Below are positions 1 through 34,497 of a DNA stretch of 34,497 nucleotides, in pieces. How positions within the stretch are numbered: the first letter of the stretch is position 1; each line of letters opens with the position of its first letter. Made by a program: the position numbers and the translations under genes. The stretch comes from a virus. The DNA lies in IMG/VR virus record IMGVR_UViG_3300044824_000332, positions 1-34,497 of that record; one strand, written 5' to 3'. Under the pieces are notes generated by a model that saw nothing but the letters and a program-made list of their open reading frames with translations, was not told where the DNA came from and made no database searches.

Positions 1-2754
1 TTATTGCCCTATCGCCGTGATGTTGCAGGTTTCCGCGGTCATCGAGGCGTTGGCCGGGAGCGTCAGCACAGTCGCGGTTGCTGTCGGCTCGTAGGTGCCA
101 CATGACGCGAACAAATTTGGCGCGGCGTTGAAATTCGCACCCGCGAGATTTACGGTGCATCCGCTGCCATTGAAACATACAGTTTGCGCTGTGCCAGTTT
201 CCTGATACGCAGTCAAAAGACAATTCACAACCTTGAAACTTCCCCCGGCCAGTGGCTCGCTACAAGTCGCCGTGCCCGCTGTCGGCCCGGTAACCGTCGT
301 TTGCGCGACGGCAGAGTTCCACCGACCGGCAGGGTCAATCTCGGCGGTTGTCGCGCCAGCTATGGCTGAAGCGTGGAACAGAGTATCCCCACTCAAATCT
401 GCGCCTGGCACCCCTAAGCCGTGAGGATTATGCCCAAAACTGAAATCGTTGGCAGCGTCGGTTCCGACGTAGGTGACGCCCAGGTCATCTAAATTGATGG
501 CAAAGCGCGCGGCTCTGGTACAGGCATTTGCTGCCTGATCGCCGTCACTCGAACCATTGAAGGAATTGAGGCTGCCGCAAAATGTGCCGCTGCTAGTCAC
601 AGTCGGCCAGCCGCTAGCAAAGTTTGTGTTCCAAATACTCATGCTACCTGTGCCGTTGACGATTGTGACTGCGCCCATCCAGCTATGGTCGATGGTCGCG
701 AGGTAGCCCTTAAAAGTAATGTTCGCGCTGTAGCCGCCGTCGGGGAAGCGGTCATCGTCAAGCCGCAGGTTGAAGCTCGTGCTTTCAACGTCAATCGCAA
801 GACCGCCGGTCAGGCTCGAATCAGTGCCTAAGTCGGAGTTTGCGATGAAAAGGCCTGCACTGGAACCGCTGAAAAACGTGTTTGCGTCTGCATAGAGCGT
901 CCCAGCACCGCTCTCGGTGGTAATCCCCGTGGCCGTGCTCAGATGGTCATAGGTGCCTGCCTCGAAGTCGAACAGCCAAGTATTCGATGAAAGAGCGCCA
1001 CCAGACTCATTAAACGAGCCGCCATGAAGCTCGATTGCACCTTCGAGACCGCCACTGAAATTGCCACCCATGATGGTATTTTGCAGCGCGTTCGAGTGGC
1101 CGATGAAGATTCCGGCGTTTGCTGTATGGCAATTTAGGTTGCGAATGGTGTTCTCTGAATTGTTTTGGTCGTAACCCGCCGCCGCCGTGTAACAGATGCC
1201 GTAGTATGGATTTCCAGTCGAGTCGTTCAGGTTGCTGTCCTGGCTCTCACCGACATATGCGCCACCGGTGCCGCCGACAGGACTGTTGACGTTATGCTCG
1301 ATGCCGCACAACGGCGTCCCATTGGTTCCGTCGATGTTGATTCCGTCGGTCGCCATCTGGAACGTATTGACGCCCTTGATGACGCTCATTCCCTGCATCA
1401 TCGGCGTGGTCGCAATCGACGTGTACGAACCGCCGGTCAACTGGATGCCGGCCCATGTGTTGTTCGAAGCACCTGGCGCTCCGCCGATCACGATCGGCTG
1501 GCTCACCACGAAGGTCATGTTGGGCGGCAGCGCAACGCGCACGCCCGTGGCGTAGCTCGCAGGAGTTGCAGCGGCGGCGATAGCCGCGGAATCATCGTGA
1601 TAGCTGGTCTGCGACGTGACACTGGTCGTCGCCGCGTTCGCCAGCGTCAGGGTCGTCGTGCCCGCGCCACTCGTAATCGTCGTGTAGAGCGCATCCGCGC
1701 CCACGCTCGACGGTGGTGTCGCCGACAGGCATGGGCTGGAAATCGTGATGGCGCTCGCGCCGATGTCGCGGTAGTAGGTCGCGGGGCTGACGTTGCTGGC
1801 GTTCTCTTCCGACGCCGGAATGATCGCGATTGGCGACGTGCCGCGATAGACGACAAACGCGGTGTAGCCGTTCGCTGTCGGTATCGTGAGCGTGTTGAAC
1901 TTTGCCTCGGTCAGAGTGACCGCATTATTTACGCTTGTGCTCGCAACACTAGCCGCCGTCTCACCGCACTTTCCGTCGAGCGCGGCGACTTTGTAGGTGT
2001 AGGCTGTCGCACATGTGCCCGTGCAGGTCGCCGTCACGCTCGGCGCCGTGGGCGTGGTAATCGAAGGCGTCGGGCCAGCGCCCGGCACACCGATGCCGTT
2101 ACCGCTCTTCCAGTTACCAGCTGCCGCGAGCGTGGCGGACTGCGAGCCTGCTGAAATCGTCACGCTGCCTGTGTTCTGTGAGCCAGAGATTGCGCCATAA
2201 TCCGCAGCGTTGCGCACGCCGTTGAGGCTGACATTGGCGATTGCGTCGCTGCCATCCAGCTTCGAGCCCGACAGCGTGTTGAGCTGCGCTCCAGTCTGTC
2301 CGAACGCAAGCGCGTCTCCATTGACGGTCGCGCTGGCGAGGTTCGACACCTTGTTGCCATTCGCGTTGAGATTCGCTTCCAGCGCCGCGCTCGCGCACGA
2401 CCATTGTCCTCGAGTACCAAGAGCCCACGCACCGCCTCCGCCGCTCACGCACGGCGTCGCGTTCCTGCAGTCCTTGCAGAACAACAGCATCCCGTCCTGC
2501 TCGGGCGGCAGATTGGCGAAGGCCGGACTGGCTATCGAAGGTGCGATCGGCTGGGCGCCCGAAAATCGATCGTTGATCGCTTCGCGGAACTGCAATCCCG
2601 CTCCCACGCCAGTGAAGTTGGGGATCGGCTGATAAGCTCCGGGCGGTGGCAGATTCTGCGCCAGCGCCTCCTGACTCGCGACGAGCAGGATTATCGCGGC
2701 GAACGTCGTGGCTCGAAACATTGGCAAAATCTTCCGTCTCAAATCCATCACCAT
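1..2754 (-). CDS. Large fibre-like / beta-helix protein at the distal end of the tail operon
   Basis: Product is 917 aa and complete; its TAA stop is the first three bases of the window. It begins with a basic stretch and a hydrophobic segment (about residues 12-32) ending ALAQN, which looks like a Sec signal peptide. The rest is rich in Gly, Ser, Thr, Asn and Ala. A fibronectin-like stretch lies around residue 300 (GYTAFVVYRGTSP), and residues of roughly 400-750 have short repeated beta-strand patterns like the right-handed beta helices of phage tailspikes and pectate-lyase folds. It follows the tail fibre gene in the same direction with a 30-bp gap, so a role as spike, adsorption factor or depolymerase is an inference. 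The start is uncertain: ATGGTGATG has only a weak GGTG upstream. No catalytic motif was recognised. A secreted host protein is the alternative. Confidence 0.55.
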   Translation of the reverse strand: MVMDLRRKILPMFRATTFAAIILLVASQEALAQNLPPPGAYQPIPNFTGVGAGLQFREAINDRFSGAQPIAPSIASPAFANLPPEQDGMLLFCKDCRNATPCVSGGGGAWALGTRGQWSCASAALEANLNANGNKVSNLASATVNGDALAFGQTGAQLNTLSGSKLDGSDAIANVSLNGVRNAADYGAISGSQNTGSVTISAGSQSATLAAAGNWKSGNGIGVPGAGPTPSITTPTAPSVTATCTGTCATAYTYKVAALDGKCGETAASVASTSVNNAVTLTEAKFNTLTIPTANGYTAFVVYRGTSPIAIIPASEENASNVSPATYYRDIGASAITISSPCLSATPPSSVGADALYTTITSGAGTTTLTLANAATTSVTSQTSYHDDSAAIAAAATPASYATGVRVALPPNMTFVVSQPIVIGGAPGASNNTWAGIQLTGGSYTSIATTPMMQGMSVIKGVNTFQMATDGINIDGTNGTPLCGIEHNVNSPVGGTGGAYVGESQDSNLNDSTGNPYYGICYTAAAGYDQNNSENTIRNLNCHTANAGIFIGHSNALQNTIMGGNFSGGLEGAIELHGGSFNESGGALSSNTWLFDFEAGTYDHLSTATGITTESGAGTLYADANTFFSGSSAGLFIANSDLGTDSSLTGGLAIDVESTSFNLRLDDDRFPDGGYSANITFKGYLATIDHSWMGAVTIVNGTGSMSIWNTNFASGWPTVTSSGTFCGSLNSFNGSSDGDQAANACTRAARFAINLDDLGVTYVGTDAANDFSFGHNPHGLGVPGADLSGDTLFHASAIAGATTAEIDPAGRWNSAVAQTTVTGPTAGTATCSEPLAGGSFKVVNCLLTAYQETGTAQTVCFNGSGCTVNLAGANFNAAPNLFASCGTYEPTATATVLTLPANASMTAETCNITAIGQ

Positions 2755-2784
2755 TGCACCAATCGCCCGCTTTCGTCGATAACC

Positions 2785-3363
2785 TCAGAACCCGATCGCG
2801 AGCCAGTAAAAGCCGCGCGCGGCATTGGTGCCAGCGATATTGTTGTTCCAGACCGAAAACTGCGAGGCGGTTGGGGGGCAACTGGCACTGACCATCACGA
2901 CGTTATCACCGGACGCGTAACCAGGCTCGCCACTAAAAGGATTTTCAGGAGTCAGCGTCACCGGCATAAAAATCTCGCACGCGTTGGGAAAAGCAATTGG
3001 GAAGGAATACGGCCCATAGAGTCCTTCGCTCTCATTGGAACCCCAATTCACGAAGCCCCACTGGATGATGTACTGGATCAGCCCCTTATTTATGTCCGCG
3101 ACGGGGATCTTCAGATAGCCGTTCTGCGCCATCAGCCCGCTGAACAGCGCCTGGAAGGCCTGCAACACGCCGATATTCGAGATATTTACGTCCTGGCGCT
3201 GTTTCAGAAACGCGGTGCGATTAGCCAGTTGCTGATGCGGCTCGTTCGATACACCGATCCCGCTGAAACTTGCGCCGCTGGCAGCGCCTTCGACCGGATC
3301 AGTTGCTTGAATTTGGTACACCTCATTGGAGGTGAACTCGGGTGCGTCGATTAGTGTAGCCAT
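2785..3363 (-). CDS. Tail fibre protein with gp53-like C-terminal domain
   Basis: Product is 192 aa. The C-terminal half (about residues 95-192) has the features of the gp53-like fibre tip domain: an Ile-Gln-Trp-Gly segment, the PYSFPIAFPNACEIF strand, and the ending GFYWLAIGF, which matches the W-x-A-I-G terminus of that family. The N-terminal 60 residues (PHQQLANRTAFLKQ) resemble the phage fibre segment that joins fibres to the baseplate. It would form the receptor-binding end of a short tail fibre. A GAGG Shine-Dalgarno sits 7 bases before the ATG. It lies directly downstream of tail genes I and a 154-aa protein, which is the usual fibre position in P2- and Mu-type tails. Confidence 0.8.
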   Translation of the reverse strand: MATLIDAPEFTSNEVYQIQATDPVEGAASGASFSGIGVSNEPHQQLANRTAFLKQRQDVNISNIGVLQAFQALFSGLMAQNGYLKIPVADINKGLIQYIIQWGFVNWGSNESEGLYGPYSFPIAFPNACEIFMPVTLTPENPFSGEPGYASGDNVVMVSASCPPTASQFSVWNNNIAGTNAARGFYWLAIGF

Positions 3364-3371
3364 TGACTACC

Positions 3372-3836
3372 TCAGAAGGTAAGCGTCCACGTACCGCTGA
3401 TACTCATCCCCGCGCCAAAGACTATTGGTGCTATCGTCTTGCGCGCGAGCATCGGAGTCGGCGCGGTCGTTCCGGGCAGTCCCGCGCTGGCATGGTTGGC
3501 GAATATCGCCAGCTCTTGAATGGTTATCCCCCTCGCGCCAGTGTCCGCCGTCGTCAGCGACCAGTTGAAGGTCACGCTGCCGTTGCCGTCCTCGCTGTGA
3601 CTGTCGAGCGCTTTGTAATATGCGGGGGCGGTCAGCGCGCTGTCGGTCACCGTCGGTGCGTTCGATCCCGAGCCGAATCCCACCGCAGCCGCGAATTCGC
3701 CGCTTGTATCGCCTCCGAGCAGCGCCGCAAGGGCAGGCAGCCCGGCATTCACGAAAAGATTGCGACCCTCGTATTTCCACACGATACGACCTTGCCGGAC
3801 AAGACGGATTCGCACGATTCCAATCGGCCTTTTCAT
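3372..3836 (-). CDS. Tail-fibre-associated phage protein, function unknown
   Basis: Product is 154 aa. The N-terminus (VWKYEGRNLFVNAGLPALAALL) resembles a class of small phage proteins encoded between baseplate and fibre genes, in which an N-L-x-V-N-A-G segment is followed by a beta-rich body. The start has a strong GGAGG five bases before the ATG, and the GGAGG overlaps the last codons of tail gene I, so the two are translationally linked. The C-terminal half is beta-rich (SISGTWTLTF end). It is probably a baseplate-to-fibre connector or fibre component, inferred from position only. No enzyme motif is visible. Confidence 0.6.
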   Translation of the reverse strand: MKRPIGIVRIRLVRQGRIVWKYEGRNLFVNAGLPALAALLGGDTSGEFAAAVGFGSGSNAPTVTDSALTAPAYYKALDSHSEDGNGSVTFNWSLTTADTGARGITIQELAIFANHASAGLPGTTAPTPMLARKTIAPIVFGAGMSISGTWTLTF

Positions 3837-3837
3837 T

Positions 3838-4701
3838 TTAACCTCCGTGCAAAACGGCTGCGCCGTTGACGATCAGCGCCGAATCTGCAACCGCGGGTTC
3901 GTTGGCGCCGTAAGTAATCCCGCTGTGCAGATAGTGAGCGTCGTAAGCGGGGACAATCGGACCGTACGCATCGGTCAGCGGCGCCGTCCCGATCGCGAGC
4001 TTCAGCGCGTCGTCATTGGGCGCGGGCGCCGCGTCGATCTGGTACTGGGCAATTCCGCCGAGCGTCAAATTGTCTGACGGCGCCGGCCCCGCGTCGGAAA
4101 TCGCCGGCGCCACAAACCAAATCGAGTCCATCCACGCGCGCGCCGGTTTGAAGAAATTAACCGCTGCCGCTGCCGTGGATGCCGCGCCACTTGGGACACC
4201 CTGCCCGGCCACGAGATCGATCATGACACGGAACACCGCCCATCCCTGGTTCGGCGGATACGCGTCGCCGCCCCAGCGCGACTGTCCTTCGAGCAGAGTG
4301 ACCTCCGTCCAACCCAACGACGCGAGCGCCTGCTTGATCGCCCACGGCGTACCGCGAAATCGATGCAACGGGATGGCGCTCATGAGCAGTTCGCGCTCTG
4401 CCGCCTCCGTCAGCGTCTGCTCAGAAACCAGGCCGCCGGATTCGATCAGATTGTCCACGTCGATCAGCAAATCGATGTTCGTAAGCGCGTCGACTCCGAG
4501 CGACACCGGCGCGATTAATTGCCACAGCGGCGACAAGATGTCGAATTGCCACGCCAGAAACGGCAACGCGCTTTCCACCACCGAGTCGATTCGGTAGACC
4601 AGCAGCGTCGTGAGATCGAGCGCCGCGAGCCGCGCGATCAGCACCAGCAACGCCTGCGTGCGCGTATCGTTGATCGACGGCGCGGCCGAAAGCTCGGGCA
4701 T
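3838..4701 (-). CDS. I: Phage tail protein I (P2 gpI-like baseplate wedge)
   Basis: Product is 287 aa. The family core is clear: Leu-rich N-terminus, LPFLAWQFDI near residue 66, then HRFRGTPWAIKQALASLGW, the hallmark of the P2 gpI/TIGR01634 family. The protein joins gpJ to the fibre in the baseplate. An upstream in-frame ATG exists at 4758, but the chosen start (ATG at 4701) overlaps the gpJ stop as TGATG, consistent with translational coupling. The C-terminal extension from about residue 195 is longer than in P2 gpI and is Ala/Pro/Asp-rich, probably a fibre-attachment extension. Confidence 0.88.
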   Translation of the reverse strand: MPELSAAPSINDTRTQALLVLIARLAALDLTTLLVYRIDSVVESALPFLAWQFDILSPLWQLIAPVSLGVDALTNIDLLIDVDNLIESGGLVSEQTLTEAAERELLMSAIPLHRFRGTPWAIKQALASLGWTEVTLLEGQSRWGGDAYPPNQGWAVFRVMIDLVAGQGVPSGAASTAAAAVNFFKPARAWMDSIWFVAPAISDAGPAPSDNLTLGGIAQYQIDAAPAPNDDALKLAIGTAPLTDAYGPIVPAYDAHYLHSGITYGANEPAVADSALIVNGAAVLHGG

Positions 4702-5870
4702 CAGCTGTGCTCCGTGCTGAACGCCGTCGTCAGCGAGATCATCGTACAGTTCGCCCACTGCCCGGCCGTAAGCGTGGTCAGCACCGGCGTCGTGAGCGTC
4801 ACGCCATAGACACCCGCGACAGACAGCGCCGCAATTATCTGGCTCGGCACGATGTCGCGCTGAATCTTGGCTGCGAGCTCGAGCGCCAACTCCTGCGCGG
4901 CGGTTGTCGCCGCGGCGATCGTCGCGGTCGGATCCGCATCCGAGTAGAGCGTCACGGTCGCGGTGATCTGGTAGTCCACCTCAGTCACCGCCAGCGCGTT
5001 GACGGTGTCGGTGAGCGGACGCACCGTGTCGGCGTTCAGCGCCGCCGACACTTTCGCAAGCAGCGCGGAGTTCGCGACTCCCGCACTATTTGGCGCCGCC
5101 GCCGGCTGCACTGTAATCGGTCCGGTCAGCACGTACGCGTTCACCGATCCGGGGGAAGGACTTACAATTTGCGCGTCGATGATCGACGGATCGGCGCCGA
5201 TCGAAAAAAACCGGTACGCTCCGATCGGACCCGCGACGCTGAACTGATTTGGCGCAGCCTGAATGCGCGTGCGCAGATGATCGTCCGTTTCCGGGGCGGA
5301 TCCACCCGTGGTCGTGCTCGTATTGGTCACGCTCGCGATCAAGGCATTCGGATTGAGCTGGACGTTGACCTGCCCCGCCAGGTATCCATTCGCAGCCGCC
5401 CCTGGAGTCGTCGCCGCGGCAGCAACACTGCCGGTGGTTGCGCCGGCCGCAATGGTGATTGTTGCGCTGGTCGCGAAAGCAAACTGCCCGTCGTTCGTGC
5501 CGGCCAGCGTTCCCGCGGCAATCGTGAACGGCACCGTCAGCGCGTTGGCGAGCGTGAATTGGAGCGTCGTCACCGCGGGTTGCGCCGCCAGTCGAGTGAC
5601 GCCGAGCAGTTGACCGAGATAATCGAGCATCGGGAACGACGCGAAGGCGAGCAGATTCTGCTCGGCCGCATACTGGATCGCATTGCGCACCAGCGATTCG
5701 CGGTACGCATACAGATTGATCAACAGGCGCTCGACCTGCGCCGGATAAAGCGTTCGGTCCGCGGCTGCCTCGAACTCGGCAATCATGTCGGCAAGGATTA
5801 GGTTTGGATCGAGCCCGTCCGCATCGTTGACGAACACCGGCGGCGGCAGCGATGGAACTCCTGCACTCAT
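4701..5870 (-). CDS. J: Baseplate assembly protein J
   Basis: Product is 389 aa, a baseplate J-like protein (PF04865 type), the wedge subunit that circles the hub in contractile tails. Recognisable parts are the helical N-terminus with YPAQVERLLINLYAYRESL, the segment LLAFASFPMLDYLGQLLGVTR around residues 73-94, a beta-rich middle domain, and ETDDHLRTRIQAAPNQFSVAGP, the conserved J-family stretch. The ATG at 5870 has AAGGA seven bases upstream; an adjacent TTG at 5873 is less likely. The stop overlaps the start of I by one base. There is a 36-bp gap after W. Confidence 0.92.
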   Translation of the reverse strand: MSAGVPSLPPPVFVNDADGLDPNLILADMIAEFEAAADRTLYPAQVERLLINLYAYRESLVRNAIQYAAEQNLLAFASFPMLDYLGQLLGVTRLAAQPAVTTLQFTLANALTVPFTIAAGTLAGTNDGQFAFATSATITIAAGATTGSVAAAATTPGAAANGYLAGQVNVQLNPNALIASVTNTSTTTGGSAPETDDHLRTRIQAAPNQFSVAGPIGAYRFFSIGADPSIIDAQIVSPSPGSVNAYVLTGPITVQPAAAPNSAGVANSALLAKVSAALNADTVRPLTDTVNALAVTEVDYQITATVTLYSDADPTATIAAATTAAQELALELAAKIQRDIVPSQIIAALSVAGVYGVTLTTPVLTTLTAGQWANCTMISLTTAFSTEHS

Positions 5871-5906
5871 CAACTCATCCTTTCATCGCCGTCGGCGCGG
5901 CCCGGA

Positions 5907-6329
5907 TTAGACCGTCGCTCCCGGGACTGTCACGGTCGTGATCTGAACTGGAGCCGCAGTGGCGCCCAGCTTGAGCTGCCAGTTGAGCGTCACGTCGAGA
6001 TGCGCGCCCGACTGCGTGCTCCCGTCATTGACGGGTTGCGCCGTCACCGAAACAAGATTTACGCGCGGCTCCCAGGTCGTGATCGCCGATGTCAGTTCGC
6101 TGACAATTGCGGGCAACGCCAGGTTGATCGGAAAATCGATGTACCGCCAGATATTTGCGCCGAAAGTCGGCCGGATCGGATCGCTTCCTTGTGGTGTCGT
6201 TACGATTATCCCCAGGCATTGCTCGACGTCGGCGATTCCCTGCACGACTTCGCCGATAGCTCCCAGAGCCAAAGACCAGTCAGCCGACGTGATATCCGCC
6301 AGTGTGATTGCGCCCGCCGGCATCGTCAT
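5907..6329 (-). CDS. W: Baseplate protein W (GPW/gp25 family)
   Basis: Product is 140 aa. The central segment PQGSDPIRPTFGANIWRYID is the defining motif of the GPW/gp25 family (G-x-D-x-x-R-P-x-F-G), and the length matches P2 gpW. This protein is a small baseplate wedge component that contacts the sheath initiator end of the tail. Its ATG overlaps the V stop codon as ATGA, placing it in the same translational chain. The C-terminal third is beta-rich and ends in VTVPGATV. Confidence 0.92.
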   Translation of the reverse strand: MTMPAGAITLADITSADWSLALGAIGEVVQGIADVEQCLGIIVTTPQGSDPIRPTFGANIWRYIDFPINLALPAIVSELTSAITTWEPRVNLVSVTAQPVNDGSTQSGAHLDVTLNWQLKLGATAAPVQITTVTVPGATV

Positions 6330-7018
6330 CCCGCCAACACGTCGGTGCTTGCCGTCACGATCGTTCCCGTCGTCTCGCCCACTTGAACTCTATCGCCGAG
6401 CCGCGCGACACCTGCCAACTGGCCGGTTCCCAGCTGCACCTGTCCCGCCGCCCTGATGATGACGTTGCCGCTCGAGTCGATCTGCATCTGTGCACCGTTG
6501 GCCGTAACATTGAACGCCGCACCTTGGGGGAGGCTCACGGTCAGAATGTGCTCGGTGCCGTCGTATTTGATCTCACCCTGGTCCTGAAACTTCAGATCGA
6601 GCAGATGTGCGTGAGCGTCGTACTTGATTTCCGTGGTGTCCTGGAAAAGAAGATCGAGGACGTGCGCGACGCGATCGTAATTGATGCTCGTGCCATCCCG
6701 GAAGGCGAGATGAAACTTGTCGGCGCTATTCACCGGCGGCGCGTCTGCGTCTGAATAAATCGCGCCCAGCACCGCGCCAGCCTCATCGCGCAGATCCATC
6801 AGGCATACGACCTGTTCGCCGATGTCCGGAATCCAATACGCCTTGTCGTTCTGCGTCTTGGGAAAAACAACCGGCAGCCACCAGCTGATCACTTCGTCGT
6901 AATCCGGAAACACCACGCGCACTTTTGCGCGCGCCGTGTCCTGCTGCTGCACGATCCCTACCCGGAAAGTGGGATTCAGCGCGGCAAATCGCTCACGGTA
7001 TTCGATTATTTCGTTCAT
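6326..7018 (-). CDS. V: Baseplate assembly protein V (central spike)
   Basis: Product is 230 aa when started at the ATG (7018) that overlaps the D stop as GCATGA. An upstream in-frame ATG at 7120 would run into gene D and is less likely. The N-terminal OB-fold region contains RVGIVQQQDTARAKVRVVFPD and DIGEQVVCLMD, typical of gpV/Mu gp45 spikes. The middle (about residues 105-190) is a run of repeated beta strands (HVLDLLFQDTTEIKYD, HLLDLKFQDQGEIKYD) expected for the triple-stranded spike. It forms the membrane-piercing tip below the hub protein D. Confidence 0.9.
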   Translation of the reverse strand: MNEIIEYRERFAALNPTFRVGIVQQQDTARAKVRVVFPDYDEVISWWLPVVFPKTQNDKAYWIPDIGEQVVCLMDLRDEAGAVLGAIYSDADAPPVNSADKFHLAFRDGTSINYDRVAHVLDLLFQDTTEIKYDAHAHLLDLKFQDQGEIKYDGTEHILTVSLPQGAAFNVTANGAQMQIDSSGNVIIRAAGQVQLGTGQLAGVARLGDRVQVGETTGTIVTASTDVLAG

Positions 7019-8031
7019 GCGTTTATCCGCCGCGCTGCAATTGATGTCGAATACCCTGTCGCTCGCGCCAAATGATGCTGCGCCGTCTCGATTAAGTATG
7101 TTCCATCCAGCGCGCCCCATCCGCTGAGCTGTACATTGTTTCCCGCCACCAGCACCGTGGTCCCCGGTCCCTCAATCGATGCGTCCACGAACACCATGTT
7201 ATGCAGATGAAGTGCGGCTTCGGCCTTCACCAGAGCTTGCTGCGCGTTTTCGCAGCGCGCAACGATCTTGAGCGTGTCTCCCGTCGGAGAAGGCGGGTCC
7301 GCGGACACCGACTGAGTAATCAGTTGCTTCGTGTCAGGATCGAAGTACGAGAATTCCGCACCATCGTAGATTCGACGCGCCCGGTTCCGAAATGAGAACC
7401 GAACCACATCCGATCTCGTGATCGTTACCACTGCGGGTACGGACTCGAGCACCGGCCGCGCGTAAAAAACCAACTGCCCTCCACGCACTGTGAAATCGAA
7501 GTTGTGCTCTCTCGCCAGCCGCTTCAGAAATTCCAAATCCGTCTGGCGTCGTTGAGTGACGCGGGCAAACACGACATCGCTCTCGGACTCGGATGACGCC
7601 ATCACCATTACCAGCCCGTACTTCGCCGCGATTAGCGCCGCTATTTCCACGACGCCCATGTTCTCGTACGCCACAGTATTCGCTGTGCGCATCGCCGGTG
7701 TGATGTATGCGGCAAGGCAGCGGAGTCTCATCACGTCGGGCGGACCATCCAATTCCAGTTCGTCAATCTGAAATTGGCCGCAATCCAGCAGGGCCTCGCC
7801 CCTATAGCCAATTTGCAGACTGACTATGTCGCCGAGCGCCGGATACCAGGACCCTTGCCATCGCTTCGTGGAATCTTCGAGTTCCACTTCCAGCTCGCCT
7901 GAAGCGCCATCGAGTTGATCGACATATCTGATCGCAAGAACCATTTGCGATACATCGGCGGTAATATTCACGCCCAGGTAACTGAGTATCCACTGCGGCG
8001 AACGAACTGAATACGATGCCGTCGCAGCCAT
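7015..8031 (-). CDS. D: Tail hub protein D (late control D family)
   Basis: Product is 338 aa, a Phage_GPD-type hub (PF05954-like). It shows the expected beta-barrel start (ITADVSQMVLAIRYVDQLDG), the segment TDLEFLKRLAREHNFDF, which is the most conserved motif of the family, and a C-terminal YLIETAQHHLARATGYST. It forms the trimeric hub that links tube and spike. The start overlaps the X stop by one base (TAATG) and the stop overlaps the V start by four (ATGA), so X, D and V are translationally coupled. Confidence 0.92.
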   Translation of the reverse strand: MAATASYSVRSPQWILSYLGVNITADVSQMVLAIRYVDQLDGASGELEVELEDSTKRWQGSWYPALGDIVSLQIGYRGEALLDCGQFQIDELELDGPPDVMRLRCLAAYITPAMRTANTVAYENMGVVEIAALIAAKYGLVMVMASSESESDVVFARVTQRRQTDLEFLKRLAREHNFDFTVRGGQLVFYARPVLESVPAVVTITRSDVVRFSFRNRARRIYDGAEFSYFDPDTKQLITQSVSADPPSPTGDTLKIVARCENAQQALVKAEAALHLHNMVFVDASIEGPGTTVLVAGNNVQLSGWGALDGTYLIETAQHHLARATGYSTSIAARRINA

Positions 8032-8273
8032 TACGTTCCCGCCGCTTGAGACATTTTCCAGGGCGGCAAGTCGGCCGTGACCACCGCGCTCTTCTCCAGG
8101 ATCGGCACGGCGATCGATATCCCGGCATCGAACACCGGCTCAATCGGTACGTTCGGATTAGCCATTATGATCGGAGAATAGTCAGTCGGATCGCCATAGT
8201 ATCGCCAGGCTAACAGATCCCAGCGTTCACCGGCCCTCGTAATGTGAAGTATGAACTGTCCAGACGGCGTCAT
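8031..8273 (-). CDS. X: Tail protein X (LysM-like)
   Basis: Product is 80 aa. The sequence ITRAGERWDLLAWRYYGDPT followed by IIMANPNV is the P2 gpX family signature, a LysM-like fold of about 65-75 residues. It binds in the tail hub region between U and D. Its ATG overlaps the U stop codon (ATGA) and its stop overlaps the D start. No Shine-Dalgarno is needed if translation is coupled. Confidence 0.9.
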   Translation of the reverse strand: MTPSGQFILHITRAGERWDLLAWRYYGDPTDYSPIIMANPNVPIEPVFDAGISIAVPILEKSAVVTADLPPWKMSQAAGT

Positions 8274-8857
8274 CGCGCGGCGCTCCTCACGATAACCGCG
8301 GCGGGCACGTCGTCCGCTTCAAGATTCGGACCGCTTGTGCCTGTCGGGGACGGAATACTCAGCAACGCCGACACGCCTGGCGTGGATCCGTCCGAACCAC
8401 TGCCGGCGGTTCCGCTCGACGCCGTCGTGATTCCTAGCGGAGAAAATGTCGCAACAGGCAGCGCGCTGGAAACAAGTTGCGGATCAGCTATCCATTCTTT
8501 GAGTGCGAGTGCGACCCTGATCGCCAGCAATCCGCCGAGATCCGACATCTGCATCGATTTCACTTTAATCGATTCGATCACAAAGAGACCGAGGTACGTT
8601 CCGACGCCGAAGATCAGCGGCAGCGCGAGATGCTGCGCGGCCGTCGCGCGCAATAGCGCCAGCTGCACGGCAGGATTCGTGAACGACGAGTGCCACATCA
8701 GCTCGAAATTCAGCCGCTGGAGATCGTCGCCGACCCATTGCAGCCGCGGCTTGCTTTCAATCACCCGCTGCTCGCCGAAATCGTAAGCCCCCGCCGATTC
8801 GTAGCCTTCCGGAGAGCCAACCACCTCGAACAGAATGTCGCCCAATGCTGCGAACAA
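8270..8857 (-). CDS. U: Tail protein U (P2 gpU-like)
   Basis: Product is 195 aa. The first 125 residues fit the P2 gpU family: MFAALGDILFEVVGSP, KPRLQWVGDDLQRLNFEL, a G-x-G-x-Y-L-G-x-F-V-I-E-S segment at about 83-95, and ALALKEW near 116-122. The remaining 70 residues are a Ser/Gly/Thr/Pro-rich tail beyond the usual gpU length. The start is TTG (8857) preceded by GAGGAG at 7-bp spacing, and the GAGGAG overlaps the stop of the upstream gene. Assignment is by family motif plus gene order T-U-X-D. Confidence 0.87.
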   Translation of the reverse strand: MFAALGDILFEVVGSPEGYESAGAYDFGEQRVIESKPRLQWVGDDLQRLNFELMWHSSFTNPAVQLALLRATAAQHLALPLIFGVGTYLGLFVIESIKVKSMQMSDLGGLLAIRVALALKEWIADPQLVSSALPVATFSPLGITTASSGTAGSGSDGSTPGVSALLSIPSPTGTSGPNLEADDVPAAVIVRSAAR

Positions 8858-8868
8858 CTAATCGCTCC

Positions 8869-9975
8869 TCAGAACTCCGCGCGCTCGCGCCGCGCTGATT
8901 CTCGCTTCAATTGATTGAACAGTTCCTCGCGATGCGCCCGCAGTGCGCCAATCGCATCACGCTCTACATTGCCGCCCGCCGCCGGCGCGTTGATCACGAC
9001 CGTCGGCGACGAGTTGATAGTGATCCCCGTGCGCACGCCGCTGTTATTCGGACCACGAGCGTTGCCCGATGGTTCCGCGAACTCGCGCTGAGAGAGATTT
9101 GCGGGCGGAATCACCGCGCGGATCGATGAAGCCATGCGATCCCTCGGGAGCAAGCCTGTCCCGGCTAACGCCGCTCGTTCTGCTTCCAGACTTCCTCGCG
9201 ATCGACTCGAACCTCGCCCTGCATCTGATCTCGGCGGCGATTCCGCATTCGCGACAACCATCCCCTGAGCAACTTCGTTCGCGCGGTGCGCCTGCTCGGC
9301 GAAATCGCTCGAGCTCTTCAATCCGGATTCTGTCGAGCGTCGGCCCGCATTGGAAATCGCCCAGGCTGCGCTTCCCGATTCAACTGAGCGTTCAACCCGC
9401 GACACAGCATCCGTCGCGAGAGACAATTCCCGAATCCCCCGGGACAAGCGGCCGCCAGCGTCGACCCTTGCCCTCGTGCGATGCCACGCATTCGCGTGAC
9501 CGCCACGCCTTCCTCGTGACTCTCCATCGATCGCGCCATCCGAGTCTTTCAGCCGCGGCATCGAAGTTGCCGCCTCGTTGCCCCTGATGCTGTCACTTAC
9601 TCGCGCAGTCGCATTCAGCACCCTGGCGCCCGCGGCGAACGTCCGAATTAATTGCGCAGCGCTCGCAGTCTTTCTCCAACCGTTTCTTCCATTTCGACCT
9701 GGATCGTCGTCTGCTCGGCTCTGAGAGCCGTCACCACGAGTCTCTCCGTTCGCGAGAGATCCTGCCTCCGGACGATGATCGTATTTCAGAAAGGAAGCAT
9801 GCGCGGGGAGCTGCCAGCGATGATCTGCGGTTATTCCGATGCCAGCAGTCGCCCGCGCGATCCGGACGCTCTCTCCTGCGAAGCCGGCCATCCGGTCAAG
9901 ATTGCTGAGCGCGCGCGCCGACTTCGATCCGCTAATCTTCGCCGGCGTGTCGATTGTTTTGGATTGCCTCGCCAT
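8869..9975 (-). CDS. Short tape-measure-like tail protein (possible remnant)
   Basis: Product is 368 aa in the slot where P2- and Mu-type tails carry the tape measure. The last 55 residues (TINSSPTVVINAPAAGGN then ALRAHREELFNQLKRESARR) match the usual C-terminal pattern of tape measures of this type: a beta strand with SPT and a charged helix ending R-R-x-R-x-x-F. The rest is unlike a normal tape measure. It is 2-3 times shorter, lacks hydrophobic segments, and is Arg/Ser/Gly-rich. Around 9660-9790 a second minus-strand frame reads as a good amphipathic helix (RTERLVVTALRAEQTTIQVE) for about 45 codons. That could mean a frameshift or decay of a once longer gene. The start has no clear Shine-Dalgarno. 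Confidence 0.5.
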   Translation of the reverse strand: MARQSKTIDTPAKISGSKSARALSNLDRMAGFAGESVRIARATAGIGITADHRWQLPAHASFLKYDHRPEAGSLANGETRGDGSQSRADDDPGRNGRNGWRKTASAAQLIRTFAAGARVLNATARVSDSIRGNEAATSMPRLKDSDGAIDGESRGRRGGHANAWHRTRARVDAGGRLSRGIRELSLATDAVSRVERSVESGSAAWAISNAGRRSTESGLKSSSDFAEQAHRANEVAQGMVVANAESPPRSDAGRGSSRSRGSLEAERAALAGTGLLPRDRMASSIRAVIPPANLSQREFAEPSGNARGPNNSGVRTGITINSSPTVVINAPAAGGNVERDAIGALRAHREELFNQLKRESARRERAEF

Positions 9976-10013
9976 CTGATGATTCGCTCTGATGCCGCGA
10001 TTGTGGGGTTCAA

Positions 10014-10316
10014 CTAGGCTCGCGCGACGTTACGTTCGAACGGGCGCCGTTGAGAGGTCGCGGCCTCCACTCGCAACGGACGTCCTACGAGTTCCTTCCC
10101 GTTCATCGCCCGCAGCGCGACCGCAGCGTCCTCCTCATTCGTCATCTCGACAAATCCGAACCCGCGCGAGCGCCCGTCGAAACGGTCACGCACGATCTCG
10201 GCTCGTTCCACTCCGCCAATCCCGGCAAAGGCTTCACGCAAATCGCCATCGCCCAACGAAAAACTCAGATTCCCTACAAATAGTCTCACGCCCATCGTCT
10301 CACCATCTCGCGTCAT
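10014..10316 (-). CDS. RRM-type RNA-binding protein inserted in tail operon
   Basis: Product is 100 aa and is a single RNA recognition motif. RNP2 is LFVGNL (residues 12-17) and RNP1 is RGFGFVEM (51-58); both have the aromatic residues used for base stacking. The beta-alpha-beta spacing and the AVALRAMNGKELVGRPLRV close are canonical. Bacterial RRM proteins (cyanobacterial Rbp type and relatives) are single-domain, around 80-110 aa, and often linked to cold response, but their targets are mostly unknown. It sits between the tail chaperone E' and the tape-measure gene, where known contractile phages have nothing. Start may be 10316 or the internal ATG at 10295. The last 15 residues are basic. 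Confidence 0.9.
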   Translation of the reverse strand: MTRDGETMGVRLFVGNLSFSLGDGDLREAFAGIGGVERAEIVRDRFDGRSRGFGFVEMTNEEDAAVALRAMNGKELVGRPLRVEAATSQRRPFERNVARA

Positions 10317-10362
10317 TAGTTACTTCACGCATTGCGCTATAGTCACTGTAATTACTACTCAT
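10300..10362 (-). CDS. Possible 20-aa peptide overlapping E' stop
   Basis: An ATG overlaps the stop of the E' frame as ATGA, in the way most genes here are coupled. It opens a 20-codon frame (MSSNYSDYSAMREV...) that ends at TGA just inside the RRM gene. It is in the same frame as the tape-measure-like gene 325 bp downstream, so it may be the stranded original start of that gene, or a coupling leader for the RRM gene. Nothing else supports expression. Confidence 0.2.
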   Translation of the reverse strand: MSSNYSDYSAMREVTNDARW

Positions 10363-10819
10363 GATTCGCCCCCTCCGCCGCGTTCGACGCGCATCCGTTC
10401 ATAATCCGTCATCGCGTCGAGCCAGTACGACAGCTCCACAAAGTCCATCCCGCTCAGCTCCCGGACGGAGAATCCGAACTGGACGAGGCCTGCGAAGCAC
10501 GCTGCGGAGGGCGGTCGAAATTTCGGTCGAGCACCTCGTCCTGTAGCGCCATCACGTCCGCAAGATCCATCTCGAGAACGTCCTCGTACACGATCTTGCG
10601 CCCGTCCACGCGCGTCAGCTCCGCGATTAGCGCAAATATCACCGCGCTCGAGTCGCCACCCGCCGCTGCCCGTTGCGCCCGCATCAAGTCCCGTCCATGA
10701 CCTTTGCGCACCTCGGCGCGCGAGCCCGAAGGTAAATCGATGCTCTGGGTATCTTCTTCCTCTTTCGTTTCCGGGCCGCCGATACGCACTCCATTCACCG
10801 TAATTTCATCGGTCTTCAT
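10359..10819 (-). CDS. Tail assembly chaperone E-E' frameshift product
   Basis: A -1 ribosomal frameshift at 10517-10523 would join the first 101 residues of E to 52 codons of a second frame, giving 153 aa. The second frame has no start of its own but reads as a good protein: FSVRELSGMDFVELSYWLDA then MTDYERMR, which resembles the Met-x-x-x-E-L-x-x-W segments of P2 E' and related GpE proteins. It ends at TGA 10359-10361. In many tailed phages this G/GT-type fusion binds the tape measure and recruits tube subunits. The evidence here is the heptamer plus the sensible downstream frame. Actual shifting is not shown. Confidence 0.72.
10454..10819 (-). CDS. E: Tail assembly chaperone E (Mu gp41 / P2 E type)
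   Basis: Product is 121 aa from the unshifted frame. It has an N-terminal beta-rich domain (EITVNGVRI, IDLPSGSRAEVRKGHGRD), then helices (AVIFALIAELTRVDGRKIVYED, LADVMALQDEV), as in Mu gp41-type tail chaperones. The Ser-rich end (SSSSDSPSGS) after residue 105 is what results when the ribosome does not shift. The gene follows the tail tube gene, the standard location. A longer frameshifted form is described separately. Confidence 0.8.
   Translation of the reverse strand: MKTDEITVNGVRIGGPETKEEEDTQSIDLPSGSRAEVRKGHGRDLMRAQRAAAGGDSSAVIFALIAELTRVDGRKIVYEDVLEMDLADVMALQDEVLDRNFDRPPQRASQASSSSDSPSGS
10517..10523 (-). other. Slippery heptamer A AAT TTC for -1 frameshift
   Basis: On the minus strand the sequence reads A AAT TTC in the zero frame of gene E, an exact X-XXY-YYZ heptamer. 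Slipping back one base re-pairs AAT/TTC tRNAs on AAA/TTT. The -1 frame is then open for 52 codons to 10359 while the zero frame stops at 10454. The -1 frame is also open upstream. No obvious stimulatory stem-loop was identified by eye. Confidence 0.75.
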
Positions 10820-10860
10820 TAGTCATCGCCCCCGTCTGCCGGTTTCAATGCAATCCCCGG

Positions 10861-11379
10861 TCAGCCGCCGAGATTTGAGCGGAAAGTACTCAGTTGGTCG
10901 ACACCGCCGACTACGTAGATATTGGCGAATACGTCGTACAAGTATATTTGGACTCCCGCCACGTATAACTCACAGTGATAGATACTTATCACCGACGTGG
11001 TCTCGACCATTTTATGCTGGCGGAAAGTGGGACTTCCGGCATCCTTGAAGATTCCCGTCATCAGGTACACCACCGGGAGCTGCGCGCTTCGGCCCTGGCT
11101 GGTGTACTGCTCCAGATTTCCCCGCGCCTGGAACGAATGTGTTTGGAACGGACTGGTTGACATCGTAAGCGTACTCGCGTCGAACGACGTCCACTTGATT
11201 TTCGACTCGAGCTTTTCCACGCCCGCCCACAGTTCAGCCGTTCCGGCCATCCCCAGGCCCTTGTAGTCAATCATCTTGTGCTTGGGATTGGCGATCTCGA
11301 TCTCTTCGGCCCGGCCCAGCAGTCCGACGCCGTCGATGTATATATTTGCGTTAGTCAGTGAGTTGATCTGGATATTCAT
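10861..11379 (-). CDS. FII: Major tail tube protein (P2 FII)
   Basis: Product is 172 aa, the usual length of P2 FII-type tube proteins. Family features are the N-terminal INSLTNANIYIDGVGLLGRA, EIANPKHKMIDYKGLGMAGT near residues 28-47, and LESKIKWTSFD. Subunits stack as hexameric rings to form the inner tube through which DNA or the spike passes. AGGGG lies six bases before the ATG. It directly follows the sheath gene. Confidence 0.93.
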   Translation of the reverse strand: MNIQINSLTNANIYIDGVGLLGRAEEIEIANPKHKMIDYKGLGMAGTAELWAGVEKLESKIKWTSFDASTLTMSTSPFQTHSFQARGNLEQYTSQGRSAQLPVVYLMTGIFKDAGSPTFRQHKMVETTSVISIYHCELYVAGVQIYLYDVFANIYVVGGVDQLSTFRSNLGG

Positions 11380-11404
11380 CCTGTTCCCCTGGTATCCGCG
11401 CGAG

Positions 11405-12946
11405 TTACGACGTCGCTCCCGCCGCTGCAGTTATCGGACTCGTCTGTCCGAGTTGCTGCAGCAGCGTCACGTCTATGAATGCCTCAAAGGTGATTCTTTC
11501 CGCGGGTGGCGGGGGCATTACGTCGATGTCAAAGACCAGTTGCCCGGCGGCGACCTGCGTGGCAGGATTTTCCGCCGGGTCGAAGCTTGCCGCGCCGGCT
11601 ACTAGTGCGCCGCGCTGGATAAGCGATCTGATGAATGCGTTGGCGCTGGCGAGGATCGCGTCGATCAGCGCGTTCGAAATCGGCTGGTCGATAAACTGGA
11701 GCATCGCCAGTTCCAGCGATTCCTCGATTACGTCCATCGTGCGCCGTACCGAGATAAAATTGTCCGGCGCGGTTGATGCCGGGTACGCCGCGCTCCGATT
11801 GCCCCACACCCGAAGTCCGGTGCCGAATGCGTTGAACACCGTCACGATTCCAGCCGCATTCAGATTATTGGTGTCGGACGACGCGTCGAGAATAGACGCG
11901 TAGAGCTGAACGTCGGGCCCGAGCATTCCATCGACCTGCGTGTTGGATGGCGACCACCAGTAACCCTGCGCCAGGTCTTTGGCCGCGATCGCTCCGGCCA
12001 CCCACTGTGAATATGGACCCACCGAGTTCGCGTTGAATTGCGACGTCACCGGCGTCCCTGAAGTGCTGAGCGTGACGCCAGTCGGCACGATTCCCGTGTC
12101 GTAGAACGTCTCTTGCGGATAGCAGAGAACTGTTCGGTTGCTCGACGTTGCGAAGGCATTGCCCACGACTCCGCGATTGGCTATCGCGGCCGCTACTGCG
12201 GTCGAAGGCGGCGAATCGACGAGCGCCGTCGCGCGAATCTTGATCGCCATGGCGTCGATTGCAGCCGCAACGGAGGCGTCCTGCGAGTAGCCCGGCGCAA
12301 TCAGTATCTTGGGAAAGAATCCCATCGTCCCGTAGGTCGTCTGAAATGCCTGCATCCCCGTGTACACGCCGCCCGTAAATTCCCCGATCACGTCAGCGTC
12401 CGCCACCTTCGACGGATCCGCGTAGTTGAATGCGACCAACACGCTGGCGCCGGCGGTAATATGTCCTCCCGATCCAGTCGGCACGATCGTAATCGCACCA
12501 TTCACCGCGTCGAGCGTATAGTCAGTGCCCGCGACATAGGTAGTACCGGCAGGATTACTGGTGACTACCACGTTGGACACGCCCATGTGGCCGAGATTGA
12601 TAGCTCCCTGCGCGTTGAAGGTGAATGCCGTCGCAGCTATCGCCGTGAAATGTATGCTGGGATTGAACACGTTGACGACGATGGCCTGTCCCGCTCCCTG
12701 CGCCTGGATCGCCGCGAGCGCATACGGAATCGAGTATCCGCGAACTACCCGTCCGAAGTTTGCCGCGTCGCGCGCTGACGAGACCAACGCAGGCGTGTTG
12801 GGCGGCGCCGCGACCGACGGCGATTCCACCGCCCACGACGGCGCCGTCCCGACCAGTCCAATCACCGCCGACTTGACGACCGTGACCGGGACCGGCCCAT
12901 TAGGTACTTCGATTACCTCAACTCCGTGTAAGAAACTCGCTGGCAT
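11405..12946 (-). CDS. FI: Contractile tail sheath protein (P2 FI)
   Basis: Product is 513 aa. The N-terminus (FLHGVEVIEVPNGPVPVTVV then SAVIGLVGTAP) and the C-terminal region with VRRTMDVIEESLELAMLQFI and AGQLVFDIDVMPPPPAERIT are diagnostic of the phage tail sheath family. The middle (about 110-180, AQGAINLGHMGVSN, AGTDYTLDAVNGAITIV) is an inserted surface beta domain that varies between phages and makes this protein longer than the P2 sheath. AGGTGA lies just before the ATG. Sheath contraction drives tube injection. Confidence 0.94.
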   Translation of the reverse strand: MPASFLHGVEVIEVPNGPVPVTVVKSAVIGLVGTAPSWAVESPSVAAPPNTPALVSSARDAANFGRVVRGYSIPYALAAIQAQGAGQAIVVNVFNPSIHFTAIAATAFTFNAQGAINLGHMGVSNVVVTSNPAGTTYVAGTDYTLDAVNGAITIVPTGSGGHITAGASVLVAFNYADPSKVADADVIGEFTGGVYTGMQAFQTTYGTMGFFPKILIAPGYSQDASVAAAIDAMAIKIRATALVDSPPSTAVAAAIANRGVVGNAFATSSNRTVLCYPQETFYDTGIVPTGVTLSTSGTPVTSQFNANSVGPYSQWVAGAIAAKDLAQGYWWSPSNTQVDGMLGPDVQLYASILDASSDTNNLNAAGIVTVFNAFGTGLRVWGNRSAAYPASTAPDNFISVRRTMDVIEESLELAMLQFIDQPISNALIDAILASANAFIRSLIQRGALVAGAASFDPAENPATQVAAGQLVFDIDVMPPPPAERITFEAFIDVTLLQQLGQTSPITAAAGATS

Positions 12947-12991
12947 GTGTCACCTGTTACTCAGTTGAATTGAATTACTATTTGTTCCGGC

Positions 12992-13813
12992 CTAGTTAGT
13001 CGGCTCGCTCTGGCCCGCTGTCGCAATAACCTCTTCGGCGTATGTGTATGCGAGCTGCACCGTCTCACCGGCGGAGATTGCACCGCCGGACAGTGCCGTG
13101 ACAATTCCGTTCGCGCGGTCGACCGAGAAGTCCGTGCCCTGGATCAGCGCTGCGCCGCCGGGACCCGTGATGCTCACGGCAAACACGTTGCCCTGGGGAA
13201 GCTGAACCTGCAGGTGCGAATCGAACGTGTACGCCGCCGCTCCGACCGTGATGGAAGTCTGTCCGCCTTCTTCCAGCGCTATACCCTTGATGAAGAGCGG
13301 GAACCCGTCCGGCTGCGAGGCTTCGACTGCCACTGTGCTCAGAGCGAACGTCGATGCGTACGTCCACACGCCGCCCTGCTTGTCGCGCTTTACGAATTTT
13401 TCACGCACCGGGTACATCTGGCGGCAGCCCGCAATCCGATATCCGGTCAGCGCGGTGCGGATGCCCTCGATGATCGCGTACGCGCCGGGACTCGGCCCCG
13501 ACGGGTCTCCACCGACCGCCCATCCGAGGTCACGCATCATTATCGCGATCTCGAACTCGAGTTTGCGTTCCTGGATTATCGCCGCGGTGTCGAGCAACTC
13601 GCCGTACTGCGCGCCCTTGTACATCACCAACGCCGCGCCCACGCGATGCGTCAGGCGCCAGCTCTCGGGCCGATCCGGATAGTGCGCGATTTCGATCGAG
13701 TTGATTTCCGAACTCAGTCGATTCACGATCGCGTCTTCGATCGTCGCGATATCGATCGCCGTCGGCGGCGTGAAGACCATGCCGTTCCACGGCGCGTCGA
13801 GCATGGCACCCAT
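12992..13813 (-). CDS. Mu gp37-like protein (DUF1834), probable tail terminator
   Basis: Product is 273 aa. The N-terminal 170 residues fit the Mu gp37 family: ATIEDAIVNRLSSEINSIEI, the segment PESWRLTHRVGAALVMYKGAQYG, and LEFEIAIMMRDLGW. The C-terminal 100 residues (SITVGAAAYTFDSHLQVQLP, TDFSVDRANGIVTALSGGAI) are a beta domain similar to that inserted in the sheath, possibly a shared surface module. gp37 family proteins are thought to cap the tail tube at the head end. The start has AAGGG eight bases upstream inside the previous gene's end. Confidence 0.82.
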   Translation of the reverse strand: MGAMLDAPWNGMVFTPPTAIDIATIEDAIVNRLSSEINSIEIAHYPDRPESWRLTHRVGAALVMYKGAQYGELLDTAAIIQERKLEFEIAIMMRDLGWAVGGDPSGPSPGAYAIIEGIRTALTGYRIAGCRQMYPVREKFVKRDKQGGVWTYASTFALSTVAVEASQPDGFPLFIKGIALEEGGQTSITVGAAAYTFDSHLQVQLPQGNVFAVSITGPGGAALIQGTDFSVDRANGIVTALSGGAISAGETVQLAYTYAEEVIATAGQSEPTN

Positions 13814-13814
13814 C

Positions 13815-14252
13815 TCAGTAGCCCTTCAGATTGCCGCGATTGAAGACGCGATCCGGCGCCCGCACGGTTTCCACCGCCCCTGCTGCCACGGGAGGTTCCT
13901 GGTTGTCGGCGGACAGACCGAGCGTGAGCTCGCCGGCCGCGACTTTCGTGAGCATCGCGACCGCGTCTTCATAACGCTTGCGCGCGTCTTCGAGGTCGTG
14001 CAGCGGTCGCAGCGATTGCAGCCGGTACATCGCGATATCGGTAGTCAGTCGGTTGAGAACAGCCGGCGGATCTGTCAGCGGGAGCGCGAAGCGCCCTTCG
14101 ATATATCCGTCGATTTCGGCGGAAGCGTCGGCAAGAGCCTGCGTTATCGGCGCGTCATTTACCGTGGTCGCCGTAGGGTCTTCATTACTCAGTTGAACAA
14201 GGTCTCGATTAGGGTATCGGTTGATCACGTCTTGCGCGGTCGCGTAACTCAC
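13815..14252 (-). CDS. Mu gp36-like protein (DUF1320), head-tail connector
   Basis: Product is 145 aa when started at GTG 14252, which has GAGG eight bases upstream; an in-frame ATG at 14318 lies inside a strong hairpin and is less likely. The sequence YATAQDVINRYPNRDLVQLS and AEIDGYIEGRFALPL with LTTDIAMYRL is typical of the DUF1320 family. These proteins are encoded between major capsid and gp37 in Mu-like phages and are considered head-completion or connector proteins. The stop is two bases before the next ATG. Confidence 0.87.
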   Translation of the reverse strand: MSYATAQDVINRYPNRDLVQLSNEDPTATTVNDAPITQALADASAEIDGYIEGRFALPLTDPPAVLNRLTTDIAMYRLQSLRPLHDLEDARKRYEDAVAMLTKVAAGELTLGLSADNQEPPVAAGAVETVRAPDRVFNRGNLKGY

Positions 14253-14297
14253 TGTCGTAACCTCATCGCGTCGGCACTGACTATTCCCCCGACAGGC

Positions 14298-14339
14298 CTC
14301 TCCGCGGGCGTCAGGCAACTGGCCTGCGCCCGCGGAGAG
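14298..14339 (-). terminator. Strong stem-loop after the major capsid gene
   Basis: Arms CTCTCCGCGGGCG (14298-14310) and CGCCCGCGGAGAG (14327-14339) are perfectly complementary. Inside them CAGGC and GCCTG add five pairs around a 5-base loop, with one unpaired T at 14311. It lies 80 bp past the gpT stop in the transcript. No U-run follows, so it is not a textbook intrinsic terminator. It could attenuate readthrough or protect or process the capsid message. The 14253-14420 gap otherwise holds only a doubtful Arg-rich 53-codon frame. Confidence 0.55.
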
Positions 14340-14420
14340 TGGGCACGCACTCCGGCGCCGCGGGCGGGAGGGGGACCCGCGCTAGGCCGGCTCAGGGAAA
14401 CTGGTTTCATCTCCGCGTCC

Positions 14421-15365
14421 TTACGCCAGGAACTCACTGACTATAAGGTCCGCGCTGTTGCGCCAGATGTTCGAGGTCGAGACGGTCGCGCTCGCGCCGG
14501 TGCCGGCCATGAACTCGGAGTTCAGCAGTTGACGCGCGACTTCCTCAAGCGTCGGCGGGACCAGCAGATACACGCCGCTGCGGCTCGACAGCGCGCCAAA
14601 TGGCTGTCCCGCGTCGGTTTTGAACGCTCTCATCGCGGCGCGCACCGCTCCGTAGTTGGCCGGATTGCTGAGATCCGTGTTGCTGGCGTATGCCAACTGC
14701 CAGAGCCCGACGCCGGTGTTGGCCCGCCCGTCCACGCCGTAGCGAAACTCGCGCCGGTTGAACACCGCCTCATCGGTGACGGTATTCATTCGCGTAACTG
14801 CGTATTCGCGCCGCAGCTGAAAGATGAACGGGCGAATCACCCGCGACGCATCGATCAGGAACCAGTACGCACCCGACCCGCTCGAGTTGATATTCGCCGC
14901 GCTGGTTCCGCTCTGTCCCATCAGCCCGACAGGATGACTCGCCGAAAAGAAAGGCACCCCGTCGAAGCCGACGACATCGCCTGGATTCGCCACCGCGTCT
15001 TTGATCATCGCGAACAGCAGCATGTCCGGATGCACCTTGGTGTCCCATCCAAGCTGCTCGATGATCGGCTCGTACGCGCCGTAGGTATCGTCCTCGATAT
15101 CGTTGCGATCGATCGCGACCGTATCCTCGAAGTTCCGATTGACTATTGTGTATTCGTGCGTCTCGAGCGCTTGAATTACTCTTTCGCCTAGCCACTCGCG
15201 GAACTTGGTAGTCCGGCCGAGCCATGGATAGGTAGTCTGGCGCGACGCCGAACGCACCACGCTCGTGATCTGTTCGTAGTATGACGGCGGCTTCTCGAAC
15301 CCGCGCTGGAAGACGACGTCGAAGCCGGTGAACAATGCGGTCAGATTCGCTGCACTGATTTCCAT
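14421..15365 (-). CDS. T: Major capsid protein gpT (Mu-like)
   Basis: Product is 314 aa, the normal length of Mu gpT-type coat proteins. Family features are the N-terminal AANLTALFTGFDVVFQRGFE, YPWLGRTTKFREWLGERVI, FEDTVAIDRNDIEDDTYG, and GVPFFSASHPVG in the middle. These subunits build the icosahedral head. GAGGAAG lies 8-9 bases before the ATG. It sits between the decoration protein and gp36, as in Mu relatives. Confidence 0.94.
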   Translation of the reverse strand: MEISAANLTALFTGFDVVFQRGFEKPPSYYEQITSVVRSASRQTTYPWLGRTTKFREWLGERVIQALETHEYTIVNRNFEDTVAIDRNDIEDDTYGAYEPIIEQLGWDTKVHPDMLLFAMIKDAVANPGDVVGFDGVPFFSASHPVGLMGQSGTSAANINSSGSGAYWFLIDASRVIRPFIFQLRREYAVTRMNTVTDEAVFNRREFRYGVDGRANTGVGLWQLAYASNTDLSNPANYGAVRAAMRAFKTDAGQPFGALSSRSGVYLLVPPTLEEVARQLLNSEFMAGTGASATVSTSNIWRNSADLIVSEFLA

Positions 15366-15406
15366 CTAATTCTTCCTCGTCTTCGTTTTTCCCGTGATGG
15401 TTGTCA

Positions 15407-15889
15407 TCACGCGGCTCCGGCCGCCTGATGCCAGAAATCCACCCACACCTGGCCGCTCGGATCGATCGCAACCACGGTTCCGGCCGCCGCGTATTGCTGC
15501 ACGCTCGCGCCACTTGCGCGATCGGTCGCCGTGACGTTGTTGTCGTCGAGCGCAAAGCAGATGAGTCCGACCTGCGCCGCGCCAACCGATCCATCCGTCG
15601 CGTAGAGGAACACTCCCTTGCGCGCCGTGATCGAAATCGCGCCCGCGGCGCCTGGATTGTTAATCGCGTTCTGCCCGGGGATTCCGTTGCTCACGTATTC
15701 GGCGCGCCCAACGATCTTGAGCGGGTTCGCGACAGTCGTGGTCGCGGACGCCGGCACCGCATTGCCCGCCGCGTTCAGCGCGACGATCCCGCCCAGGTAG
15801 ATGTTGGTGTTCGCTTCGACCGGGTAAACGCGCATCCTGCCGCCATCGGCCATCTCGGGCGTGTTTCGCGCATTAGTTAGAGCCGCCAT
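15407..15889 (-). CDS. Capsid decoration / cement protein
   Basis: Product is 160 aa. The small, beta-rich, Ala/Gly/Val-dominated sequence has PVEANTNIYLGGIVALNAAG near the start and SISITARKGVFLY-like strands in the middle, a pattern of DUF2190-type or lambda D-like capsid cement proteins. Its place between protease and major capsid matches the decoration gene of Mu-like phages. AAGGGTG lies about eight bases before the ATG. No catalytic residues are evident. Function is inferred from position and composition. Confidence 0.7.
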   Translation of the reverse strand: MAALTNARNTPEMADGGRMRVYPVEANTNIYLGGIVALNAAGNAVPASATTTVANPLKIVGRAEYVSNGIPGQNAINNPGAAGAISITARKGVFLYATDGSVGAAQVGLICFALDDNNVTATDRASGASVQQYAAAGTVVAIDPSGQVWVDFWHQAAGAA

Positions 15890-15948
15890 CTTTTCACCCT
15901 TGTTGATGCGCGCCGGCGCGGCCGCTTCGCAGCCGCGCCAGGCGCGAG

Positions 15949-16524
15949 TTAGTCTTGGTTGCTTCGAAAGTCGGCGCTGCGGATTTCCGCATTTCGGAGC
16001 TCGGCGTCGGCGCGTTCGAGGCTCAGGAAGTCCGCGCGTCCGCGCTTGCGCCGGATGAACTCCGAATGCTTGAGGCCGAGTTGCGAGCAGATGGCGAGCT
16101 CCGCCGCGTTAAGCCCGCCCGCTCGTCTCTCCGCCGGCGGCTCTCCCACCATTCCCAGATTCTCGCCGACGATAGACGGCTGCTTGGCGGCGAACGCCTG
16201 GAATCCCCGCGCGTCCGCGGCACAGTACGCGATCGCCCACTCGCGCTGCGCCGGCGCGATTTTGCCCGCGCGAATCGCCGCTTCCACCGTATGCGCGGCG
16301 CGCTCGCGCGCGCGCTCGGCCTTGAGCGCGTTGAGCTCGGTAAGGGCGCGCTCGAACTCCGCCATCGCCACATAATGCGCCGGGTCGTGCGCGTGCGCGC
16401 CGGTCGTTGACGCCGCCGCATCTGGGGCCGCGCGCAGCTCGCGCACCCTTGCGACGACGTCCGCGACCGTCGCATCGCCATCGAGGTTCAGCAGCTCGCG
16501 CAACTCTTGAGTTGGAAATTCCAT
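15949..16524 (-). CDS. Internal-start scaffold protein (Mu Z-like)
   Basis: An in-frame ATG at codon 189 of the protease gene is preceded by AAGGA with 7-bp spacing, a better ribosome site than the main start has. It would give a 191-aa protein beginning MEFPTQELRELLNLDGDATV. Mu makes its scaffold gpZ in just this way, from the C-terminal half of gpI. The product is helical, rich in Ala, Glu and Arg (ALTELNALKAERARERAAH), as scaffolds usually are. Confidence 0.62.
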   Translation of the reverse strand: MEFPTQELRELLNLDGDATVADVVARVRELRAAPDAAASTTGAHAHDPAHYVAMAEFERALTELNALKAERARERAAHTVEAAIRAGKIAPAQREWAIAYCAADARGFQAFAAKQPSIVGENLGMVGEPPAERRAGGLNAAELAICSQLGLKHSEFIRRKRGRADFLSLERADAELRNAEIRSADFRSNQD

Positions 16525-17088
16525 GCGTTCGTCCTTCGCGTCTGCGGCCGCCGTGTGTGACGCCGCGATCGCGGTCAGGTGAAGGTTTGGATTGTTGGTG
16601 AGGCCGGCTCGCAACAGCCGGGTCACGCTGCCGTCTTTCGGATCGAACTGGAACACGGGCGAGACGTACCGGTACTCGCGCGCCACGATCGAATTCGCCG
16701 CCCGCGCCGTCCATTCCACACGCCCCCACACCGCGCCGCCACGCACCTCGAGTTCGCGGATCCATCCGGCCGCCGGAGCGGGCCGTCCTTCGGGCGCGCC
16801 GAAATCCGTGGCATGGTCGTAGTCAATCGGCAGGCCCGCATTCATCTCCAACGCGATTGTCGACTCGATTACCGCGCTCGGATCGTCAAGCCGAAATGGC
16901 CCGCGTCCGTCGCGCCCGTAAAACACCCCGGCCGGCAGCAGCTCGATCCATTCGGGCGCCGCCGCGACTTTTTCTCCCGGCGCTGGAGAGGAGGCAGGCG
17001 CACCGGCGGTATCGATCACGAACGAAGGAATCAGTTTGCCCGCCCCCGTCTCGCTCTCACCGCCGGTGCGTGTAATGAGGTCTTCCAT
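15949..17088 (-). CDS. Mu-like protease gpI with scaffold domain
   Basis: Product is 379 aa. The N-terminal half carries the Mu gpI protease signature: EWIELLPAGVFYGRDGRGPF, MNAGLPIDYDHATDFG with its Asp-Tyr-Asp-His, GWIRELEVRGGAVWGRVEWT, and YRYVSPVFQF near residues 137-147. The C-terminal half (from about 189) is helical and charged, suiting a scaffold that is digested during capsid maturation. A second start inside the gene is annotated separately. The start ATG at 17088 has no obvious Shine-Dalgarno. The usual upstream neighbours (gpF, gpG) are missing; the next gene upstream is on the opposite strand and is not phage-like. Confidence 0.88.
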   Translation of the reverse strand: MEDLITRTGGESETGAGKLIPSFVIDTAGAPASSPAPGEKVAAAPEWIELLPAGVFYGRDGRGPFRLDDPSAVIESTIALEMNAGLPIDYDHATDFGAPEGRPAPAAGWIRELEVRGGAVWGRVEWTARAANSIVAREYRYVSPVFQFDPKDGSVTRLLRAGLTNNPNLHLTAIAASHTAAADAKDERMEFPTQELRELLNLDGDATVADVVARVRELRAAPDAAASTTGAHAHDPAHYVAMAEFERALTELNALKAERARERAAHTVEAAIRAGKIAPAQREWAIAYCAADARGFQAFAAKQPSIVGENLGMVGEPPAERRAGGLNAAELAICSQLGLKHSEFIRRKRGRADFLSLERADAELRNAEIRSADFRSNQD

Positions 17089-17125
17089 CGAGGCGCATTG
17101 TGCATCGCGTTTCGAAATTAAATAA

Positions 17126-17142
17126 GGCTGAACAGTTCAGCC
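17126..17142. promoter_or_regulatory. Perfect palindrome GGCTGAACAGTTCAGCC, candidate operator
   Basis: Eight-base arms around a single central A lie 38 bp upstream of the protease gene (minus) and 116 bp upstream of the ABC gene start (plus), in the only intergenic gap between them. The symmetric GAAC-N-GTTC core suggests a homodimeric regulator. No second exact copy was seen next to the S24 repressor gene. Confidence 0.4.
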
Positions 17143-17257
17143 CTGAACTTTCGTGGCTATCGGGTAAATTATCGCTACTAATGGTAGATGCCCGCGCGTG
17201 TCGCCGCTTCCACCTGCCTCGCATTCACCCGCGCCGGCCTGTAAAACTTGCCCCACC

Positions 17258-18070
17258 ATGAAGTCCCATCCGGCCGTGATCGAGGTGACCGCGCTGCGCG
17301 TCGAGCGCGAAACCGTCATCCTCGAATCCATCGATTGGCGCGTCGAACGCGGCGAGCATTGGGCGATTCTCGGCGCCAACGGCTCCGGCAAAACTTCCCT
17401 GCTCCGCGCGCTGACCGGATACCTGCCACCGACCGCCGGAGAAATTCGCGTGCTCGGCGAGACTTACGGGCGCTTTGACTGGCGCGAGCTGAGGACCCGG
17501 ATCGGACTGGTCAGTTCAAGCGTGCATCAGATGATGGAACACAACGACGGCGAGACGGCTCTCAAAGCCATCATCAGCGGACGCTACGCGCAAATTGGCT
17601 ACTGGGGCGAGATCCGCCCCGACGACCGCCGCGCCGCCACCGCAATCCTGCGCCGCATCGAGGCCCGCGCGCTGCGCGATCGTCCGTGGCGATTTCTTTC
17701 CCAGGGCGAACGCCAGCGCGTCCTCATTGGCCGGGCCCTGATGGCCTCACCGCGGCTCATGATCCTCGACGAGCCGTGCGCCGGACTCGACCCCGTCGCC
17801 CGCGAGCACTTCCTGCAGTTCCTGCGCCGACTCGCCCGCACCCGCGCCACGCCCACGATGCTCCTCGTCACCCATCATGTCGAGGAGATCGTCGCGATCT
17901 TCTCGCACGTACTCGTGCTCAAGTCGGGTCGCGTGCTCGCCGCCGGACCGCGCGGGCGCGTGCTCACTTCCGCAACACTGTCCAGCGCGTTCCACGCGCC
18001 GGTGCGCCTCACTCGTGAGCGCGGCAGATACTCACTCTCGGTGCGCCCGCATTCCGGAATAGTAATCTGA
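17258..18070 (+). CDS. ABC transporter ATP-binding protein, YlmA/ModF-like
   Basis: Product is 270 aa from ATG 17258. All nucleotide-binding motifs are present: Walker A GANGSGKTS, signature LSQGERQRVLIGRAL, Walker B RLMILDEP followed by CAGLDPVAREHF, and an H-loop His in LLVTHHVEEI. The combination EHWAILG, LGETYGRFDWRELR, SGRYAQIGYWGE and THHVEEIVAIFSH is typical of the YlmA/ModF branch of orphan ABC ATPases. No permease or binding protein gene is adjacent, so the transported substrate is unknown and it may not be a transporter. A GUG/AUG start further upstream (17198) adds 20 unlikely residues. It is transcribed against the phage operon and belongs to the cargo block. Confidence 0.87.
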   Translation: MKSHPAVIEVTALRVERETVILESIDWRVERGEHWAILGANGSGKTSLLRALTGYLPPTAGEIRVLGETYGRFDWRELRTRIGLVSSSVHQMMEHNDGETALKAIISGRYAQIGYWGEIRPDDRRAATAILRRIEARALRDRPWRFLSQGERQRVLIGRALMASPRLMILDEPCAGLDPVAREHFLQFLRRLARTRATPTMLLVTHHVEEIVAIFSHVLVLKSGRVLAAGPRGRVLTSATLSSAFHAPVRLTRERGRYSLSVRPHSGIVI

Positions 18071-18109
18071 AAACGGTCATCGCCAACTAGCTAATCGGCA
18101 AATTCAAAA

Positions 18110-18131
18110 CGGCGGGCCGTTTGGCTCGCCG
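18110..18131. terminator. Hairpin between convergent genes
   Basis: CGGCGGGCC, a GTTT loop, and GGCTCGCCG form a 9-bp stem with one G-T pair, in the 98-bp gap between the convergent ABC and NHL genes. A-rich bases precede it (AAAA), which would give a U-run for the minus-strand transcript, so it could end the NHL message. Support is structural only. Confidence 0.45.
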
Positions 18132-18168
18132 CTTCCGTTGCGCGCGCTGTCAAGTGCGACCCGTCCGT

Positions 18169-21100
18169 CTATTTCTTTACCTTCGGCGCTTTGCCGCTCC
18201 CGCACAGCCGGATCTGCTGCGGTCCTCCCCATTCGTCGTCGTTGATGATCAACTCTCCGCAATGTGCCGTAGTATCCGTTGGGTTGAAGATCACCGAAAC
18301 TTTACAGCTCTTTCCCGGCGCCAACGATTTAATGCATTGCCTGGTGACCGCAAATGGCGCGACGGCCGACTCACCGGTGATCGATACGGTAATCTTGGAT
18401 TTCTTGGAGCTGCCGTTCTTGATCGTCACCATCGTGGGTTTGCTGACCGAATTGACCTTGGTCGATTTGCCGAACTTCACGGATTTGGGTGAAATCTTCA
18501 GCTTGGCGGCGACAGGTATCGGCGTAGCGGATGGCGTCGCAGTTGCAGTTGCAGTTGCCGTCGCCGTCGCAGTTGCGGTCGCAGTCGCGGTCATCGTCGC
18601 CGTCGCGGTCGGCGAAGGTGCGCCGGTAGCGCTTGCGGTCGGCGTCGGAGTCGCGGTCGGCGAAGGTGTGCCGCTAGCGCTTGCGGTCGGCGTCGGAGTC
18701 GCCGTGGGCGTCGCGATTATCCCGTCGTAGACCAACGACCGATTGTTGCTCGTGTCCGCCACGTAAAGATCAATATTCGAATCGACCGCCACCGCGGCCG
18801 GCGAGCACAAGCTGTCCGCGCCAAGTCCGTTCAAGTCGCCCGGAGCAATTCCTCGATTGCATCCCGAGGTCGTGAAATTGCCGCCGTCGCCCTGTCCGAT
18901 CACCATCGCCGCCGCGCTATCCGGGCCGAATGGCGCATTGTACTCGAGTACGCGATCGTTGTTCGCGTCGGCCACCCACAGGTTGCCGAGCACGTCGAGC
19001 ATCAGTCCTGCCGGTGCGCATAATGTCGATGCGCCCGGCGCCGACGACGCGCCTTGATTGCATCCCGACGCCGTGAAGTCGCCCGCCTGACCGAACACCC
19101 GCGTCGCATTCTGCGTGCCCTCAAGCGGCGCGTCGATTTCCATCACCCGGTTGTTGCTCGAGTCCGCAATAAACAGATCCCCCGACCTATCCAGCGCCAC
19201 GCCGCCCGGATTGCACATCCCGTGATTGCTTGGCGACGGATCCGGCCCCACGCCGTCCGCGCATTGCCTGTCGGAGAAATCAGACACCGACCCCTGTCCG
19301 TAGGACCGATTCGCAAGCGCATCCGAAGCGACCGGCGGATTGCCCGCTTTCGCGAACTCGAGCACGCGATTGTTCCCCGTGTCCGCTATGTAGATATTGC
19401 CCGCGCCATCGAGCGCCACCGCCGCCGGATTGCACAAGGTCGTCGCCCTCGCGCCGTCGAGATTGCAGTTCCTGGTTGTGAATGCCCCGCCCTGTCCGTA
19501 AACAAAATCCGCCGACCCGTCGCCCGCGCCCGGCTCGCCGCTGGCCGCGTTGAACGGCGTGTTGTACACCAGCACGCGATTGTTGCCCGAATCCGCCACG
19601 TACAGATTTCCCTTCTGATCGACCGCCATGCGCGCCGGACCGCACAGGCTGTCCGGGCCGAGTCCGGCCACGTCGCCTCCCGTCACGCCGTTATTGCACT
19701 TGTACGAGAAAAGGTCCGGCTGTCCCAAGGCGATATCCGCCGGCTGCGCACTGACATACGACGACACGTCTTTCCATCCGAGCACGCGATTGTTCACGCT
19801 ATCGGCGACATATAGATGGCGATACGGCGGGTCCGACGACGCGTCCACTGCGATTCCGCCCGGCGCGGCCTCGCCTGTCGCATCGACGTAGTTTGGCGCG
19901 TTGTGCGACAGATCGATCTGCCCGCCCACGCCGTTGGCCACTTCGTTGCCAGGCGAACTGCCCTCGTTGAACTCCAGCACCCGATTGTTCGCTTGGTCGG
20001 CAACGTAGAGATTATTGACCGCATCGATCGCCAGCCCCATCGGGAATTGCAGCGTCCCGGCGTTTGGATTCTGCGCCCCGGGCCCTATCATCAGGTTGAG
20101 CAGGTCCGCCGTGGCCAGCAGGACCGGCTGCGTATACTCGTACACCTGGTTATGAGGTTCCGATGAAACGTAAAAATTTCCGTTCGAATCGGCCGCGACC
20201 CCCGACGGTTGTGCCAGGTTGTTTCCCTCGAAAACCAGGTCTGCAGTAGCATTATTGGTCTGCCGATAGCCGAACGGGCCGTTGTATTCCAGCGCCCGAT
20301 TGTTCTTCGTGTCGGCAACGTAGAGATTGTCGCCGCCATCGACCGCAATCCCCACCCCGAAAAACGGCGCCGTGCACAGCGTCGTGAGAGTCGCGTCCCC
20401 GCCCTGGTTGCAAGCTCCGCTGACCAGGTTGGGCTGTCCAATCGCCACGTCCGCCGTCGCGTCGCCGAAATTCCCCGGCGGCCCGCTCACTTTGGTCATC
20501 GGAATCGGAGAGAAAAACACCAGCGCGCGATTATTACCCACGTCGGCAACGAATAGATTGTTGCTCGCATCGACCGCCACGCCCTGCGGACTATTTAGAT
20601 TGTTGGCGCTAAGCCCACTCGCATTCGTGATAAAGCTCCCGGCCTGCCCGAATACCGCGAAAGCTGCGAAATTGCTCGTTTGATTTGTACTGGAAAGCGC
20701 CGCGAACGGATCTGCAAATACCAACACCCGGTTGTTTTGCGTATCGCCGACGTACACGTTATGCGATACGTCAACCGCGACTCCGATCGGCCGGCACAGG
20801 CTCGTCGCGTCCGGCGCTGGCGCATTCTGATTGCATCCCGATGAATTGAAATCAGGCTGCCCAATCACCAGGTCTGCCGCGCCGCCGGACACAAACGCCG
20901 GGATGCTCTTCCATCCCATTACGCGATTGTTCTGCGCGTCCGCCACCAGCACGTGGCCGGCAGACCGGTCGATCGCCACGCCCGCTGGCGCGTCCATTCC
21001 GATCGGATCGACAAAGTTCACCGCGGTCTTGATGAAATCGATTTGCCCCAGCACACGATCCGCAATCAGCGCGCCAACTCCCGCGCGCAAAACCCCGCCC

Positions 21101-21174
21101 ATTGTCGCCAGCACAATTGTGGCCGCAATAGCCGCCGGCAATACGATCCCGCCACTCCGCAAACTAGGGCGCAC
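18169..21174 (-). CDS. Secreted NHL-repeat protein with C-terminal Ig-like (choice-of-anchor D) domain
   Basis: Product is 1001 aa. A signal-like segment at about residues 10-33 is followed by about 12 NHL beta-propeller repeats, each built around Y-V-A-D-x-x-N-N-R-V-L-x-Y/F (for example YVADSGNNRVLVY) and preceded by G-V-A-V-D. Twelve blades suggest two six-bladed propellers. A low-complexity TPTPTASASGTPSP linker covers about 815-889, and the last 110 residues are an Ig-like domain (ISPKSVKFGKSTKVNSVSKP, then SVIFNPTD) with four Cys. The start is GTG with AAGGAG upstream. The architecture is common in surface proteins of soil Binatota and Deltaproteobacteria-like lineages. No enzyme role is visible; it is a cargo gene, not a phage structural gene. 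Confidence 0.88.
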   Translation of the reverse strand: MRPSLRSGGIVLPAAIAATIVLATMGGVLRAGVGALIADRVLGQIDFIKTAVNFVDPIGMDAPAGVAIDRSAGHVLVADAQNNRVMGWKSIPAFVSGGAADLVIGQPDFNSSGCNQNAPAPDATSLCRPIGVAVDVSHNVYVGDTQNNRVLVFADPFAALSSTNQTSNFAAFAVFGQAGSFITNASGLSANNLNSPQGVAVDASNNLFVADVGNNRALVFFSPIPMTKVSGPPGNFGDATADVAIGQPNLVSGACNQGGDATLTTLCTAPFFGVGIAVDGGDNLYVADTKNNRALEYNGPFGYRQTNNATADLVFEGNNLAQPSGVAADSNGNFYVSSEPHNQVYEYTQPVLLATADLLNLMIGPGAQNPNAGTLQFPMGLAIDAVNNLYVADQANNRVLEFNEGSSPGNEVANGVGGQIDLSHNAPNYVDATGEAAPGGIAVDASSDPPYRHLYVADSVNNRVLGWKDVSSYVSAQPADIALGQPDLFSYKCNNGVTGGDVAGLGPDSLCGPARMAVDQKGNLYVADSGNNRVLVYNTPFNAASGEPGAGDGSADFVYGQGGAFTTRNCNLDGARATTLCNPAAVALDGAGNIYIADTGNNRVLEFAKAGNPPVASDALANRSYGQGSVSDFSDRQCADGVGPDPSPSNHGMCNPGGVALDRSGDLFIADSSNNRVMEIDAPLEGTQNATRVFGQAGDFTASGCNQGASSAPGASTLCAPAGLMLDVLGNLWVADANNDRVLEYNAPFGPDSAAAMVIGQGDGGNFTTSGCNRGIAPGDLNGLGADSLCSPAAVAVDSNIDLYVADTSNNRSLVYDGIIATPTATPTPTASASGTPSPTATPTPTASATGAPSPTATATMTATATATATATATATATATPSATPIPVAAKLKISPKSVKFGKSTKVNSVSKPTMVTIKNGSSKKSKITVSITGESAVAPFAVTRQCIKSLAPGKSCKVSVIFNPTDTTAHCGELIINDDEWGGPQQIRLCGSGKAPKVKK
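18605..18700. repeat. Two tandem 48-bp repeats in the NHL protein linker
   Basis: Two copies (18605-18652 and 18653-18700) differ at two bases. They encode the Thr/Pro/Ser/Ala linker. Just to the left (about 18537-18604) a shorter run of GTCGC/GTTGC hexamer-like units codes the TATATA stretch. Such repeats can change length by slippage. Confidence 0.75.
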
Positions 21175-21889
21175 GCGCTCTCCTTCCGACAGCCCTGACC
21201 TGCTCCTTCCGTCTATGCTTGGTGATGAGGATGCTAGACAGACGGCGGGGTCTGGCTGCGTGTTAACTGCGCGTTAACTGCGTGTTGAGGCCAAGCATAA
21301 TGCCACTCCATGCTTCGTCAACACTATCAAAGTTCCCCAAAGCACCTATTTGTTAATCTTCCCGTCCGATCCATTGCCCCAGTTACGATGTTGCGTTCCG
21401 CGCAACTTTTCTTTCTTGTGTCATCCCGAGTTCCGCCGCTTCTTTTTTGTGTCATTCTAGAGCGCTTCTGGATGACTCCGCTTCCACCAGCCGAAGCCCT
21501 GAGCGCAGCCGAAGGGGAAGAATCCCGCTTCCTTCCTGGTTGCCGCGCCCCTGAGGCGAGGTGTCACAGACACTCGGCCGCGCCCCTGGTGCGGCTGAGG
21601 ATGCAGATTTCACGGGAGAGATTAGGTGAGGGTTCTGCGACGCCCCAGGAATACCCGCATGCTCACTTTTTGTGTCATCCCGAGCGTAGCCGAGGGACCC
21701 CCGGTTCTTTGGTCTGCCCCTCCTTCTTATAGGCCCCACTAATCTCCTAGTCTCGCGAGTAGCTTGTCGCTCAAAGAATCACTGTCCTTCCGCCAGTTCA
21801 AGATTGAGCTGACGCTGCAACCTGAAATTTGACTTCCGCTTGCCACGAGACATAGATTTCGGAGGAACTCCTTATCGACGAGAGGACAG
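21175..21889. other. 715-bp intergenic region with repeats, no gene seen
   Basis: This gap separates divergent NHL and nuclease genes, so both promoters should lie here. It contains three 11-bp direct repeats (21256-21288) and several copies of a GTGTCATCCCGAG-type interspersed repeat at about 21417, 21449 and 21671. GGTGAGGGTTCTG (21624 on) resembles the GGTGAGGGT core of the repeats around the DUF559 gene. No convincing reading frame was found. Confidence 0.6.
21256..21288. repeat. Three 11-bp direct repeats upstream of the NHL gene
   Basis: CTGCGTGTTAA, CTGCGCGTTAA and CTGCGTGTTGA follow one another without gaps, about 85-115 bp before the NHL start codon. An 11-bp period places each unit on the same helix face, as in iterated regulator sites. 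No regulator is known. Confidence 0.5.
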
Positions 21890-23518
21890 TTGAGCCGAAG
21901 AAGAAGCTTGATCAGTTACTATGCGGCGAGGCAACGTGCCGAGGAGCAAGCCGCCAGAGCTCGCGTACGTGCACAAGCGCAAGCGATTCGCGCTCATCAA
22001 CAGTTTGTGCGACAACAACAACACGCGAGACTCGCAGATGCCAAGGAACAGCTCCGACTGTTCCACGAGGCTCAGGAAGAGGAAGTTTCTTCACGCAACC
22101 GCGAACTCGCGGAATCAATCGGACAAATTACCAGCGTACTGCAGAACGCTCTCACTTCGCCCCACCGATTGAATTTCGAGAAATTGAAATCTCATCCGGA
22201 GTTCGAGGTTTTCGATCCTGGAGCGCTCGGGAAGGCCGAAGACCCGCCGCGTGCCACCGATTACCTTCCGCCGCCGCCTGGATTTTTCGCCGGGCTCATA
22301 CCGGGAGCGAAAGCACGCCATCAACTGGCGGTCCGAGCCGCCCGCGCGCGGTTCGACGCAGAGGCGGTCGCTCATGCGAAACGTGAAGAGTCGCGCCAGG
22401 TTGCGCTAGAAACCGAGCGAACCCGCTATCAGGCAGAAGTCAAGGATCAGGTCGAGAAAGCTCAACATCAACATGATCAGATCGACGCGCTCAAGAATGG
22501 TTACGAGGCCGGCGACAAGGACGCCATCAGACATTACTGCGAAGCGGTCCTTTCCTCGGAAACATATCCAGACGGCTGGCCCGATGTTTTCAAGTTGGCG
22601 TACGTCCCGGAATCAAAGCAGCTAGTGGTCGAGTATGACTTTCCTGGCTTCGAAATCATTCCAGTTGCGGCAGCGCACAAATATGCGAGGGCAAAAAAGG
22701 AGATCGTCACTGCGCAGCGTCCCGATACCGAACGAAGACGCCTGTATTCTGTGGTGATTGCGGAAACCACGCTCACAGTGATTCATGCGTTGTTCGATGC
22801 GGACTATGCCGGCCATGTTGAGACCATCGTTTTCAACGGACACGTCGACGCGATTGATCAAGCTACCGGACACGCGGTCCACCCGTGTCTGGTTACGCTC
22901 AGAACGACCAAGGGAGTTTTCCAGCAAATTGACCTCTCGCGAGTTGATCCGGAGGCCTGCCTCAAGCGTCTAAACGCCTCGGTCTCGAAGAAGCCCACCG
23001 AGCTCGCTCCGGTGAGGCCCGTCCTCGAATTCAACATGGTCGATCCTCGATTCGTCGAGGAACAGGACATCATTTCGGGCTTGGACAACCGAACGAACCT
23101 GATGGACCTGAACCCACGGGAATTTGAATCGCTCATCACAAACCTGTTTGAAAAGATGGGACTGGAAACTCGCCAAACCAGACCTTCACGCGATGGCGGG
23201 GTCGATTGCGTTGCATACGATCCGCGTCCCATTTTCGGCGGGAAAGTAGTGATTCAAGCCAAGCGATACAAGAACACAGTTGGCGTCAGCGCAGTGCGGG
23301 ATTTGTTCGGAACCGTTCAGAATGAAGGTGCATCAAAGGGCATCTTGGTGACCACCAGCGGCTTCGGCCGGGCGTCATTCGAATTCGCTGATCACAAGCC
23401 ATTGGAGCTGCTCGACGGGGGCAACCTGCTCTATCTACTCGCGGAACACGCCGGCATTGAAGCAAAAATCGAAGTTCCCGACGATTGGAAGGATCCCAGC
23501 CCAGTATTGAGCGAGTGA
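21890..23518 (+). CDS. Mrr-type restriction endonuclease with N-terminal coiled coil
   Basis: Product is 542 aa. The C-terminal Mrr catalytic domain (about 415-520) shows NPREFESLITNLFEKMGL, then SRDGGVDCVAYD with the catalytic Asp, and VVIQAKRYK, the Q-x-K form of the PD-(D/E)xK site. VRDLFGTVQNEGASKGILVT follows. Residues 10-75 and 150-205 are Gln/Ala/Arg/Glu-rich coiled coils. The start is TTG (21890) because no ATG occurs until near the catalytic domain and MSRRRSL matches the usual beginning of this nuclease family, which is common in Actinobacteria. Mrr nucleases cut modified DNA. It is a stand-alone gene with no methylase beside it, so a defence role is plausible but inferred. Confidence 0.86.
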   Translation: MSRRRSLISYYAARQRAEEQAARARVRAQAQAIRAHQQFVRQQQHARLADAKEQLRLFHEAQEEEVSSRNRELAESIGQITSVLQNALTSPHRLNFEKLKSHPEFEVFDPGALGKAEDPPRATDYLPPPPGFFAGLIPGAKARHQLAVRAARARFDAEAVAHAKREESRQVALETERTRYQAEVKDQVEKAQHQHDQIDALKNGYEAGDKDAIRHYCEAVLSSETYPDGWPDVFKLAYVPESKQLVVEYDFPGFEIIPVAAAHKYARAKKEIVTAQRPDTERRRLYSVVIAETTLTVIHALFDADYAGHVETIVFNGHVDAIDQATGHAVHPCLVTLRTTKGVFQQIDLSRVDPEACLKRLNASVSKKPTELAPVRPVLEFNMVDPRFVEEQDIISGLDNRTNLMDLNPREFESLITNLFEKMGLETRQTRPSRDGGVDCVAYDPRPIFGGKVVIQAKRYKNTVGVSAVRDLFGTVQNEGASKGILVTTSGFGRASFEFADHKPLELLDGGNLLYLLAEHAGIEAKIEVPDDWKDPSPVLSE

Positions 23519-23565
23519 GGTTAAATAAGAAGCGTCCTTAGGGCATCTTCAACTGGCGCGATTTA

Positions 23566-23736
23566 CTAGCAGGGTGTTGAAAAATTCGGTTCAGCCGCCG
23601 TTTTCGATTTCAGGCTCTTCAACACCCTGCGTAAAAGATGGCTTCTTACCTACAACATCTCCCCCAAAGGCCGTCTTTGGGGGAGACAAGAGAGAGGGAG
23701 CAGGCGTTGAAAATTACTTCTTCAACAGCCTGCTAG
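23566..23736. mobile_element. MITE-like element with CTAG ends
   Basis: The 171-bp segment begins CTAGCAGGGTGTTGAA and ends TTCAACAGCCTGCTAG, a terminal inverted repeat with one mismatch in 16 and CTAG at each edge. A third copy of the motif (TTCAACACCCTGC, 23618-23630) pairs perfectly with the left end. Inside is a 12-bp perfect stem at 23658-23686 (TCTCCCCCAAAG / CTTTGGGGGAGA). It contains no coding frame, so it would need a transposase elsewhere. It follows the nuclease gene by 47 bp and could also end its transcript. Confidence 0.6.
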
Positions 23737-23842
23737 GGGTCACCCCTGCGGTCACCCCTGCTTTTGTAACCGGCCCTTCAAGACTGCTAATGTTCTCCTC
23801 GAAAACCGCCTAGCCATCGGTACCGGAAAGGAGACCGCGACC

Positions 23843-24505
23843 ATGAGCATCAAAGAGCGAATCGGGTTTGTGACGCTGACTCTCGCCGCCGCGCTCGTCG
23901 GAGGTGCCGTGTCTGGCCATATCTTTGCCGCTCGCGCCGTTGACGCCGCCGCAGCCCCCAAGATGATCACCGCGCAGAAGTTCATGCTCGTCGACGCCAA
24001 GGGCAATACTCGCGGCGAGTTCAACGTCACCAGCAGAGGCGTCGCACAGCTCGGCGTCTTCGATGGCACCGGCACCTTGCGCGCCGGGCTCGGCGTCGGC
24101 GCCGATGGGGCCCCGGCTCTCGGCATCTTCGGCCACGACGGCAAGCCGCGAATCGAAGTCGGACTCGCCAACAGCGTCGCGCGCATCGTGCTCTACAATG
24201 CGAACGCACTGCCGCAAGCCACCTTCGGCGTTGCTCCCGACGGCCAGTCCGGTCTGGACCTCTTGGACAAGAACGGCATTCCGCGCGCCTCGATCGTCCT
24301 GGCGGCCAACGGCTCTCCCACCTTGCGCCTGGCCGATCAGCACCGCGCGCGCGTCGGTCTCGACGTGACCCCCGACGGATTGCCCGGCCTCGCACTGCTT
24401 GGCGCCGACGGCAAGACCCGCGCCTCGGTCACTCTCAATGCTGACGGCGCCGGCGCGCTCACCTTGTTCGACGCCAATGGAAACGTGAACAGCTCCGTCC
24501 CCTGA
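23843..24505 (+). CDS. Membrane-anchored dG-repeat protein, function unknown
   Basis: Product is 220 aa. A hydrophobic N-terminal segment (about 8-31, FVTLTLAAALVGGAVSG) is followed by repeated 20-25-residue beta units of the form L-x-V-x-D-x-x-G-x-x-R-A-x-L-x-V-x-x-D-G-x-P. Examples are VFDGTGTLRAGLGVGADGAP and LLGADGKTRASVTLNADGAG. The units predict a regular beta structure outside the cytoplasmic membrane. AAGGAG lies eight bases before the ATG. Related repeat proteins occur in several soil phyla without a known role. It precedes a lipoprotein gene by 65 bp, so they may share a transcript. Confidence 0.75.
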   Translation: MSIKERIGFVTLTLAAALVGGAVSGHIFAARAVDAAAAPKMITAQKFMLVDAKGNTRGEFNVTSRGVAQLGVFDGTGTLRAGLGVGADGAPALGIFGHDGKPRIEVGLANSVARIVLYNANALPQATFGVAPDGQSGLDLLDKNGIPRASIVLAANGSPTLRLADQHRARVGLDVTPDGLPGLALLGADGKTRASVTLNADGAGALTLFDANGNVNSSVP

Positions 24506-24570
24506 TTGACTCTTCACCAGGGGTGGCCCGCGATGGCCACCCCGCTTTCTTCGCTGCACCCAGGGAACCA

Positions 24571-25053
24571 ATGCGCCAACACTCTTCAACTTCCGTCGCT
24601 GTCGTCTTCTTGATCGCCACGCTTTCGGCTGCGCTCTTCGGATGCGGCTCGATCCAAACGCCTCCGCCGGCTCCCGAGCAGCAGGCCGAGCAGATTGAAC
24701 CGATGCTCTCCGCGGCCGGCTTCAGGATGCTCCCCGCCGACACTCCCGAGCGCCAAAAGCAACTCGAGTCGTTGCTTCCGCTCCAGGTTCAATACTACCT
24801 CGGCAAGACCGGCAACCTGCACTATTGGATGGCCGATCCGTACTATTGCAAATGTATGTACATCGGCACCGAGGAGGCTTATCAGCAGTACGAGAAGTTG
24901 AAACTCAACGAACAGTTCCAGGCAAAGGAAGGCGAGATCTCCCGGCAAACCATCGAAGCCCAGCAGATGGAGGAAATGGACATGCAGGAAGAGATGTTCA
25001 ATCCATACGGCATGGGCCTCGTCGGTCCGATGGGCCCTGCGATGTACTGGTGA
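24571..25053 (+). CDS. Small lipoprotein, function unknown
   Basis: Product is 160 aa from ATG 24571, with AGGGA four bases upstream. An in-frame upstream ATG at 24523 adds residues that would bury the signal sequence. The N-terminus ends in a lipobox, ALFGC, with the lipidated Cys at 25. The body carries MADPYYCKCMYIGTEEAYQQ and a Gln/Glu/Met-rich end (MEEMDMQEEMF). The two nearby Cys could bind metal. It shares direction with the dG-repeat gene. A cargo gene; not recognised as phage. Confidence 0.72.
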   Translation: MRQHSSTSVAVVFLIATLSAALFGCGSIQTPPPAPEQQAEQIEPMLSAAGFRMLPADTPERQKQLESLLPLQVQYYLGKTGNLHYWMADPYYCKCMYIGTEEAYQQYEKLKLNEQFQAKEGEISRQTIEAQQMEEMDMQEEMFNPYGMGLVGPMGPAMYW

Positions 25054-25120
25054 CAAATCGCGGCTCTGCAAACCGCGACCACCCTCGTCAAATTACTCTC
25101 GCCGCCGGGCGCTGCCCCTG

Positions 25121-26494
25121 CTACTCCTCCCCCATCCCGGACGCTAACGCCCCCAGCACCGCCTCGCCGGCGCTCGCCTCCGCGATCCCCAGCTTGTCCA
25201 GAATCGTCTTCTGTCCAACGCGCAGTCCCCGATCCGCCAGCATCGCGACGATCTCCGCGAACACTTTCATATCGCTGTCGTCCGGCAGCCCCAACTCGAT
25301 CTTCGGATAGCGCGCCTGCGGCCCCATGTTCAGCTCGACGATCGGCCGAACCAAATCGCGCGCCAGCGTCGCCGCCAATCGCCGCGCATCCGCATTCAGG
25401 ATGTCGCGTCTCACACCCTCGTGGACTTCAGCCGCCGCGCGCGATCCTCCCGAATCAGGCATCTCAGTAGTCAATGTCTGTCCGAGAACTGCTTTACTCA
25501 CTTGCGCGTCCAGATACTCACAAAATTTCTGATATAACTCCGCGCTGCCGTTCTGATGCGCCTCGGTAAACTCTATTACCATCGACTCCGGCATTATCGC
25601 TGCCGCATCAGTGCCTATTTTCGATACCGCCTGCAGTAGTGCCTGCTTGTCCTGCTCCGACGCGCCCGGATGGTATTTGCCTACTCGCAGAGGCTGCCCG
25701 AATACCTCGGTGAACGTTACCCAGTCCTTTAGTACGTAGTTCTTGAACAGGTATGCCCACCCTGCCGCGCGCGCCAACCCGCCTCGTATCGGCAGACCAG
25801 CTTTCGCCTTTGCAAAATGAGTCACAAACTTGTACGGCGCCAGGGGCGCCGTCATCGGCTGTATTCCTATGCCGTGGCGCATCGGCGCGTACATTCCGTC
25901 GCCGCCGAAATGCGTCGGGCGCGCCTGCGCCGCGTCGCTCTCGACCGGGATTATTTCGCCTTTCAGCGTGCGCACCAGTACCTCCTCGCCCGAAATCCAG
26001 TCAAACGCGAACCAGCGCGGGTCGCGCCATTTCAATTGCGCGGGAAACCATTCGCGCCCTGATGTATCCCAGATTATTTCTGTTGCCGAAAACCCCTTGC
26101 CCAGCGCATCGAGCACGTCGAACAGCACGCTGTCGAGTTGGATCGGCCCGTCGGCGATCATCTCCCGCACCATCGCCGCCGCCCGTTGATCCTCGGACCC
26201 GCTCGACGCCGCCCGCACCACCAGGTCCAGTTGCGCGACCGCATTCTTGCGCGTGCCGAGCACGGCCAGATAGTGCAAGTCCTTTTCTTCCATCTCCTCC
26301 GCCAGCTCGAGATACAGAAACGGATCTCCGAACTCGGCTTGTTGGAGGATTCCCGTCAATCGTTCCGGCGTCAGTCCGATCGACGGATGCATCACGGAAT
26401 ATATATTTCGCACTCCCGCCATCGTCGGCGCCGCCTGCTCTTCGCGCAACATCCCTGTATCAACTTCGCGCCCGTAAGCGTCATAGAGTTTCAT
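25121..26494 (-). CDS. Portal protein (DUF935, Mu gp29)
   Basis: Product is 457 aa. Conserved DUF935 features include EEMEEKDLHYLAVLGTRKNA (residues 66-85), ALGKGFSATEIIWDTSG, LKDWVTFTEVFGQPLRVGKY and MVIEFTEAHQNGSAELYQKF, in order, with the length typical of Mu gp29. The portal ring feeds DNA into the head. GGAG lies seven bases before the ATG. Its stop is 68 bp from the convergent cargo lipoprotein. The neighbour normally after portal, gpF, is absent. Confidence 0.94.
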   Translation of the reverse strand: MKLYDAYGREVDTGMLREEQAAPTMAGVRNIYSVMHPSIGLTPERLTGILQQAEFGDPFLYLELAEEMEEKDLHYLAVLGTRKNAVAQLDLVVRAASSGSEDQRAAAMVREMIADGPIQLDSVLFDVLDALGKGFSATEIIWDTSGREWFPAQLKWRDPRWFAFDWISGEEVLVRTLKGEIIPVESDAAQARPTHFGGDGMYAPMRHGIGIQPMTAPLAPYKFVTHFAKAKAGLPIRGGLARAAGWAYLFKNYVLKDWVTFTEVFGQPLRVGKYHPGASEQDKQALLQAVSKIGTDAAAIMPESMVIEFTEAHQNGSAELYQKFCEYLDAQVSKAVLGQTLTTEMPDSGGSRAAAEVHEGVRRDILNADARRLAATLARDLVRPIVELNMGPQARYPKIELGLPDDSDMKVFAEIVAMLADRGLRVGQKTILDKLGIAEASAGEAVLGALASGMGEE

Positions 26495-26519
26495 GGTTGC
26501 TCTCCGGATAGTTAGATAG

Positions 26520-26669
26520 TTAGTCAGTTCTGTGTTCTTTCGATGCGGCTTCGCCTATTTTCAAGAACCATTCGCCGCCGCATCGATGGCACGCTTGGGG
26601 AAGACGAATCAGCGCGAGTATAAACTCATAACCGCACTCTTCGCATTTCCATCTCCAGTAGCTATTCAT
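26520..26669 (-). CDS. 49-aa zinc-ribbon protein between terminase and portal
   Basis: ATG at 26669 opens a frame ending at TAA 26520-26522, starting seven bases after the terminase stop and ending 25 bases before the portal start. It codes MNSYWRWKCEECGYEFI then ACHRCGGEWF, so it has two C-x-x-C knuckles 15 residues apart, a zinc-ribbon pattern. It has no strong Shine-Dalgarno and may rely on coupling. Mu has a zinc-binding regulator, Com, but no sequence likeness beyond the Cys pairs is claimed. Function unknown. Confidence 0.68.
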   Translation of the reverse strand: MNSYWRWKCEECGYEFILALIRLPQACHRCGGEWFLKIGEAASKEHRTD

Positions 26670-26675
26670 GGAGTG

Positions 26676-28199
26676 TCAGAATCCACGCACGCGCGCGCGG
26701 GCGAAATCCTCTTCCGCCGGCGGCGCGCCGAATGGATCGATCCGCCGGTCGAAGTCGTCCCGCTTGCCTGACCCGAACGCCGGGATGTACGCGATCTGCC
26801 CGGGGTCGGCGCGCGACGCGAAGAACGCCAGCGCCGCCGCCATCGCCGAGTCGCCGTGCCGTCCCTTGCCGTCGGACCCGGCGCGCCGCTCCGCGACCTT
26901 GGCCACGCCTTGCTCGAGCACGATCGCGCGATGGTCCGCGAGCACGTCCGCATCCTTGGGAATCTCGATCGTGGCGTCCTCGAACGCCGCCTTGTAGCGC
27001 GGCATATTTTCGCGGTACCACGACTCCGACAGCATCACCTGCACGATTCGGGCGCCGTAGCGCTGCGCCGCGGTCTCGGCCAGGTACTGTCCGTTGCCGC
27101 GCGCGTCCATCGCGCCCGCGGCGAATCGCGGCAGCCGGTCGGCGATATAGAAAAGCACCTGCTCCTGGTTTCGAAACGGGATATTGCGCAGCTCGACCAC
27201 GAACGGCGTCCGCCGCTTCAGGTCGGGCGCGATCTGCAGCGGCCAGATCACCGTCAAGTCGCCCGAACGCCCGAAGTCCTCGCCGAAAAAACTCGCCAGC
27301 GACCCATCCATCGCCGCGATTACGGGCGCCAGGTTGTCCTCGCACCACGCCTGCGTCTCCGAGTAGCGCTCCGCTTCCGGGCGGCCGGCAAATTCCGCCG
27401 GCATTTCCCAGCGCAGTATCGGGATACCGGCCTTCATCCGCGCCTCGATCAACACCGAGCTCAGGTACGCGCCCGACGACGCGCGCGGGATGCAGAACAG
27501 TTCTTCGCCGACGTTGTCGCCGTAGTAATCGATAATCTGCTGCCGCCATTCGCGCTGCCTTTCCTCGGTCCATTCGGTTTCGCTCTGTTCGCAGATTTTT
27601 CTGTATAGTCCGTCGGCTAGTGCGTCGTCGAAAGTCGTGCGATGAAGTGAGTATGGACGCCGGCCCGCGCGAATCTCACTGATTAGCTCGTTGAAGGGAT
27701 TGTTGGCGCCGTTGTGAGTTGAAATTATGCGCACCAGTCCGCCCCACATGGTAAACGCGAGCGCCGCTTTCAGCAGCCCGGCCAGGTCTTCATGGAACGC
27801 CGCCTCGTCTATGACCGCGCAGCCGTCCTTGCCGCGCAGATTCGACGGGCGCGACGACAGCGCCACGATTTTGTGCCCCGACGCGAAGCGGATTCTGTAC
27901 GCCAGGATGTCGGTGCGCTCGTCGGCCAGCACGATTTCCTCGATCGCCTGCGCCGCCCGATTGAAGCGCCGCGCCCATCGCGCCGCCGCCTCGACGAACT
28001 CGAGCGCCATGTCCTTGTTGTAGCCGATATACCATCCGTCGATTCCGGCCCGCCCGCCGGTGGCCGCGCCGAGCGCGCGATCGGCAGCCTCGGTCCAAGT
28101 AATGCCTATTCGCCGCGACTTCTCGCTGACCTTGACTTGCGATTGATCGGCCAGCCATCGCCGCTGATATGGAAGTAGTATTGAGAGTGGTTCATTCAT
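26676..28199 (-). CDS. Large terminase subunit (Mu gp28-like)
   Basis: Product is 507 aa. The ATPase half shows KSRRIGITW near residues 27-35 (Walker A-like), a GHKIVALSSRPSNLRGKDG segment, and VIDEAAFHED as the Walker B-type Asp-Glu pair. The nuclease half has FGEDFGRSGDLTVIWP with a catalytic-type Asp and MDARGNGQYLAE. This enzyme cuts and pumps DNA into the head. The first 43 codons are repeated almost exactly at 28701-28835 in a truncated copy. GGAG is 13 bases before the ATG, a long spacing. Confidence 0.93.
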   Translation of the reverse strand: MNEPLSILLPYQRRWLADQSQVKVSEKSRRIGITWTEAADRALGAATGGRAGIDGWYIGYNKDMALEFVEAAARWARRFNRAAQAIEEIVLADERTDILAYRIRFASGHKIVALSSRPSNLRGKDGCAVIDEAAFHEDLAGLLKAALAFTMWGGLVRIISTHNGANNPFNELISEIRAGRRPYSLHRTTFDDALADGLYRKICEQSETEWTEERQREWRQQIIDYYGDNVGEELFCIPRASSGAYLSSVLIEARMKAGIPILRWEMPAEFAGRPEAERYSETQAWCEDNLAPVIAAMDGSLASFFGEDFGRSGDLTVIWPLQIAPDLKRRTPFVVELRNIPFRNQEQVLFYIADRLPRFAAGAMDARGNGQYLAETAAQRYGARIVQVMLSESWYRENMPRYKAAFEDATIEIPKDADVLADHRAIVLEQGVAKVAERRAGSDGKGRHGDSAMAAALAFFASRADPGQIAYIPAFGSGKRDDFDRRIDPFGAPPAEEDFARARVRGF

Positions 28200-28260
28200 T
28201 AGCTAATAGCTACTCCGCGAATAGCCTCTCCCTGTCTTCCCCTCGCCCTGCAAGGGAGAG
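28065..28260. repeat. Direct repeat copy 1: terminase 5' end and leader
   Basis: This 196-bp stretch (5' end of the large terminase and 61 bp before it) recurs at 28701-28896 with four mismatches. All four lie in the coding part and all are third-position synonymous changes. The copies diverge exactly at 28261/28897, in the palindromic GGGAGAG repeat. Confidence 0.85.
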
Positions 28261-28537
28261 CTGTGCGTAACCGGAGGTTGGTGCTGGAGCGATACGCGCT
28301 GGCACCCTCTTTTTTTGTGTCATTCTGAGCGCAGCGAAGAAACCCGAATCTTTCTCGGCGCAAAACACTTCGACTTCACTGAGGGCATGCGAAGCCGAGC
28401 TGCTCATATGCAGTTACGCAAAGCTCTCCTGACAGGGAGAGGCAAAGAAAAGGATCCGGGGTCCCTCGACTCCGCAGACTCCGCTCGGGATGACACGAGA
28501 GAGAAGGCGCGGAAGGTAAGTAAGTGTGCTGGCATCG
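28261..28537. other. Spacer with host-type interspersed repeats
   Basis: No gene was found in this stretch. It carries GTGTCATTCTGAGCGCAGCG (28317 on) and, inverted, GGGTCCCTCGACT...GGGATGACACGAG (28459-28498). These resemble repeats in the cargo region at 21417 and 21671, so the same genomic repeat family has entered both places. Confidence 0.6.
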
Positions 28538-28700
28538 CTATATCTCCATCAACACCGCTTTGATCTGATCGACGGCGTCCTTGCTCAGGCCCTTGGTCCG
28601 CGCTTCCTCGACCTTCTTCCCGACCGCCGCCTTCCCTGCGCGCGCGTGCTCGACCCATCTGCGATGCTCGGTTTCCGCCTTCGCCAGTCCCGACACGCTG
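28538..28700 (-). pseudogene. 3' remnant of a second small terminase gene
   Basis: The minus strand codes the last ~54 residues of a gp27-like protein in frame to a TAG stop, ending KGLSKDAVDQIKAVLMEI. The intact gene at 29534-30145 ends KGLSKDAADQIKAVLMEI. Upstream of this the two differ more (VSGLAKAETEHRRW versus VSGLVKAESEHQKW), so the remnant comes from a related but distinct phage, not a fresh duplication. At 28700/28701 it abuts the terminase 5' remnant out of frame. Confidence 0.8.
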
Positions 28701-28835
28701 CGCGCCGAGCGCGCGATCGGCAGCCTCGGTCCAGGTAATGCCTATTCGCCGCGACTTCTCGCTGACCTTGACCTGCGACTGGTCGGCCAGCCATCGCCGC
28801 TGATATGGAAGTAGTATTGAGAGTGGTTCATTCAT
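28701..28835 (-). pseudogene. 5' remnant of a second large terminase gene
   Basis: ATG at 28835 starts the same 43-44 residues as the intact large terminase (MNEPLSILLPYQRRWLADQS...) and then breaks at 28701 into the 3' end of a gp27-like gene in another frame. The remnant plus its leader matches 28065-28260 at 192 of 196 positions. Translation would give a junk fusion beyond residue 44, so it is not a functional gene. Confidence 0.85.
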
Positions 28836-28881
28836 TAGCTAATAGCTACTCCGCGAATAGCCTCTCCCTGTCTTCCCCTCG

Positions 28882-28926
28882 CCCTGCAAGGGAGAGGATA
28901 AGGGTGAGGGTCCTTATGCAGCGCGC
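28882..28926 (+). repeat. Left inverted repeat around DUF559 gene
   Basis: 45 bp, pairing with 29452-29496. With 28861-28869 (CCTCTCCCT) its AGGGAGAGG (28889-28897) makes a 9-bp hairpin with a 19-base loop. Confidence 0.85.
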
Positions 28927-29027
28927 ATCCTCAGCGCGCGAGTCAAGATTCTGTCTTCCTTGTCTTCTCAAGATTCTGTTCTCTGCGTGCCTTGTTTTTC
29001 ATTTCCGGCTCGCACACATTCACCACG

Positions 29028-29384
29028 ATGCCCCTGATCGAATCACCGCAGCGAAACGCTCGACGCTTGCGGCACGAACAAACCGACGCGGAACGAATTC
29101 TCTGGCGACATCTGCGAGGCCGCCGGATGCGGAGCGCCAAGTTTCGCCGTCAGCATCCGATTGGGCCGTTCTTCGCTGACTTCTGCTCGATCGAACGACG
29201 CCTCGTTATCGAACTCGATGGCGCCCAACATGCGGACCGCTCTCGAGAAGATGAGATGCGCACCTCGTTTCTTAATTCGCGAGGCTACAGAGTGCTTCGA
29301 TTCTGGAACGACCAGGTGCTCGAGAATGTTGAGGAAGTTCTTTGCGCGATCGAGGAGTTCCTCAGCGGTTCGAAAACGCAATGA
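29028..29384 (+). CDS. DUF559 family endonuclease-like protein
   Basis: Product is 118 aa from ATG 29028; an upstream alternative at 28992 adds 12 hydrophobic residues not usual in the family. The family motifs are complete: NARRLRHEQTDAERILWRHL, KFRRQHPIGPFFADFCSIER with the active-site Asp, LVIELDGAQHADR with the Glu-x-Asp-Gly and His, and GYRVLRFWNDQVLENVEEVL. DUF559 proteins share the very-short-patch-repair (Vsr) nuclease fold. The gene lies between near-identical inverted repeats and on the strand opposite to the phage genes, which suggests it arrived as a unit. Confidence 0.88.
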   Translation: MPLIESPQRNARRLRHEQTDAERILWRHLRGRRMRSAKFRRQHPIGPFFADFCSIERRLVIELDGAQHADRSREDEMRTSFLNSRGYRVLRFWNDQVLENVEEVLCAIEEFLSGSKTQ

Positions 29385-29411
29385 GAAGGGAAAGAATCCT
29401 GACTCGCGCGC

Positions 29412-29438
29412 CCGTTGGCACGGGAGGCCAGTATTAAG
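29412..29438 (+). repeat. CCGT-hairpin / CAGTATTAAG repeat, copy 1
   Basis: CCGTTGGCACGGGAGGCCAG followed by TATTAAG. The copy at 30901-30927 differs at two positions. The first 12 bases form a small CCGT/ACGG hairpin. It lies between the DUF559 stop and the right inverted repeat. Confidence 0.7.
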
Positions 29439-29451
29439 AAGGGAAAACAGG

Positions 29452-29496
29452 GCGCGCTGCATAAGGACCCTCACCTTCATCCTCTCCCTTGCAGGG
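29452..29496 (-). repeat. Right inverted repeat around DUF559 gene
   Basis: 45 bp, inverted match to 28882-28926 at 43 of 45 positions. It overlaps a perfect 9-bp palindrome, CCTCTCCCT-TGC-AGGGAGAGG (29481-29501), 33 bp downstream (in transcript sense, after) of the small terminase stop. Confidence 0.85.
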
Positions 29497-29533
29497 AGAG
29501 GAGACAGACCTGTGCCTCCACACATTCGCACCG

Positions 29534-30145
29534 CTATATCTCCATCAACACCGCTTTGATCTGATCGGCGGCGTCCTTGCTCAGGCCCTTGGTGCGCGCC
29601 TCGTCAACCTTCTTCTCCGCCGCCGCTATTCCCGCGCGCATCCGCTCGGCCCACTTCTGATGCTCGCTCTCCGCTTTAACCAGCCCTGACACGGTGTGAG
29701 CCAGCGCCGAGATATTCACCGGCGCGACCGCGGTGCCCTCGCGCTTGCCCTGCGCCGGGTCCTCATTGGCGACGGACAGCACTTCGAAAAGCCGGGTCTG
29801 CACCAGCCTGAGCAGCGCGGTCTGCATCTGGGTGTCATCGTCCTTGAATTGCTCACATACGATTCGCGCCTGCGCGGTCGCCATCCGGATCGCGTCGAGG
29901 CGGCGCTCGAAGTTCTGCCCATAGCGGTTGATGGTCCGGGCCGAAATCTCGAAGCCGTTGTCCCCCAGCCATTTTGCCAATTCGTGGGAGCTGTGGAAGG
30001 TGCCGTCGCTGATCAGAGCGTCGAGCTGCCGCTTCAAATCCCTTGGCATCCGCTTCATCTTCCATCCGCGGGCAGGCGCCTGGAACGGCACCCGTTTCGG
30101 CTTGCCGCCGGGCTCGCTTTTTTTCGCGCGCTTGATTGCACCCAT
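29534..30145 (-). CDS. Small terminase subunit (Mu gp27, DUF3486)
   Basis: Product is 203 aa. The DUF3486 pattern is clear: MPRDLKRQLDALISDGTFHS, HELAKWLGDNGFEISARTIN with a helix-turn-helix, then a helical domain and a C-terminal SKDAADQIKAVLMEI. The protein recognises DNA and loads the large subunit. GAGGAG lies about eight bases before the ATG. Its partner, the large terminase, now lies 1.3 kb downstream because repeats, remnants and the DUF559 unit sit between them. Confidence 0.9.
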   Translation of the reverse strand: MGAIKRAKKSEPGGKPKRVPFQAPARGWKMKRMPRDLKRQLDALISDGTFHSSHELAKWLGDNGFEISARTINRYGQNFERRLDAIRMATAQARIVCEQFKDDDTQMQTALLRLVQTRLFEVLSVANEDPAQGKREGTAVAPVNISALAHTVSGLVKAESEHQKWAERMRAGIAAAEKKVDEARTKGLSKDAADQIKAVLMEI

Positions 30146-30155
30146 CGCCCGCTCC

Positions 30156-30467
30156 TCAGTACTTGCGCGGGCGCGCGACGCCGGCGGGAGCCGGAAAATT
30201 GTACTCGACGACGTCGACGCCGCTGGCGGTCAGTTTCGCGAACCAGGTTTCCGCTCCCTCGCCTTCGAGTTCGAGCAAGCCTAAGTCGCGCAGATAGGCG
30301 AGTTCGCGGCGGACGGCGTTGAGCGACAGCGAGAGCTTGATATCGGCGAGCACCCGCCAGATTATCTGCTCCGAGACCGCGATCGGACGTCCCGCGTCGA
30401 TGACGCGCAGCACCCGCCATCGTGCTTCCTCGCGCCGTTTTTGTTCGAGATCAATTGCGTCCGGCAT
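30156..30467 (-). CDS. Mu gp26-like winged-helix protein
   Basis: Product is 103 aa. It has a winged-helix pattern: a helix (EARWRVLRVIDAGRPIAVSE), then NAVRRELAYLRDLGLLELEG as the recognition helix and wing, then a beta hairpin. Mu relatives encode a similar small protein just before gp27. AAGGAAAGG lies just before the ATG. The start overlaps the end of the upstream gene by 17 bp and the stop lies 10 bp before gp27. The role is unknown; a structural or packaging role is inferred from position. Confidence 0.7.
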   Translation of the reverse strand: MPDAIDLEQKRREEARWRVLRVIDAGRPIAVSEQIIWRVLADIKLSLSLNAVRRELAYLRDLGLLELEGEGAETWFAKLTASGVDVVEYNFPAPAGVARPRKY

Positions 30468-30753
30468 ACAGCCTTTCCTTTACCTCTGCGATATCTTCGC
30501 GCATCTCTTCGCGCATCGCGTCCAGCTTCGCGTCCAGCGTACCGCTGAACCTGATCCAGTCCTCGCGCCGCACGTACTCCAGCGGCATATTCACGCGCAA
30601 ATCAGTCAACTGCTTTTCAAGTTCGTCGACGCGGCCGGAGTCGCGCTGATGCTGCTCGTCGCGCCGCTTCAGCAGCCATTGAATCGTGCTCGCATTCACC
30701 GCCACAAACGCGATGAAAGCGGCCACCCATCCCGCGACGTTTCCCCACTCCAT
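30451..30753 (-). CDS. Membrane-anchored coiled-coil protein (Mu gp25-like)
   Basis: Product is 100 aa. Residues 3-22 (WGNVAGWVAAFIAFVAVNAS) form a single membrane segment. A charged coiled coil follows (HQRDSGRVDELEKQLTDLRV) and an Asp/Glu/Arg-rich helix (KLDAMREEMREDIAEV). This layout is common to small proteins between lysis and terminase genes in Mu-like phages and also to inner-membrane spanins. Its 5' leader consists of three 38-bp tandem repeats. Confidence 0.66.
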   Translation of the reverse strand: MEWGNVAGWVAAFIAFVAVNASTIQWLLKRRDEQHQRDSGRVDELEKQLTDLRVNMPLEYVRREDWIRFSGTLDAKLDAMREEMREDIAEVKERLYAGRN

Positions 30754-30754
30754 C

Positions 30755-30868
30755 CTTTTCAGTCTCTTTGCGCGGTTGTGCTCATTTCAGCCCTTTTCAG
30801 TCTCTTTGCGCGGTTGTGCTCATTTCAGCCCTTTTCAGTCTCTTTGCGCGGTTGTGCTCATTTCAGCC
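30755..30868. repeat. Three perfect 38-bp tandem repeats before the coiled-coil gene
   Basis: The 38-bp unit, starting CTTTTCAGTCTCTTTGCGCG, occurs three times head to tail (30755, 30793, 30831) with no visible difference, ending one base upstream of the start codon at 30753. On the transcript each unit ends in GACTGAAAAG with a purine-rich AAAGAGA, so the repeats may multiply a ribosome-binding-like segment. Confidence 0.9.
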
Positions 30869-30900
30869 TTGGTCTGTACGTTCGGCCGTTGCGACGGCAG

Positions 30901-30927
30901 CCGTTGGCACGGCTGGCCAGTATTAAG
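30901..30927 (+). repeat. CCGT-hairpin / CAGTATTAAG repeat, copy 2
   Basis: Two differences from the copy at 29412-29438. It is followed within 16 bases by GCTCCGTTGTCGC, which also follows another CAGTATTAAG at 31914. It sits between two phage genes where no reading frame is present (30869-30986). Confidence 0.7.
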
Positions 30928-30986
30928 GCCGCGCTCCGTTGTCGCACGCGGATAACTGTTGAACGCATGCTGTGTCGTATCCCCTG

Positions 30987-31430
30987 CTACTTCGCCACGC
31001 TGAGCGCTTTCGTGCCGATTCCGGCGCGGTACAGCTCGATGCCCGACGCGACCATCTGGCGCATCGTGCTGACCGGAATAGCCGAGGCGTCCAGGCCTTG
31101 CGAATAAATGCCCGCCTGCGCGAGCGACTGGATATCGATCCAGGCCGGGTCGGATTGCAGATTGTCGCCGGGATGCTCGGTCGCGTAGATGGCAACTGCG
31201 ATCCCGATCTTGTTCTTGATCGTCGCGTACATCGCGGCCGTCACCGCCGGCATCGCCTTGGCGATATTGGCGGCCACCGCGACTTCGACGTCGGAGTTAG
31301 GCGCGGACGCGACCAGTCCGGGCGGCAAGGACTTGAACAGCGCCGCGACCTCCGGCGCCATCGCGTCCGCGATGATCGGGCCGAACTTCTCGACGATAGC
31401 CAGCGCGGCCGCGCTTGCAACGACGCCCAT
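30987..31430 (-). CDS. Phage protein of unknown function
   Basis: Product is 147 aa, mostly helical and Ala-rich. It has a repeated Ala/Val/Ile-rich N-terminus (VVASAAALAIVEKFGPIIAD) and ends with MRQMVASGIELYRAGIGTKA. There is no signal peptide with a cleavage site, no charged catalytic pattern and no known domain. It starts four bases after the lipoprotein stop in the same direction, so it belongs to the lysis-to-packaging operon. A structural or lysis accessory role would be a guess. Confidence 0.6.
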   Translation of the reverse strand: MGVVASAAALAIVEKFGPIIADAMAPEVAALFKSLPPGLVASAPNSDVEVAVAANIAKAMPAVTAAMYATIKNKIGIAVAIYATEHPGDNLQSDPAWIDIQSLAQAGIYSQGLDASAIPVSTMRQMVASGIELYRAGIGTKALSVAK

Positions 31431-31434
31431 CGCC

Positions 31435-31869
31435 CTAGCTCTTCGCCGACGACGCGCCGCTCGGCGCTGTCACGGGTGCGGGCGCCACGCCGGTCGGGCA
31501 ATTACCGAGAGTCACGGTCTGAGGCACGACGAGCTGATTGCTCGAATTGGTGTAGCCGTACACCTGGCACGAGAACTGATTGGCCTCGGTCAGATAAGTG
31601 GTGCTGATCGACAGCGGCATCGCCGGAGTCTTGCCTTCGCAATACAGCACGAGCGCCGCGTAATCGACCTGCGCCTGCGCGTTGCAGAAATTGGTGGCTT
31701 CCATGCTGAGAGCCGGAGCACTCGGCACGATCGTATTCTTGCCAGTGATTATCTGTTTCGGTGTCGGCTGGAGCAGGCCGCCGCCCTGCTGAGCGCATCC
31801 CGCGAGTACCATCACGCACGCAACGAAACACAGAAACAGGCCGGGTAATTTTCGAATCTTCAAACTCAT
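31435..31869 (-). CDS. Phage-encoded lipoprotein in lysis module
   Basis: Product is 144 aa from ATG 31869, which has GAGGTGAG about seven bases upstream. Longer in-frame starts reach to 32301 but code low-quality Arg-rich sequence and overlap the next gene, so they are rejected. Residues 11-25 (LFLCFVACVMVLAGC) are a lipoprotein signal with the lipobox Cys at 25. The mature part has a Q/V/T-rich body with three further Cys. Position next to holin and endolysin suggests an outer-membrane spanin-like or cell-envelope protein. It is longer than most o-spanins. Confidence 0.7.
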   Translation of the reverse strand: MSLKIRKLPGLFLCFVACVMVLAGCAQQGGGLLQPTPKQIITGKNTIVPSAPALSMEATNFCNAQAQVDYAALVLYCEGKTPAMPLSISTTYLTEANQFSCQVYGYTNSSNQLVVPQTVTLGNCPTGVAPAPVTAPSGASSAKS

Positions 31870-32087
31870 ATCAGTCTCACCTCTTCGTGTTTTTTCTCTT
31901 TTTTCAGTTTTTTCAGTATTAAGAGTGTTTTCAGTATCAACGCCGGCTCCGTTGTCGCCGCTTTCCCTCGCGTAGTCGCGAAAAGATGCGCCGCGCATAT
32001 TTTCGCGTCTTAATACTGCGCCCCCCGTCGCCACGGGGCGCCCCGCGCGTAGCGGCCTAATTGCCGTGATCCGCATCGACCTTTTTG
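31870..32087. repeat. Spacer with CAGTATTAAG inverted pair
   Basis: CAGTATTAAG at 31914-31923 and its complement CTTAATACTG at 32009-32018 bracket about 85 bp that begins near CTCCGTTGTCGC. After the right copy, CCCCGT...ACGGGG forms a hairpin like those of the copies at 29412 and 30901. Poly-T runs (31890-31912) precede. No gene fits here. Confidence 0.6.
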
Positions 32088-32315
32088 TCACTCGCGTGCG
32101 CATCCTTTTTTCGCCTGCTCGACGCCGACCTCGGACTGATCGCTGACTGAGAGCGGCGCTGTCGCGACGATTCGGCCGTACAGCGCGAACGCGGCTGCCG
32201 CCAGCGCGGAAATATTGCCGATGCTCACGCCGTTGGCGACCATGTCGCCGACGATCAGAACGATCCCGCTGACGCCTCCGTAGAACGCCTTCGATTTCCA
32301 AAATGCCTTTTTCAC
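32088..32315 (-). CDS. Holin-like small membrane protein
   Basis: Product is 75 aa from GTG 32315. The start KKAFWKSKAFYGG is typical of short phage holins that begin with a charged segment then a W/F-K-S-K-x-F-x-G-G motif. Two hydrophobic segments follow (about 14-30 and 32-50), then a polar tail with KKGCARE. Position directly downstream of the endolysin in transcription fits a holin. A tandem GTGAAAAAGTGAAAAAGG spans the start, making the exact first codon uncertain. Confidence 0.66.
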   Translation of the reverse strand: MKKAFWKSKAFYGGVSGIVLIVGDMVANGVSIGNISALAAAAFALYGRIVATAPLSVSDQSEVGVEQAKKGCARE

Positions 32316-32345
32316 TTTTTCACTGTTAAGACCTGTTGTCGTGCG

Positions 32346-32864
32346 TCACGAATACGCCCGCGTGAGCCATCCTTTGAGAAACCTGTTGCCGGACGTCCCC
32401 TGACTCGCCGCAACGAGCCGGTAATGCGCCGCCAGCTCGCTGCGCAACGCCGCCATCAGCGCAGCCGGGTCGGCGCGCCCGGCTTCGGCCGCGGTGGCGG
32501 CGCCTATCACGCCGTCTTCGGTGACGGGCCGGCCGCACGCGCGGATCGCCCGCTGAAGACATTCGATCGCATTGCCGGCGCCCATGTTGACGGCGAGATC
32601 GAAGGTCTTGGCCGCGGCCGCGGCGGGCAACCGGGCAAATCCAAATCGCAACCACCATTCACGCCAGTAGATTTCCATCGCCGCGTCGCGGCTGAGGGCC
32701 GCGACGTCGAGTCCGGGATGCGAGCGCGCTGAAATGCCGAAGTTGGTGGCGCCGCCGGGATCGTCGGGATTCGACGAATAGCCACCCTCGTTGGCGAGCA
32801 CGCATTCAACGGCGGTCAGAAATTCGGGGCTGTATGCGTCAGGAACGCCGATTGATGGGTCCAC
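32346..32864 (-). CDS. Endolysin, glycoside hydrolase 108 family
   Basis: Product is 172 aa. VLANEGGYSSNPDDPGGATN places the catalytic Glu at 26 in the N-E-G-G-Y-S motif of GH108 N-acetylmuramidases. NFGISAR, EIYWREWWLR and AKTFDLAVNMGAGNAIECLQ follow in the family order. The C-terminal part fits the peptidoglycan-binding domain often found with it. It cleaves cell-wall glycan at the end of the phage cycle. No signal peptide, so a holin should release it. The start is GTG at 32864, overlapping the activator gene by 26 bp. Confidence 0.92.
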   Translation of the reverse strand: MDPSIGVPDAYSPEFLTAVECVLANEGGYSSNPDDPGGATNFGISARSHPGLDVAALSRDAAMEIYWREWWLRFGFARLPAAAAAKTFDLAVNMGAGNAIECLQRAIRACGRPVTEDGVIGAATAAEAGRADPAALMAALRSELAAHYRLVAASQGTSGNRFLKGWLTRAYS

Positions 32865-33342
32865 GTTTCAATCGCTCGGCGATCGGCGCGGACGTTGGCG
32901 CAGCTGACTCGGCGGCCGGGGTTTCGGGAGCGCGATTGAACGCGAGCACCTTGTACACGTATCGCTCCGTGCATCGGAGTTCGTGCGCGATGCGCGAGAT
33001 GCTGACGTGCTCGGCCCGCATCGCGACAATTCGCACGCGCCGGCGCGCATGATCGCTGGTGGCCGGAATCAACAGGCGGTCGCCACCAAACATGCGCGCC
33101 ATCGCCATCGCCGCCAGCAGCCCAATCGAGCGCGTGACCAGGTCGCCGGGTGCGGGAGCTACCGGGATGTACAAGCGGCGGCCGCCGAAATCCGCGATCA
33201 GCTTGTCGGCGGCGTCGTCACCGATCGAATGGCCGATCTGATCGTAAAGCGAGGTCCGGGCGACGGCCGCGAAAGGATTGAAACGCGGGGCAGGCAACGG
33301 GGCGCGGTTAAGCGCGGGCATCCGGCTGGGGAGGGAGTTCAT
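32839..33342 (-). CDS. Mor/C-like late transcription activator with doubled FGG..IP module
   Basis: Product is 167 aa. Two copies of the Mor dimer-domain motif occur: IADFGGRRLYIP (49-60) and ARMFGGDRLLIP (82-93). The C-terminal HTH matches the family: RRVRIVAMRAEHVSISRIAH then ELRCTERYVYKVL (about 101-133). Mor and C activate middle and late phage genes, so this is likely the switch for the leftward operon. Known Mor proteins have one such motif; the second may be a duplication. The start overlaps the previous gene (ATGA). The last 30 residues are Pro/Ala/Arg-rich. Confidence 0.72.
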   Translation of the reverse strand: MNSLPSRMPALNRAPLPAPRFNPFAAVARTSLYDQIGHSIGDDAADKLIADFGGRRLYIPVAPAPGDLVTRSIGLLAAMAMARMFGGDRLLIPATSDHARRRVRIVAMRAEHVSISRIAHELRCTERYVYKVLAFNRAPETPAAESAAPTSAPIAERLKRGPINRRS

Positions 33343-33560
33343 AAGCCGTACGCGGCGCGAAGATTGGAAGGAATCGAGCCGATGTTACGATCGCGGTCGT
33401 AAACCAGCCGCCAACTGATCTCGCCGTTATCCTGGGCGCAGCTTTGGCACAGGCCGCGATTGCGAATTACGTCGGCGCGGGCGGTGGCCGCGTGACACCA
33501 CAGACAAGCAACGGCACGATTAGAAACGGTAAGACGAACGAGAGAGGCCGCGGGTTCCAT
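33339..33560 (-). CDS. Small Cys4 (CxxC...CxxC) phage protein
   Basis: Product is 73 aa. It has two C-x-x-C pairs, CLWCH (19-23) and CQSCA (38-42), 15 residues apart, suggesting a zinc knuckle. The last part is WRLVYDRDRNIGSIPSNLRA. GGAGGATTT lies directly before the ATG, a strong ribosome site. It is the first gene of the leftward operon and overlaps the activator start by four bases. An early regulator role is inferred from position. Confidence 0.68.
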   Translation of the reverse strand: MEPAASLVRLTVSNRAVACLWCHAATARADVIRNRGLCQSCAQDNGEISWRLVYDRDRNIGSIPSNLRAAYGL

Positions 33561-33834
33561 AAATCCTCCGCAGGGGACTGAGCGGGCGGGGCGGTCGAAC
33601 TGAAAAGAAAAGTGATCGCCGCAGCGGGCGCGAAGTCGCGAACTAGGCTAAAAGTGTGTAGGCGGTAAGATCGAACAGTGGCGAGTAGCAGGGAGTGAGC
33701 GGACGAAGGCATAGCGCGGCGACCGGGGGAGAGCGAACGCGCATTGGGGGGCGGGGGCTTGGGCCAGAGTTGCGAGTGGTTTGCTTGAGGCAGGATCATG
33801 CGCTTTATGAATTTTATTCCACATTAGGAGATTT
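33561..33834. promoter_or_regulatory. Divergent control region between repressor and late operon
   Basis: 274 bp with no gene that fits. It should hold the two opposing promoters and the repressor operators. Near the repressor gene TTGAGG (33784) is 17 bp from TGAATT, a poor -35/-10 pair. CGAAC/CGAAC-like motifs repeat (GTCGAACTG 33595, TCGCGAACTA 33636, ATCGAACAG 33671), spaced about 35-40 bp, and could be operators. There is no integrase or transposase gene here. Confidence 0.5.
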
Positions 33835-34497
33835 ATGTCAACCACAGTAGTTGACGCCGCATTTCGCTCGAGGCTGACGCAGGTGATCCACAAGTTCGGC
33901 TCGGTGGTGGCGGTGGCGACGGCGGTCGGGGTATCGGACAACGCGATCTACAAATGGTTAAAGGGCACTGGACACCCGAGCGTGGCGAACCTGGTGGCGC
34001 TGGCGCGAGCGGGGCGGGTATCGGTGGAATGGCTGGCGACGGGAGCGGAGGCGGCGCACAGTGGGCAGGCAATCACGCGCGCAGTCGAGCACGGCGACTT
34101 TATTTTCATGCCGCGCAACCGGATTCGATTTTCGAGCGGGCGCGACGGGATACTTCGCAGCGACCAGGTGGTGGACTCGATCGCGTTCCGCGCGGCCTGG
34201 GTCAAGCAGCGGCTCAACACGGAGTCGCGCGACTTGATTTTGATTGAGGTGGTGGGGGATTCGATGGCGCCCACGGTCGAGGATTCGGACTTGATACTGG
34301 CCGACCTCGCGGAGCCGCGCTTCAGACAGGACGGGATCTATCTGTTGCGCCATGACAGCGGGCTCACGGTGAAGCGAATCCAGCGGCGTCCGGACGGAAA
34401 ATTGCTGGTGCGCAGCGACAATCCGAAGTACGAAGCGATGGTAGTATCCAACGTGAAAATCATCGGACGAGTGATTTGGATAGGCGGCTGCGTGTGA
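33835..34497 (+). CDS. LexA-like phage repressor (XRE HTH + S24 peptidase)
   Basis: Product is 220 aa and complete; its stop is the last base of the window. The HTH covers about 14-60 (VVAVATAVGVSDNAIYKWLK). The S24 domain has the serine in VVGDSMAPTVED (Ser143) and the lysine in GLTVKRIQRR (Lys180), the two catalytic residues. No Ala-Gly or Cys-Gly cleavage pair was found in the 70-110 linker, so RecA-linked self-cutting is uncertain. AGGAGATTT precedes the ATG. It is divergent from the Cys4/Mor operon, as cI-type repressors are. It probably keeps the late operon silent. Confidence 0.9.
   Translation: MSTTVVDAAFRSRLTQVIHKFGSVVAVATAVGVSDNAIYKWLKGTGHPSVANLVALARAGRVSVEWLATGAEAAHSGQAITRAVEHGDFIFMPRNRIRFSSGRDGILRSDQVVDSIAFRAAWVKQRLNTESRDLILIEVVGDSMAPTVEDSDLILADLAEPRFRQDGIYLLRHDSGLTVKRIQRRPDGKLLVRSDNPKYEAMVVSNVKIIGRVIWIGGCV

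Follow-up and report, generated by a model that had tools for sequence, protein, structure and literature searches.

An RRM gene conserved within the tail operon of an uncultured Mu-like phage family

Among the tail genes of a Mu-like contractile phage, next to the tail chaperone, lies a gene for a canonical single RRM protein. It occupies this same place in dozens of related contigs, its tail-encoded homologs have a single origin, it has been inherited together with the surrounding tail genes, and it is under strong selection with its RNA-binding face intact. The best reading of these observations is that the product is a phage-dedicated single-stranded-RNA-binding protein, which would act late in infection. 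In eukaryotes, no RNA-binding proteins are more common than those with an RRM; in bacteria, the roles of such proteins are poorly understood. To our knowledge, the RRM family has no known part in phage morphogenesis. A literature search, in itself limited evidence, found no phage tail RRM. The presence of an RRM in a tail operon suggests that phage assembly is subject to a level of RNA-based control so far unstudied.

The RRM gene and the tail operon around it

The sequence analyzed here (the window) comprises 34,497 bases and is a virus record from IMG/VR. Its minus strand carries a Mu-like late gene set comprising the Mu portal, the Mu I protease, the Mu gpT capsid protein, gp37, sheath, tube, chaperone, GpU, gpX, gpD, gpV, gpW, gpJ and gpI; Gp27 and a Mor activator are also encoded. 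Matches to tube, sheath, chaperone, GpU and gpT bear out the original prediction of a P2/Mu-like tail operon in which the RRM gene sits between E′ and the tape measure. The relevant part of this operon is laid out as follows.

11405..12946, minus strand: tail sheath (Phage_sheath_1, phrog_23)
10861..11379, minus strand: tail tube, FII-like (Phage_tube, E 1.5e-39)
10454..10819, minus strand: tail assembly chaperone E (TAC; Phage_TAC_7 at E 9e-5, just under the Pfam cut-off; phrog_21320 at E 7e-24)
10300..10362, minus strand: possible leader ORF of 20 codons, read directly; it overlaps the E′ stop (ATGA) and ends 4 nt before the RRM ATG
10014..10295, minus strand: RRM gene with corrected start, 93 aa (Pfam RRM_1)
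10266..10283, minus strand: RNP2 motif LFVGNL, with an aromatic F or Y at position 13 in all 49 aligned tail RRMs that cover the site
10143..10166, minus strand: RNP1 motif RGFGFVEM; F53 (Y in a single case) and F55 are retained in every one of the 49 aligned tail RRMs covering the site
8869..9975, minus strand: short putative tape measure gene, 368 aa, with a C-terminal ITINSSPTVVIN...RRERAEF motif common to relatives
8270..8857, minus strand: GpU tail protein (Phage_P2_GpU, E 1.1e-22)

By profile and fold, the product is a canonical RNP1/RNP2 RRM_1 protein, and the claim of a complete single RRM therefore stands. Its match to Pfam RRM_1 (PF00076) scores 77.7 bits against a cut-off of 20.7 (E 6e-22) and spans the entire profile (1–70 of 70). 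An AlphaFold2 model computed with 23 relatives has the order beta-alpha-beta-beta-alpha-beta (pLDDT 76.7), and the best PDB matches to this model in Foldseek are all RRMs, at 1e-7. The ORF was originally listed as 10014–10316 on the minus strand, between the chaperone and the short tape measure ORF; the gene and its strand hold, the start does not. Residues 1–7 are unconserved, with Ile in most relatives where the window has Met1, while Met8, which follows an SD-like GGTGAG, is conserved, so that the ATG at 10295 is the most likely start. A chance ORF was ruled out, as the RRM is conserved in dozens of contigs. The PHROGs collection held no family for the window's RRM at E 0.001, and at 0.01 gave nothing for two more distant tail RRMs, another viral RRM or a cellular RRM. 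The possible leader ORF is retained in many, not all, relatives.

The neighboring 368-aa ORF, originally read as a shortened tape measure, had no matches in Pfam or PHROGs; its probable identity rests on its position and on the C-terminal motif common to relatives. A tie between its shortness and the RRM was considered and rejected as not specific, for the tape measures of RRM-lacking relatives are also ~350–375 aa long.

Conservation in place, descent and selection

The RRM gene is a fixed member of this operon across most of the relatives sampled. An RRM scan of contigs yielded 36 at 84–96% identity with identical neighbors as far as each contig extends, and a wider RRM scan added relatives at 50–73% identity with the gene in the same position. 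Contigs found through RRM queries are by construction selected for RRM presence, hence the importance of a scan with the tube protein, unselected for RRM, in which the same position was seen. The contigs are metagenomic fragments, and loci that were two views of one contig were counted once. The search for tail-flanked RRM genes that was proposed with the original prediction returned at least 65 distinct IMG/VR contigs with an RRM beside at least one flank of the same tail genes, and the counterproposal that no relative shares the location failed. Of the 57 distinct contigs in which chaperone and gpU both occur, 51 have the RRM; it is missing from the distant outgroups L134 and L137 and from four members of one subclade, L117, L121, L123 and L125. 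By profile search it is also absent from the related L115, L116, L120 and L122, where gpU was not reached. In the tube tree, this RRM-lacking L115–L125 subclade is nested in the RRM-bearing group, with L046 and L113 retaining the gene (the L113 fork is weakly supported), and the simplest reading is therefore that the subclade lost its RRM. It follows that the RRM is not strictly essential; the loss subclade shows its function to be helpful rather than indispensable, or else replaceable.

Several relatives depart from the common layout. At the corresponding junction, RRM-lacking relatives carry an antisense small membrane ORF (L116, 5167–5340; L120; L122; L125), of which L122 has two copies, at 5386–5556 and 5739–5894. 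In L038, L039, L041–L044 and L112, gpU follows almost directly after the RRM with no space for a tape measure gene, and none was recognized elsewhere in the stretches read, which for L112 and L041 are whole contigs. In L040, E/E′ and the tape measure gene (here 414 aa) have moved from their usual position after the tube to one upstream of gp37, at 223–2553, and the RRM is still found between tube and gpU; this rearrangement is seen in a single contig and may be a misassembly.

The family is so far one of uncultured phages. None of the isolate-phage records holds a tail-clade RRM, their sole RRM match being a 43%-identical protein of Microcystis phage MaAM05, and 34 such records hold a related tube at below 60% identity. 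A search for the host found no close tube relative in 399 genomes of one Acidobacteriota class, in 396 of that phylum or, in a scan run without a positive control, in 95 genomes of the phylum to which Rokubacteria belong.

Among the 147 RRMs of a phylogenetic tree, the 48 from tail operons cluster together, apart from cellular RRMs (support 100/95), and other viral RRMs are placed elsewhere. The nearest cellular rows are from Candidatus Rokuibacteriota, with support of 96/96 when the wider set is taken and 94/77 with the closer one, in a tree of few columns and unsettled bootstrap of which only the single tail grouping is relied upon. RRM distances closely track those of tube, sheath, E, gpU, gpD and gp37 (Mantel r 0.90–0.94, with tube at 0.94) and also those of gpX (0.73); within the main clade alone, r is 0.36–0.72. 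Median dN/dS is 0.067 for the RRM, compared to 0.039 for the tube, 0.077 for gpT, 0.105 for the sheath and 0.51 for the tape measure. The aromatic residues F/Y13, F/Y53 and F55 are kept across ~50% protein divergence of the tail RRMs. The single grouping, the distance tracking, the low dN/dS and the kept RNP residues together indicate that the RRM has long belonged to this phage family and is maintained by selection, which appears to act most clearly on RNA binding. The gene was probably captured once, long ago, then vertically inherited in an uncultured Mu-like phage family, almost unchanged since. Tail RRMs also differ systematically from cellular ones in having R38 for S, R43 for T and E84 for N, substitutions that are consistent with a target of their own.

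This history leaves next to no probability for the recent capture of a host gene, one of the explanations first offered. Bacterial RRM genes are indeed common, but the tail RRMs are a single old clade to which none of the best 80 of at least 577 confirmed bacterial genome matches belongs, the closest of those 80 being 61% identical over a partial match. The GC3 of the RRM, 0.66, is inside the range of the neighboring genes, and conservation in distant relatives refutes a recent arrival.

Function, rival explanations and the E/E′ frameshift site

The proposed mechanism starts from a late gene passed on vertically within a family of contractile Mu-like phages. The tail operon would yield the RRM protein during late expression, and the beta-sheet of the single RRM would bind short single-stranded RNA in the cell. 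Its main target would be the phage's own late mRNA, perhaps with the RRM's own message among the targets, and binding would protect the transcript or set its translation. We give slightly less than an even chance to the central claim, that the RRM protein, by binding the late mRNA of the phage, alters how this transcript is translated or how long it lasts. The location of the gene on the same strand as the operon, 4 nt past the possible leader ORF, counts for it; that certain RRMs bind proteins, not RNA, counts against it. Tail assembly can moreover proceed without the RRM, because the L115–L125 subclade lacks one at this place. Autoregulation is without sequence support because the RRM leader has no motif common to different clades; the TGACTA/TAACTAAT repeats considered for this role are confined to the main clade and absent from its sister clades. 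The bolder proposal that a eukaryote-style RRM serves as a dedicated late gene controlling, via RNA, the amount of each tail protein is, on our assessment, somewhat doubtful. A comparable phage protein is the translational repressor RegA of phage T4, which binds phage mRNA and tunes its translation, as the tail RRM is proposed to do; RegA is of a different family and acts on replication genes.

The original prediction also raised the possibility that the RRM tunes the E/E′ frameshift just upstream, whose elements are listed here.

10517..10523, minus strand: slippery heptamer A AAT TTC for the −1 frameshift from E to E′, in frame and invariant in 27 aligned relatives
10359..10517, minus strand: E′ extension in the −1 frame, open until the TGA at 10361–10359, with a conserved SYWLDAM segment
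10500..10511, minus strand: helix 5′ arm, 5 nt past the slippery site
10371..10382, minus strand: helix 3′ arm (CGCGGCGGAGGG), 117 nt away at the end of E′, finishing in GGAGGG

In the tail chaperone genes, the shift is −1 in phage lambda and −2 in phage Mu (PMC5009743). Among the relatives, the site reads A AAT TTC or A AAT TTT; L041 (5819) and L044 (4603) have GAATTTT, not AAATTTT, with the E′ frame still intact. Long-range pairing joins CCCTCCGC with GCGGAGGG, about 110–117 nt downstream, and the minimum-energy fold of the window includes this helix (z −4.2). It recurs in RRM-bearing relatives, L038 included, and in the RRM-lacking L116, L123 and L125 (12–13 contiguous pairs), and was not found in the distant RRM-bearing L047–L060 and L126–L130. 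Covariation is limited by a nearly invariant core octamer; pairing is better between arms of the same locus than after partners are exchanged (p 0.0014, by contiguous pairs and uncorrected for kinship). Pair counts exclude the multiple alignment A4, in which the 3′ arms are misplaced. The helix, present with and without an RRM, may act at long range to stimulate frameshifting in phage tail genes.

That the RRM regulates this frameshift is very unlikely. The slippery site does lie only 228 nt upstream of the RRM start and is followed by the strongly folded helix, but both are kept in the RRM-lacking subclade, distant RRM bearers have no recognized helix, and in L040 the relocated E/E′ has left the RRM by the tube. 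The distribution of the helix does not match that of the RRM, which speaks against the RRM as a frameshift cofactor. We regard as similarly improbable a tail-assembly adapter that connects proteins and no longer binds RNA: the gene adjoins those of the chaperone and tape measure, and stays between tube and gpU in L040, but the RNA-contacting aromatics, needless for a pure adapter, are kept across ~50% divergence.

The main rival, though itself unlikely, is a host-directed role in which the protein would attach to the small ribosomal subunit (30S) or to host mRNAs, shifting translation toward the phage. Among single-stretch matches of a PDB profile search, the chloroplast ribosome-associated RRM cS22 is near the top (5x8p, 5mmj; E about 1e-28), and the nearest cellular kin in the RRM tree are bacterial RRM proteins. 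However, many RRMs likewise resemble cS22, a eukaryotic nuclear-encoded protein and not a phage one, and a late operon is not where early-acting takeover genes are expected. Less probable again is a moron-like accessory gene, settled at the E′/tape-measure junction, that has no role in tail making but benefits an infected cell or lysogen, for instance during cold stress. The antisense membrane ORF of the RRM-lacking subclade demonstrates that the spot accepts other genes, and cyanobacterial Rbp1 is required for cold adaptability (PMC9333190). Against this, the RRM is on the operon strand, shows no signs of a separate cassette, and is conserved at the level of the tube and capsid genes.

Binding of the phage's own late transcript remains the preferred reading, and known single-RRM proteins provide points of comparison. 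Single-domain bacterial RRMs of the Rbp type (Synechocystis Rbp1/Rbp2, PMC9333190) are alike in having one RRM of ~80 residues and a short C-terminal region, and aligned cellular relatives share RNP1 RGFGFVEM. The tail RRM, in contrast, is phage-encoded, resides in a tail operon, forms a separate clade, reads VEAATS where the cellular proteins have VNEA(R/K)P, and scores 85.3 bits with NCBIfam NF058537 (Rbp_regulator), under the curated cut-off of 100. An RRM-like core is also found in phage proteins of VIPR/RAMP systems (PMC13142463). Vipr, however, is a RAMP with a G-loop and thumb that uses repeat RNAs, unlike the canonical RNP1/RNP2 RRM of the tail protein, and kinship was rejected because the window holds no repeat RNA, with no run of at least five GGYNN units (VIPR-type tandem repeats). 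A compact, well-understood operon with RRM-lacking sister phages offers a clean setting for the function of a single prokaryotic RRM, and for asking whether phages have means other than the E/E′ frameshift to adjust the stoichiometry of their late genes.

Other features of the window

The protease and portal genes are separated by ~8 kb of cargo (17137–25053), which encodes an NHL-repeat/beta-propeller protein of 1001 aa and, in the opposite orientation, a restriction endonuclease of the Mrr type. The ORF at 28404–28835 and the one at 26676–28199, in the terminase position, have identical first 45 residues, which suggests a possible partial gene duplication. A 38-bp unit is present in three perfect tandem copies at 30754–30868.
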